From positions 876,432-940,431 of the forward strand of contig KV748189.1 of the NCBI GenBank assembly GCA_001692895.1: a stretch of 64,000 nt of DNA, in the 5' to 3' direction. Both the position numbers and the translations under genes were made by a program. Under the pieces are notes generated by a model, which did not search any database, was not told the DNA's origin, and saw nothing but the letters and a program-made list of their open reading frames with translations. This document shows, one piece after another, positions 1 to 64,000 of the stretch (its first letter is position 1; each line of letters opens with the position of its first letter). Source of the stretch: Cenococcum geophilum 1.58. Taxonomy: Eukaryota; Ascomycota; Dothideomycetes; Gloniales; Gloniaceae.

Positions 1-735
1 AACACTTACTAGAGGTTCCTCCGTCCTTCCTATCTCCTCTCTTACCCGTCTCCTTATTAGATACTATCTATATCGCCACGTTAACTAATAGATCCCTTAG
101 TGGAGACTAGAGAGGGGTATTAGAGCGCCCCTAGCTCTTATAAGGAAGAAGAAAGAAGAAGAGAGAAAGGTATAGAGGAGGGAGTATTTATAGATAGGAG
201 GAGGCCTGCGAACGGGAGATTAGGCAGCTATAATATAGACATTAACGTTGCTTAACTAACACCTACTAGACGCCCCTCCGTCCTTCCTATCTCCTCTCTT
301 ACCCGTCTCCTCGTTAGATGCTATCTATATCGCTATATCAACTAATAGATCCCTTAGTGGGGACTAGGGAGGAGTATTAGAGCACCTCTAGCTCTTATAA
401 GGAAGAAGAAAGAAGAAGAGAGGAAGGTATAAAGGAGGGAGTATTTATAAATGGGAGGAGGCCTACGAGTATAGGAGATTAGGCAGCTATAATATAGCTA
501 GTAACATTGCTCGACTAATATATACTAGAGGCTCCTCCGTCCTTCCTATCCTCTCTCGCCCGTCTTGTTGTCCAATGCTGTTTATATTACTACGTTAACT
601 AATAGATCCCTTAGTAGGGACTAGGGAGAGGTATTAGAGCACCTCTAACTCTTATAAGGAAGAAGAAAGGAAAAGAGAGGAAGGTATAAAGGAGGGAGTA
701 TTTATAGACGGGAGGAAGCCCTGCAAGTACGTGAT
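1..735. repeat. Three tandem copies of a ~257-bp repeat
   Basis: Three head-to-tail copies start near 1, 258 and 517; the shared landmark CCTCCGTCC lies at 18, 275 and 534, giving periods of 257 and 259 bp. Each copy has a pyrimidine-rich head, a CTAATAGATCCCTTAGT block, a purine-rich AAGGAAGAAGAAAG stretch and a GGAGG-rich tail. Copies differ mostly by transitions, as expected after RIP. No coding potential is seen. The array may extend left of the window. It might belong to the 3' side of the neighbouring Helitron or be an independent satellite. Confidence 0.8.
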
Positions 736-2015
736 TTGGTAAGTACTAATAGCATAAGATTCTCGTACAAGATGGGCTTAATTACTTACTAAAATATAGG
801 GTATCTCTATTACTACAGTGGCTACTACAGTAGTAGAGACGCCTTAAATATTTAATATAACCGACTACTGAGGCTATTAATAAGTGAAAGGTAGGCTACC
901 GATATAGTGCGAATGATATAGTTGTTGATATTATTTATAGCCTGTTTTTGCTTCTAATATATACGTAAATCGTCCTTATATTTAGCGTAGAGCTAGTTAT
1001 AGGCAGTAAGCTAGTTTAGGTCTAGCTTTACTATTAATATAGTCATAGGTAGTATGTCCCTTAGTGTAGGCCGACTTGGTAGTTCTAGCTTTAGAAAATC
1101 GTCTTTTTTCTTAGATAGGTCAATATACTACTATACCTCGTTAGTTTTAGCTGTGTCTTAGATAATAAAGAACTATTAAATCTAATTAGATAGCTTATTA
1201 AGAATAAGGTTAATTTTTAATTCGGTAGAAGTTGTTATTTTTAGAATTTAATAGGTTAGGAAGGGTCTAGGTTAGGGTCTAGCTAGCGTCTTAATAGAAC
1301 CTTATTTGGATATTCCAAACTTTTAATTTAATTTATTAGTTCGTTCATCGGTCAGGTACGTTCATTAACTTAGGTTAATCGTCCGTTTATTTAATAGGTA
1401 AAGAAGCTTAAGACACTACAAAGGTAGTAGAAGTAGTGACTTCTTAAATAAGGTAGTAGATTAATTGCTTAGTAAGTAGTTAGTTATATTTAACGATCTA
1501 GACTTCACATTACTAAAATCCAAAATTTTATCACGGGGAGTGCGATTAATAACCCCTACTAACAGCTCTAACTACGTCTAATTTTTAATTTATAAATCGG
1601 CAGATTTATAGGTAATAGTTATTATAAGTAGCTCCAGGTGCGGTATATATAAAATCTTAACTATAGTATAGAGAAGTTGTGGCTGCTAATATGCGGTCCT
1701 AAGTAGCATGTATTCTTGGAGGTTATATAACTCCTTATATAAGCGACATTTCCGCCCTTTAAAAAAAAAATTAAAAAATTCCAAAAATTAATTAACGCTA
1801 TAGATAGCAGCAATATTAATCCGGCAATACTGCTAATTCTCCCTATATACTATTGTATGTATATTTAACAGCTCTAAAAGCGGTAAGAAGGTAGGACGGA
1901 TAGGGGGGTTAAAATTTAGAAAATTGGATTTCGTGGTTAAGCTGTTTAAAAGTTAGGAAGCCAAGACAAATGCTATATTCTCTGCTTACTTTTAAGCCAG
2001 TATATGATTTCCTAA
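736..2015. other. RIP-degraded AT-rich DNA without recognisable gene
   Basis: This stretch is rich in TA and poor in CA/TG, with stops in all frames. I recognise no domain in either strand. It could be the 3' flank or 3' part of the adjacent Helitron, or another eroded repeat. A long A-run lies near 1761. Confidence 0.5.
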
Positions 2016-2019
2016 TTAG

Positions 2020-5000
2020 GAAAAGTCGTTTATAAGTAGTTGCTACTGCCTCCGTATAAAATCTTCTTGTTATACCTCTTTAGTCTTACTTATAGATAAC
2101 TAAAATCGTTTTATATTAAACCTATATTCGAACATAAGCCCTAAAAGCTTCTTAACTTGTGAGATTGCTATATAGGTTAGCCTGGCTATTTTATCCTTTT
2201 CTTTAACATCTAGAACCACCTAGTTAAGTATTAGGCCCTAGCTTTTATATACGGTAAGAGCAAAAGCTAGAGTAACTAGAAATTAACGCCGTAAGTAAGA
2301 GCCTCTTATACCCTCCTACTTACGAAGTATAGAAAATATAGGGATAACTTTCTTACTATCCTACTAAGTGAATAGGGTAGGTCCGCTGTACCCATTTACC
2401 GTAATTAGTAGTAACTAAGGCTAATCCTTTTTAATATCCGCGTGTCCCTTTTATATAACATCTTTAACTATACTAGTAGTACCGTTTACTAAGCCTAGTT
2501 CAACCCAGATATTCTATATTAGTATTATTTTCGCGCTAATATATAGGGCTAGATTATCTATAGTATCGCACTAATTAGGAGTAACTTTTTGCGTACCTAT
2601 ACTAGTGTTAACTGACCTAATAGCCACTACTAGCTGTAAAAGGTCGCGAAGCCAAGTAGTGTTATACTTACCTATAGTAGCGCGTATACCATATAGCCGA
2701 ATTACGTTATTAAAGCCCGCAACCTTATTAGTAGATAGGCCCTGCTTATACCTAGTTAAAAGAAGCTTCTAGGTTGAATTACTTACAGAATTACTATATA
2801 GCTTCGTAAGGGCGGTCCTAAATATAGAGCTCTTAGCGTTATTACCGCCCTGCCGCATAACTTGATCTAGGATAGCAGTTTAGTTAATTGCCTTATAGGC
2901 TCCTTTTCCGTAGCTAGCGAGCTCTAACGGCCTAGCGGGTAAATTGCTGTATAAGGCCGCCTGATTTACAGGGGGAAGCTGATAGAAATTGCCTACTAGC
3001 AAGATGTTTAAGCCTCTAAAGTAGTCGTTGTTACGCATAGGGTAGATTTAACGGAGGTGGCGATTGATCTAGGCTAGATATACTTGCCCGATTATAGATT
3101 TCTTGTTAAGGACGAGATAGTAAATATCCTTAAAAGCTTGCTATAGAGGCGTAAGACTAGCAGTAGGTAATTCCTTAAATGGGCGATTTACTAGCAACCT
3201 TAATAGATCGTATATAGTTCTGCCGTTAATATTAAAAGTAGCTACCCTAATAGGGGCCGCTCGAGCTAATAGTATTGGCTTACTATTAGCCCTTGCCATA
3301 TTACAGAGCGTAGTAGAGAGGACAGTAATAAGATATAATTTGCCGGTTCCTGCCTCTCTATTAATATTAATCCGCAATAGAAAGGGACCAAGGCCCACTT
3401 AGATCTGCCTATAGTGATTAACTATAATATTATAGATATAACGCTAGCCTAGTTGTAAGGAGGACGGAGTCGCTATTTAGGATAGGCGGCTTTATAGTAA
3501 AGGCTATAGCTATACTTCCTGCCAATAAGTCCTCTTATTAAGCTGCGGGTACGTACCCCAATGCGTACTTTAGTCGTAGTTATAATTAAGCTCCCTATTA
3601 CCAAGCCTGTCAGAATCCTTAATTTTAACTCTATTAGTATTTTAAACGCGGGCATATAGGGCCTTAAAGAACTGGTATAGCTCTAAGTTGTCTATAAAAT
3701 CGCCCTTAAACTTATTAATATTATTAGTAGTTTCGCGACCTTTCTCTAGTTTTTAATTATAGAAGTAGTTGGGTAGGTACTAATAAGAGTTAACGTAAGC
3801 CTAATAGGAAGCTATATAATTAGGGGCCCCAAATCTATTAGTATAAGTAGCCACTTCCTTATACTCCCTCTACGGATAATAAAGAATAAGCTTTATACGG
3901 CAGAACTTAGAATACTACGGATAGGAAGGATCGCCCTTATATTGCGGAAAGTACGATATAACTTAAGGCCTTACTCTTAGTTAACGCTTATAAGTAGAGT
4001 AATTAAAATAGAGTAGAAAATCGAGGAAAGTAACGTCCTCTACCCTATTTGGACGGCGCTTATATTTCTTATAGTTAGATAGTCCGTACCCTCTTAGTTG
4101 CCTATCCTTAAGCTTATATATAGCGCTTTAATTATCCTCCTAGCGGTAGTCTAAAGTTACTACATTTCTTAAGCCTTCGGAAAGTGGAATATTAAGAAGT
4201 AGATGGTATACCTCCTGCGCTAACTAATTGCGTTTAGCAATAAGCTTATTTATAAACTTAGCTACTACCGAACTAAAGGCATAAAGACTGTTGGCGTACG
4301 GCTGTACTAATTAGAGTAACTCTTAGTAGGAAGTTAACTTCTTCTCTTTCTTACTAATATTTGCCTATATAGTTAACTATTACTAATATACTTATAGCGG
4401 GCGACGTATTAATATTTGCCATCCACGCCAGTATTATAGCTGCATTATAGCTATTAAGAAGCTTATTATTACGCTGCGGACAGAACGTCCAGTAATATGG
4501 ATTTTAATCCTTTAATACAGCGGCCTTATCGCGGAGAGAGCGTGGAAAGTAAAAGCGGCACTCCTTTACTCTAGCGGAGCCTTTTTTTAATTTTAAGCAA
4601 TAAGACTTAGTGCAATTACGGTACCGTTAAAATTAATTAAGGTAGGCGGTAAGAAGCTTATTAGTGTTAAGCTGTTCTTTATAGCTAAGAGCAGAAGGAT
4701 ATTAAAGATTAGGAGGCCTAGATTAATTAGGATTTATTATAGATATAAAAGTAGCCCAGTGCTTAGTAAAAGCAGCCCTTAATTTACTAGTTAACGGATC
4801 TGGCTTTAGGGCTATTAAACTCTATAAGAAGCTATATATATAGCCGCTACCTTACACCTACTACTTATATTGGGGACTAAAAGTTAGTGCCATTAAATAG
4901 ACCTATAAGCATGTGCTTCCTAAATAGATTAAAGCGGCGATATAGCTAGTAAGCAGTAATATGCGGATTATTATTAAGATTCCAAGAAGCAATTTAGTAG

Positions 5001-6560
5001 CGTTAAGCCTTATTAGTAGGCCTTATATTTGTTAAATAGAGGTATATAAGAGTGTAGATTATACTAATATAGATTAGCCGCGCTAAGTATAAAGAATAGA
5101 GACCCGCTTTTAATATTTTTAGTATAAGCCGTAAGCTTATTTCTCTTCTACTTCTAGTAGGGCCTAGTGCCTTTAAGCTTCTATATATGCCGTATAATCT
5201 TATTTAGAACCTAGTTACCCCTACTACCGTTTATAAGATTACTGAGCTTATCTAAAGATAGGCTATTTTTATCTAATCGGCTATAAAGGAAGCGGGTGGC
5301 GTTAAGGGTGTAAGAGTATATATATTAGGTCCCGCCGCGCTTGCGACAAGTTCGCAAGCACAATTGTAACGTTAGCCCGCCTCCACGTCGCCATACGGCC
5401 AAAAAGACTGAGAGTGCTTGCGAACTTGTCGCAAGCGCGGCGGGACCTAATATATATACTCTTACAAAGGGCTTGCTCCCTTATAATCTAATTAAACACG
5501 TAGTAGTAAAATAAGGGGTAGCGGCCGAACCGACCGTCCTGATACTTAAGTATATACTTAGCGTACGCAGCTAGGGTAACCGTATAGCTTTATGGTATGT
5601 TAAAGTCGGCTTTGCCATAAGGAAATAGAGTAGGAAAGGCGCCGCGTATAATAAAGCTAGCTAATCATTTAGAGAGAGGTGTTTATCGCACAGTAGGAAC
5701 CTTTAGGCCCGCTTATAGGTCTTGCTAATATTAAACCTTGCGACCTAAAAGCTCCAATTCGTTAAAGTTAGGTACTAGATTAGGAACTAAAGTATCTAGT
5801 ATATTGTTATTAAATTCGCCGTCTAGTATATTACTACTAAGCTTAGCAAGCAGAGGATTAGCAAGAGAACGTTATATAGGAGTAGTAAGGTAAGCCGTTG
5901 GGCTACTAGAATCTAACTCTAACTTATTAATATAAGGTAGCTAATCTAATATAGAGCCATTTTTGGGTAAGCTAGTAAGCCGGGTGCTATATATTTCAAT
6001 ATCGCGATAATTAGGATAATTGGCCTTTAGAAAGTAAAGCTATAGTGCTATAACAGAGCGCTTTACGGTATACCGCTTAGTAAACCGCTAACTTAAATAT
6101 TGGCCACCCTCTACTACTATAGGCCTCACGACTAGTATATCGAGTTCGGTAGGTAGCCGTGGTAGCTACCTCTAAGTCTTTAGTATATTCTGGCCAAAGC
6201 AGCAGACGTGGCTAGTATAGCAATATTGCTGGCCGCGTATACGCATAACTTGCAGATAAACGTATACGCGCGTAATCAGAAGCTCCTCTACCGCGGTAAG
6301 TATAGGTAGGAAGCCAGGAATAGGCCCCGGATTAAGCCCGTTGCTTTTACTAAATAGGGGAAGAAGGGTTAGATCCTTAAGGCCATCGGCGTCCTTAATG
6401 CAGGCTTTATATATACCTATATTATCACCCTCCGTAGCTAGGCCCATTTAGAACCACCGCTTCTTATAATAACTACACGTCTCTATACGTTCAGCCTATA
6501 GTATACTCCTAAACTTCTTAATTCGCTCCTAATTAATAGCCGAAATAGGTAGGGGTATAG
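2020..6560 (-). pseudogene. Degenerate Helitron Rep/Pif1-like helicase (RIP-mutated)
   Basis: Reading the minus strand from about 6560 downward gives the order of a fungal Helitron transposase. Near 6450-6170 a DUF6570-like N-region reads PGPIPGFLPILTAVEELLI and RGQQY. Near 4600-4380 the end of the Rep (Helitron_like_N) domain shows CRFYFPRSLRDKAA, YWTFCPQRN and AIILAWMANI. Near 3390-3140 the Pif1 helicase shows the Walker A region EAGTGK and RAAPIRVATFNINGRTI. Near 2300-2080 the helicase C-terminus shows LAFALTVYKS and LTYIAISQVKKL. Stops and frame breaks occur throughout, so it is dead. Helitrons move by rolling-circle replication through a HUH Rep nuclease plus helicase. Ends (5' TC, 3' hairpin-CTRR) were not located. 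Confidence 0.8.
5310..5465. mobile_element. Hairpin MITE (51-bp perfect inverted repeat) inside the Helitron
   Basis: The arms 5310-5360 and 5415-5465 are perfect reverse complements of 51 bp, separated by a 54-bp spacer. The end motif AGAGTATATATATTAGG is flanked on both sides by TA (5311-5312 and 5463-5464), which fits a Tc1/mariner-type target duplication. The arms contain a GC-rich core (CCCGCCGCGCTTGCGACAAG), and arms and spacer lack the TA-rich decay of the surrounding Helitron. This suggests insertion after the Helitron was RIPped. No coding capacity. It interrupts the minus-strand Rep coding region. Confidence 0.8.
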
Positions 6561-7878
6561 CCGTAATCGGAGTAGGGGTAGGTATTGGCGGTAGAGTAGG
6601 TATAGAAGCTAGTTCTAGTAAGGACGTATTTAGGCTATCTAGAGTACCTCTTCTGCTATACGGAGCTTTATCTATAGTATATAGCGGAGGAGTAGGCGAG
6701 TAAGTTTCACCCCGTTAATTAAGAATGCGGTGCTCCCGTTATATTGTCCTAATTGTTTTCCGCCGTTAAGCTATTTTAGGGGTATCTTAACTGTTCTGGC
6801 CACGGGGTAAAAAGATATCTTTAGTATCGGTTTTAGGTAAAGTATTTCGCTGGCGCTTTATAGGACGAATTTTAGTGGAACTAAGCTCTACTTTCCGCCT
6901 ATTTGAATTATATTCAGAGCCCTAGGAAAGTAAGTAAAAGTAGAAGTAATATACAGGGAAAACGTGCCTTTAACCGATATAATTGATATTACTTTAAAAG
7001 CTTAGCAGATAGGCCGTTTTTAATAAAATTAATATAGGGTTGTATTGAACAGCACTTACTACACTTAATTAAAGCAGGTTCTACTATAATTAAGACGCGT
7101 ATAGTAGTATTAATAGAGATGTTAATAAAAAGGTCGGTTTCTTAATAGTGGAATCTTAAATATTTTAATGTTCGTCACGTGTATTCTGCAGGTAGATACC
7201 ACCCACGGTTTTTTTTTAGACTAATTAAAAGCAGGCTTAGCAAAGTTTGAAAATTGGAACACTGAAAGTATAGACCACTCGTACCTCGGGTCAATGAGTG
7301 GTCTTTAGGTACCGTGCAGGGAACTTTTTTTTAAAGGCTCCGCGTCGCCTAGACCCCTACACATGCTCTCGTAAAATTTTAACCGAACACCTGAATTCAG
7401 TACGTGTGGCTGAAGCTCTGTATTATAAACTTAAAGGACGAAAAAACACCTGCGAACCATTTGGGTCTACTCAGCCCAAGGACCCCTGTTATCGACTAGG
7501 GCTTAATTAAGTAAAGCGAGTGCCAAGGGCTACAAGTCATATATAGGGACGAAAGTCGATATGTGTACAAAAAGAGGAAACCGATTTTGCAAGCTATAGG
7601 GACTTAAGGTCCCTGATACGGGCGAGGGTAACCCTTGTAGCATGATTACCCTTGTAGGAGGGAGAAGGGGGGCGTTAGCGAAAAGTGGCTTTGGTGCAAG
7701 CGATGATGACGACGTTTCAAGTAGGCCCGCGAGCCGACAATGGAACTGCATGCGCCACAATTAGGCTGCATTGCGGCACAGCAGCACCGCGTTTTATTTA
7801 CAATTGCCGGAAGAGAAGCTTGCTTTCGACTTCAACTTGTGCCTGAATTTCATTTCATACCTCGGCGAGATCACTAAA
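6561..7878. other. Transition from RIP DNA to the 5' flank of a split gene
   Basis: From 6561 to about 7230 the DNA is AT-rich and eroded, probably the 5' side of the Helitron. From about 7240 base composition becomes normal. A small inverted repeat GACCACTC / GAGTGGTC lies at about 7271-7302. Around 7620-7665 the motif TACCCTTGTAG recurs. Several open frames here (for example 7298-7510 plus, 7530-7760 minus) have no recognisable content, and I do not call them genes. The stretch just before 7879 is probably the 5' leader of the interrupted gene. Confidence 0.45.
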
Positions 7879-8208
7879 ATGACTGGAGAGAAATCCAAAG
7901 GGAAACAAAAGCGGTCAAGAACCGTGGATAGTTGGGATGGGCTAAATGAGGAGGAGAAAGAGCGCAAACGACAGGATATCGAGAAGGAGAACGGAAGTCC
8001 TTTACCTGAAATGCCGGACAAAAAACCACCGGAAATGACGGACGAAGATCGAATCAGCCTCGCCAAGTCCACTCTCCGCAGCCACATAGGTATTAGGGAA
8101 GAACGCCATCCGAGAACTGCAGTCCTCTTCTTTATCGAACTCGCGCCAAACTCGGCACGCAGGGGAGCCGCTTGTCAGCACACCACCTACACCAACCGTA
8201 TTAAAGAA
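7879..8208 (+). pseudogene. 5' part of a split gene, PARP-type zinc-finger-like (interrupted)
   Basis: The frame from ATG at 7879 (an in-frame ATG also exists at 7771) encodes a lysine/glutamate-rich N-terminus (MTGEKSKGKQKRSRTVDSWD) followed by FFIELAPNSARRGAACQHTTY. It runs into the transposon at 8209. The same frame resumes after the transposon with the duplicated codons ATT AAA GAA, giving TNR-IKE-GSYRIAVHPGMN. CQHTTY followed by YHVQC in the 3' part looks like a PARP-type zinc finger. The second expected Cys reads Tyr (TAC), a G-to-A change on one strand consistent with RIP. The family assignment is tentative; the split itself is clear. Confidence 0.6.
8200..8208. repeat. Left target-site duplication, ATTAAAGAA
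   Basis: ATTAAAGAA immediately precedes the left inverted repeat and is repeated exactly at 14651-14659 after the right inverted repeat. Both copies encode Ile-Lys-Glu in the reading frame of the split gene. Confidence 0.85.
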
Positions 8209-8231
8209 TTGTCCCAGCATGCTCAGACCAC
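8209..8231 (+). repeat. Left terminal inverted repeat
   Basis: Begins TTGTCCCAGCATGCTCAGAC and pairs with 14628-14650 (which begins TTGACTCAGCATGCTCAGAC on the minus strand). The mismatches are at positions 4 and 6 and at the innermost base. Confidence 0.85.
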
Positions 8232-8310
8232 ATGGGACGCCGGATAAATCCGGCCCGATGGCACTAAACCAGTTTAGGCCATCTGTCCCTATGTGGTCTG
8301 AGACACTTTG
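8219..8310. repeat. Left foldback arm
   Basis: CTCAGACCACATGGGAC at about 8222 pairs with GTCCCTATGTGGTCTGAG at about 8286-8303, forming a stem of about 17 bp with a loop of about 45 bases that itself holds CCGGATAAATCCGG. It is followed by ACACTTTGGC, which is also found in inverted position at the right end (14535-14545). Confidence 0.75.
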
Positions 8311-8879
8311 GCCGACGTTTGTAAAGCACGTCGCGATATCCGCATGGCTAATATTACAGATATTCACTTCTTATTCTTACGATAAGTTTAGGTAGCTTAA
8401 AAAATCCATTAATTATACACTAGGCTCCGGCGAATTAAATGGTCTATATAAGAAGTCTTCCCGCCTTCCTATTCCTAATATTAATTTTAAAATAGCCGTG
8501 ACGCGGTTTGCTAAAGTAAACAATTAGTAATATCCGCACTAACAACGCGTTAATCTTAACCACCTACTCTCTATCTATTATATCTATAATCTAATAATTA
8601 AAACCTATTAAGATCTATCTATTATAACGTATTTAAGTCCTCCCTACCTTTATCTAACCCTCTATTCTCCCTCTACTACTTTTAAGCGCTATTTACTAAT
8701 GCCTCTATTAAAGCGAATAAGGTAAAGAGGTTGTAAACTATAAGCTAGTTAAGTAGATTAATAAGCTGGCAGTACGCAATAGGCTAGGGATTATATTAAA
8801 ATGGATTCCTAGCGGTCTCTACAGCTATATAGCCTGTGGAGGAAGCTACCCTAGCTTATAAGCAGCTCTTATAAACTTT

Positions 8880-10100
8880 AAATAAGCAAGCTAGATAAAG
8901 CTATTGCGGAGATATATCCGTACCGCGGTTATACGGAGCAGCTTGAGGCCCTAAGGGTGCTGATATTTAAGCGGCGAGATCTCATGCTTATGGCAAAGAC
9001 GTCTTTTAGTAAGAGTATAATAATGTAAGCACTACTATGTCTTATATCTAATGCAGTTGTTATTATTGTTCTTCCACTTAACGCGATTAGGTTAGAGTAA
9101 GTAAAAAAGATTGCAAAGCTACCTTATATTTAACCTATTTATGTGTAGGAGAAAACAATATCCGCTAAGCTAATTGAGGATATCCGCATAGGCAGCTATA
9201 TATATATCCTTATCTCCCTAGAGCTTTTAGTTAGTAATAAGCTATATAAGGTTCTAATAGACCTAATATTTCGTTCCTATATTACCCTTATAGTGGTTAA
9301 TAAAGTACACCTACTTGCTAATTAGGGAGAGACCTTCTATATAGCGTATACATAACTCTTTAAAGTACATTTAGTCTTAGTTAATAAGCCTTAGTTTATA
9401 TATACCGCAATACTAGACCTATTTACGTTTCGGACTATATATAAGCTAGCTAGGTTTAAACCTAATATACAAGTTATTAAAACCCTAATTAATTGGCCGG
9501 AGCTAAAGATTATATAAAGGGTTATAACTGTGCTAGAGAAGAAGGACTTTTAAGCTCTTTACTTTACTATTGCTGCTGCTCTAGTATATTTACATACTGC
9601 TAGTAATAGTAACTAAGGAGAAGGCGAGTAATTAAGAAGCCGCTTAATATCCGTATAGTAGATATACTGCTAACAGTTTAATTAACTTTAGCTGATTTTA
9701 AAGACGATTATCTTTTTTAATTTTAAGGAGTGGATAGCTGCCTATCGTAATACTATTCGCAGCTAGTTAATCCATTGCGGCTATAATGCTGCTATTGCTA
9801 GAGAAGTGGTGTAGAGCTACTACGTAATGCTTGCAGATATTAATAAAGACCGCTTATACGCTAAATACGCGCGCCTAACATCTTAAATTCGAATTTTCGT
9901 TGTATTAGATGCAGTAGCACACGGTGTAGATATCCCGGATATCTACCGTTTAATCTAATATAGAATGCCTTGCCACAAATCCTATAATATGCTAGCACAG
10001 CGGTTTAGCCGGGCAGGCTAAGGAGAAGGCCTCTTAGGCGAAGCAATCTTTATGGTTAAGAGCCGCTGGCGGGGTTTTTGCGATAAATTAGGTAGTTCTA
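8880..10100 (+). pseudogene. Degenerate RecQ-type DNA helicase
   Basis: Translating the plus strand gives successive RecQ-family helicase motifs. YRGYTEQLEALRVLIFKRRD leads to a Walker A region AKTSFSKS (about 8913-9015). The DEAH-box position reads NKVH followed by LLAN (about 9297). LDPFTFRT and FKPNIQVIKTLINWPELKII come at about 9415-9515. Motif V is LDAVAHGVDIPDIYR (about 9905-9950) and motif VI is LAQRFSRAG (about 9990). Recognisable coding continues weakly to about 10980. TAG/TAA stops occur about every 20-40 codons, typical of RIP. Similar RecQ-like proteins occur in many fungal repeats, including telomere-linked helicase genes; here the gene is inside a defined TIR element. It is not functional as it stands. 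Confidence 0.8.
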
Positions 10101-11249
10101 AGCATATATAACCTTAGTATATAGGCAATCTTTACGTAAGCGCGCTACGCAATAATATCCGCGGGCGACAAAACGTAGAGACTGCGGATATTGCGGGCGA
10201 TGCTTTATCTATAGCGTTAGTCAGTACTAAGCAGTTAGTAGATATAAGAAGCGGGCGTAGGTTAAGCCCTAGTAGTTCTATAGTACGCCTACCTAAAGAG
10301 CTTATTATACCAACCCTACGCCTAAAGAAGCGGTTAACTAATGCGCAGTTATGTGGTAAACTGCCGTTTACCCTATAGCGGCTAGTTAATAAGGATTAGG
10401 TATACTTATAAGTAATATAACTTACACACTATAGAGACCCACAGTCTACTATTAGTAAAGACTTGTGTTACAGTAACTATAACCTAGCAATATTTATAGA
10501 TTACGAGTATAATATCCGTACTAGCTATAGTGCGGATATTATAAAAACCTACTAGGAGCCTATATTAAGCAATATATAGAAGTAGTTTACACAATGGGCG
10601 GAGGCTAGGTATTAGGATATATTATAAACGCCTATAGTTAATTATATTATACCGGATAAGCAGCTTTATTGCCTCTATAATATAGGGTGGGTTTTAGATG
10701 CGGCATTATTAAGGTAAGTAATGCCTGAGTGGGATCCTAATATCCTTAGTAAGGAGCTTCCGTCCCTTATTAAGCTTTTAGTAGATAAGGAACGAAAGTA
10801 GAAATAGAAAGAAATAGGGCAACTCTTAGGTTCTTCTAGGTTAATTATATAGATATTAAAGCGGTTTTCCTAAGCGTTAGAGCAGCACGCTGCTACGGAT
10901 AAGCGCTTATTATAGGCTCTTATACGGGCTTCGCAGGTTTTAGATAGAAGATTTAAAATATCAGCGCCGTGGCAATTAGCGCCTCACTATGGCGCTGATA
11001 TATCGTAGGCTAGTTAATAGTTAGCTATAAACCTCTTGCTAATAACTTAGGAAGAGGATATACCTATACCTTCGCTAACTCTTGGGTCTCTAGCTCCTAC
11101 TCCTCTATTATTACCCTTATACCAGCCGTTAGATATATCTATACTGCCAGCAACCCGCTAGTTAGATACGTCTTTATTAGTACCGTAAAGGCGGTTAGCG
11201 TGATTAAATAGAGGTGAATATATATAAAGAGCACTATAGGAAATTAACG

Positions 11250-11619
11250 GCAACGCTAATTAGTATATAGCGGGCTAATATTAGGCGAGGTTAGTTAATA
11301 TTAGGCGGGGTTAGCTAATATTAGGTGAGTTTACCTTATATCCGCTAAGCGGATATTGCAACTATAGTAGCTAATATCTATTAGGATAACGCCCCCCCTT
11401 CCCCTTATACTTTATACCCCTAGCAAGCGCGGCCCAGGAACTAAATAGATTAATTAATTAATAATATCAATTACTTAGGAATATATACTAGTGCTACTAA
11501 CTATAGCGGATATTAAACGGTTGTAGTAATAGCTTATAGCTAATATCTTATATTATTTATTAAGCAACTTATATGTAGGTTAAAGCTGGGTTTAAGTAAA
11601 GTTAGTAGGGAGTACGAAG
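11250..11619. other. Region between convergent transposon genes
   Basis: Contains short direct repeats TTAGGCGRGGTTAGYTAATA at about 11280-11330 and copies of GCGGATATT at about 11352 and 11502, between the 3' ends of the helicase and DUF6589-like frames. No gene is seen. Confidence 0.5.
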
Positions 11620-13945
11620 CTATCTAGCTTATTATTATCGTTATAGAGATTAAGCTTATTAAATATAGCGGAAAGATTACCGCCTAGCCGTAAATTAAAC
11701 TTGTTAAGGGTAGATTAATTAAGTCGTTTAATACCTAGTTATAGTAGAGGCGGCGCTTCTATCTTTACTTGCTATGCCTAATAGCGGATAATAAAACCTT
11801 TGGCAATCGCATTAGCAAGCAATTAAATATCCGCTATAGGAGATTTAATAGTATATTAAGTAGACATCCGTTTGCCAAACGTAATCTTAAACTTTATATA
11901 TAGTGGCCCTATATAATTAGTTATATAAATACTCTAGCAGAAGAGTAAGTCTAGGTTAAATATTAAATTGCCACGAGTGTATATAAGCTGCTTTAGCTCC
12001 CTATTAAGTAGCTTGTTATCGAGATCTATTAGGTAATAACTATCCTATTCGCCGCGGATATTCACTAGACTATTTACTAGGATAGCTTACTAGAGCTTAG
12101 GGGAATAAGCATCTATTAAAGTTAACTAGAAGAAACGTAATATCTCTAGTAGATAGTTCTTATTTTAACTACCTATAAAATAAATACAAATGCGGGGGAG
12201 TATATAGCTAAGCAGGCTAATATCCGCAAGCTTAATGGCGTACTTAAGGACCTTATATATCTCTACTAGTTGTAAAAAGCGGACGTATGTTAGAAACTCT
12301 GTATTAGCAGGCTTAGAAAGTGTTTATAAGGATACAGCACTGCTAGCCTGCTTAAGGTAACCCTTTTACTGTGGTTCCGCAGGCTAGCTAGCATGGTTGG
12401 CCGCCCAAGAGACTTCCTAACCAAAAACCGCTATGCGGATATCCTTAACCACTGCTAATAGACATTGCAGAGATAGGCTTTTAAGGTACCGCTTAATATT
12501 TATAGGCGACTTAGTATTATAAGACTCCTTAATCTAAGTATAGAGTAACGCTATAATACGAGCATTAAAGCTATAGAGAATTAGCTCCTCTATATAATAA
12601 ACAGCACGCGCTTAGCTAGGATATTTCTTTAACCTAGGTGGTTTATATAGGTGTATAGTATAGAGTACTCTTAGGCTAATTGCTTGCCACTATAGTGATA
12701 CCGTATAACTATATATAGGTAGTTCAGCTTTAGGTGCTAAAGAGCTAGAATAGGCAGAGCCTAACGCAGGCTATTATAGGCGGATATTAACTTAATATAT
12801 TCTCCCTAATATAACCAAATAAGCTTTGCGGTCTTTTAATCACTATAGATTAGAAACAGTCGCTCCTTAAATACTTTATTAGTGCGTTATAGATTTATTT
12901 AATAGAGAAAAATATCGTCTAGTACCTTATAGGTTTTAGATATAGAAGCCTCTCTAGTTATAATAGGTCCTAGGTTAAACCTAGACGTCCGCGTAGCGGG
13001 TATTATATTAATAGAAGGCATACGTAGATGTTTAAACTATAGGTTTTTGCTAAGTAATATATTAAGGCCTAGGTACGCCTCTACAATAGCTTTATAGATT
13101 AAAGCTGTCGAGATCTGCTTCTATATCTCGTCTTATAAATTACCTAGAGCCTCTACAATATCTAAGAACTTAATTAGAATATCCGCACGAAGTATGCTTT
13201 GTTAAAGCCTATTATTAGGTATACTTATACTAAAGATAAGCTTGCCAGTTATACGCGAATAGAACGTCCTAGTATCCCCAAGTGTTTAATGCTAAACTCG
13301 TTAAAGGTAGTTAAAGTTATTATAGACAATAATAGTATTAGAAGCTGCACCTATTAAGCGGATTTTTACCTATATATAGGTTAGTATATACCTACACCGC
13401 GGAGATTATAGGCTAAACCTTAATTCCTAGGCTATCCGCTCCTTCTGCCGGTTTAAAATGGTATAACTATTAATTAATCCAAGCCCATAGAGCACAGAAA
13501 GCACGCGGCGCTTAACGCCGTTAGCTTAGAGATACATCCCTAGCAGCTATGGGATACAGTTTGCGGAGTTTCGTAAAAGGCCAAATACAAGCATAGAAGC
13601 TATTAGAACCGCACGGCCTTTATATAAAGAATATTTGCGTTAACCCTCTTAATATACTGTAATTACATACTCTAGTGTAGGTGCGTAAGTCTTTACGGCT
13701 TAATAGTACTGCCTAAGGTCAAGCTGCTTAATATCCGCATATTAGTTAAAGCTGCCAAATAGTAACTTTTTCTCCCTTAGCTCTTTAAGCTCTCCCTAGA
13801 TAGTAAGAGTAATACTAGCACCCACTATACCGCGCTTCTCTATCTCTTTAGTATAGATATCTAGGATATCAGCATCCTCTAGGAGTTTATTAAGGAGCTC
13901 CCTTACTCTTTTTTTCTTTAGTGCCTTATATAAACCTTTAGCCAT
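11620..13945 (-). pseudogene. Degenerate DUF6589-like protein
   Basis: The minus strand from an ATG at 13945 reads MAKGLYKALKKKRVRELLNK. It continues with TYAPTLEYVITVY, VLIASMLVFGLLRNSANCIP, then GAASNTIIVYNNFNYL and TRTFYSRITGKLIFSISIPN (about 13360-13200). Farther down are LIDLDNKLLNRELKQLIYTR and GNLIFNLDLLF (about 12040-11930). The NNFNY motif followed by the long helical part with ELK..IYTRG is what I know from fungal DUF6589 proteins, often found in repeats. About one codon in thirty is a RIP-type stop. Its biochemical role is not established; as the only large non-helicase frame in the element it may be the transposase (inference). Confidence 0.7.
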
Positions 13946-14542
13946 TATAATCTATTTAAGCGCTAGGTCTCCTATAGACATCCGCTATAGCCTAAGACGG
14001 TCAATAATTACCCAGACCTTCTCTGCAGCGGATATCTTCTTAGTGGATATTGCGGATATTGCGGGTATTTTATTAACTCCTACTTCTTTATCCTCTTAGG
14101 GATCTATATAGTTTGGCAGTAGTAAGTAGGCTATTAAAGACCGCCATTAAGCTGCGGATAGTGATAGGGGAGATAACGGGGGAGACAATAGGGGAGATAA
14201 TAGGGGTGGGATAAGACGGCTGATGCCCTTGGGCACTATATCCACTATATCTCTTAATCCTCCAGCGGTATTAATTAATAGAGAGGGTAGTTTATTATTA
14301 AAAGCTTAAGAAGACTGGCTCCTACTAGACGAAATAGAGGGGTTTCTTTAACGCCTTTTAGATGCGCCTATGGCTGGCAGTTAGTTCTAGAAAATCTATT
14401 AATTAGAGAGCTGATTAAGGCAATTCTAATGTAGGTATTAACAGGATAATAGACGTAGTGGTTGCTTACATTAATTTCGTTAAAGTTAATAGTTTGCCTT
14501 ATATAAACAGACCGGCTTGGCTTCTAAAAGCTTGCCAAAGTG
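13946..14542. other. Right non-coding part of the TIR element
   Basis: AT-rich, with GCGGATATT copies clustered at about 14035-14065 and a repeated GGGGGAGATAATAGGGGAG stretch at about 14170-14205. Probably the 5' region of the DUF6589-like gene. Confidence 0.5.
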
Positions 14543-14640
14543 GCTCAGATTAAGAAACAGATGGATCGATCGAATAGGTTAGCTTGCGGATATTCGATTA
14601 TCCGCGCAGCGGATATTCATCTGTTTCTTGGTCTGAGCAT
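14543..14640. repeat. Right foldback arm
   Basis: GCTCAGATTAAGAAACAGAT at 14543 pairs with ATCTGTTTCTTGGTCTGAGC ending near 14641, giving a 21-bp stem with two mismatches. The loop contains GCGGATATT twice and its near complement. The outer flank CCAAAGTGGCTCAGA mirrors the left end. Confidence 0.8.
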
Positions 14641-14650
14641 GCTGAGTCAA
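14628..14650 (-). repeat. Right terminal inverted repeat
   Basis: Complementary to the left inverted repeat at 8209-8231 over the core CAGCATGCTCAGACCA and the outer TTG. Confidence 0.85.
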
Positions 14651-15343
14651 ATTAAAGAAGGTTCTTATAGAATTGCTGTGCACCCAGGCATGAATCACGT
14701 GTACCAAAATCCAGGTAGGAGAGATTAGTGGCTCAGCTCTGATAATCTGCACCGCGAACTAACAGCCTTCGTAGATTTTTACCATGTGCAATGTTTTGAA
14801 GACCTAGTAGATTTCTCTCAAGCGGCGTACCTCGACCGCATTCAACCAGTCACCAGACGTACCGCGAGCATGAGAGGACTAAAAGGTACATCTGTCGCTG
14901 ATGGTAACTATCTCGTGGATGGAGGAGCCGAAAGACTTGTTCTGGAGTGGAAAACGTCAATGGGGAAATTGATAGATAGAAGGGATGGAGTGCCGATTGA
15001 GCCTATGGATCCCGACTTCAATGATCTCCTTCGCAAATCCGGCTCGGCGTCCTACCAACCGAAAATCATTGATGGCATGTCGAGACATGAGTTCTTCAAC
15101 ATTTCTATGAGCCTTGCTCCCATTGAAAGCGACGGTGTCGAAGACCAAGAAGAGTGGAACCTTTTTGAGCACTATCTTCCAATGACTTTCGACGACCTCG
15201 AAGGCTTGAACGATCGCCATAGCCTAAGCGACATGTTAAGCCTGTGGAAGGCGGACAAAGTAAGATACCACACTTCTACCCCTCCACAGATGTGCAGAGA
15301 GTCGATTGACAATTTCTCCTTAGTTCCTCGCCTGTGCCCATGA
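14651..15343 (+). pseudogene. 3' part of the split zinc-finger-like gene
   Basis: It resumes the 5' part's frame at ATT AAA GAA (the second target duplication copy) and reads GSYRIAVHPGMNHVYQNP, then GRRD, one in-frame TAG at 14726-14728, then WLSSDNLHRELTAF. FYHVQCFEDLVDFSQ supplies the second pair of presumed zinc ligands (H-x2-C). GGAERLVLEWKTSMGKLIDR and an acidic tail follow, ending at TGA 15341-15343 after about 230 codons. Removing the transposon and one target copy gives a gene of roughly 340 codons with a single nonsense codon. A role in DNA or chromatin binding would be typical for PARP-type fingers but is not shown. An intron in the tail cannot be excluded. Confidence 0.6.
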
Positions 15344-15843
15344 AGATAAACTTAACCACAGGGGTAAGGAAGAGAAAGAGAAGCTAGGTGAAAAGGCCAT
15401 CAGAGCAATTCAACGGCTTTCGTCAATTCCAATGCCTGACTTCCAATCGGCCTTCCTAGGTCAGTAGAGCATATTAGCATAGAACAGTCCATATGTGAGC
15501 GCTCCTGGGACATCACATGCACAAGCGGCGGATCTAAATTACATGACATAACACTACAGGTGGATCACAACAGCGGAATCGAAGTCCAATGATAGTTTGT
15601 TAGAATCTTGAGCAGCCGTACTAATAGGTTGATCTCTTTCTCTGTTGAGAGAGGCAGGAATTAGTCTGTCAACCCATTCCCAGTATGAATGTCAGCGTTT
15701 ACTCTCTAAAGTCACGTGTACGTTGATATATATCCTCGCTCAGGGCCAGTTTCTATCCCGTGTCTCTGGGGATGTCACGAGATCCCCAAAGCTTTCTCCT
15801 GGGACCATTCTCCTGTGATCACTCTCTGAGGACAGAATTCAAG
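15344..15843. other. Intergenic, no gene recognised
   Basis: Normal base composition, no convincing open frame on either strand. Includes GTCACGTGTACG near 15711 and a GGATGTCACGAGATCC near-palindrome at about 15769. Confidence 0.4.
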
Positions 15844-15987
15844 AAGGCGACTCAGACGGCAAGGGCAAACTGAAGGCGCACTCACTAATACTAAAGTATC
15901 ACTAGTCTCTATCTAAAAAAACGCCACTTTCTTTTAACCAATCAGCTATCTACCGACCTTAAGTTTGCCCTGCCGCCTGAGGGCCTT
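15844..15987. repeat. Inverted-repeat element of ~144 bp
   Basis: Left arm 15844-15876 (AAGGCGACTCAGACGGCAAG continuing to AAACTGAAGG) pairs with right arm 15957-15987 with about four mismatches. The spacer is about 80 bp and non-coding. This is probably a MITE, but no target duplication is evident. The CTCAG inside the arm resembles the CTCAGACCA at the ends of the large TIR element, though the rest differs. Confidence 0.6.
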
Positions 15988-16261
15988 TGATGCGGAACTC
16001 TATGGTGCTCAACTTTAATTTTCGCAATTTTGTATGAGAGACACTCTCTCCCGTATATTTAACCCCCCAACAACACCTATTAAGCTAATAAATTAAACTA
16101 AACCAGTTTTCTTTATAATCGATTACTTTTTTATAATAGGAATACTACTTACTTATAAGTCACGCGCTTCTAGTATTTAGGTAAACACTGACGCGTCCCC
16201 AGCCAATGCAGCACTAATATACCAGGAAGTCTTATAACCGTCTCTATAAACGACTCTACTA
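15988..16261. other. Intergenic, AT-rich
   Basis: Contains GAGAGACACTCTCTC near-palindrome at about 16036 and TATTTAACCCCCCAACAAC. No gene is seen. Confidence 0.35.
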
Positions 16262-16420
16262 ACAGCTCTATTATCGCCTATAATCGTCCGTACGAATGTC
16301 TCTACTATCGTCTCTATAAACGCCTGCACAAAGCTCTACACAAAACTCTGCACGACGCTCTACTCAAATCTCTACTCAAGGCTCTATACAAGGCTCTACT
16401 CGAAACTCTATCGAATGCGT
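16262..16420. repeat. Degenerate 12/15-bp minisatellite (CTCTAYNCAAARCTCTA type)
   Basis: Units such as CTCTACACAAAACTCTGCAC, CTCTACTCAAATCTCTACTC and CTCTATACAAGGCTCTACTC repeat about ten times. They are the reverse complement of the units in the arrays at 39405-39755 and 58018-58145, so this is a third, eroded copy of that minisatellite in opposite orientation. Confidence 0.65.
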
Positions 16421-17841
16421 CTAGTGCTTGACATTCTGGGGTTCGGGACCATCTAACGTGGCTCCGGAGCTGTGGGTGGTTAGGGTCGGTATGCGTTTTA
16501 TTTAGGCAGTATATAACTGGGTGTTAAGGGGGGGGGGTCTCAGGGGGGTTACAGGACTGAAAATTCCCAGTGTTGTGCCTGCAACGAGTCTTTTATATTA
16601 TGTAACCCCCCCCCTAACCCCGTCCTCGCCCAGCAACAAATCATATAAACCCCCATCTAGGCCAGATTGCAGAATATAAGGCAAAACGCGAACACACAAG
16701 ACCTCAAGGTAGAGGGGCCTGCCAAGCCCGACTGGATCGTATGGGCGCTGACGCTGGCCTTTCACGGTAACTAGGACGCCGAAGCCAGAAGCCCAAGACC
16801 CCAGAATCGCAGTATCGCCTCAGGAGGTTGATAAACTTCCTTATGGTTGCAATTGCAATTATGAGGTATATTGTCGATACCAGTAATTTTAACTTCTTAC
16901 TTTACCAAGGAACCAATTCCGGAGCTTTAGTGTGCTAAAAGGGGCTTATGGAAGGTAAGAAATCTAGTTTATCTCTCATATATTTAATAAAACTAACCCC
17001 TTTAGAGGAATTCTAAGCGTGACGAAGAAACAATGCCGGTAATGCACACCACCATCAAAGATAGACGCTGATACCCACCACCCTCCTCCCACCCTTAAGA
17101 CCCCGTTCACCACCTCCACCCGCAGCTACCCACCATCGTCGCCATCCGCCACCACCCCAACTCCCCTACGCCACCCTCCTTCGCCAGCGTGAAGCCAACT
17201 GCCCAACCCGCACCTGCACGCCCTTCCTCTCCTATTCTCATTCGTTCCAGCTGAGGCCAGAACTCAGTTTCTCCACCGGTTCTCCGCCGACGTCTGGGGG
17301 CTACCCAGCCTTCCCCGCAGAGCGACAACGCCCGCGTTTACACGCTGCGGGGATGGCGCGCGACCTCGCCTTTTTGTTCGGCAGCCATGAGCGCTGGACG
17401 GCTAGTACGTCTGCAATTTCGGACCGGAGGACCGTAGAGTGCAGGAGACTGGGTCCGCGAACGACTTATTTATGCGTTCCGGGGCCGGAGCAAGCACATC
17501 ACGGGGACGAATCAGCTTTTTCGGACGCCAAAGATTTACCCAACGGCAGTGATAGCGAGTGGGACAGTTAGCTTGCAGTGGTAGCAGATGCTTCGTGTGT
17601 ATGACCCTCAAGCTAGATTCCAGACTATCGGGCTTTTCAAGCTGGGCTCTAGCCCCCCTTATCACCCCTTAAGAAAACTGCCCAATGGCCCCAATCCCGC
17701 TAAAGCCCATAAGATATGTACAAGAAGAAGAACTAGCTCTATCGAAGAAATAATCATGTCAGCTTCTCTCCCAGGCTATATTGCTTCGCTCATATTCCGC
17801 CTCCATCCATCTAGTCTCCTGCGCGGCTAGTCACTCGCCCT
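16421..17841. other. Intergenic region downstream of GH55; no supported gene
   Basis: Holds a G-run followed by CTCAGGGGGGTTACAGG and the inverse TGTAACCCCCCCCC near 16604. From 17040 to 17700 it is GC-rich with several short open frames on both strands (for example 17353-17571 plus and 17107-17328 minus) whose products are low-complexity or unrecognisable. It may contain an eroded gene or promoter DNA. Confidence 0.35.
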
Positions 17842-20806
17842 CTATCCAGCCCTAAAAGTAAAGTACGAAATGGTGTCTGGATAGACGTTAATGTTATCGC
17901 TCCACGACGCGAGGCTGGTTCCATCCTGGACCACCATGCTCTGGCTACCAATCGTGCTGAGACTGTATACCCAGATGTTGTTAGTGCCGCTACCCTCGAT
18001 GCTGAAGATCTCGCTCTGGCAGTTCTCGGTACCGCCAGATGACGGCGCGTTGCTGCATGTCGTGTCGTAGTTGTTGAAGAAGGAGTAGAGCCCAGCACTA
18101 CGAGGAGGGTTAGGCTGGGTTAATATATGGAGGCTGGGGGAAGGGTAGACTTACCCGTAGATGAAGATGTTTTGAGAGTTGAGGATGCGGAGACCGAGCG
18201 CATCACAGTTGCCGGGGAGACAGGAACTGTAGGTTGGGTCGTTGATAGCGGAATTTGTGGGGTAGGGCTGGTTCCGAACGTTCGGGACCGGTTGCCAGTA
18301 ACTGTGATATGATGTTAGTACCCAAGAAAATGAATCTGAAGAGATGTGGCTGTCTGATAAGGAAACCACTTACGGCGTCTCGGTTTGAACGAAGCCAGCC
18401 ACTATGAAATGAGTGTTTGAAATCTGGTATTGATAGAGAGCATGATGCTCCACAGAAGTGCCGTAACTAAATAAATTTAGTTCAAAAATCTATAGGGGGA
18501 GGGCATTACTGCATACAGCCAAACAGTGTTTGCCTCAACAAGCATCCCGCGGCCGGTATATATGGAGACCCGTGTGCTAGAGGCGTCATCCAAATCATGA
18601 TCAGCAGTCTAAGAAGCTGTTAGTGCGGCCGTTGTGCTTTAGAATTCTTGAGCAGATTTACCCAGAACCAACAATTCTCGATATAAGCACCCGTACCAGT
18701 GCTCGTAATATGTATAGACATATACGCAGCCATGCATGAAGAAGATACAGCAGCACCAGTAGGGCACTGCGCAACCTGAAGATTAGACCCCTTAAATCCA
18801 CCGATGCGAGTATGCACATCCCACATGCCGGAACCAGACGCTGCGGCAAGATTCCACTGGATGAGAACAGCGCCAGGGCAAGAACCTTGGGTGCTGACGA
18901 CCATGTCAGACCATTCTACGCTTCCTGAATCACCGGATTTTCCAACTTGAATCACAGGAACTGGGCTCGCCTTGTTCGACCATGGGCCTCCACTGGCCAT
19001 GATGACTGAGTAAGTCTCGCCAACAATGCGCGAGCCGGGAGGAATGTAGATGGTGTTTGTGACTTTGTATACCCCGTAGTCGAAAAAGACAATTTTGCCT
19101 GACGAGGCAGCTGAAGTAATCGCGTTTTGGATGGCAGTGGTATCGTCCGTTGAACCATCGCCTTTGGCACCTGCACTGCGGATGCTGACAAAAGATGCTA
19201 CCGGAGAGGCTCCATACTGAGGCTTCGACTTGGTGTAGTACCTGTTCGTGCCACTTGCAAGGAGGGCACCGGGTCTGGAAACAGGGGTGAAGCTACCTTG
19301 CCAGGTTGTAGGTCCGTTTGGCGTGTATTTATGCCCCTGACCCCAGCTAGTGATGGTCATAGAGCCGGTTGTGCCGGCTAGAATGGTTCCACTGGTTCCA
19401 TGGACGGCCGTAGGAACATTGTTTAGGACCACGTTCTCCAGGATTAAGCTGCCTGCAGTAGCTGGGGAGGAGCTGGTGGTCCAGACGGTGTCAACGAAAA
19501 CCGAGCACCCAGTGATAGTGCTGTCGATAATGTTCACGGACCCCACATTCTGAGCACTACTGCCACCGCTGATCATTGAGAAAGCAGTGGTGCAACTAGA
19601 AATGGTAATTCCCTGATACGTCCAGCCCCAGTCCCAAATCTGCGAGATACCCACAATGGCGTTTGAAATGACGAGATTGCGCATGGTAAACTGCTGGTTG
19701 CCAATGTTGGCTCCATACAGACCACCGGTGACGGTCACATCACTCATAAAGCCGCCAGAGCCTAGGAATGTTAGTTACGTCCTCAAGGATGTAGCACGTG
19801 ACGGCGAAATGCGAGGCGCCTTGTAGGAAGTGCTTGCAATAGTACTACCTCGAAGCTTACGGATAGTATGTAGTGAGCCACTCCTGAAAAGCCGTCTCGC
19901 ATCCCGCCAATTTCAGCCAGGAATGAGAAGGAACCCACCGTTTTCTATAAAGATACCCTGTTGCTGCGAGTCAGAGGATGCAGTCATAATAATCTGGACA
20001 TTTTGAAGGCTGGTAGCCTGTGCAGTAGGCCAATGAATACCAGTAGCCGCCGTCGCCGCGGGAATAGCAGTCAAATCGAGAATCAAGTTCCGAACTTGCC
20101 GATAGAATACATTGGTCGATGTCCAGCCCTGGTTTCCCGAACTCTGATACGGATCGCCATCAATCAAACCGAGCCCAGTGAAACCAGCGGTGGCTTTGAT
20201 CACGGGAAGTGAATTCGCATTGCCAATGAGTTGGGTCATGTAATACGGAATGATAGGAGTCGAAACGATGTACGTGCCAGCCGGGAAGTAGACTATGGCC
20301 GGAGTGACGGTTGAGGATTGACAACTTCCTGGTGCGCAGCGACCACCAGCACTGATAGCCGCATTGATGGCAGCCGTGTCGTCAGTTGACCCATCACCTG
20401 GAAGACATTATTAATAGTTGGTCAGATGGTAAGTGAGGTTCAGACTCGCTGATTGGTCAGTGAGACTTCAGTACGGACCCTTGGCGCCATAGTCCTTCAC
20501 GTTACGAAACACCACATAACCGGATGGATTCGAATTGAAAGCGGCAAGGCCTTGGTGGGTGATGTCTTTTAGCCAATAGGCTGGATCGCTGACAGCTGCT
20601 TCGATCTTCAAATCGAGAGCGTGAGCAGTAGCGCTTGCAAAGACGGTCGACAGTGTGGTACTGGCTGTAGCATGGTTTGCCGTGTAACGCGATAGAGGAA
20701 GCGCACTTAGTTCTGCTTCGACGACCTTGCTTACGGCTGGAAGATCTACCAGAGCATTGGCATGGGATACAAATAAGCACGAGACAGCCCATAAGAAAAA
20801 TTGCAT
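17842..20806 (-). CDS. Secreted exo-beta-1,3-glucanase, GH55 family
   Basis: Seven exons on the minus strand: 20806-20479, 20397-19939, 19761-18662, 18608-18517, 18466-18374, 18301-18155, 18097-17842. All joins are GT-AG and in frame, giving 824 residues (family usually 750-950). Residues 1-18 (MQFFLWAVSCLFVSHANA) are a signal peptide. Two pectate-lyase-3-type beta-helix modules, the hallmark of GH55, each open with a GAKGDGSTDDT motif (about residues 107-117 and 459-469). Downstream are ENCWFWTADHDLDD, WLYGTSVEHHALYQYQ, LRILNSQNIFIYGAG and a C-terminal DNINVYPDTISYF. GH55 enzymes release glucose or gentiobiose from the non-reducing ends of beta-1,3/1,6-glucan in fungal walls, so roles in wall remodelling, carbon recovery or attack on other fungi are likely. 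No lesion is seen. Confidence 0.92.
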
Positions 20807-20883
20807 ATTGAAAATAGCAGCTCAACAATATCGAAAGGATAAGCTGGAGATGGTAGTCATGAAGAGATGTTGACGTGGAAGGT

Positions 20884-20895
20884 CTTTTATACCCC
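20884..20895 (-). promoter_or_regulatory. TATA box of the GH55 gene
   Basis: The minus strand reads GGGGTATAAAAG about 80 bp upstream of the GH55 start codon at 20806, a normal fungal TATA position. Confidence 0.55.
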
Positions 20896-22561
20896 GCTCT
20901 AGGCACAAAAAAGTGAACATGAAGCGCTAGATAGAACACGGTATCCAACAATGGTGGCGGACCCATGACGCCAGAGGTCATGCTGCCGAAATTGATTGGT
21001 GTCATATGAGCCAGGAATTTCATTGTAGGGTATGATTTTCCAGTTAGTCGTTCACATTCAAACGTACGCGGCCATCCCAGAATCAGTATACGTCAACGGA
21101 CGAATAATTCGAAGTCGGATGTTGTGGTGGTGAAATGAAGATTCGGCTTCGGGCCTGCAGTGGAACCAGGCGCACATCCCCCCTAACCAGCTCGGGCAAG
21201 ATGCCATCGGAGCGGGACCCTGCACAAGCCTCTCCCCCACCAGGCCACTCGATTCCCCTGCTTCCTCATCCAGCGTCCGGGTCCGGGAGGACCTAGTTGT
21301 TCATGAGCCCGGTGTCGGGACACTTCCGCGCGTGGCTTTTGCGGGGTATCGTTGGTGCGTAGTTAAATGAGATCATCCTGATGTCGCACCGCACCGTAGC
21401 ACCTGTCGAGCAGGTCTCACCAAGGCCAACAATGGATGACCTGCTTGTTCGATCCTTAGATCACGGCCACCGCGCCGTGACTGACTGGTGCAAATCCCCT
21501 GTTTTTAGGGACAATCCCGGACTCTGATCTCCATCTCGTGCCTGCTAACCCTGACTTCCGCGTTAGTTCAGAGCCTAATTTCCTAGACTAAGAGAACGTC
21601 AAGGTACAAGATGCGCCACTGTCTTTTGAGTTGTTGGTCGCCCGCGGTGGTACATTGAAGGCTTGCCTTTGGTAGGGCACGGAGGGGCCGCTGGTGGTGG
21701 GGATATTGAGGCTGGGCGGCATTTGCGGATAAACGTGCCGTCAGAGGGGAGATTGTTTGATTGAGTCAGTGTGGGATGGAAAAGGGGCATTGTGTTTGTT
21801 GAGTGAGCACTAAAATGTGACTTTGAGCATCTATCTAGAATACTTCTTGAGGGTGTTTCGAAATTCTATTTTAAATTCTCAATTTGGCAGAGAAATCATG
21901 GATTAAAATACCAGCCTCACAAGTTAATCGCTACACATTGTCCTAATGCCTCGAAGGATTTTGAGAGATTCGGCATCGGAGAACGGTGTAATATCCGGAT
22001 CAGTGATGATAGTCTGAATATACTCTAGTGTGCCCCAAATATAAGCTCTAATTTTCATGATGGCCCCCACATGCTCAGAGCCTTCCCCATGACCGGAAAA
22101 TTTCTATACTGTACCTATACAGCAAAGTCCTCCAGGAATTTAAGGAAGTTATCTGCCACTCGGCGCAAACATTCAAATAACGCTGAGGGTTTTATTATTG
22201 TTGATGCGGGATAATTGATACATTTTGGCATGAAATATATGTGGTATCGTAACTGTTCAAGAGTAGGAAAAACCGTTTAAAAATCTTCCTGAAAGGCCAC
22301 ACTGACCAGTTCAACCTGCAGGGGGAAACGCCACCCCCGATCTTTAAAGCACTAAAGTCAACCACATCAAAGTAATAACACTATAATCAGAGCTTGCGCT
22401 TAATAAGTGCATGGCGTGAACGCCTAGTGTAAGCTAAAACACTTAGTATGGGTGGCGCCGAAAGTCAAACCAACTCTACAAGCCTCCAGGTCATCGAAAT
22501 GGTGGCCTGAATCTTGAGGTATATTTGAGAACTTGATGCTCGACCAATACGAGTATGCAGC
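20896..22561. other. Intergenic upstream of GH55; no gene supported
   Basis: About 1.7 kb between the GH55 promoter and the decayed P450. Short open frames (for example 21058-21240 and 21599-21790 minus) lack recognisable content. Around 21900-22560 composition becomes AT-rich. No repeat structure is apparent. Confidence 0.4.
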
Positions 22562-23632
22562 TTACAATAAACGGCTCGTCATGGCTTCACTTCTGCCAAT
22601 CCATTTCTCGATCTGATTCCTGTCGCGAGGCTTGAAGCCCACTTTGAACGGCTTGGGCATAAGCGCCAAACTAGTTGGGACGGCAGAACAGTGGATTGCA
22701 TCGAGGATTTGGCAGTCCTTAGGACCCTTGGGTGGGATAACCTCAAAGGACATGATGAGTCGAACCAGAAAGACGTAGAACTCCCGGTTAGCAAGTTGGT
22801 ACCCGGCGCACGTGCGTAGACCAGCACCATATGTCGGCCTTCGCAGCAGCGGAGTCACCGATATAGCGCTCTGGTATGAACTTCTCGGGATGCTTGAAGT
22901 GGTTGGGGCCGTAGTTGGCGGCGTAAGTGTTCTGACCACGTTAGCGATTGACGTTGAAATGAATATGTAGCGTGCGAATCTCAAAACTTACTAGCGGGAA
23001 TGTGGTACCGGCAGGAGTTTCAACGCTGTAGCGATTGCCTTCTTCTGGCTCTCGCGCGACGTATACCGGGGCGAGGTGTCAACAGTGAACGATTCCGAAT
23101 TAAATACCGCTTTCCCATCAGTAGAGATGATCTTGTGGAATGTGTGTAGGATTGGCAAGACATCATGGCGGTCTGCTGGCTGGTCCGAATGTCTTTGGCG
23201 GGTTCGAAAGTATTCGCGAGAACGGTGCGCTGTTTGGGGTCCTATGGTTAGTATTTCGCCTGCCGGGGAAGAGATAGTGATGCTCACCCTGTTGCCCGTT
23301 CGGACTTCCGTACTTCTTGGCTAGCTTCTGGGCGGCGGCATGGTGGTAGCTACCGAGTTGGAAGAGGTTTCCAAAATTGGCACGCCCGGGACTTCCGGAA
23401 GCCCTTTGATCCTCGGAACATCTGTCGAGTTGAGATATCGGATAAGTAAGTAAATACCGACGGTCGGAAGACCTAGGACAAGTCGGTAGACATGGTAAGC
23501 ATTCTTGAGTTTGAGCGAGCTTACTCCTAGGTTGGTGTGAACGTAGGTATAAAGAGTCAAGTGTAAGACTTTGATAGAAAGGAAGGAGGGGAGGTTGCGA
23601 AGGAGATAAATACTTAAATAGGAACCACGCAA
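22562..23632 (-). pseudogene. Cytochrome P450 pseudogene, CYP504-like, with internal deletion
   Basis: Minus strand. The N-terminus carries a hydrophobic anchor (LVLGLPTVGIYLLIRYL) and DVPRIKGLPEVPGVPI. A one-base slip then moves the continuing NLFQLGSYHHAAAQKLAKKY to another frame. Next come ILHTFHKIIST and FTVDTSPRYTSRESQKKAIA, equivalent to the B-C helix region. Immediately after, near 23025, the sequence jumps to VETPAGTTFPL, which lies just before the heme domain. A 59-base GT-AG intron (22933-22991) follows, then NTYAANYGPNHFKHPEKFIP and the heme-binding YGAGLRTCAGYQLANRE, ending near 22562. The I-helix and ExxR region, roughly 250 codons, is missing. The TFHK and CAG-x-LANRE motifs suggest CYP504 (phenylacetate hydroxylase type), tentatively. 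Frameshifts plus deletion make it non-functional. Confidence 0.75.
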
Positions 23633-24261
23633 GAGGGCCGCAGTGAATTAAGATAAGGCAGCTTCTGCTAGCGGTGTAACGGTTGAATGAATAAGTTATT
23701 GAGCGTCTTGGTTAGCCCACCCGAAGATAACGTCTTTCGGTGAGGTTATCTCCAGGTGGTTTAAGGAATCGGCGATGAGTATGAAGGACAACTATCCGGA
23801 CTTGGAAACAAGTTCCCAGCTTTAGAAGAGGTGGCCCTTGAGTTGATAGGAGCGTCTTTTGAAAAAAGCGCTACACAGATGCCCAAAATCCTCAAAAAGG
23901 CTTTACACATAGTCTGGATATCCGAAGACAAATAGAAATTAAATAGGTAAACAAGAAGAGGAAAGTCTTTACTGGTTATCTGAACGCCGTTTGGAAGTGT
24001 CGGAAAAAACCCATCCCTGAATTTAGAGATGATGTAGGATATATAATCTTTGTGATTGATTCTTTACCGTTGGCACAACCTTCTATTCTTAAATGGCTCC
24101 TAGTTTAGAAGAACATCCACGCTCGGGCAACCCTTTTATTCCACGACTATGCTGTAGCTTGAGATGCAGCTTCTCTAGCCCTATGCTAGGGGCGAGAACC
24201 TCCCAAAAAGGGCATTAGAGAAACAATCCGACCGCCCTCGTGACATACAACACCTGGCTCT
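23633..24261. other. Intergenic, no gene recognised
   Basis: Lies between the P450 remnant and the 3' end of the thioesterase gene. No supported frame or repeat; it may include the old P450 promoter. Confidence 0.4.
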
Positions 24262-24891
24262 TCATAGCTTGCTCCTAGGCTCAACAAATAGCGCCTCCCC
24301 AGTAGCAAATACGGTCCCTTGACCATCCTCAACAGCTCCTACCAGCCACGCTTTATTGCCTTCTCTCTTTTCAAACTTGGCAGTACATAGAACAACACCG
24401 GGGGTGCGCACAGGCTTCTTATAATTAACTTTAAGATCTATGCTCAGTTAGCAAGTTGCCCGATTGCCAGCAAACGAACCGGCAAACTCACAAGCCGTGA
24501 ACAACCTCATGGGCTCATTGACAGACTCCTCGCGCTTCCGGCCCTGTTCTATTTCCAAATTGAGCGTCAACAGCACACCGATGACCTCGTCCAGCATGGT
24601 GGCCACGAAGCCTCCATGACAAATGTTCGGATGGCCATTGACGCCGTTGCCCAGGTCCACCAGCATCCGAACTTCTTGAATTGCTGGGGATCCCTCAGCG
24701 ACTGCTTTGCGATGCATCGACAGCAACTTGCGGATCGTCCGGTCTGACTTGAGCGTCTCGGCAAAGAAGGAGTCTTCGGTGCTGCCCTTCGCTTGGCGGG
24801 AAGACGTGTTGCAGGGCGTCCATGTCGGGTCGTTTATCAGGTTGGCGCACCAGGGGATCTTGCGGAAATGGAGCTCGTCGGCGGAGGCCAT
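24262..24891 (-). CDS. Hotdog-fold acyl-CoA thioesterase (PaaI/4HBT superfamily)
   Basis: Two exons, 24891-24492 and 24437-24262, joined over a 54-bp intron with donor GTGAGT, branch GCTAAC and acceptor CATAG. The join restores LFTA-YLKVNYKKPVRTPG and gives 191 residues. The signature HPNICHGGFVATMLDEVIG (about residues 87-105) is the hotdog HGG-x(4)-LD-x3-G helix seen in PaaI/THEM4-like thioesterases. The second half has the expected beta strands (VVLCTAKFEKREGNKAWLVG, GTVFATGEALFV). These enzymes hydrolyse acyl-CoA thioesters; the substrate cannot be predicted. No targeting signal is evident. It is divergent from the phosphatase gene at 25410, with 518 bp between the starts. Confidence 0.88.
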
Positions 24892-25409
24892 TGCTGCTGC
24901 CTCTAATTGACGTGGTGAAGCATCAAGAAAGGCGGAAATTGGCCGCCGTCATGTCTTGTATCTTCCTCGTGGATCGATTTGCCGAGGTCGGGGGAGGGAT
25001 AGGGCTCGTTGATGCGAGTCAAGGATGAGAGGGGTAAAATTATTACCGCTCTTTGGAGGATATCTCTTGGATGCCTGCAGATGGTTTGCTACAGTTTGAA
25101 TATAGTTGTAAAATATATTTTGTAGAACCATATTCAACCAAAAGACCAATAGAAGGCATCCTCTTCAATGAGTTGCAACGGCGCTTGAGAATGTTTAGAA
25201 TAGCCCTTCATGGATGCTTAACTGCCGGCATTACGATTCAGCCTTCTGCTATCGATAAGCCGACCTCCACGTTTTTTCCTGATAGGTGGGGATGTTATTG
25301 CTCAACCCAACCATCGTCATTCCTTCTACTATATGTCTATATCTATATCCCGCTTCCACAGCCAGCGAAAATCGACTTCGTCAAGCCCAATTGTTCTCCT
25401 ACTCGCAAA
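24892..25409. promoter_or_regulatory. Shared upstream region of two divergent genes
   Basis: 518 bp separate the thioesterase (minus) and inositol-monophosphatase-like (plus) start codons. Contains an AT-rich stretch near 25090-25130 and CTATATGTCTATATCTATAT at about 25331, about 60-80 bp before the plus-strand ATG, a possible TATA region. Reading frames here are not convincing genes. Confidence 0.4.
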
Positions 25410-26423
25410 ATGGCGGACCTCGACCTCCAAGAAATCCATGACTTCCTCATCACCATCGCCCACAAGGCCGGCGAGATGATCACAGCTGCCCACCCCAGCA
25501 CTGGAGCTGCTGGGTCTAAGAAGAACTGTAAGGCCTCCAATTCAGCTTCAGGATACCTCCAATGCCCTCTCTAATCGCACATTGGCACCCCTACCGCCCT
25601 CCAAAACACCTCCAACCACCCGACTCTCCGTTCCTTTCCGCTAACTCATCCCCCCCTCCCAGCCGCTGACCTCGTCACCGAAACCGACCGCGCCGTCGAA
25701 ACAATGGTCTCGACCTCCCTCAGCGAAAAATACCCCAACATCGCCTTCATGGGCGAAGAAACCTACACGCCCAACACACGCCTCACCCCCAGCCCAACCT
25801 TCATCGTCGACCCCATCGACGGCACCACCAACTTCGTGCACCACCACCCCTACGTCAGCATCTCCCTCGGCCTCTGCATCAACCTGCTCCCCACCATCGG
25901 CGTCGTCTACAACCCCTTCACGCAGACCCTCTACACCGCGATCCGCGGCCGCGGCGCCTTCCTGAACCGCACCACCCCCCTCCCGCTCACCCGCCCCGCC
26001 CCGCTGACCGACCTGAGCAAGTGCCTCGTGGCCGTCGAGTGGGGCTCCGACCGCTCGGGCCCCGACTACGCCGTCAAGACCCGCACGTTCGCGCGGCTGG
26101 CGGCCGCGAAGCAGGACGGCGGTGCCATGGTGCACGGGCTGCGGTCGTGGGGCTCCGCGGCGCTGAACCTGTGCGCCGTCGCCAGCGGCGCTGTCGACGC
26201 GTACTGGGAGGCTGGGTGCTGGGCCTGGGACGTGTGCGCCGGGTGGGTTGTGCTGAGCGAGGCGGGGGGCCTGGTCGTCGATGCGAATCCTGGGAACTGG
26301 GAGCCGAGTGTGGATGGGAGGAGGTATTTGGCGGTGAGGGGCGGTGAGGGCCAGAGGGGGATTGTGGAGGAGTTTTGGGGGTGTGTCGAGGGGGCGTTTG
26401 AGGTTGGGAGGGAGAATCCTTGA
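25410..26423 (+). CDS. Inositol monophosphatase family protein
   Basis: Two exons, 25410-25527 and 25663-26423, around a 135-bp GT-AG intron; the join gives KKN-SADLVTETDRAVE and a 292-residue protein (family about 260-340). Metal-binding motifs of the Mg-dependent, Li-sensitive phosphatase family are all present: GEE at 70-72, DPIDGTTNFVH at 89-99 and WDVCAG followed by EAGG at about 228-242. It should hydrolyse inositol monophosphate or a related phosphate ester in the cytosol. Fungal members also include quinate-cluster QutG-like proteins, but no quinate genes are near. Exon 2 is markedly GC-rich and creates long spurious antisense frames. Confidence 0.92.
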
Positions 26424-26639
26424 CGTTGAAGGGAGACGTTGGATGGGTTGACGGGGAGACGGGTTGGGGGTGCCTTGGCACCCCCTTTGTATATATAGAG
26501 CCTTCGGCTCTACCTCCTTACGATAGGCAACCTTATACAACCTCAACCCTATCCACTTCTTTTCCTTCGACTAGTCTTATTAAGACTTATCTCGTTCCCT
26601 TTTCTCTTCTTTAGGTGGTGGCCTTTACACTATTATAGT
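26424..26639. other. 3' flank with two short perfect hairpins
   Basis: GGGGGTGCC-TT-GGCACCCCC at about 26466-26485 and GAGCC-TTC-GGCTC at about 26500-26512 follow the phosphatase stop codon. The CCCCCTTTGTA end resembles the CCCCCTTGTA terminus of the MITEs at 27772 and 28361 and may be a remnant of that family. RIP-type AT-rich DNA begins at about 26515. Confidence 0.4.
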
Positions 26640-26930
26640 ACTTTAACGTCTTCTTCTAAAAAGAAGCTAATAAGCTACTTAAATACTAACTATATAACCA
26701 TAAGATTACCCTTAAAGAAGGAAAGTAGCTAGGGTTTAGGCCCCTATATAGTACGTCTTAAAATAAGCTTCTTATCGTATATAAATGCCTAAACAAGAAC
26801 CTATCAAAAGGATTTATCTAAGCTAGCTCGTCCCCAGTAGCTCTCCCCATAATCTTTACTAAGAAGCCTAGCGGAGGCCTTCGCTTCTACATCTGGACAA
26901 TATTCGTAGGCTAAAATTTAAACTACCCGG
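26640..26930 (+). pseudogene. Fragment of Ty3/gypsy reverse transcriptase
   Basis: The plus frame reads SKKKLISYL, then PLYSM followed by NKLLIVYKCLNKNLSKGFI, ASSSPVALPIIFTKKPSGGL and RFYI, the start of a Ty3/gypsy RT domain. The frame then breaks near 26905 before the catalytic DD motif. Several RIP stops. No LTRs were found, so this is an isolated relic. Confidence 0.7.
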
Positions 26931-27194
26931 CAAGTAAAATTAAATACTGTTAGTGACGTCAATTGGCTACCAAGTGAAATTGAATGCTGTCAATTACGTC
27001 GATTGGTTGCCAAATAGCTGTGGTTGACGTGGTTGACGTATTTAACGCATTTGATGTTCTTGATCGCGTGCACGGGCCACAATTCTAAGGACGATATCGA
27101 TGCAAGGGATATTACGACTTCTCACTTAACTTCTTTAGAAAAAATTGGTATTTTTAGTAGTGGCCTTCTATAATATTTTATCGGCATCGCATTA
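26931..27194. other. AT-rich spacer with short direct repeats
   Basis: ACTGTTAGTGACGTCAATTG and GCTGTCAATTACGTCGATTG at about 26946-27006, then GTGGTTGACGTGGTTGACGT, form an imperfect repeat of about 48 bp. No gene. Confidence 0.4.
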
Positions 27195-27613
27195 TAACGT
27201 ATTCGGTAAGCAAGTGGCCACCGCAAGCATGTGGCCACCGCACCAAAAAACCCAAAAATCGGTTTTTAATATCTTAACAACGACTTAATAATAAATTATA
27301 TAAATTTAAATTTGGACTTTCCCACCTATTTTAAGACCTCTATTAAAGTTTTAAAGTAATTTAATAGGTGGTTCTTAAGATAAAATAGTTAGGCTTAAAT
27401 TTAAGAGCTAAATCTTAATATATTTATAACGGCTTAACTAATTACTCTAAAACTCTAATACAGGTCTTAAAGTAAGTATGAGAGTCTAATTATAATTTTT
27501 TATAATAATTTTTTAAGCCATTGTTAAGATATTATGACCGATTTTTGGGTTTTTTGGTAAGTTTTTGGGGTGGCCACATGCTTGCGGTGGCCACTTGCTT
27601 ACCGAATACGTTA
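27195..27613. mobile_element. TA-flanked TIR element, Tc1/mariner (Fot1/pogo-like) non-autonomous
   Basis: Terminal inverted repeats start ACGTATTCGGTAAGCAAGTG at 27197 and match the complement ending at 27611 perfectly for about 43 bp, then imperfectly to about 85 bp. TA flanks both ends (27195-27196, 27612-27613). The interior is AT-rich and non-coding. Length and TA duplication fit a MITE or deletion derivative of a Fot1/pogo element. Confidence 0.8.
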
Positions 27614-27771
27614 GACGTGTTTTGGTAGGGCTTACTAATAAAACCGCACCAGCCGGGGTGCGCGACCAAAAGCGCCAAAAGCGCCCAATACGAAAAGTGA
27701 CTTCTGCCGTACGAAGGGGCGATTAATCTACATACGGCTAGTAGGAGGCTTGATCGACACGCGCTTTCAAC
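27614..27771. other. Short spacer between two TIR elements
   Basis: Contains the tandem words CCAAAAGCGCCAAAAGCGCC. No gene. Confidence 0.4.
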
Positions 27772-27921
27772 TACAAGGGGGCTACCTGAGCGGGCTGCCG
27801 CCCTCCCTGCAAGTTTTGGGTAGCATTATAGTCGAATCCACATTATTTTCGTAGGGTACTACTATAATGCTACCCAAAACTTGCAGGGAGGGCGGCAGCC
27901 CGCTCAGGTAGCCCCCTTGTA
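27772..27921. mobile_element. Hairpin MITE, family TACAAGGGGG, copy 1
   Basis: Two perfect 61-bp arms (27772-27832 and 27861-27921) with a 28-bp loop. Ends read TACAAGGGGGCTACCTGAGC, with TA on both sides. Non-coding. Confidence 0.9.
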
Positions 27922-28360
27922 GATGTGCCAGGATGGTGGGTGTACAGTCGGTTGCAAACCCAGCCACGCCAAGACAAGCCTGAGCATGAGCTTTGCCGTA
28001 TAGGGTAAGGCTCAGAACTAGGCTAGGTCTGTCCGCTCAAGTCAGCCACGCTAGTGGCAGTGCTAAAGACCAGGCTGAAGTTCGATAAAACCTCTTACAT
28101 TTGAAGAGACTGCAAAAGTTGCGATAAACTCGTCTCTCTTTTCGTACCCGCTACTAAAGACTGGCATGGCATCTTCAATTCGGCCAGAGCCCAGCAAAAT
28201 AAAGTCGTCTGGCGCCTGTGGCCGCTTTTGTCGACCTACAGACGCCATGGCTTTAAGTTGGCGGCAGACCACGGCTAACCCAGTCAGATTTGGGAAGCCA
28301 AAGCCGAATCGGCGATCTCGACTTTTCTGGGGAGAAGCCGAGCATGGCTGGCGCTGCAAA
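27922..28360. other. Spacer between the two hairpin MITEs
   Basis: Normal composition. Open frames at 28063-28434 (minus) and 28166-28420 (plus) run into the MITE arm and have no recognisable content, so I do not call a gene. Confidence 0.35.
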
Positions 28361-28508
28361 TATAAGGGGGTCACCACGAACGGGGCAGACGCCCTCCTTG
28401 CTAGTATGTTTTCAAAATAAGCGAGCCCTTGCAAAATGGTTGGGCTGTATTATTCTGCTAGCATACTAGCAGGGAGGGCGTCTGCCCCGTTCGTGTTACC
28501 CCCTTGTA
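28361..28508. mobile_element. Hairpin MITE, family TACAAGGGGG, copy 2
   Basis: Arms of about 45-50 bp pair with a few mismatches (left TATAAGGGGGTCACCACGAA, right complement TACAAGGGGGTAACACGAAC). Length 148 bp, TA at both ends. It shares the terminal TACAAGGGGG and an internal CGCCCTCC-TGC with copy 1, 440 bp away, while the rest of the arms differs. Confidence 0.85.
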
Positions 28509-28658
28509 TGTCACTCACAGCCCACACATGGTCATGTCAATGGGGCTCAGCGCTTGGGATGGGCGGGAACCTGGGAACCTCGTATTTATTCGGCCCTGTG
28601 CCAGTCCTTATAGACCTTTGAGCCCTCTCATGGAGTAACCCGAAACGCTCGTTTAGTC

Positions 28659-30985
28659 ATGACTGATCCCATCAGTGTGACTGCAAGTATTATAGGAATT
28701 ACCGCCGCGGGCATTAAACTATCGAGAGAGCTGTACACTATCTGCGACACCATCGGTTCAAGCCAAGCCCAGATTGAAGACCTTGCCTGCGATCTAGCCT
28801 CCTTCACCTCGATAGTGAATGAGCTAGAAGCGATATTCAAATCGCCCAAGCCAATCCACAGCGATGCCCTTAAGAAAAGTCTCTCGGATGTTCTTGACAA
28901 ATGCAGGTCTCTGTTTCAGAAGATCAATCGGATGATTGGCAGGACTGAGTCGGAAGGCGAGTCCACAGTACGACTTAAAACCAGGGTAGCGTGGGTTTTC
29001 CGTGAGACAAAAGTCCGCCCGATTAGAGCAAGCCTCGAATCCACCAAGCAGACATTGGGGCTCATGTTGCACACTTTGAAATTCGCTGCAGACGAGTAAG
29101 CTCAACACAGAGTCAAGTGAACAGCGATACTTAGCACCCAACAGACTCAAGGACGACCAGAGAGAACGCCAGATCCTGGCTAACCTGCTTCGATCCCAGC
29201 AGCGATCACTGGAAGTTCTGCTAAAGCTCGAAGAGGCGGCGGGAAAGCAACAGAGCACCGCACGTCCAAACCAGTCCGGAGATGACGTCCAGTCCAACCC
29301 AGCAGCGGCCCCGAGCCTTGCAGAATCACTCCGAAGCGCAATGCCTCCAGCTCTGCCCCGGGCAAATGGGGACCAAACTGCGATGTTAAATGGTTACAGG
29401 CCGCTATTCGAAAGGTCGCATAACCCTTATGGAAACATATCCACGACAACAGCAGCAACCTCGGATAGGTTTACTCGGCCAGACAGCCCGCATCTGGCAT
29501 CAGCGTCAACGTCACCAGCTGACCCGCGGTCAGCAACACCAACAGATTGGAGATCGAATTCTTCGCTTTCGCAACATTTTAGCGAAACGAACTTGAAATC
29601 TCTTTATCCAATCTGGAAGGAGCGTGTGCTGGACAATGTCGATACTCTCTTGCAGGCATGGACTCAAATTGACATCCCTGTGCATGAACTACCTGGCGAC
29701 TCAGCTGTTCCTCCACGCCCAAAATTGTCAGACGAAGAAATCAAAGCCGCTGAGAAGAAGCGCGACTCTTTGGCTCAGCAGCTCGAGGAGTTCGCACGGC
29801 GTCAGAATATAATTTCAGGTGACAGCAAACAGTTCTCTGACCGTAGGAAAAATATCGAAGATAGGCTCCAGAAAAGAAACAATGGGTGGTTAGAGATTAA
29901 CGATGTCGCTCTGCAACGTCTAGAAAAGGAAGTCGAGCTCTTACTCTCCAAGGAAGCGGACTGTGCAAAGAGAATTGGAGAGTATAAAACGGAATCAACA
30001 GCTTTGACGATCGAAATGGACAAAGTGTTGGACGCCATCAGGCTGGCATCTGTCGAATCCTCCAGCATGGACGATCAGCCACAATCTAGTACCCCAGCGA
30101 TTGCGACGTCCATGCCCTCTTCGCATATGGCACGTCCGTCTGCTCAGTCTTCGAACATCGATGTCACACCGCAATGGCTCAAGGAAGGTCAGCGTTTCAA
30201 TGATGACTCAGATGCCGAGGAGCAGGACAATCTACCTTCGGATACAACTGATCAGTATCAGAAGCCACCGACACAAGTAGAACCGGCGACTGATGACTCA
30301 CACCCCAAAATCGACAATATCATGTGCATCCGACAAGCTTTTAAGCCACCTCAGGCATACAGAGGTGGCTTGGATATCTTCTCGCACGTCCTTAACTTAG
30401 CGAGATATCCACCGCTGTGGTTCACTGCTTCTCAAGATGTGTACAAGTTTCATCTCGGAAAAACGAAGCAGTGCTTCTATGTTATTGAAATGACTCCGCC
30501 AGATCTTTCATCTTCTAACTCGTCGCGTGTTGAATGGACAGTCATTGGAAAACCCTGGGCGCACCCTAAAGCATTGAAAACGATGGGATGGTCCTATTAC
30601 GAAGATTCGGTAGGATATATGTGGATTGAGAAAGAGCTTAGTTCGGTAAGTACGCTCATTCTGCGGGATGCTATTTCAGATATTCAGTGCACCTAACGTT
30701 TGAACTCCATTTTAGTACGATATTGGAAAAATCTCAGAGCTCTCATGCGATTTACTAGATCGTGCGCTCGCCGTTTCCTCCCGTGATATTATGCGGAAGA
30801 GATCGACTGATAATGAGACCGGAAAACAGAGAGTATTCTTGAACTCAATGTTTAGTCCTGAACCGCGGAAATCAGACACTTTATTCGACCATCACAGTGC
30901 CTTCTTTCACGACAACGACATTGATGTCCGAAAGAGGAATAAGTCTAGAGCAGACCGAGCAAACTTCATGCGCTCAAGCTCGTAA
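28659..30985 (+). CDS. Fungal protein with STAND-type N-terminal domain and coiled coil, function unknown
   Basis: Three exons: 28659-29095, 29145-30645, 30716-30985. The 49-bp first intron (GTAAGC to CAACAG) joins KFAAD-ELKDDQRERQ, and the 70-bp second joins ELSS-YDIGKISELS. The product is 735 residues. Residues 1-145 (MTDPISVTASIIGITAAGIK followed by a helical stretch) match the N-terminal helical domain found on fungal NLR/STAND and related proteins. About residues 340-445 are strongly charged and heptad-like (coiled coil). Residues about 533-670 form a globular part (MCIRQAFKPPQAYRGGLDIF, WTVIGKPWAHP) not recognised. No NACHT or NB-ARC ATPase or repeat domain follows, so it is not a complete NLR. 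It may be a scaffold or signalling partner (inference). Confidence 0.75.
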
Positions 30986-31403
30986 CTTACCTGTTGTAGT
31001 TTTGATAAATAACGGATAATACATACATGCAATTATACGTTGCTACCCTCGTGGTTACTTGACTTTTAATGCGCTTTCACTTTGTCTATTAACGTAATGG
31101 TCTCTAATAGTACTTACTGCTTGTAGAATAACGTATTCCATGAGCGAGTCAGCCATACAAGCGAGCGGGCAGTCCTATTTTCTTACCAAAAAAAGAGAAA
31201 AATCGCATCTTAATATCTCGACAACTGCCTAATAAAAATGTCTAAAAATTCAGAATTATCGTCAAGTTGCAAAAGACGCATCGCCGAACCCGAACATTAG
31301 GGGGCTTGTACGTGTAACATTTACGAGACAGCGAACGTAAAGGTGTCAGGGTCAGAATCTATGACGTAGCAAGAAGGTTGGCAAAGTGGAGAAACAGACT
31401 ACG
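30986..31403. other. 3' intergenic between convergent genes
   Basis: AT-rich trailer of the preceding gene; nothing else recognised before the MITE at 31404. Confidence 0.4.
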
Positions 31404-31742
31404 TACAGTAAAATCTCCTTAGTACGATACGGGGTATATAACGATAACCTCTATATTACGATTTACACCCCTTAATCAAGCCTTTTTTGGTGCAATATTA
31501 TGATAATCTGACTTTTGGCAATATCGTTAAGCACCTACCACCAATATCGGTATAACCAGAGAATTTATACGGGAGAGGGCCCTGTTTAGCCCGCGAGGTA
31601 GATATCCTAAGCCTTTTTAGGCATTAAACTCCTTTTTTTCCTACTTATTTACCCAACACGTAACTCTTAATATAACAATACCATTAATATTACGATACGC
31701 TCGGCCGAACAAACGGTATCGTACTAAAGAGATTTTACTGTA
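31404..31742. mobile_element. TA-flanked TIR MITE, pogo-like (CAGTAAAATCTC ends)
   Basis: Left end CAGTAAAATCTCCTTAGTAC at 31406 matches the complement of the right end over 25 bp with one mismatch; TA duplication at 31404-31405 and 31741-31742. It is 339 bp with a non-coding AT-rich interior. The CAGTAAAA terminus is typical of pogo/Tc1 relatives. It lies about 210 bp from the end of the TBC gene. Confidence 0.85.
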
Positions 31743-31953
31743 TTGATGTTCTTCGAATCGGTGCAAGGGATAGAGCATTATTAAAAGCATCATCGACAGC
31801 ACGAAGCAGAGCGAAAAACGGGTTCGTAGCTATCAAACCCCCATCATGAGTCGTTAGATGCCGAAATGTACAGTGTACAATATACAACATGCCACCCGCC
31901 CCGTTGTAAATGCCATTACCCATATTGTTACTTTTGCCGCATCTCTCCAAAGT

Positions 31954-34524
31954 CTACCCGTTCTTCGCCCGCCTCCTTGACATCGACCGCTTAAACCGCT
32001 TCGACGCCGCGCGCCTAATCCCACCACCAGTCGTCTCCTCCTCCGCCCCTGTCCCCACTCCCTCCTCTACCATCACCGCCGCCGCTCCCTTCGCCCCCGC
32101 CTTCGCCATCGCCGCGCGATTCAACCTCGCCATATCCTCCACATGCAGCTTCCTGCGCTCCGCGCGCCTTGCATCGATCGTCTCCTGACTCAAATGGCCG
32201 AACCCATTCCTGCGGCGAAAGCACGCCTCCATCAGCGCATTCGGGTCGACCAGGCGGCGCGGGACGGTCTGGATGACCTGCAGGATCTCCATGTAGTCCG
32301 AGATGGCGCGGATGTCCTGCTCGCCGACCTTGAAGATGGCGAGCGAGATGCGGAACAGGGTCTTCGAGCCCTCGTAGAAGAACGAGTCCCACACGCGCAG
32401 CACCGACTCGATCGGCAGGTTGCCGACGAAAAGGGACATGAACCAGGAGGTTGTGGCGAGAGAGATGGTCGGGAGGCGCGCGGAGGCTGTCATGGTGTGG
32501 GTTGGGCCTGAGTTGAGGAGGTGCATGTCGTCGATTTTGGCCCAGACCGCTGGCATGCTTTCGCGGATGCAGCTCATCAGCACGCCCATGTCGACGTTGG
32601 CTTCAAGCACTTTGCTGTGTGTGCCGGGGAGGTGGATCGTTGTGATGATGCTGAGCATGATGAAAGCTTTCTCTTCGTTTTCGTCGAGGAAGAGCAGGAG
32701 GAGCCCGGCGAGAAAGTTAAGGGACTGGCAGTAGCCGATGTTGGGGTTGTAGACAGCGAAGGCTTGGAGGACACGGCGGAGGGAGCACAGGATCGAGGTT
32801 TCGGCGTTGACGAGCGTGTCGTCGCTGTCGGTGCTGTCTGCGCTGGGTATGGGGTCCGGTTTGAAGCGAATGTTGTCCGGGAAGGTTCGATTGAGATCGC
32901 GCTCGATGATTTCTCGGTCCGTTTCACTTAGCCCTCCTTTGTCTACTTGCTCGACTAAGTCCCAGTAGAGGCCAGGACTCTGCGCTAATTTTCCAGGACC
33001 CCCGGCATACCAGAACCAAGCTGCGCCTCTCCAATCCGGAGGTATTCCTTTTCGTATGTATCGTTTGACTTTGTCGGATTTAGGGGGGAACCGGGTCGGT
33101 TTCTCTGTTGGTAGGTTGTACTGCTTCATCAAAGCCATCCATTTTTTACGTCGGCGTGCAAGATATTCTACGTAGTTCTCGTTCCACGTGTCATACTGGT
33201 CTACAGTTACATTCTGAGTGGCTTTCTTGAACCCGTAGCGGTCACGAGGTACTGGCGTTAGAGATTCTCTGTCTTGTTGTAGGGATGGCATTCTACTGGA
33301 GATGATTTGAGTCGATGTTCGTATGTGAGGAGAATCAGCCTCGAGAAGATTCTTTCGTAGTGGTGGTGCTATCCCGATACTATCCCGTTCTACCATACCG
33401 GCAGAATGCCGACGCTGAATTGGCGGCGGCAGTTCCTGCGCCTCTGGGCTGGGTGTGAGACCAGCCTGAGACACGTAACCTTCGTCGGAGATATCGACAC
33501 CCTCATCCACCACAGGATCGTCATAAAAACCCCCCACGTACATTTCGATCGCGTCTTCAACGCTCATGCCCTCTTCAGGATCTCCTTCAAGTTGGTTTGA
33601 GATACTTGCTCCGTTTTCGCTTATCGAGCTTCTTTTCGTCACTATACTGCTCCGCTCTGTCCCGCTGGCATCTAAGAATCCTGAAGAAGTATTCGTCCAC
33701 CCTGAACGGAAGCTCGCTCGTGCATCGTCGTTACGTGTAACTGGGTCCCTGCGAAAGGATGAATGATAGCTATCACTGTCCCGGCCACGTGGCCCCCTGT
33801 CAGGCTTGTATGTTGTGGATGGTCCAGTTCGATTGGAGGCTCGAATTGGCGCATAGTCAGGTATCGATGTAGCAGTCCTTAGGGCGGGATGTAGTTGCAT
33901 GTGGGACGAGGGATGTGAGGATGTTGTCTGACCACGGGCTCTATTTGCTAGAGGCCACGAATGGCCCTCCTTCGAATTCCTCCAAGAAACTCCCGAGTTT
34001 CTGGATGAAGCACCATTCCTTGAGCTTTCGTCGCCTACAGAGGGCGTGGCGCTTGGTTGCCGCGGCCTTCCGCTAGATGTCGAATAGGTTGGTGACGATT
34101 GCTCCGCTCTCGGGAAACCCTTTTCGTTCAATGGAGAAGAAAGAGGTGATAGGGTCCGTTGTCGTAGAAGTTGTGACGAACTCTTGCGGAGAGGAAGGTG
34201 CGGTGGGGGTATTGATTTTGGGAGACCCGCTGGCCTCGTACAATCGGGAGAAGGGGTTCGATAGCCTCTATCGTAGGAACTAGGTGATTGTGCAGCTTCA
34301 GCCAAAAGGAGTATTGGGTGCCGTGGGCGGACGGATACGGAGCTTTTGTTGGAGGCTATTGAGGCAGAATCGGCGTCTCTTGGAGAGGCAGGCGGCGTGA
34401 ATTTGGCGTAAAGGGCTGTTGGGTAGGAGGATTCCGGCTCCGTGTCAATTGGTCCCTTTGGTGCATCTGATACATTCCCGGCTCCAATTTCTCCGTCTTC
34501 TGGATTTTGGAGGCGTGTGTTCAT
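31954..34524 (-). CDS. TBC-domain Rab GTPase-activating protein
   Basis: A single 856-codon exon. The first about 440 residues are Ser/Pro-rich and look disordered. The TBC domain spans about 490-750: GIPPDWRG (493-500) opens it. IERDLNRTFPDN (540-551) holds the catalytic arginine finger in the IxxDxxR motif. YCQSLNFLAG (598-607) holds the glutamine finger in YxQ. SWFMSLFVGNLPIESVLRVW follows. The basic tail (FKRSMSRRRAKNG) may contact membranes. TBC proteins accelerate GTP hydrolysis on Rab GTPases in membrane traffic. Overall layout resembles fungal Gyp/Msb3-class proteins, but I cannot fix the ortholog. It runs convergent to the STAND-N gene with a MITE between. Confidence 0.92.
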   Translation of the reverse strand: MNTRLQNPEDGEIGAGNVSDAPKGPIDTEPESSYPTALYAKFTPPASPRDADSASIASNKSSVSVRPRHPILLLAEAAQSPSSYDRGYRTPSPDCTRPAGLPKSIPPPHLPLRKSSSQLLRQRTLSPLSSPLNEKGFPRAEQSSPTYSTSSGRPRQPSATPSVGDESSRNGASSRNSGVSWRNSKEGHSWPLANRARGQTTSSHPSSHMQLHPALRTATSIPDYAPIRASNRTGPSTTYKPDRGPRGRDSDSYHSSFRRDPVTRNDDARASFRSGWTNTSSGFLDASGTERSSIVTKRSSISENGASISNQLEGDPEEGMSVEDAIEMYVGGFYDDPVVDEGVDISDEGYVSQAGLTPSPEAQELPPPIQRRHSAGMVERDSIGIAPPLRKNLLEADSPHIRTSTQIISSRMPSLQQDRESLTPVPRDRYGFKKATQNVTVDQYDTWNENYVEYLARRRKKWMALMKQYNLPTEKPTRFPPKSDKVKRYIRKGIPPDWRGAAWFWYAGGPGKLAQSPGLYWDLVEQVDKGGLSETDREIIERDLNRTFPDNIRFKPDPIPSADSTDSDDTLVNAETSILCSLRRVLQAFAVYNPNIGYCQSLNFLAGLLLLFLDENEEKAFIMLSIITTIHLPGTHSKVLEANVDMGVLMSCIRESMPAVWAKIDDMHLLNSGPTHTMTASARLPTISLATTSWFMSLFVGNLPIESVLRVWDSFFYEGSKTLFRISLAIFKVGEQDIRAISDYMEILQVIQTVPRRLVDPNALMEACFRRRNGFGHLSQETIDARRAERRKLHVEDMARLNRAAMAKAGAKGAAAVMVEEGVGTGAEEETTGGGIRRAASKRFKRSMSRRRAKNG

Positions 34525-36013
34525 GGCTTAAGCGCGCAACAGCTGTCTCCCATACCACGCCTGCAGTTGGTGGTCTGCCTTTTCCACAAAGAGTTCAAGG
34601 TTCTGCTGAAGGTGGCTGTCTGCATTCCTCGTTCTCTCCGGAGCAATATATAATAAACAGGAGATGAATCGGCCGGGTGTGCTTGCATTGGTCTATGAAC
34701 TAGGTGGAAAGATGACGGAGGCGGCAAACGAGTGGGCGGTTCGGGAGGAAGTGGTGAGAGTACAAGGTGCGAGATGCAAGGTGAAGAAGCGCGGAGCTCC
34801 AGGATAGAACAACGCTGGTTGAAGGGAGAGCCTCGGACAAAAGATGGCAAGATTAAGAGGATTGACCGGTCGCGGAGGGAAGGCCGGCAGCCCTGTGGCT
34901 ATCAGGTGTAGGCGTCGTTTGCAAAGTGACTTGGGCGCTACGCAGGGATCATCTCACCAAGACTAACATCCCGTGTCGATGGAAATTTCCCGACAGATTA
35001 TTTTTGTTATATTGCCAATTTCCATTGCGCCCATGCTTCTAACCTTTCTAGCCATTCCAGCCATTCTAGCCATTCTAGCCATTACTGGCCATGACGACAC
35101 TGCCGGACTCCCCGACTCCCTGGTAAACAGAAGGTTAAATGTAAACATGGGGCTGGCCCGAGTAACCACGCGACGCGTCCAGAGTTTTGGTGCAGATCGC
35201 CTTGCAGGACTTCAAACTATTGCTTCAATTGCTCTCCTAGTCTTCACAAAGCAGATCTGGGAGGCATATCTAGGAGGCACATCTACTAGCAGGAAAAAAA
35301 AAGTTTTTTTTTCTTAATGTTACACGAGTCTGCATCAATTGGATCACTCCCCGGCTTGTTTGTTAACAATACAACATCCCGCAATTTGCGCTGGAAAAGG
35401 ACACCTTCACAAGCTAAACGATTCTCGCAGTATCTCTCGACCAATTCCCAGGACAGCAAATTGTAAACACACAATTATTAACACGTTTTGATTTTGATGT
35501 CAGACAGTGGGTCTTTGACCATCAACCGGAACTTGCCTCGATGATTCCCGTCAATGCTTACGCTACAGCTCCCAGCGACTTTACTGCCGAAAACGAGCAA
35601 AGGCCGGCCCAACCATTGCGTTTTTTTGTACCAGGATCAAGTTTTCTTGTGGACAAGGAATATCATAGCGCATCTTCGGCTGCCAGAGCCAAGATCGTAC
35701 ATCGAAATTTCGTTGACGCCGTCTGACAGGTCTGCTCGAGTGCTGAAAACCCTAGAGGAAATCTTCGGATATCTTCGGATATCCGCTTCCCCAGGTTAAT
35801 AGACGGTCGAGCTGTTTGTTCTGCATTTGATAAACAGACAGTGTGAAGAAGAAATGATGTCAAGGCAAATCCATGTTTATTCTGTGTATATCATCCAGGA
35901 TATAGAATAGGGCGGAAGGAAAGTCATAACCAACGCCCATAATGCAGTTATAAGGAACGCCTTGAAAGTGACGAGCTTGCTATACCTCGCACCAAATATG
36001 ATCTTAGTATGCT
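34525..36013. other. Intergenic, promoter of the TBC gene; no gene supported
   Basis: About 1.5 kb. Includes a pyrimidine/purine-biased leader before the TBC start. Open frames at 34973-35317 (plus) and 35541-35799 (plus) include the repeat and low-complexity DNA and have no recognisable product. An A-run followed by a T-run lies at about 35293-35313. Confidence 0.4.
35048..35092. repeat. CCATTCTAG short tandem repeat
   Basis: About four to five imperfect units of 9-10 bp (CCATTCCAG, CCATTCTAG, CCATTCTAG, CCATTACTGG). Confidence 0.7.
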
Positions 36014-36592
36014 CTACTTTGCATATCGCTTGACCCAATCCCTAGCCGTCTTCTCAAACTCCTTCCGGTCGTCCTTGTACTCGTTTGCGATCGTGGGCTC
36101 GATTGAATCATCAGGATTAGGCTCTATGAGGAGAGTTTGGATTAAGTGGAGGACGGAGACGACTTTGTTCGGTGGCTTCCATGCCTCGGGACGGAGCATG
36201 CCCAGGCACATAGAGCCTTTGTCATCGTTGCTGACGTTCGGGTGGTAGATTTTGGTTTTGAAGCTTACTACTGGAGGCTTAAAAGGATATTCAGTAGGAA
36301 ATGTCAGTCTGAGCTTAAAGTGGCCGCCCTAAGTGGAGTATGTGGTCAGCAGCGCCCAGGTAGAATTTGGGGACTCGGGGCCTTGCACTGACAGCGTAAA
36401 GCGACTGTTCGGGACCATCCATCAGGATCTCCCATTCAGTCATGTTCTGTTCATCGAAGTTTATTTTCATCCCCGAAGGGGTGTCGTTCATGCATTCTCC
36501 ATACTCCTGTGCATCATGTTAGTTGGCGTTGCCTTGTGATGCAGGCGAAGATGAGGTCCCACTTTAAGGATTCGCTTCTTGGAGGCGCTCAT
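36014..36592 (-). CDS. E2 ubiquitin-conjugating enzyme
   Basis: Three exons: 36592-36563 (ten codons, MSASKKRILK), 36506-36393 and 36328-36014. Both introns (56 and 64 bp; donors GTGGGA and GTCAGT) are GT-AG and in phase 0. The 152-residue product is a minimal class I UBC fold. It has the EWEILMDGP strand, PFKPPVVSF, the HPN motif (77-79), the catalytic cysteine C89 in GSMCLGML and ANEYKDDRKEFEKTARDWVK in the C-terminal helices. It accepts ubiquitin (or a ubiquitin-like modifier) from E1 as a thioester and passes it to substrates with an E3. Two extra residues between HPN and Cys compared with Ubc4/5 make the exact subfamily uncertain. Confidence 0.93.
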
Positions 36593-36743
36593 CTTAGTTG
36601 TAGCGAGTTTTCTTAAGTGGTCAAGTTAGTATACGGATGGGGAGCTCAACGGAGCCTTGAAACTAGGTCGGAGTGGATCGGAAGTTGTGGTTGTCAGGCT
36701 CTGTGAGGTTGATGAGGAGTAATGGGCAGCGTCAAGTTTCCCG

Positions 36744-36751
36744 CTTTTATA
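36744..36751 (-). promoter_or_regulatory. Possible TATA box of the E2 gene
   Basis: The minus strand reads TATAAAAG about 150 bp upstream of the start codon at 36592. Confidence 0.4.
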
Positions 36752-37412
36752 GAGCTGTCACCTTGTGAATGACTTCAACCCGACAGCTCGCTGCCTGCCC
36801 GCATGCCTGCCTGAACAACGGAGCATGCCAGCTACCGTCTTCTCTTCATAGCGAATTCAGAAATATATATCAGCAACGCTGTTTCATAATAAATAACCGC
36901 TGCTAGAGGCGCTAATCATCATTCTCGAGCGATTTCTAAAGTCATTCATCTGCTTCACGATTGCCATTCCTCCTTGATTAATACGGTATAAGTACTGCCG
37001 CGAGCATTTGATGCTTTGGCTTACTGGGTGCTGTGTGCTGTTAGTAGAGCTGCGATTTCTGACGTTCTTGAGTGGTTGTTCGTGTTTTAGTGTTACATTT
37101 CCACTTTCGTCCGTAGTCTCACAGAGCAAGCAAGTCTATCACCAGTATGCCAAACAAGTTTGCCTTGGGACATCTCCCTGAAAATGCCCGCGAGAAGATT
37201 TTCTGGCTATTACTACCGGATAACCGCATCCTCTAGCCGTCAGACAAAATCACGTGGCCAACTGACTCTTTGTTGAAGCTTCTGGTGCCTTTTCCTTGCC
37301 CGCAGCTTCTACCGCGCTGGGTCTTCGATTTCTCTCTGATCACAACAACAGAGGTGTGGCAAAAATCGACCTAAACTTCTCTCTCCATTTGCGTCAAAAA
37401 GCCGTTCACAAC

Positions 37413-37432
37413 GTATGTATGTATGTATGTAT
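37413..37432. repeat. (GTAT)5 microsatellite
   Basis: Five GTAT units in a row, ending in ATATTC. Confidence 0.85.
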
Positions 37433-37919
37433 ATTCTATTATGGCCATGCACTATCTAGGGTATGGGCCGTTACAGAGCGCTAACTAGATACTTCCTGCC
37501 ATTAACATGCTTGCTCTAGTTTAGAAGCCAACTATAAGAATTATATATCTATTACCTAACACTATACTTAACTAAGGAAAAAAATAAAGGAAAGTAATAT
37601 ATTACTATTAAAGAAAGTTAAAGTTTAGAGGCGAGCCTAAGTAAGTACATCGGCAAAATATTGTCCCTTGTAAATGACCTCAGCTGCTAGAAGTTGGCGT
37701 CGTTGGCGGGCCATTAAGGGCATTAACCAACTTGACAAGCCAGCCTATGTTGAGTTCATTTGACACGCAGCCTGCGCGCAGCCTACGCATAGCCTGCGTA
37801 ACCTGCGCAACCTACGCAACCTGCGCAACCTATATAACTTATAATTTTAGATAATAAAGGCTACTTTAAAGCCGTTTATAAAGCTAGCAAGATAAATTAT
37901 ATACACTTCTTTATATAAT

Positions 37920-38430
37920 CTATTATATCTACATCTGCTACCTATCTACATTATCTACCTGTCTATATCACCTACCTATCTACATTACCTACCTGTCTGC
38001 ATTACCTACCTATCTACATCGCCTACCTATCTGCATTGTCTACCTATCTACATCATCTACCTATCTATATCACCTACCTATCTACATTACTTACCTATCT
38101 ACATCGCCTACCTATCTACATTATCTACCTGTCTGCATCGTTTACCTATCTACATCACCTACCTATCTACATCACCTACCTATCTGCATCACCTACCTGT
38201 TTACATCACCTACCTATTTACATCACCTACCTATCTGCATCGTCTACCTGTCTATATCGCCTACCTATCTACATTATCTACCGGTCTACATTATCTACCT
38301 ATCTACATCACCTACCTATCTGCATCACCTACCTGTCTATATCGCCTACCTATCTACATCGCCTACCTATCTACATCGTCTACCTATCTATATTGTCTAC
38401 CTATCTGCATCGCCTACCTATCTACATCTG
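37920..38430 (+). repeat. 17-bp minisatellite (CCTACCTATCTACATCA)
   Basis: About 30 units. Because 17 is not a multiple of three and the unit rarely makes a stop, frames stay open; the frame 38036-38437 gives a 133-residue repeat of LPIYITYLS type. I regard this as a by-product of the repeat, not a gene. Confidence 0.9.
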
Positions 38431-39404
38431 CCTATAGTGTCTAATTCAATTCGGGGGAGAGGTCGGCCTAATTAAAGGCTCTAATTAATTCGAATTATTC
38501 TCCATAGCCGTTCGCTGGCTATACATTTAAATAGTAGTCATCTAGGGTGCCTCCCTAGGAGGCCTTAATTCGATTTAATTCGGTAATAGGCTCTAGATTA
38601 ATTCAATTGATCGATTGAATCGTTCGTGGTGTTTACTAGCTAGTTGTTCGAACGGTCGTCGTCTGGTTCTAGTAACGGTCGTCTGCTAGTTCTGGCGACG
38701 GTCGTCTGGTTCTGGCGACGGTCATCTGGTTCTGGCGACGTTCGTCTAGTTCTGGCGACGGTCGTGGTTCTGGCGACGGTCGTCTAGTTCTAGCGACGGT
38801 CGTCTGGTTCTGGCGACGGTCGTGGTTCTAGCGACGGTCATCTAGTTCTGGCGACGGTCGTCTAGTTCTGGCGACGGTCGTCTAGTTCTGGCAACAGTCC
38901 TACCTGCCTACCTACCTGCCTGCCTGCCTGCCTGCGTCAGTGTCTGGTTTAATTTGGGGGAGGAGTCGGCCTGATCGAAGGCTCTTATTGATTCGAATCG
39001 TTCTCTATGGCCGTTCGCTGGCTGTACATTCAAACGGTAGTCGTCTGGGGTGCCTCCCTAGGAAGTCTTAATTCGATTCAGTGACGGGCCAATATTAAAG
39101 CTCTGGTTCAATTCGATCAATTAATTAATTAAATCGTTTGTGGTGTTTACTAGCTGGTCGTTCAAACGGTCGTCGTCTGGTTCTGGCGACGGTCATCTAG
39201 TCCTGGCGACGGTCGTCTGGTTCTGGCGACGGTCATCTAGTTCTGGCGACGGTCGTCTGGTTCTGGCGACGGTTGTCTAGTTCTGGCGACGGTCCTCTGC
39301 TGGCTGCCGTTCCAGTGCCTCCTAAGGTAGGGAGGATGTAAGGAAGGGTAAAAAATAAGGTGGCTGTAAAGGGGGTAACTTGGCAGAGGTACGTGCGGGG
39401 ACCC

Positions 39405-39755
39405 GATGTAGAGCTTCAAGTAGAGCCTCCGTACGCAGAGCTTCGCGCAGAGCCTCGTGCAGAGCCTCTATATATAGAGCTTCGTATAGAGCTTCATACA
39501 GAGCTTCGTGTAGAGCTTCGTGCAGAGCTTCGTGTAGAGCCTCTATACGTAGAGCTTCGTATAGAGCCTTATGTAGAGCCTTATACAAAGCTTTATATAG
39601 AGCTTTATACAGAGCCTCTATGCATAGAGCTTTGTGCAGAGCCTTTATACGCAGAGCTTTGTATAGAGCTTTATATAGAGCCTCTATACACAAAGCTTTA
39701 TGTAGAGCCTCTATACGCAAAGCTTTATATAAAGCCTCGTGTAGAGCCTCCAAGT
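39405..39755. repeat. 12/15-bp minisatellite (AGAGCTTCGTGT), open on both strands
   Basis: Units of 12 (AGAGCTTCGTGT) and 15 bp (AGAGCCTCTATACGT) alternate. All lengths are multiples of three, so long open frames exist on both strands (39360-39788 plus, 39322-39753 minus, EALYKALHKAL-type product). Arrays of the same family lie at 16262-16420 (inverted) and 58018-58145. Confidence 0.85.
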
Positions 39756-39839
39756 AATAAGACTATAAGATTATATAAGATTATATAAGATTGTATAAGA
39801 TTATATATAATAGTTAAATATATAGTATATAACTTTACC

Positions 39840-40150
39840 TTAATCGCACGTTAAGAAATATACAGTTAGCTTTTAAAGTTGTTAAGTAGGTTAACTGTAT
39901 ATTAAGTTAGTTAAATTATATATTAAGTAGGTTAATTGCGTGTTAAGTTAGTTAAATTATATATTAAGTAGGTNAACTNCGTGTTAAGTTAGTTAAATTG
40001 CATGTTAAGTAGGTTAACTGCGTGTTAAGTTAGTTAAATTGCATATTAAGTAGGTCAACTGCGTGTTAAGTTAGTTAAATTATATATTAAGTAGGTCAAC
40101 TGCGTATTAAGTTAGTCAATTGCGTGTTAAGTTAGTTAAATTGCATGTCA
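39840..40150. repeat. ~41-bp AT-rich tandem repeat
   Basis: Alternating half-units GTTAAGTTAGTTAAATTGCA and TGTTAAGTAGGTTAACTGCG repeat about seven times. Two ambiguous bases (N at 39974 and 39979) fall inside. Confidence 0.85.
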
Positions 40151-43030
40151 ATTATATAAAACGCGAAAACCAAAGTCTACCTAAATCTTATCCTGCGAAT
40201 ATTTTCCCAATATAGTTTTCAATGCCTTATATCCGTAGGGCTATTCTAGCGTTATACGCTTTTTAATTAGCAATACACCAGTAAAGGTACGTATAAAGGA
40301 GGCTTGCGGTATATTTAGTTAGATAATTAAAGAAATTCTTAAAAGTCTTCGCTTATTAACGTTGGCTTTTATACTCTTTATATCTTATATACTTAGGTAT
40401 AAACGTCTAGTCTCCTTTATAAATTTAATTATAGCTTTAATTATGCTAATATCTAGCTTCTAGCGCTTAATTAGGCCGTTAATATTCCTACCTCCTTTTT
40501 ATCTACGTAAGTAGCCTCTTAATGCATATAATAGATCCCCAAATTAATATCTATACTACTCTCTTAGTTTAAACCTCTACTATATCTACCTCTTATAAGA
40601 AAAAAGGAAGTGCTATATTAATTCTATAAGCCTATAGTTATATAACGCCGTCTCTAATATATTAATTTGCCCGCAAAGCCCTACTATACGCGTCCACGTT
40701 GCCGCGGGTGGAAACATTATCTAGAATCCTATTCCTCTTAATAGCCAAGTGCAGAGGCAATGGTAGAGAGCCGTCGCAGCGTGTGCAGCGCTGTTGTTCA
40801 ACTCTGTAGTGATAAGCCCGCGACGCGTGCAAAGCATCGCCCTTAACAACACTAGGAGCCTCACTACCTCCGCTTAAAGCTCCTGTTCTACCATCTAGGG
40901 AGGCCCATTAAGGGAAACTAGGATACAAAAACCGCCCGATATACGACTACCTGGCTTGTAGCTAGGCCCGAAACTGGCCTTATCTAGCTAGTTGATATAA
41001 ATACGTCCTAGGCGTATAATAGGACACCCTTAGGCTTGCACTAGCTCTGAGATTATAAAGTATACGCAATAAGGGCGTAGGGATCCTCTTTTTATAAGAA
41101 CTTATTAAGGTTAACGCGTTGCAGATACTTTATACAAAACTTATTAAGGCCCTAAGGCTATCGCGAAGAACTTATTAAGGCCCTACCTAGAGAACTTATT
41201 AAGGCCCCTCTATAAGGGTCTATTTAGTATCCGGTTACACCTAAGTGACTTAAAAAAGGGTCTTAATAGGCGTAGTGCGCGCGACCTGGTATAGCGACAG
41301 CGACACAACAGCGACGCGACGGCAACGCGACGGCGACTAGACGGCTTAACGAGGTGGAAATATAGGTAAAGCTTTAGGCAGCGGAAACACAGGCCAGCTT
41401 TAACGGCCCTATGGCGTACGACTTAGTCGACTTATAGTTGGCTTATAGTCGACTCATAGGCGACTTATAGGAGGGTCTTAATAGGCGTGGTGTATGTAAC
41501 CTAATACGTATATATATAAGGTGACTTATAGGAGGGTCTTAATAGACGTGGTGTACGTGACCTAATATATATATATAGGGGAGGCTATAGGGGAAATATA
41601 GGCTAGTTAGATAAGGACTTAACAGTTAGAGATATAGGTATAGCTTATAAAAAGAGGGGACATAAGCTTAATTAGTAGGAGGGGGGGAGTAGGTCGCCTG
41701 GTGCGGGACCTAGCGTCTTTATAGCCCCCCTCCTATAAAATACGGTTGGCCTGTTATAAGGAGACTCCTATAGGTAACGTGAAACAAAAACTAGTAGTAG
41801 TATAGGGTATTACGCCCCTATACTTTTACTAGCCTCCTATAAGGCGTAGTACATAATAGCTACTGCTAGCTCTAGGGACCTTACCCCTTAGCTAGGCTCT
41901 GACCCCTAGTGCACCTAGTAGGTAGGAAGGATTACGCCCTAGCTAGAGAGACTACTACGTAGCTTAAGAGAACGGATGCGTATGTTAGTATATTAATAGA
42001 CGGAACTATTTGCCTTTAGGGCGGTACGCTAGTAAGATACGCTTAAGGAGTAAATAGGAGTTACTTAGGTAGGGGAGGCTTTTTTAGTCTAGGCCTTAAC
42101 TATAAAAGGTACCTAAGGCTTCTATATTACAGGATATAGCCATAACACCTTTATAGGATTACACCAATAGGCATATAAGACGGGAGTTACGACCCCTGGA
42201 AAAGGCAGCTTATGCTTATACTGGCGGAAATAATAGAAAAGGTATAAAACTAGAGGCTATAGAAGGCTCTTAAGCTATATAAAAGCGTACTAACTCTAGG
42301 AGGAGACTCTTATATAGACTGCAGGGGGGTAGACTAGTACTTGGGCTAACCTATTATAAGATATCTAAAAGAACTGGTGAAACCCCCTATTAAGGTAGTA
42401 GCAGCTAACTGCTTATAGAAAGCCCCTAGGCCTTTAGGCCTAGGTTTGGGATAAATACTAGAAAACTAGGGTAGAGGCCTAGATAAGCAAGTACGTTAAA
42501 CTCTACTATATAACCACCTGCCTAAGATATAAATATAGCTAGCTAAGATAGACACCAAAATATGTAATACTGCTATGCCCCCTACGTACTAATTAAGAAA
42601 TAATGCTCTTAGTAGCTGGCATAGAGAACTATAATATACTGCTCNTAATATAAAAAGGCCTTAAGGCGGTTACCTAGTGGCTTATTAGTTAAAATGTGCT
42701 AAATTAGTTTTAGGTTATAAGGGAAATAGTAATAAAAGGTAAGGGGGCGAGCAGTAGGTGCCCCCTAGTAACTCTATAGTAGTAAAGTAATAGTTTATAA
42801 TACTAGCGCGTCCGTAGGCTTATTACGGCAGTAGTGGTTTCTAAGGAGGTTAAATAGTAAGGTAGTAGAGCACTATAGGCGACTTATAGGCGCTAAGTAG
42901 GCAAGTCCTAAAAGGCGGGGAGATAGATTACGGGGTTTTCTTATTTTTCTTAAATAGAGTTTTCTCCCTATATATAAATAAGGAGTAGTCCGCGTGGGCC
43001 TAATAAGGATCTAAATCGGACGTTAAGTAA
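40151..43030. other. RIP-degraded DNA with short local repeats
   Basis: Mostly AT-rich and unrecognised. An island of normal composition at about 40690-41000 has no clear frame. GAACTTATTAAGGCCCTA recurs four times at about 41095-41210. GACTTATAGGAGGGTCTTAA with a GTGGTGTAYGTGACCTAAT tail recurs at about 41245, 41455 and 41520. From about 42130 to 42700 the plus strand keeps stretches of peptide between TAG stops (for example ELVKPPIKVVAANCL), possibly an eroded retroelement gag; not identified. One N lies at 42645. Confidence 0.5.
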
Positions 43031-43079
43031 TGAATTATTAAATATTAAATTAAATTATTAAATATATTAATTTTATGGA

Positions 43080-43680
43080 GATATTTCTTTAGAAATAACT
43101 TGCCGGTCTATAGCTATGTAAAGATAGTAACTTTAGAGCTAATTAGCTACTAGTATAATCCTACAGCCTTTCTAAAGTAGAGTATTATATTAATCTTCTT
43201 TATAAACTTACCTATATTAAATCTTTATAATAAAAGCGGTTCTATTATTATTTTAGCTTTTTTTAAGGCTTACGTTATAAGGTACTATAGGAGGCCGTCT
43301 CTCTATAATAGCTCCTTACTCTTTAGTCTTATCGCTATTTTAGTAAACTTATTAGCCTTCTTATTTTCTATAAATCCTAAATAGCCTAAAATCTAGTATA
43401 GCGTAATATTATTTAGCTAAAGTTTCTTTAAAATCTCTATAACTACTTTCTAGTAGGCTCTAGCCCTCTAGCTCTATATTAATAGTAACGCTAATTATAA
43501 GTTAGAGAATATTCTTATACTAAAAGCAGGTATTAGAAAACCTATTTAGTTAATAGCCGTATATATAGGGTTCTATAGCTAGTTAGCTACCTTACTAATT
43601 ATTAAAAGCTCTATTAGGTAGGCATTAGCCTACTTAAAGCCTATATTAGCAAAATATTATCCCTTATAAATAACCTTAGC
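43080..43680 (-). pseudogene. LINE (Tad1-like) RNase H remnant
   Basis: On the minus strand, VVIEILKKL, LNNITLY, ILGYLGFIENKKANKFTKIA and RLKSKELL correspond to the RNase H domain at the end of Tad1-type LINE ORF2. Several RIP stops. No RT is seen; on the minus strand the 5' side is cut by the satellite leader at about 43640-43680, so this is a truncated copy. Confidence 0.65.
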
Positions 43681-44204
43681 TACTAGAAGTTGGCGTCGTT
43701 AGTAGGCTATTAAGGGCATTAACCAACTTAATAAATTAGCCTATATTAAGTTCATTTAATATATAGCCTACGCGTAGCCTATATATAGCCTATATAACCT
43801 ACGCAACCTACGTAACCTACGCAACCTATATAACTTATAATTTTAGATAATAAAGGCTACTTTAAAGCCGTTTATAAAGCTAGTAAGATAAATTATATAT
43901 ACTTCTTTATATAATCTATTATGTCTATATTTACTATCTATCTATATTATCTACCTATCTATATTACCTACCTATTTATATTACCTACCTGTCTATATCG
44001 CCTACCTATTTATATTATCTACCTATCTATATTACCTACCTATCTATATCGCCTACCTATCTATATTATCTACCTATCTATATCGCCTACCTATTTATAT
44101 TATCTACTAGTCTATATTATCTACCTATCTATATTACCTACCTATCTATATTACCTACCTATCTATATTACTTACCTATCTACATTATCTACCTATTTAT
44201 ATTG
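43640..44204. repeat. Composite satellite block 2, left part
   Basis: Leader (43640-43920) and 17-bp minisatellite (43925-44204), colinear with 37640-38200 but with systematic C-to-T and G-to-A changes. It is cut at 44204 by the insertion of copia element A and resumes at 56591. Confidence 0.85.
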
Positions 44205-44395
44205 TGTTGGTTATATAGGGTGACTTACTAATAATAACTACTCAAGTAGGGTTACAGTGATGTTGGTTAATAAAGCTTTTTTTTAATTGGAATGAGGAAG
44301 GGCAAGGAACATAAGGCTCCTCGCCACACTAGTGCCGCGGCGACACGTGATAGCAACTTACCATCACGTGACGGCAACTTACCTCATTCCCGACA
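44205..44395 (-). repeat. LTR of element A (3' LTR)
   Basis: Minus strand begins TGTCGGGAATGAGG and ends ATATAACCAACA; 191 bp, partner at 56400-56590. Confidence 0.88.
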
Positions 44396-47300
44396 CTAGT
44401 AACTCTTCTTTTATAGTTGCTATCTATAGATAAATACTGCTTAACTATTATAACAAATATAAATCCTCTTTACTTACTATTGCTATTATAATATAAGTCT
44501 CGCTATCCTAAAATTTGCCTCTTAGTACATAGCTCTCTTGCTTAGGAGTCGTAGGTAAGCATTTTATTTAAAGGGCTGCTAAGGCGCTAGTAGTAAGCAA
44601 GCCAATAGCGATTTTCCATCCCGGGAATGGAAAATCCTAATTAGCTAGGTTAAGTTAGGGTCTGTAGAATCCCCCCTCCTAAAAAGTCTTAGTAAGAGAA
44701 TCTGACTAATTAAATAACTTTAACCGCCGGTTAAAGTTCCTAAATATTTTAAGACCTCACATAACTAAGAAATTTCTAAGGACTCCCTTTTAACCTAACC
44801 TTTAACTCGTATATGTAGAGTATTTATATTAACAAACGTCTCTAGTGCCTTATTTAGGTTTGCCTTCGTTATTACATCTACTAGGTTATCTTAGCTATTA
44901 ATCTATCGAATCTTAAAGAGTTCTTAACGCTTATAGGATTGCTAAAGTGCTATAATATTAATTATAAGGCGCTTTTCCTTTATAGTACCGAGCTTAACTA
45001 AATACTTATAGAGGGAATATAAGTCGGTGTATATAATTATAGGGATAACAGGAAGTTCAAGTTAATCTATAATTATCTTTAGGGTAGTTCTAATTGCAAT
45101 TGCTATATTAACTCCGCTAACTATTCTATATATCTCTAACGCCAAAACACTTCGGGTAACGCGCTTGCTCTTAGTTAAGCTCTAATAGATAAGATTGCCA
45201 TAGATTATAAAGTTATTCTCTCTTATAAATTCGTTTACGATAATAATCTTATATCCTAACTAGGAGCTAAAAATTTTGTTATTTATAAACGATCTATTAA
45301 TAAATATAAAGAGCTTAGTAATAGGAAGATTAATAGGTATATAGAGTAATCCCCAATCGAGATAGTTTATTTACTAGGAAATACGTTTATTTAGGGCAAG
45401 AACATTATCCTTAGTTGGTTCCTAGTATTAGGCGGCAACAGAGAGATTAAATAAAGCCTTAGGTTAATAAATAGAAGCAATATAAGCTCTACGAGCGCGT
45501 TGCTCTACATATCCTTGCTTTAGGGAATTAACGTTAATAACGTTAATCTTCTTATTTTAACCCTTTTAGCGTAAAGCAATAGAATCCTTATTTAGGGAGA
45601 GAATGCATCTATTAAAAAGTAATGGTGTTATTAAATTAAGCTTTTCCTTTGGCTTTACTATAAGATTTGCCTTTACTAGCTTATCCTCTTTAAGAGCTGA
45701 GAATTAGTTGTCTCCTAAGATGATTATGTTATTAGTTTATATACCAATAATTCTAAATAGGGTTCCTGTGGTTATAGTAAGGAAGCAGGGATTAAATATA
45801 GAAGTAGTTATTAAAAGCTTCTCTTTATAGTGCTTGCTATAGATAGCCCACTAGTAAGTTTCTACCTCTGTAATTCTATATAATGGCTTAAGTATAACTA
45901 TAATTATATCTTTAGGATACTAGTAGCGAATTTGCTCTGGAAGGTATGCTAATATTAAGCGCTAAAGGTGCGTCTCTAATTAGGTGTAGGCTTAAGTAAT
46001 ATCTTATAAATAAACCGCTATTCCATTCTTTATTAAGGAGGGAGCTAATATAATAATGACTTACTAACTAGCTCGTTAAATTATAGGAGATTGTATAAGA
46101 ATTATCTCTTTACTATTATTATTATAACCTTAAATAATAAGCCTTAATTTCTTAAATAGGGCGTTAGTAGCTTTGCCCTTAATCTTATTAACTATCCTTA
46201 ACTTAAAGATGCGAACTTCATTAAACTTAGTAGGGTTATACTTCTCGAATTTAAAGACTCCTCTTATAATAAGACCATTAATCTCCTGCTTGTTAGATGC
46301 TTAGAAAGGAGCTCTTAGAGTTATAATACAACCTTCCTTTTAGAGCTGTTTTGCGAGTTTAAAGTTAGCCTTCTCCTTAGCTGTTATAAAGGCTATTAAT
46401 AGCTTAACTCTATTCCTAATGGCGGTAATAAATTGCTCTTTAAAATTAATAAAATATTAGTAATTTTGTGATCCCTTCGGGCAACCTCTATCGCGTTATA
46501 GTTACGGCGCATCTACTATAATTATATTAGAATTATAGTCGCCTTCTAAAGCACGTTAATTATAGTTCTCCTCTAGGGCCTCTTTTAAGGCATCCTATAA
46601 AAGCTTGGAACTATTATCTTTATAGTAAGGCTTAATAATAGTTAAATAGAATTAAGCGGGTCCATAAGGTATCTAAATAGTATAAGTTTAACTATTAATT
46701 ATAATAAGTTAATATAGGCCTAACTACCCTCCCTTTTTACGCTATACGCGTACCTTAGACTAGAGTGGCAGATTAAGCGTAATTAAGGTATTTAGGCCAT
46801 TTCTTATTCCTAGTGCGTTGTTAACCTAGCGTGTAGCATAAAGACATTATACCTCCTTTATTACCTTATAAATAGCCTTAGCTTATTATATAATAGAGGG
46901 AGATAGTAGAGAATTATTAGTTATTTAAGGGTAGGCGCTAAAGACTAGTAATGTAGGTATAAGTCCATCTGGGCTAGCGGAATTATTAATAGCTTTAATA
47001 GCTATTTATAAGGTAAGTTCTTCGCTAGCGTCCTCTAATTCTAAAGAGATAATCTTATATACGCGGCGTAATAGCGCGTAATATTGCTCTACTTTTCTAA
47101 TACTATTATATACCTTAATAGGGACTTCCTTAACCTTAATTGCCATTACCTTTGTCTATTATTAAAACTCTATAGATAAGAAGTTCTTTCCTATATTATA
47201 GACGATTTAATTAGGGGGTCCTAGGTAGATATTAATCTAGTATAATTAAAGAGTATCCTATGCGTTCTTAGCTAATATATCCTTTAAGAATCGTGCGGCT

Positions 47301-49936
47301 TGGAAGAAGGTTAAGAAGTTAATAACTTAGAGTACTGGCTTGCCGCTAAGATATATAATATTAACAATAATATAGAAGTTAAAGTTATAGTTATCTTTAA
47401 GGGTAAACTTAAATCGGCTAGGGGACTTCTAGTTTATTTAGTAGTAATAGTAGTACTTTATAAGATACTTAATTACCTTAACCTTAACTTTATAGCCTAC
47501 TTACTAAAGAACCCTAAGTAATTAATAAACGGATAGGTAGCTAAAACGATAGTATAGTTAATATAACTCTAACTTAGTTAGGTAGCTTTAAGTAACACTC
47601 TTTTCTAGTTAATAAAGAAGTAACTAAGGGTAACCCTACTTACGTATGACGGGCACCCAATTATCTCCCTAAATAAGTATATCCTTAAGGTTATTAAGCT
47701 TAACACCTAATTTATCTATATCTCTAATACAAAATAGAAACGGGGTATTTATAGGAATAACATAAAAGGTGATATACCCTAAGGGGGTTTGGACCCTAAT
47801 TATGCTAAGAGAGATTATAGTACCCTTACTAAAACAAATTGTGTGTTAGCCTGCCGTTAAATAGTTAATCTAAATAGAGCTATTAAGCTGCTAAAGGGCT
47901 TGAACTTAAGGTTCTTCTGCTATAGATACTCCTACGGCTTTAGTATCTAGCATAATACCATAAAAGACGTTTACTAAGTATCTGTTATTAAAGGAGAACG
48001 CGGAACTCTCCTTTAGCTCATTAAAGATATCTAACTTTGTGGTAAAATAGAGCGTAGATTAGTTATTAAGAATAGTAACAGTTTATATACTATCTACCTC
48101 ACCATACTTAGTAAAGTATTAGTTAGGTAAATACTCCTTAATTTCTATATTTATAAGGAGCTATTTAGCCTTATTAACCTTACCCTTAAGATCTTCTACG
48201 CCTTTATATTAAACTAGGAAGCTTTAAAAGTAGGCTATAATAACCTTATAATTTCTAATATTTCTTACACTCTAGTGAAACTTATTATATACCTCCTTTC
48301 GCTTATTAAGAAAATGCCTAGTTAACTAGCAATTTAGTTTCTTACAAACATAGCACTTTTTCTGGCGATTACTTCAAAATAAACCTCTATAAGGACCTCC
48401 ACCTTTACCTTATAGTTGTTAATTATACCCTCTATTATATTGCCTACCCCAGCCACTATATATTCGATTAGTCTAGTTATAATTATATTAGTTAGGCGGG
48501 TTAATTAAAGTAGGTTAGAGTTAGGCGTTAAATTACTATACTTCTTAAGAGCGTAGAGCGGTGCTAATAGAAGATCTTAATTAAGTATATACTCCTTCGT
48601 AAGTATTTATAGAATTAAAAAAAGCAAGGTTATATTCTTTAACACCTTAATATACACTAATAACTTAATTACGTAGGCTAAAGTCCTCTTAATATAATTT
48701 GGATAATCTATACTAAATTATCTAAAGTTAATTAAAGAGCTTTTAAAGACAATCAAGCTAAGGAATACCTAGGTTTATAGCAATAATCCTTAGGAAGGTA
48801 GTCTCTCTCTATTCTAATATATACTGCTACTTATTCTCTTCTATTTTAAAGTAGTATCTTAACTTATATATTATGCGGTTAAAATTATATCCTTTTCCTG
48901 CTAAATAATTATAATAGAAGGTACTAGCTTGGCCCTTAAGCATAACGGAATAGGCGTTATAGTATTAATCAGACTCTATTCCCACCTTTTAGCAATAGTT
49001 ATAAAAGATACGTAGTTTCGAATTAAGAATATTATATAATTCCCCGCCAAACTTCTTCTCCTAATCCAAATAGAGCTTCGCAAGCTCTATAAGCAATTTT
49101 AAACTACCTCTAATTTAAGATTAAGATAGAGGAGGTAGGGGTTACATTACAGGCTGCAGTAGGAATGTAAGTCTAGTCGGTGAAGTCTAAAGGTCGTTAA
49201 ATCGCGAAGCAATAGGATCCTATACCTACTCTTATTAGGGTATAGTATCCAATATTAAGGTTACGGGTTAAATTGGATACAGAGGAGTTAAAGGCGGAGG
49301 TAGGTTCGTCTCTAGAGGTATATTACTTAGGTTCCATTATAAGTTAAGCTTCCTTATAGTGCGTAGTTAGTGCTTAATCTCTTATAAAGTCCATTTATGC
49401 TCTTCTTTTACGTTAATAACCTGCTCCTAAATATTATCTCTAATAGTACCCCCATCCTTAGGGACAAATACTCTATTCTTTTAAAGGAAGTTACGGAAGT
49501 CCTATACAATATCCTTATTTACGGGGGCTTATATTTCCTTTGTCCATCTAACAAAGTCCTCCTTTACACATTCCTATAGCGCGGTATTATTGTATTTACT
49601 GTCCTTATAATATACTATATAGTATAATAAAAATCCATTTAAGTCTTATTTATTAGTATTTGCAAGGTTAATTATAGCTTTATTCTATATCTTTAGGTTA
49701 ATATCTTCCTTATACTTCTTTAGGTAGGTTAACGCTATAGTAAGTATAAAATTAACAGGGTGTCGTATATTAAAGGTAGGTAGGATTTTCGGTTTTATAG
49801 GATCTTATAGGTTTGCTGTCAAGAGGTAGGCAATTCGAGATATTATTTAACGCGTTTTGGACGTTAACTTAGGACCCTAGGTTTAGTAACACTTCTAACC
49901 TAAAGTACTCGACCAAATCTTTATAAACGCGGTTAT

Positions 49937-50122
49937 TGTTAAAAACACAGGGTGACTCACTAATAACGACTACTCAAGTAGGGTTATAGTGATGTTGGTT
50001 AATTCTTATTAATAGGAATAAGGAAAGGGGTGAGGAACTTAAGGTTCCTTACTACGCTAGGGCTACGTCAACACGTAACGGCAATATGCTTTATGCGACG
50101 GCAACTTGCCTTATTCCCAACA
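49937..50122 (-). repeat. LTR of element B (3' LTR)
   Basis: 186 bp; minus strand starts TGTTGGGAATAAGG and ends GTGTTTTTAACA. Confidence 0.88.
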
Positions 50123-53100
50123 CTGGTAACTCTTCTTTTTATGGTTGCTATATATATATATACAAACAGACAGTATACAACAATACTAGATAATATGTAA
50201 TAAAACCAGATAATATACAATAAAACCAGACGATATACGATAATGCGGCAGTTGGTAGAATTTAGTAAATAACGCGAAGACGGGTAGGCCGCTAAGACGC
50301 TAGTAGTAAGCGAGCCAATGGCGATTTTCTATGCCGGGTATGGAAAATCCTAATTAGTTAGTAGAAGTCCATACCACCACCTAAATTAATTAGGCGTGGC
50401 GCTCTTAGCAAAGATCTAACTAATTAGATAACTTTAACCAGCGGTTAAAGTTCTATAAGATCTTAACTTCTTTAAATTTCCCTCTTAACCTAACCTTTAA
50501 CTTATATATATAGAGTATTTATATTAATAAATGTCTCTAGTGCCTTATTTAGGTTTGCCTTCGTTATTATATTTACTAGGTTATCTTAGCTATTAATCCA
50601 TTAGATCTTAAAGAGTTTTTAATACTTATAGGACTGCTAAAGTACCATAATATTAATTATAAGACGCTTCTTCTTTATAGTACTAAGCTTAACTAAACAC
50701 TTATAGAGGGAATATAAGTTAGTGTATACAATTATAGGGATAGCGGGAAGTTTAAGCCGGTCTATAATTATCTTAAGGGTAGTTCCAATTATAATTGCTA
50801 TATTAACTCCGCCGACTATTCTATATATCTCTAATGCTAGAACACTTTAAGTAACGCGCTTACTCTTAGTTAAGCTCTAATAGATAAGGTTACTGTAGAT
50901 TATAAAGTTATTCTCTCTGGTAAATTTATTTATAATAATAATCTTATATCCTAACTAGAAGCTAAAATCTTTATTATTTATAAACGATCTATTAATAAAT
51001 ATAAAGAGCTTAGTAGTAGGAAGGTTAATAGGCACGTAGAGTAGTCCCCGATTAAGATGGTTCATTTACTAAAAAAGACGCTTATTTAGGGCAAGAACGT
51101 TATCCTTAGTTAGTTCCTAGTGTTAAGCGGCAATAAAGAGATTAAAGGAAGCCTTAGGTTGATAGATAGAAGCCATATAAGCTCCGCGAGCGCGTTACTC
51201 CATATATCCTTACTTTGGAGAATTAACATTAATAACGTTAATCTTCTTACCTTAACCCTTCTAGCGTAGAGTAATGGAGCCCTTATTTAGGGAGAGGATA
51301 TATTTATTAAAGAGTAATAGTATTACTAAGTTAAGTCTTTCCTTTGGCTTTACTATAAGGTTTGCCTTTACTAGCTTATCTTCTTTAAGAGCTAAAAATT
51401 GGTCGTCTCCTAAGATAATTATATTATCCGTTTATATACCGACAATTCTAAATAGAGTTCCTATAGTTATAATAAGGAAGCAGGGATTAAATATAGAAAT
51501 AGTTATTAAAAGCTTCTCCTTATAGTGCTTACTATAGGTAGCCCACCAATGAGTTCCTACCTTTGCGATTCTATATAATGGCTTAAGTACGACCATGATT
51601 ATATCCTTAGGATATTAGTAGCGAATTTGCTTTAGAAGGTATACTAGTATTAAGCACTAAAGGCGCGTCTCTAATTGGGTATAGGCCTAAGTAATATCTT
51701 ATAGGTAAACCGCTATCCCATTCTTTATTAAGGAGGAAGCTAGCGTAATAATGACTTATTAACTAGCTTATTGAATTATAGGGGATTGCGTAAGGATTAC
51801 TTCCTTACCGTTATTATTATAACCTTAAATAACTAGCCTTAACTTCTTAAATGGGGTATTAGTAGCTTTGCCTTTAATCTTATTAACCATTCTTAACTTA
51901 AATATGCGGACTCTATTGAACTTAATAGGGTTATATTTCTTAAATTTAAAGACTCCTCTTATAATAAGACCGTCGATCTTCTACTTATTAAATACTTAGA
52001 AAAGAGCTCCTAAAGTTATAATACGGCCTTCCTTTTAGAGCTGTTTTACGAGTTTAAAGTTAGCCTTCTCTTTAGCTATTATAAAGGCTATTAATAGTTT
52101 ATCTCTATTCTTAATAGCAGTAATAAATTGCTCTTTAAAATTAATAAGATATTAGCAATTTTATAATCCCTTTAGGCGACCTCTACCGCGTCATAGTTGC
52201 GGTACATCTACTATAATTATATTAGAATTGCCTTCGCCTTCTAGAGCACGTTAATTATAGTTCTCCTCTAGGGTATCCTTTAGGGTATCCTATAAAGGCT
52301 TAGAGCTATTATCCCTATAGTAGGGCTTAATAACGGTTAAGCGGAATTAAGTAGGTCTATAGGGCATCTAAAGAGTACAAGTTTAACTATTAATTATAAT
52401 GAGTTTATATAGGCCTAACTATCCTCCCTTTTTACGCTATACGCGTACCTCTGATTAGAGTGGTAGATTAAGCGTAGTTAAGGTGTTTAGGCTATTTCTT
52501 ATTTCTAGTACATTATTAACCTGGCGCATAGCGTAGAGATATTATACCTCCTTTATTGCCTTATAAATAGCCTTAGCTTATTACGCAATAGAGGGAAATA
52601 GTAAAGAATTGTTAGTTATTTAAGGGTAGGCGCTAAAGACTAGCAACGTAGGTACAAGCCTATCTAGGCCAGCGGTATTATTAACAGCCTTAACAGCCAT
52701 CTATAGGATAAGCTCTTTGCTAGCACCCTTTAGTTCTAAAGAAATAATCTTATATACGCGGCGTAATAGTATATAATATTGTTTTACTTTTCTAATACTA
52801 TTATATACCTTAACGGGGACTTCCTTAACCTTAATTATCATTGCCTTTGCCTATTATTGAAACTCTATAGATAAGAAGTTCTTTCCTATATTATAAACAA
52901 TTTAATTAGGGGGTTCTAGGTAGACATTAATCTAGCATAATTAAAGAGTATCCTATGCATTCCTAGCTAATATATCTTTTAAAAAGCGTACGGCTTAGAA
53001 GGAGGTTAAGAAGTTAATAACTTAAAGTACTGGCTTGCCGCTAAGATATATAACATCTATAATAATGCAGAAGTTAAAGTTGTAGTTATCTTTAAGAGTA

Positions 53101-56011
53101 AACTTAAATTGGCTAGGGGACTTCTAGTTCATTTAGCAGTAGTAGTAGTACTTTATAAGATATTTAATTACCTTAACCTTAACTTTATAACCTACTTACT
53201 AAAAGACCCTAAGTAATTAGTAAACAGATAGGTAGCTAAAACAATAGTGTAGTTAATGTAACTCTAACTTAGTTAGGTGGCTCTAAGTAACGCTCCTTTC
53301 TGGCTATTAAAGGAGTAACTAAGGGTGACCCTACTTGCGTATAACGGGCACCCAATTATCTCCCTAGATAAGCATATTCTTAAGGTTATTAAGCTTAATA
53401 CCTAATTTATTTATATCTTAGATGCAGAATAGGAACGGGGTGTTTATGGGGACAATATGGAAAGTAATATATCCTAACGGGGTTTAGACCTTAATTGTGC
53501 TAAGAGAGATTATAGTACCCTTACTAAAGCGAATTGTATATTGGCCTGCTGTTAATTAATTAATTTAAACAGAGCTATTAAGCTGCTAAAGAGCTTAAAC
53601 TTAAGGCTCTCCTACTATAGATACTCCTATGGCTCTAGTATCTAGCATAATGCTATAAAAGACGTTCGCTAAGTATCTATTGTTAAAGGAGAACGCGGAA
53701 CTTTCCTTTAGCTTATTAAAGATATCTAACTTTATAATAAAATAGAGCGTAGATTAGTCATTAAGGATAGCGATAGTTTGTATACTATTTACCTTACTAT
53801 ACTTAGTAAAGTATTAGTTAGGAGAGTAGTCCTTAATTTTTATATCTATAAGGAGCTGTTTAGCCTTATTAACCTTACCCTTAAGATCTTTTTCGCCTTT
53901 ATATTAAACCAGGAAGTTTTAAAAGTAGGCTATAGTAACCTCTTAGTTTCTGACGTTTTATGCGCTCTAGCAAAACCTATTATATACCTCCTTTTATCTA
54001 TTAAGAGGGTGTCTAGTTAACTAGTAATTTAGCTTCTTATAAATATAACACTTCTTTTAATAATTGCTCTAAAGTGAACCTCTATAAGGACCTCTATAAT
54101 TGCCTTATAGTTGACGTTAATTGTACCCTTTACTATATCCCCTACTACGTCCACTATATATTTAATTAGTCTAGTTATAATCATATTAGTTAGCTGGGTT
54201 AATTAAGGTAAATTAGAGTTAGGCGTTAAATTACTATACTTCTTAAGAGTATAGAGCGGTGCTAATAGAGGATCTTAATTAAGTATACACTCCTTTATAA
54301 GTACTTATAGGGTTAAAGAAAGTAAGATTATATTCTTTGATACCTTAGTATACGCTAATGACTTAATCGCGTAAGCTAAGGTCCTCTTAATATAATTTGG
54401 ATAAACCACGCTAAATTATCTAAAGTTAATTAAAGAGCTTTTAAAGACAATTAAGCTAAGAGACACCTGGGTTTGTAGCAATAATTCTTAAAAAGGTAGT
54501 CTCTCTCTACTCTAATATATATTGCTACTTATTCTCTTTTATTTTAAAGTAATATCTTATTTTATATATTATTTGGTTAAAATTATATCCTTTTTCTGCC
54601 AAATAATTATAATAGAAGGTACTGGCGCGGCCCTTAAGTATAACGGAATAGGTATTATAATATTAGTTAGGTTCTAGTCTAACCTTCTAGTAATAGTTAT
54701 AGAAAATATATAGCTTTAAATTAAGGATGTTATATAGTTCCCTATTAAACTTCTTCTTCTAGTTTATATAGAGCTTTATAAGCTCTATAAGCATTTTTAA
54801 GGTGCCTCTAAGTAGTATTAAACTACATTAAAATTATATTAAAGATTAAGGTGGGGATTACTTTATAGGCTGTAGTAGAGATATAGGGCTTAGTGGAATA
54901 TAGTGTGGTACCTAATCTTCCTATAGTAGAGTTTAAAGGTTATTAAATCGCGAAGTAAGGGGATCTTGCACTTGCTCTTAAGGGGTAGTGGTTAACATTA
55001 CTAGTTAAATTAGTAGATTCTGGGGAGCTGGAGATAGAGGTAGAAGCAATAGATGCGGAATATAAGAACTTATGCCTAGAGCAATGGAATTAGAGCGCGT
55101 CTCTATTGGCGTATTATTTGGATTTTATTATAAGTTAAGCTTCCTCTTAGTGCGTAGTTGGTGCTTAACCTTTTATAGAGTCCATTTGTGCTCTTCTTTT
55201 ACGTTAATAACTTGCTCCTAGATATTATCTCTAATAGCACCCCTATCTATAGGGACAAATACTCTATTCTCCTAAAGGAAGTTACGGAAGTTTTATATAA
55301 CGTCCTTTTTTACAAGAGCCTATATTTCCTTTATCTATCTAATAAAGTCCTCCTTTATATAACACTATAGCTCGGTATTATTATATTTACTATCTATATA
55401 GTATACTATACGGTATACTAAGAATCCGTTTAGGTCCTATTCCTTAGCGTTTATAGGGTTAATATCTATATCCTATATCTCCGGGTTAATACTTTTCTCG
55501 TACTTCTTTAGGTAGGTTAACGCTATAATAGGTATAAAATTAACAGGGTATCGTACATTAAAGGTAGGTAGGGTTTTTAGCTTTATAGAATCTCATAGGT
55601 TTACTATTAAAAGGTAGGCAATTAAGATGTTGTTAACACGTTTCGGACGTTGACTTTAAGACTATAGGTTTAGTAATACTTCTAACCTAAAGTACTTAAC
55701 TAAATCTTTATATACGTAGTTATTTAACATGTTTTAAACGTTAATTTTGGGACTATAGGTTTAGTAACACTTTTGACCTAAAGTACTTAACCAAATCTTT
55801 ATAAACGTGGTTGTTCTGCGTAATGGACGCAACTTAGTATCTCCTAGTACTTAGTGATACTTCTATTACTAGTTTTCCGCAAGTCTAAGGTAGTATAGTA
55901 TCGCCGGGATCTATTCTATATAAGTGTATATAGCACCCCTATACGAGACTATCTCTTCTATTCGAAAACCTAGCTGCTCTATAGTTAACTGTGTATTTAA
56001 CCACTAATTAG

Positions 56012-56197
56012 TGTTAGAAATACAGGGTGACTTACTAATAACGACTACTTAAGTAGGGTTATAGTGATGTTAGTTGATTCTTATTAATAGGAATGAGGAA
56101 AGGGGTGAGGAACTTAAGGTTCCTTACTACGCTAGGGCCACGTCAACACGTGACGGCAATATGCTTTATGTGACGGCAACTTACCTTATTCCCAACA
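56012..56197 (-). repeat. LTR of element B (5' LTR)
   Basis: 186 bp; minus strand starts TGTTGGGAATAAGG and ends GTATTTCTAACA, followed by the internal CTAATTAGTGG. Confidence 0.88.
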
Positions 56198-56399
56198 GTT
56201 ATTCTATATAATAGACGCAACTTAGTATCTCTTAGTACTTAGTAACACTTCTATTACTAGTTTTCCGCAAGTTTAAGGTAGTATAATATTACCGGGATCC
56301 ATTCTATATAAGCGTATATAGCACCCCTATATAAAACTATCTCTTCTATTTAAAAACCTAGTTGCTCTATAGTTAACTGTGTATTTAACTACTAATCAG

Positions 56400-56590
56400 T
56401 ATTGGTTATACAGGGTAACTTACTAATAACGACTACTTAAGTAGGGTTATAGTGATGTTAGTTAATAAAGCTTTTTTTTAATTGGAATAAGGAAGGGCGA
56501 GGAACGTAAGGCTCCTCGCCACGCTAGTGCCGCGGCAACATGTAATAGCAACTTGCTATCACGTAACGGCAACTTGCCTCATTCCCGACA
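56400..56590 (-). repeat. LTR of element A (5' LTR)
   Basis: 191 bp; minus strand starts TGTCGGGAATGAGG and ends TGTATAACCAATA, where the terminal CA has become TA as RIP would do. Confidence 0.85.
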
Positions 56591-58150
56591 TATTGTCTAC
56601 CTATTTATATTATTTACCTATCTACATTACCTACCTGTCTATATTACCTACCTATCTATATTACTTACCTATTTACATTATCTACCTATCTATATTGCCT
56701 ACCTATTTATATTACCTACCTATCTATATCGTCTACTAGTCTATATTATCTACCTATTTATATTACCTACCTATCTACATTACCTACCTATCTATATCGC
56801 CTACCTATTTATATCGCCTACCTATTTATATTATCTACCTGTCTACATTATCTACCTATTTATATCGCCTACCTATCTATATCTGCCTATAGTGTCTAAT
56901 TTAATTTAGGGAAGAGGTTGGCCCGATTAAAGGCTCTAATTAATTTAAATTATTCTCTATAGCCGTTCGCTAGCTGTATATTCGAATAGTAGTTATCTAG
57001 GGTGCCTCCCTAGGAGGCCTTAATTCGATTCAATTCGGTAATAGGCTTTAGATTAATTCAATTAATCGATTGAATCGTTCGTGGTGTTCGCTAGCTAGTT
57101 GTTCGAACGGTCGTCGTCTAGTTCTGGTAACGGTCGTCTGCTAGTTCTGGCGACGGTCGTCTGGTTCTGGCGACGGTTATCTGGTTCTGGCGACGGTCAT
57201 CTGGTTCTGGCGACGTTCGTCTAGTTCTGGCGACGGTCGTGGTTCTGGCGACGGTCGTCTGGTTCTGGCAACGGTCGTCTGGTTCTGGCAACGGTCGTCT
57301 GGTTCTGGCAACGGGTCGTCTGGTCTGGCGACGGTCATCTGTTCTGGCGACGTTCGTCTAGTTCTGGCGACGGTCGTGGTTCTGGCGACGGTCGTCTGGT
57401 TCTGGCGACGGTCGTCTAGTTCTGGCGACGGTCGTCTAGTTCTAGCAACGGTCCTCTCCTACCTGCCTACCTGCCTGCCTACCTACTTGTCTGCCTACCT
57501 ACTTGTTTGTCTACCTACCTACCTGCCTGCCTGCCTGCCTGCCTGCGTCAGTGTCTGGTTTAATTCGGGGGAGGAGTCGGCCTGATCGAAGGCTCTTATT
57601 AATTCGAATCGTTCTCTATGGCCGTTCGCTGGCTGTACATTTAAACGGTAGTTATCTGGGGTGCCTCCCTAGGAAGTCTTGATTCGATTCGGTGACGGGC
57701 CAATATTAAAGCTCTGGTTTAATTCGATCGATTAATTAATTAAATTATTCGTGGTGTTTACTAGCTGGTTGTTTGAACGGTCGTCGTCTGGTTCTAGCAA
57801 TAGTTGTTTAGTTCTAGCGACGGTCGTCTAGTCCTGGCGACGGTTGTCTGGTTCTGGCGACGGTTGTCTAGTTCTGGCGACGGTTGTCTAATTCTGGCGA
57901 CGGTCCTCTACTGGCTGCCGTTCCAGTGCCTCCTAAGGTAGGGAGGATGTAAGGAAGGGTAAAAAATAAGGTGGCTGTAAAGGGGGTAACTTGGCAGAGG
58001 CACGTGCGGGGACCCGATGTAGAGCTTCGTATAGAGCCTCCGTACGTAGAGCTTCGCGCAGAGCCTCGTGCAGAGCCTCGTGCAGAGCCTTATACAAAGC
58101 CTCTGTTGTAGAGCTTCGTGTAGAGCTTTATATAGAGCCTCTTAAGCATA
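56591..58150. repeat. Composite satellite block 2, right part
   Basis: Continues block 2 after element A: 17-bp minisatellite (56591-56885), linker, 20-bp minisatellite GGTTCTGGCGACGGTCGTCT (57110-57440), CCTG/CCTA run (57455-57545), second linker, 20-bp array (about 57785-57905), unique stretch and short 12/15-bp array (58018-58145). The 12/15-bp array is much shorter than in block 1. Confidence 0.85.
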
Positions 58151-58190
58151 TAACTTAAAAATAATATATTATATTACCTTAATTATATAT

Positions 58191-58353
58191 TATCGGGAAT
58201 AAGGCAAGTTACCGTTATGTGTCAACATAGCCCTAACGCGGTGAGGAACCCTAGGTTCCTTACCCCTTTCCTTATTCCTATCAAGAATTAAGAACAATAA
58301 TTATCATACTATCTACGAACTGTAGCTACGTGATATCCCCTTGTAATCCAACA
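58191..58353 (+). repeat. 5' LTR of element C
   Basis: Begins TATCGGGAATAAGGCAAGTT (first G apparently changed to A) and ends TGTAATCCAACA. It is shorter than the A and B LTRs and diverges from them after CTTATTCCTATCAAGAATTA. Confidence 0.75.
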
Positions 58354-58749
58354 CTAATTAGTGGTTAACTTCACAGTTATATTATAGAACAGCTAGGTTT
58401 TCACCAAGAAGAGATAAGCCACTGTACTAGTGCTACTCGTGCTAGAGGAAGCTGTTTTTTAAGGTTAGAACTGGTCCTAAACCTTAAATAGAACTCTTTT
58501 ATGAATCTAAGGATCTAAAGGCCAGAACTGGTCCTAAGCCTTTCTAAGATTATGGATTCTTGCGTCTATTACGCAGAATAATACGCTTTATAAGTCTTTG
58601 CGATTTAAGGCTAGAACTAGTCCTAAGCCCTATAACTGCAAATATATATTACAAACGCATACTAAACGATAAATGCGTACTAAACGATAAATATATATCA
58701 CAAACGCGTACTAAATAATAATCCCTATACTAATAACACTTCCCTCCCT

Positions 58750-61700
58750 CCGAAAACATAGCTACGCCTACCTTAAATAACTAGAAAGACTTCTTACTAC
58801 TAGGGGTAGCTAAGCACGTAAAACTTATTAATAAAGATTGGGACAAATTCGCCTTTAATATAACAACTTATACCATAAAATAAGTTAACGGCTTTCTCCT
58901 ATACTATATTATATTCTACCAAAATAAATGCTACGCTAACTTACAACTATAGGAGTATTTTAAGGAGGATTTTATGGAATGGACTACTAATACTTAGGCA
59001 CTTGGCAACGTTAATATTATTTAAAACTTTTAAGACTTTCTTTGTAGGAATAGGGTATACGTTACTAAGAACAGTAACCTAATTACTAGTAATATTTAGG
59101 CCGTTATTACTAGTGTAGAAGAACTAATATAGACGGAAGCTAAGATTATATATTAACTATAGAAACCTAAAAACAACCTATATTCTTTAGAAGGCAACTT
59201 TAATTTATATTAAAACCCCTAGAACGCTAACCCCCTACCTAAAGCTACTCTCCTACCTAGAGGTACTCTCCTACTTAGAGTTGCTTCGCCTCTACCTCCT
59301 CCACTCTAGCTAACCGGTAAGCCTTTACTATAAGAAGTTACAAATTTAATAAAGGTATATTTGGACGAAGAGAAGAAGTTTAGAGGAGAACTGTATAATA
59401 TACTTAGAGCAAAACTATAGGTCTTTTATAACTGTTGCAATAAAGTTGGAATTTAACGCTACTAGTACTATCACACTTTCTCTGTTATATTAAAGGGACG
59501 GGCGGCAATATTCTATTACGACTATATTGCGGGTAAAAATTATAACTTTAATACAATGCTTCAGCTTATTAGAGCCCACTTTAAGACTAATAAGAATCGC
59601 CAACTTTATATATCTAAATGGTGGGAGACTACGTTCTAAAGAGTTATTGCTTCTAACCTAATAAAGACTTATTTAGAGTGCCTTTAACTACTCTTTAATA
59701 AACTCTAGAAAATCTAATATAGCCTTACCGAAACTTACTAAAATAAGAACAGCCTAAGGGACTAGGTTATCTTAGTATGCTATAGCATTCCTAAGTGCAA
59801 CTTAGCGCTATATAAACCTATAGATATATTTAAAGGAGTATATACTAAGCTACGCTCTGCTATAGGTACTATAATACGAATATAAGAATCTTAATAGTTC
59901 TATACTAAAAACCCTACCTAACTAAGTATTCCTAACCAATATAATTATAACTAGACTAATTAAATATATAGTAGCCGCGGTAGGGAATACGGAAGAGGGT
60001 ATAATTAATGTTAACTATAAGGTAATTATNGAGGTCCTTATAGAGGTTCATTTNAAAGTAATCGCTAGAAGAAATACTATATTTATAAGAAGCCAAATTA
60101 CTAGTTAACTAGACACTCCCTTAATAAGCGAAAAGAGGCATATAATAAGTTCTATTAAAGTATAAGAAATATTAGAAATTGTAAGGTTATTATAGCCTAT
60201 TTTTAAAGCTTCCTAATTTAATATAAAGGCGTAAAAGACCTTAAGGGTAAGGTTAATGAGACTGAATAGCTCCTTATAGATATGGAAATTAAGAACTACT
60301 TACCTAACCAATACTTTACTAAGTATAGTAAGGTAAATAGCATATAAACCATCGCTATCCTTAATAACTAATCTACGCTCCATTCTATTATAAAGTTAGA
60401 TATCTTTAATAAGCTAAAGGAGAGCTCCGCGTTTTCCTTTAATAATAGATACTTGGCGAACATCTTTTATAGTATTATACTGGATACTAGAGCTATAGGA
60501 GTATCTATAGTAGGAGAACCTTAAGTTTGAGCCCTTTAGCAGCTTAATAGCTCTATTTAGATTAACTATTTAACGGCAGGCTAGCATACAATTCGTTTTA
60601 ATAAAGGTACTATAATCTCTCTCAGCATAATTAGGGTTTAAACCCCCTTAGGGTATATTAGTTTTTATATTATTCCTATAAACACTCCGTTTTTATTTTA
60701 CATTAAAGATATAAATAAGTTAGGCGTTAGGCTTAACAATCTTAAGAATATACTTATTTAGGGAGATAATTAGGTGCCTATTATACGCAAGTAGGGTTAC
60801 CCCTAATTACTCCTTTATTAATTAGAAAAGAGTATTGCTTAAAGCCACTTAACTAAGTTAGAATTACGCTAACTGCACCGTTGTTTTGGCTACCTATCTA
60901 TTCATTAATTACTTAGGGTTCTTTAGCGAGTAGGCTATGAAATTAAGGTTAAGGCAATTAAGCATCTTATAAAGTATTACTATTACTGCTAAATAAACCA
61001 GAAGTCCCCTAGCCGATTTAAGTTTACCCTTAAGGATAACTACGACTTTAACTTCTATATTATTATTAACGTTATATATCTTAGCGGCAAGCTAATGCTC
61101 TAAGTTATTAACTTCTTAACCTTTTTCTAAGCCGCGCGTTTTTTAAAAGATATATTAGCTAGAAACGTATAGGAGACCCTTTAGTTATACTAGATTAATA
61201 TCTATTTAGGACCCCCTAATTAAATTATCTATAATGTAGGAAAGAACTTCTTATCTATAGAGTTTTAATAATAGATAAAGGCAATAGCAATTAAAGTTAA
61301 GGAAGTCCCTATTAAGGCATATAATAGTATTAGAAAAGTAGAAAGTAGAATAATATTATACGCTATTATGCCGCGTATATAAGATTATCTCTTTAGAACT
61401 AAAGAATGCTAGCAAAAAACTTACCTTATAAATAGCTGTTAAAGCTATTAATAATTCCGCTGGCCCAGATAGACTTATACCTACGTTACTAGTCTTTAGC
61501 GCCTACCCTTAAATAACTAATAATTCTTTACTATCTCCCTCTATTATATAATAAGCCGAGGCTATTTATAAGGCAATAAAGGAGGTATAACGTCTCTACG
61601 CTATATGCTAGGTTAACAACGCACTAGGAATAAGAAATGGCCTAAATACCTTAACTATACTTAATCTACTACTCTAGTCTAAGGTACGCGTATGGCGTAA

Positions 61701-63610
61701 AAAGGGAAAATAGTTAGGCCCATACTAACTTATTATAATTAATAGTTAAACTTATACTATTTAGATGCCTTACAGACCTACTTAATTCTATTTAATTATT
61801 ATTAAGCCTTACTATAAAGATAACAATTCTAAGCCTTTATAGGATGCCCTAGAAAATACCCTAGAAGAGAACCACAATTAATATGCTTTAGAAGGCGACT
61901 ACAATCCTGATATAATTATAGTAGATATGCTATAACTATAACGCGGCAGAGGTCGCCCAAAGGGATCACAAAATCGCCAATATTTTGTTAATTTTAAAAA
62001 ACAATTTATTGCTGCCATTAAGAATAGAGTTAAGTTATTAATGGCCTTTATAACAGCTAAGGAGAAGACTAACTTTAAACTCGCAAAATAGCTCTAAAAG
62101 GAAGGTTATATTATAACTCTAGGAGCTCCTTTCTAAGTATCCAATAAGTAGGAGATCGATAGTCTTATTATAAGAGGAGTCTTTAAATTTAAGAAGTATA
62201 ACCCTACTAAGTTTAATAAAGTTCGTATCTTTAAGTTAAGAATGGTTAACGAGATTAAGGGCAAAGCTACTAACGCCCTATTTAAGAAATTAAGGCTTAT
62301 TATCTAAGGCTATAATAATAATGGTAAGAAGGTAATTCTTATATAGTCTCCTATAATTTAACGAGCTAGTTAGCGAGTTATTATTGCGCTAGCTCCCTCC
62401 TTAATAAAGAATAAAATGGCGGTTTATTTACGAGATATTACTTAAGCCTACACCTAATTAGAGACGCACCTTTAGCGCTTAATATTAGCATACCTTTTAG
62501 AGTAAATTCGCCACTAGTATCCTAAAGATACGATTATAGTTGTGCTTAAGCCATTATATAGAATTGCAGAGGCAGGAATTTACTAGTGGGCTACCTATAG
62601 TAAGTACTATAAAGAGAAGCTTTTAATGACTACTTTTATATTTAATCCTTGCTTTCTTATTATAACCATAGGAACTCCATTTAGAATTATTGGCATATAA
62701 ACTAATAATATAATTATTTTAGGGGACGACTAATTCTTAGCTCTTAAAGAAGATAAGCTAGTAAAGGCAAATCTTATAGTAAAGCTAAAAGAAAAGCTTA
62801 ATTTAATAACACTATTACTCTTTAATAGATGCATCCTCTCCCTAAATAAGGATTCTATTACTTTACGCCAGAAGGGTTAAGGTAAGAAGATTAATGTTAT
62901 TAACGTTAATTCCCTAAAGTAAGGATATATAGAGCAACGCGCTTACGGAGCTTATATTACTTCTATCTGTTAACCTAAGGCTTTATTTAATTTCTCTATT
63001 ACTGCCTAATACTAGAAACTAACTAAAGATAATATTCTTGCCCTAAATAAACGTCTTTTCTAGCAAATAAACTATCTTAATTAGGGACTACTCTATATAC
63101 CTATTAATCTTCCTACCGCTAAGCTCTTTGTATTTATTAATAGATCGTTTATAAATAATAAAGATTTTAGCTCCTAGCTAGGATATAAGATTATTATTGC
63201 AAATGAATCTACTAGAGAGAATAACTTTATAATCTACGGCAATCTTATTTATTAGAGCTTAACTAAAAGTAAGCGCGTTACTTAAAGCGTTTTAGCGTTA
63301 GAGATATATAGAATAGTTAGCGGAGTTAATATGGCAATTGCAATTAGAACTACCCTTAAGATAATTATAAACCAACTTAAACTTTCTGCTATCCCTATAA
63401 TCGTGTACACTAACTTATATTCCCTTTATAAGTATTTAGTTAAGCTTAATACTATAAAGGAGAAACGCCTTATAATTAATATTATAGCACTTCGGCAGTC
63501 CTATAAGCGTTAAAAACTCTTTAAGATCTAATGGATTAATAGCTAAGATAACCTAGTAAATGCGATAACGAAGGCAAACCCAAATAAGGCACTAGAGACG
63601 TTTATTAATA
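58750..63610 (+). pseudogene. Degenerate Ty1/copia gag-pol of element C
   Basis: In order on the plus strand: gag-like helical region (about 58800-59750); zinc-knuckle region KKYYIYKKPNY and TRHSLNKRKEAYNKFY (about 60083-60165); protease region LDTRAIGVSIVGEP (about 60480); integrase HHCC region (about 60870-61000) and core with DNYDFNFYIIINVIYLSGKL (about 61040) and IKAYNSIRKVES (about 61310); RT with ILGDD and ALKEDKLVKANLIVKLKEKL (about 62720); RNase H with AKLFVFINRSFINNKDFS (about 63120-63175), KSKRVT and INIIALRQSYKR (about 63475-63513). The protease-integrase-RT-RNase H order defines Ty1/copia. In-frame stops are frequent. N bases lie at 60030 and 60054. Confidence 0.82.
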
Positions 63611-64000
63611 TAAATACTCTATATATATAAGTTAAAGGTTAGGTTAAGAGGGAAATTTAAAGAAGTTAAAATCTTATAGAACTTTAACCGCCGGTTAAAG
63701 TTATTTAATTAGTTAGATTTGTGCCAAGAGCGCTACGCCTAATTAATTCGGGTAGCGGTATGGAGTTCTACCGACACTAATTGTTAAGCTAGCTAATTAG
63801 AATTTTCCATCCCCGGGATAAAAAATCGCCATTAACTCGCTTACTACTAGCGCCTTAGCGGCCCCTATATCTTCGCGTTATCCGCCAAATCCTACCAACT
63901 GCCGTATTGTCGCATATTGTCACATATTGTTTAGTGTTGTTATATACTATCTAGTATTATTATATACTGTTGGGTATTGTTATATCCTATCTGTTTATAT

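Follow-up and report, generated by a model that had tools for sequence, protein, structure and literature searches.

The element described here is best explained as an AcademH-type DNA transposon that is autonomous and moves by cut and paste, this copy having been inactivated by RIP. We give this reading a probability of roughly 0.78; the likeness to AcademH in it is drawn from the published description. It lies in the window, the whole stretch of 64,000 nucleotides that was analysed, and it pairs a RecQ-type helicase gene with a gene of the Pfam family DUF6589.

Element boundaries and insertion site

An earlier note on this DNA had proposed a precisely bounded transposon with terminal inverted repeats (TIRs), and its boundaries could be fixed to the base. 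A scan of the window located the core CAGCATGCTCAGACCA at 8215-8230 (+) and 14629-14644 (-), and no further site with up to three mismatches was found in the rest of the window. The chance mean for this core was 0.13, and none of 100 shuffles reached two sites. Since the full 22-bp ends, TTGTCCCAGCATGCTCAGACCA and TTGACTCAGCATGCTCAGACCA, could be mapped, the element occupies exactly positions 8209-14650 (6442 bp; Table 1). The 9-bp duplication claimed in the same note, ATTAAAGAA, was exact on both sides. The element was also said to split one open frame. When the element and one duplication were removed in silico, a single frame ran through the junction, interrupted by only one in-frame TAG. 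Neither 7879-8208 nor 14786-15343 of the split frame matched a Pfam family.

Table 1. Features of the element and its insertion site (window positions).
Feature	Position	Strand	Basis or remark
Left part of interrupted open frame	7879..8208	+	Frame analysis
Left 9-bp target-site duplication ATTAAAGAA	8200..8208	.	Exact match to right copy
Whole element, RIP-decayed	8209..14650	.	Sequence
Left terminal inverted repeat TTGTCCCAGCATGCTCAGACCA	8209..8230	+	Sequence
Left subterminal branched palindrome	8220..8304	+	Stem starts in TIR, closes at inverse TGGTCTGAG
RecQ-type helicase gene remnant	8699..11263	+	Pfam; undecayed counterpart L029:1838-4402:-
DUF6589 gene remnant, candidate transposase	11553..14371	-	Pfam; undecayed counterparts L047:2637-5456:-, L050:250-3069:+
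1-bp deletion shifting the DUF6589 frame	12598..12598 (next to)	.	Private to window copy among 7 aligned copies
Right subterminal branched palindrome	14543..14638	-	Inner arm is one ATATCCGC octamer plus 7-of-8 inverse
Right terminal inverted repeat TTGACTCAGCATGCTCAGACCA, read inward	14629..14650	-	Sequence
Right target-site duplication ATTAAAGAA	14651..14659	.	Exact match to left copy
Right part of interrupted open frame	14660..15343	+	Frame analysis; one in-frame TAG, 14726-14728

The helicase and DUF6589 genes

Pfam searches of the window agreed with the two convergent decayed genes, a RecQ-like helicase and DUF6589, that had been proposed, and their identities were settled by undecayed copies. 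The helicase frame of the window copy, 854 codons long, carries 56 stops. With stops read as X, this plus-strand frame gave Helicase_C at E 1.3e-4 and 22.6 bits, just missing the cut-off of 23.5. The helicase of an undecayed copy matched DEAD (E 6.9e-12) and Helicase_C (E 2.2e-8), both above the Pfam cut-off. Its best NCBIfam family was recQ_fam (TIGR00614; E 4.8e-30), with a score of 104.7 bits that falls below the curated cut-off of 219.8 bits, and a sequence search of solved structures returned RecQ, WRN and BLM as its relatives in the PDB. Judged by its best match, the helicase is of the RecQ type and is not a canonical RecQ.

The DUF6589 gene of the undecayed copies comprises 939 codons, and its product matched Pfam PF20231 (DUF6589) over profile positions 23-410 of 410 (E 3e-68, 230.9 bits). 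On the minus strand of the window, two frames with stops read as X matched the same family at E 8.7e-9 and 1.7e-15; the scores in the two frames were 57.1 and 35 bits, the curated cut-off being 27 bits. The first 591 codons of the window gene contain 31 stops, and 19 more lie beyond.

It is plausible that the DUF6589 protein is a DDD/E transposase. The candidate acidic residues are D in YDNFDY, D in YGDQKT and E in NYxxEM. The candidate E was present in four of eight aligned sequences, the other four, all RIP-decayed copies, having D or N there; the candidate first D was covered in two of the eight. L013 had been left out of a protein alignment. DUF6589 matched no DDE family in Pfam, and sequence searches of solved structures returned no meaningful PDB chain. 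Two AlphaFold2 models, from alignments of 2 and 8 sequences, were unusable, with mean pLDDT values of 31.5 and 33.1.

Duplications of 9 bp are typical of MULE/MuDR elements, and the duplication length would thus agree with a MULE/MuDR element that had captured a helicase. We consider this very improbable, since no transposase domain, of the MULE kind or any other, was reported by Pfam with E values up to 10, a search in which the HMMER filters drop most weak matches, and since the same gene pair recurs in three divergent families.

Copies, families and RIP decay

Less decayed copies, which the earlier note had named as a check, were found with both genes, and 9-bp target-site duplications (TSDs) occurred across the family. 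This is a multi-copy family, with 29 distinct fetched elements in which both ends are readable. The two TSD copies matched at 9/9 positions in 25 of them, at 8/9 in two, at 7/9 in one and at 2/9 in one. In this count L028 was left out as a duplicate of L001, and loci with one readable end were excluded, including L040, in which both genes are present.

Kolobok duplications are TTAA, whereas 28 of the 29 elements show 9-bp duplications of mixed sequence. This contradicts a KolobokH element, that is, a fungal Kolobok with a RecQ helicase, as does the finding that here the helicase and DUF6589 are encoded by two distinct genes in convergent orientation. The likeness is that of a fungal TIR element with a RecQ helicase: in the excerpt of PMC9587614, KolobokH carries such a helicase and is known from fungi only, and one rhodophyte Kolobok has RecQ on the complementary strand. 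A KolobokH identity seems to us hardly credible.

Among elements of at least 6.4 kb with both ends, 15 of 16 hold both genes convergently, as counted in fetched loci, most of which had been chosen for element ends. The exception, L016, is a RIP-decayed element of 7.2 kb in which no helicase or DUF6589 match was found. Both L016, whose interior is a different one, and the copies of 1.1-3.0 kb have mainly the ends in common with full copies. Because full copies have the same ends, the short copies and L016 are read as non-autonomous derivatives; an interpretation as the same ends around other genes was rejected on this ground. None of the refuting observations foreseen in the earlier note (unrelated boundaries, the same ends enclosing unrelated genes only, or an allele whose gene halves had never been contiguous) was seen in the fetched loci, where full-length copies share boundaries and genes.

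Two further families were recognised. In the second, the genes are again convergent, the ends are related and the TSD is 9 bp long, with 52% identity in DUF6589 over 604 residues and 58% in a helicase fragment over 263. In the third, a helicase remnant of 34-40% identity lies about 6 kb from a DUF6589 fragment on the opposite strand.

The undecayed copies sit at contig ends, with the helicase and DUF6589 frames open. Three undecayed insertions (C9/C97, C42/C16 and C88/C43), each across two contig ends, were paired by identical 9-bp duplications; such pairing succeeded for three of five left flanks. Most undecayed copies share an N. The identity among them may in part be an assembly effect, one collapsed repeat having been assigned to several contig ends. 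Four contigs have the element-end core at the same distance from their start (core at 4871), and this had first suggested telomere-linked helicases. A subtelomeric origin was rejected: these contigs begin within DUF6589 sequence and have no telomere repeats there, and the paired identical duplications show that the assembly is broken at the undecayed copies.

The short copies are mobile without a helicase gene in cis. RecQ-type helicases are, moreover, common in fungal repeats and subtelomeres. Both facts would favour a helicase outside the transposition machinery, either carried along as a passenger or left over from a telomere-linked helicase. Against this, the 854-codon frame is kept open in the undecayed copies, and the helicase is found with DUF6589 in each of the three families. 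The copy-bearing contig ends, in addition, break inside the element, and neither CCCTAA nor TTAGGG was found in their outermost 400 bases where these were counted. A mere passenger therefore appears quite unlikely.

The differences among seven copies were 94-100% transitions, mostly in CpA/TpG context. The window copy is inactivated by RIP-type mutation.

Subterminal palindromes and a dispersed octamer

A subterminal hairpin was present in all seven ends folded, which represent three families and differ in sequence. The fold of the left end (8209-8320) had an energy of -33.7 kcal/mol (z -8.58) and that of the right end (14539-14650) -27.2 kcal/mol (z -7.23); in each case none of 200 shuffles equalled it.

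The octamer ATATCCGC, counted on either strand, occurs 21 times in the element versus twice in the 57,558 bases of the window that lie outside it, and within the element genes it lies far above the synonymous-codon expectation. It had been picked post hoc because it ranks first among the 8-mers of family 1, and families 2 and 3 provide the independent test. It also ranks first in L049 and in L046:2200-9225. Against it, it is only the second commonest, with five copies, in L039:1-1500; a single copy was found in L040:1-1000, a 1-kb helicase fragment of family 2, and none in L055, which at 33% identity diverges most among the DUF6589 fragments. Five other DUF6589 fragments (L052, L053, L054, L056 and L057) contain 4-6 copies each. 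In the protein alignment L053 is family-2-like and the other four are mutually similar; the five fragments are therefore not independent. Elsewhere in the genome the octamer also occurs inside 9-bp tandem arrays, (AATATCCGC)n, with 192 tandem dimers versus 2 for the reversed control.

It is possible, although we propose it only tentatively, that ATATCCGC is the recognition octamer of the family, kept along the whole length including the coding parts by selection at the DNA level. Together with the branched palindromic ends it would be read by DUF6589, the RecQ-type helicase or both, as a Chi-like or coat-like mark of self-DNA; the helicase would work on the hairpin ends, and DUF6589 would be the transposase of a helicase-bearing lineage. 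The short copies hold few octamers (2 in L018, 4 in L019), and mobility in trans therefore does not require the scattered sites.

Relation to known transposons

Short TIRs are a feature of AcademH DNA transposons, which belong to the Academ superfamily. They are said to have been reported by Kojima in 2020 (Mob DNA 11:15). As excerpted, the published descriptions present AcademH as a helicase-bearing lineage with 9- or 10-bp duplications (PMC10045372, PMC10799480), with DEAD and Helicase_C named as helicase domains and low copy numbers in fungi (PMC10799480). The present element resembles it in its DEAD and Helicase_C helicase, 9-bp TSD, 22-bp TIRs and second large protein, and differs in forming a large family with short derivatives. 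The earlier note is supported in its pairing of a RecQ-type helicase with DUF6589 in a TIR element; its idea of a distinct class of fungal DNA transposon is not supported, as a lineage with helicase and 9-10-bp duplications has already been published. AcademX, in the excerpt of PMC10045372, has 3-4-bp duplications and a nuclease in place of the helicase, in contrast to the 9 bp and the helicase found here; it would share a superfamily with our element if DUF6589 is the Academ transposase.

Branched subterminal palindromes and a dispersed octamer are not mentioned in the AcademH descriptions as excerpted (PMC10045372, PMC10799480), and they may or may not be general in AcademH. This silence, the lack of a Pfam DDE match and the fact that no mention of DUF6589 was found in the literature searched would fit an undescribed superfamily, in which a DUF6589 transposase unrelated to Academ was joined in parallel by RecQ and 9-bp duplications. 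TSD length, helicase domains and inverted ends coincide, however, with those given for AcademH, and we regard such a parallel origin as unlikely.

For the preferred AcademH-type transposon, the following course may be envisaged. The DUF6589 protein would bind the element ends, perhaps via ATATCCGC in the DUF6589-side hairpin, cut them and join them to a target nicked with a 9-bp stagger. We infer a role of the RecQ-type helicase in transposition, in which it would open or resolve either the palindromic ends or intermediates with gaps. RIP would subsequently strike the copies that have been duplicated.

A helicase-bearing transposon is thereby described with its ends mapped, its duplication length fixed exactly, its genes available in undecayed form and its short derivatives recognised. 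Pfam DUF6589, an unnamed family without assigned function, is now tied to a mobile element whose ends are mapped. If the octamer and the hairpin ends are functional, they would offer concrete DNA substrates with which to study the presence of a RecQ-type helicase in a DNA transposon. They would then also be a novel means by which an element labels its own DNA, genes included.

Boundaries and host site of the window copy

The window spans C14:876432-940431 of a 177-Mb genome. The core shared by the inverted ends was found in the window only at the two ends of the element, and the target-site duplication (TSD) ATTAAAGAA was exact on both sides. When the element and one TSD were removed in silico, a single reading frame spanned the restored junction. 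No Pfam family was matched in the parts of this split host frame that were tested. The earlier note had proposed a precisely bounded element with terminal inverted repeats (TIRs) and a 9-bp duplication, whose empty site can be read because the element splits one frame. Both points were borne out, the frame being continuous with a single TAG slightly downstream. We conclude that the window element is a true, well-bounded transposon, with more features than the window alone reveals.

The window copy had RIP indices (TpA/ApT 1.59, (CA+TG)/(AC+GT) 0.62) strongly unlike those of a comparison stretch at window 15000-26000 (0.85 and 1.18). The stretch at window 43000-56000 is AT-rich and RIP-like (TpA/ApT 1.64), and probably consists of other decayed repeats.

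Coordinates of the window copy, its host frame and the family-2 element
Feature	Coordinates	Length	Remarks
Whole element, window copy	window 8209-14650		ends are 22-bp inverted repeats carrying the core
Split host frame, left part	window 7879-8208
Split host frame, right part	window 14660-15343		in-frame TAG shortly after the element
Family-2 element	C75:754919-765805	10,887 bp	ends TTACCTCAGCAAGCTCAGAC; loci L049, L040

Copies of family 1

Genome-wide, the core gave 1050 matches with up to three mismatches, a number that takes in related families and chance matches, against 360 for the backwards pattern. Loci (L numbers) were drawn from 100 listed core places and 40 scored matches (102 candidates), most of them picked for two facing ends, so that the sample is not random. 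Both ends could be read in 29 distinct elements; of these, the TSD was perfect (9/9) in 25, and matched at 8/9 positions in L011 and L015, 7/9 in L013 and 2/9 in L017. Both genes, convergent on opposite strands, were present in 15 of the 16 elements of at least 6.4 kb among these 29. The convergent RecQ-like helicase and DUF6589-like genes originally claimed for the window copy are confirmed. A 7.2-kb RIP-decayed element, L016 (C24:1893401-1901203), has the family ends around a different interior, in which neither helicase nor DUF6589 was found.

Seven aligned full-length copies (window, L009-L014) were 89.5-92.6% identical, and transitions, mostly in CpA/TpG context, made up 94-100% of their differences. 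Near-identical copies thus spread first and were mutated afterwards. Short non-autonomous copies of 1.1-1.6 kb (L018-L026, L028 and L039:6247-7708) have the same ends without intact genes. By (CA+TG)/(AC+GT), L018-L028 were much less RIP-like than the full copies (1.00-1.36; TpA/ApT 0.92-1.35), and pairs inside two groups of short copies reached 97-98% identity.

The less decayed copies sought on the advice of the earlier note are present, with both genes open. The ends of contigs C9, C42, C74, C149 and C88 fall inside copies without RIP-type decay, which over 4892 bases differ at two positions only, each an N in one copy; C43 is identical to them across the overlap, save one N. Their flanks diverge directly outside the element. 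For C9, C42 and C88, the 9-mer of the left flank is identical to that of the right flank of C97, C16 and C43, respectively, joining three contig pairs by matching duplications; no partner for C74 or C149 was present among the three right flanks examined. The assembly is broken at the undecayed copies (starts of C16, C97, C9, C42 and C43, end of C88). These copies are real insertions where the assembly broke. Their very recent spread is graded only as likely, because an assembler may place one collapsed repeat at several ends.

The undecayed copies hold open frames, some with N, for an 854-aa helicase and a 939-aa DUF6589 protein. The helicase showed DEAD (E 6.9e-12) and Helicase_C (E 2.2e-8) domains. 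Its best NCBIfam match was recQ_fam (E 4.8e-30), at 104.7 bits below the cut-off of 219.8, and its best PDB relatives were RecQ, WRN and BLM. The second protein matched DUF6589 with E 3e-68. A search of the genome for this family gave at least 102 candidates over the cut-off (102 of 274 were scored and all 102 passed), eight of the scored 102 being without a stop codon in the match; the same search of 14 control genomes gave no matches.

Divergent sister families

A family-1 copy carries the family-2 element inserted in its right end, where the 9-bp duplication is CAAGAAACA. Two overlapping open frames (291 and 614 aa) encode the family-2 DUF6589 protein, which is 52% identical to that of family 1 over 604 residues. 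The helicase part, L040:3-776 (58% identity over 263 residues), lies convergently on the opposite strand, the element being read from its two sides. Family 3, known from one end that was assigned by its position before the helicase, has a decayed helicase (L046:2227-4452, 34-40% identity) and, at a distance of about 6 kb and on the opposite strand, a DUF6589 fragment, L052. The pairing of RecQ-type helicase and DUF6589 is thus present in three divergent families. A further divergent RecQ-type helicase remnant is L039:110-820 (39% identity); this and L046:2227-4452 lie near TTACCTCAGCGAGC-type ends and are parts of further families.

A recurrent octamer and hairpin ends

The octamer ATATCCGC, often embedded in CAATATCCGCA, occurs 26 times in two undecayed pieces jointly covering family 1 and twice in 23.5 kb of their flanks. 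The window copy has 21 and the remaining 57,558 window bases have 2; over window 15000-64000, 1 was counted where the first-order Markov mean was 1.85. The two undecayed genes contain 8 and 11, whereas 1000 synonymous-codon shuffles gave means of 1.19 and 1.15 (maxima 5 and 6). The octamer is also the commonest 8-mer in L049 of family 2 (15 in 4260 bases) and in L046:2200-9225 of family 3 (16 in 7026 bases), where first-order Markov expectations were 0.23 and 0.35 (maximum 2 in 200). In the family-2 frames, 5 and 3 were counted, whereas synonymous shuffling gave means of 0.52 and 0.28 (maxima 3 and 2). Of the five sites in the 614-codon frame, two occupy family-1 positions and three lie elsewhere; the octamer is thus retained while its sites shift. 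In another six DUF6589 fragments, L055 has no octamer and each of the remaining five, which do not count as independent of families 2 and 3, has 4-6; a 1-kb family-2 helicase fragment has one. Genome-wide, CAATATCCGCA occurs 1053 times, against 384 for the reversed pattern. The octamer is also held in 9-bp tandem arrays, (AATATCCGC)n, with 192 tandem dimers against 2 in the reversed control (for example C17:366361-366405 and C2:541623-541649).

Seven ends were folded as single-stranded DNA, with 200 shuffles per end. All seven formed a hairpin. It begins some 12 nt inside the end, at CTCAGAC of the TIR, and is closed about 70-95 nt later by the inverse, GTCTGAG, either intact or decayed. The z values were -6.7 (left) and -9.3 (right) for undecayed family-1 ends, -8.6 and -7.2 for the window copy, -9.0 and -4.4 for family 2, and -3.7 for the family-3 end; no shuffle (0/200 for every end) folded as well as the real end. 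The stem sequence varies from end to end and family to family. The inner arm of the DUF6589-side end consists, in family 2, of two octamers in exact inverted orientation; in family 1 it has a single octamer paired with an inverse that matches at 7 of 8 positions.

Possible mechanism and classification

The element displays a cut-and-paste anatomy, 9-bp duplications and two genes that are open in undecayed copies. The DUF6589 protein may be a DDD/E transposase. Candidate acidic residues common to families 1 and 2 are the D in YDNFDY, a position covered in only two of eight aligned sequences, the D in YGDQKT, invariant in all eight, and the E in NYxxEM, present in four and replaced by D or N in the four RIP-decayed sequences. 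The proposed role of the RecQ-type helicase is to open or resolve ends that are palindromic, or intermediates with gaps, and the octamer is a candidate binding site for either protein. Since the short copies hold few octamers, mobility in trans does not depend on the scattered sites; the readings left for these sites are autoregulation, helicase guidance or self-marking.

AcademH is described with duplications of 9 or 10 bp and linked to a helicase, AcademX with duplications of 3 or 4 bp and linked to a nuclease (PMC10045372); AcademH is also described as having DEAD/Helicase_C domains and as low-copy in fungi (PMC10799480). KolobokH carries RecQ, and one rhodophyte Kolobok has RecQ on the complementary strand (PMC9587614). 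Curated bivalve Academ elements average 5565 bp (PMC10294476), and the accessible text of PMC12210899, PMC8290104 and PMC9970103 cites AcademH or Academ without description. The term DUF6589 was not mentioned in the literature searched. On three features shared with AcademH (helicase domains, TSD length and short TIRs), rather than on transposase homology, the decisive feature, we classify the element as probably AcademH. The suggestion of a distinct class was not supported: this is probably a described kind, its helicase and 9-bp duplications matching published AcademH.

A helicase-bearing TIR element with 9-bp duplications is the ordinary part of the finding. What keeps the element of interest is the octamer in excess of synonymous-codon expectation, together with the recurring hairpin ends.
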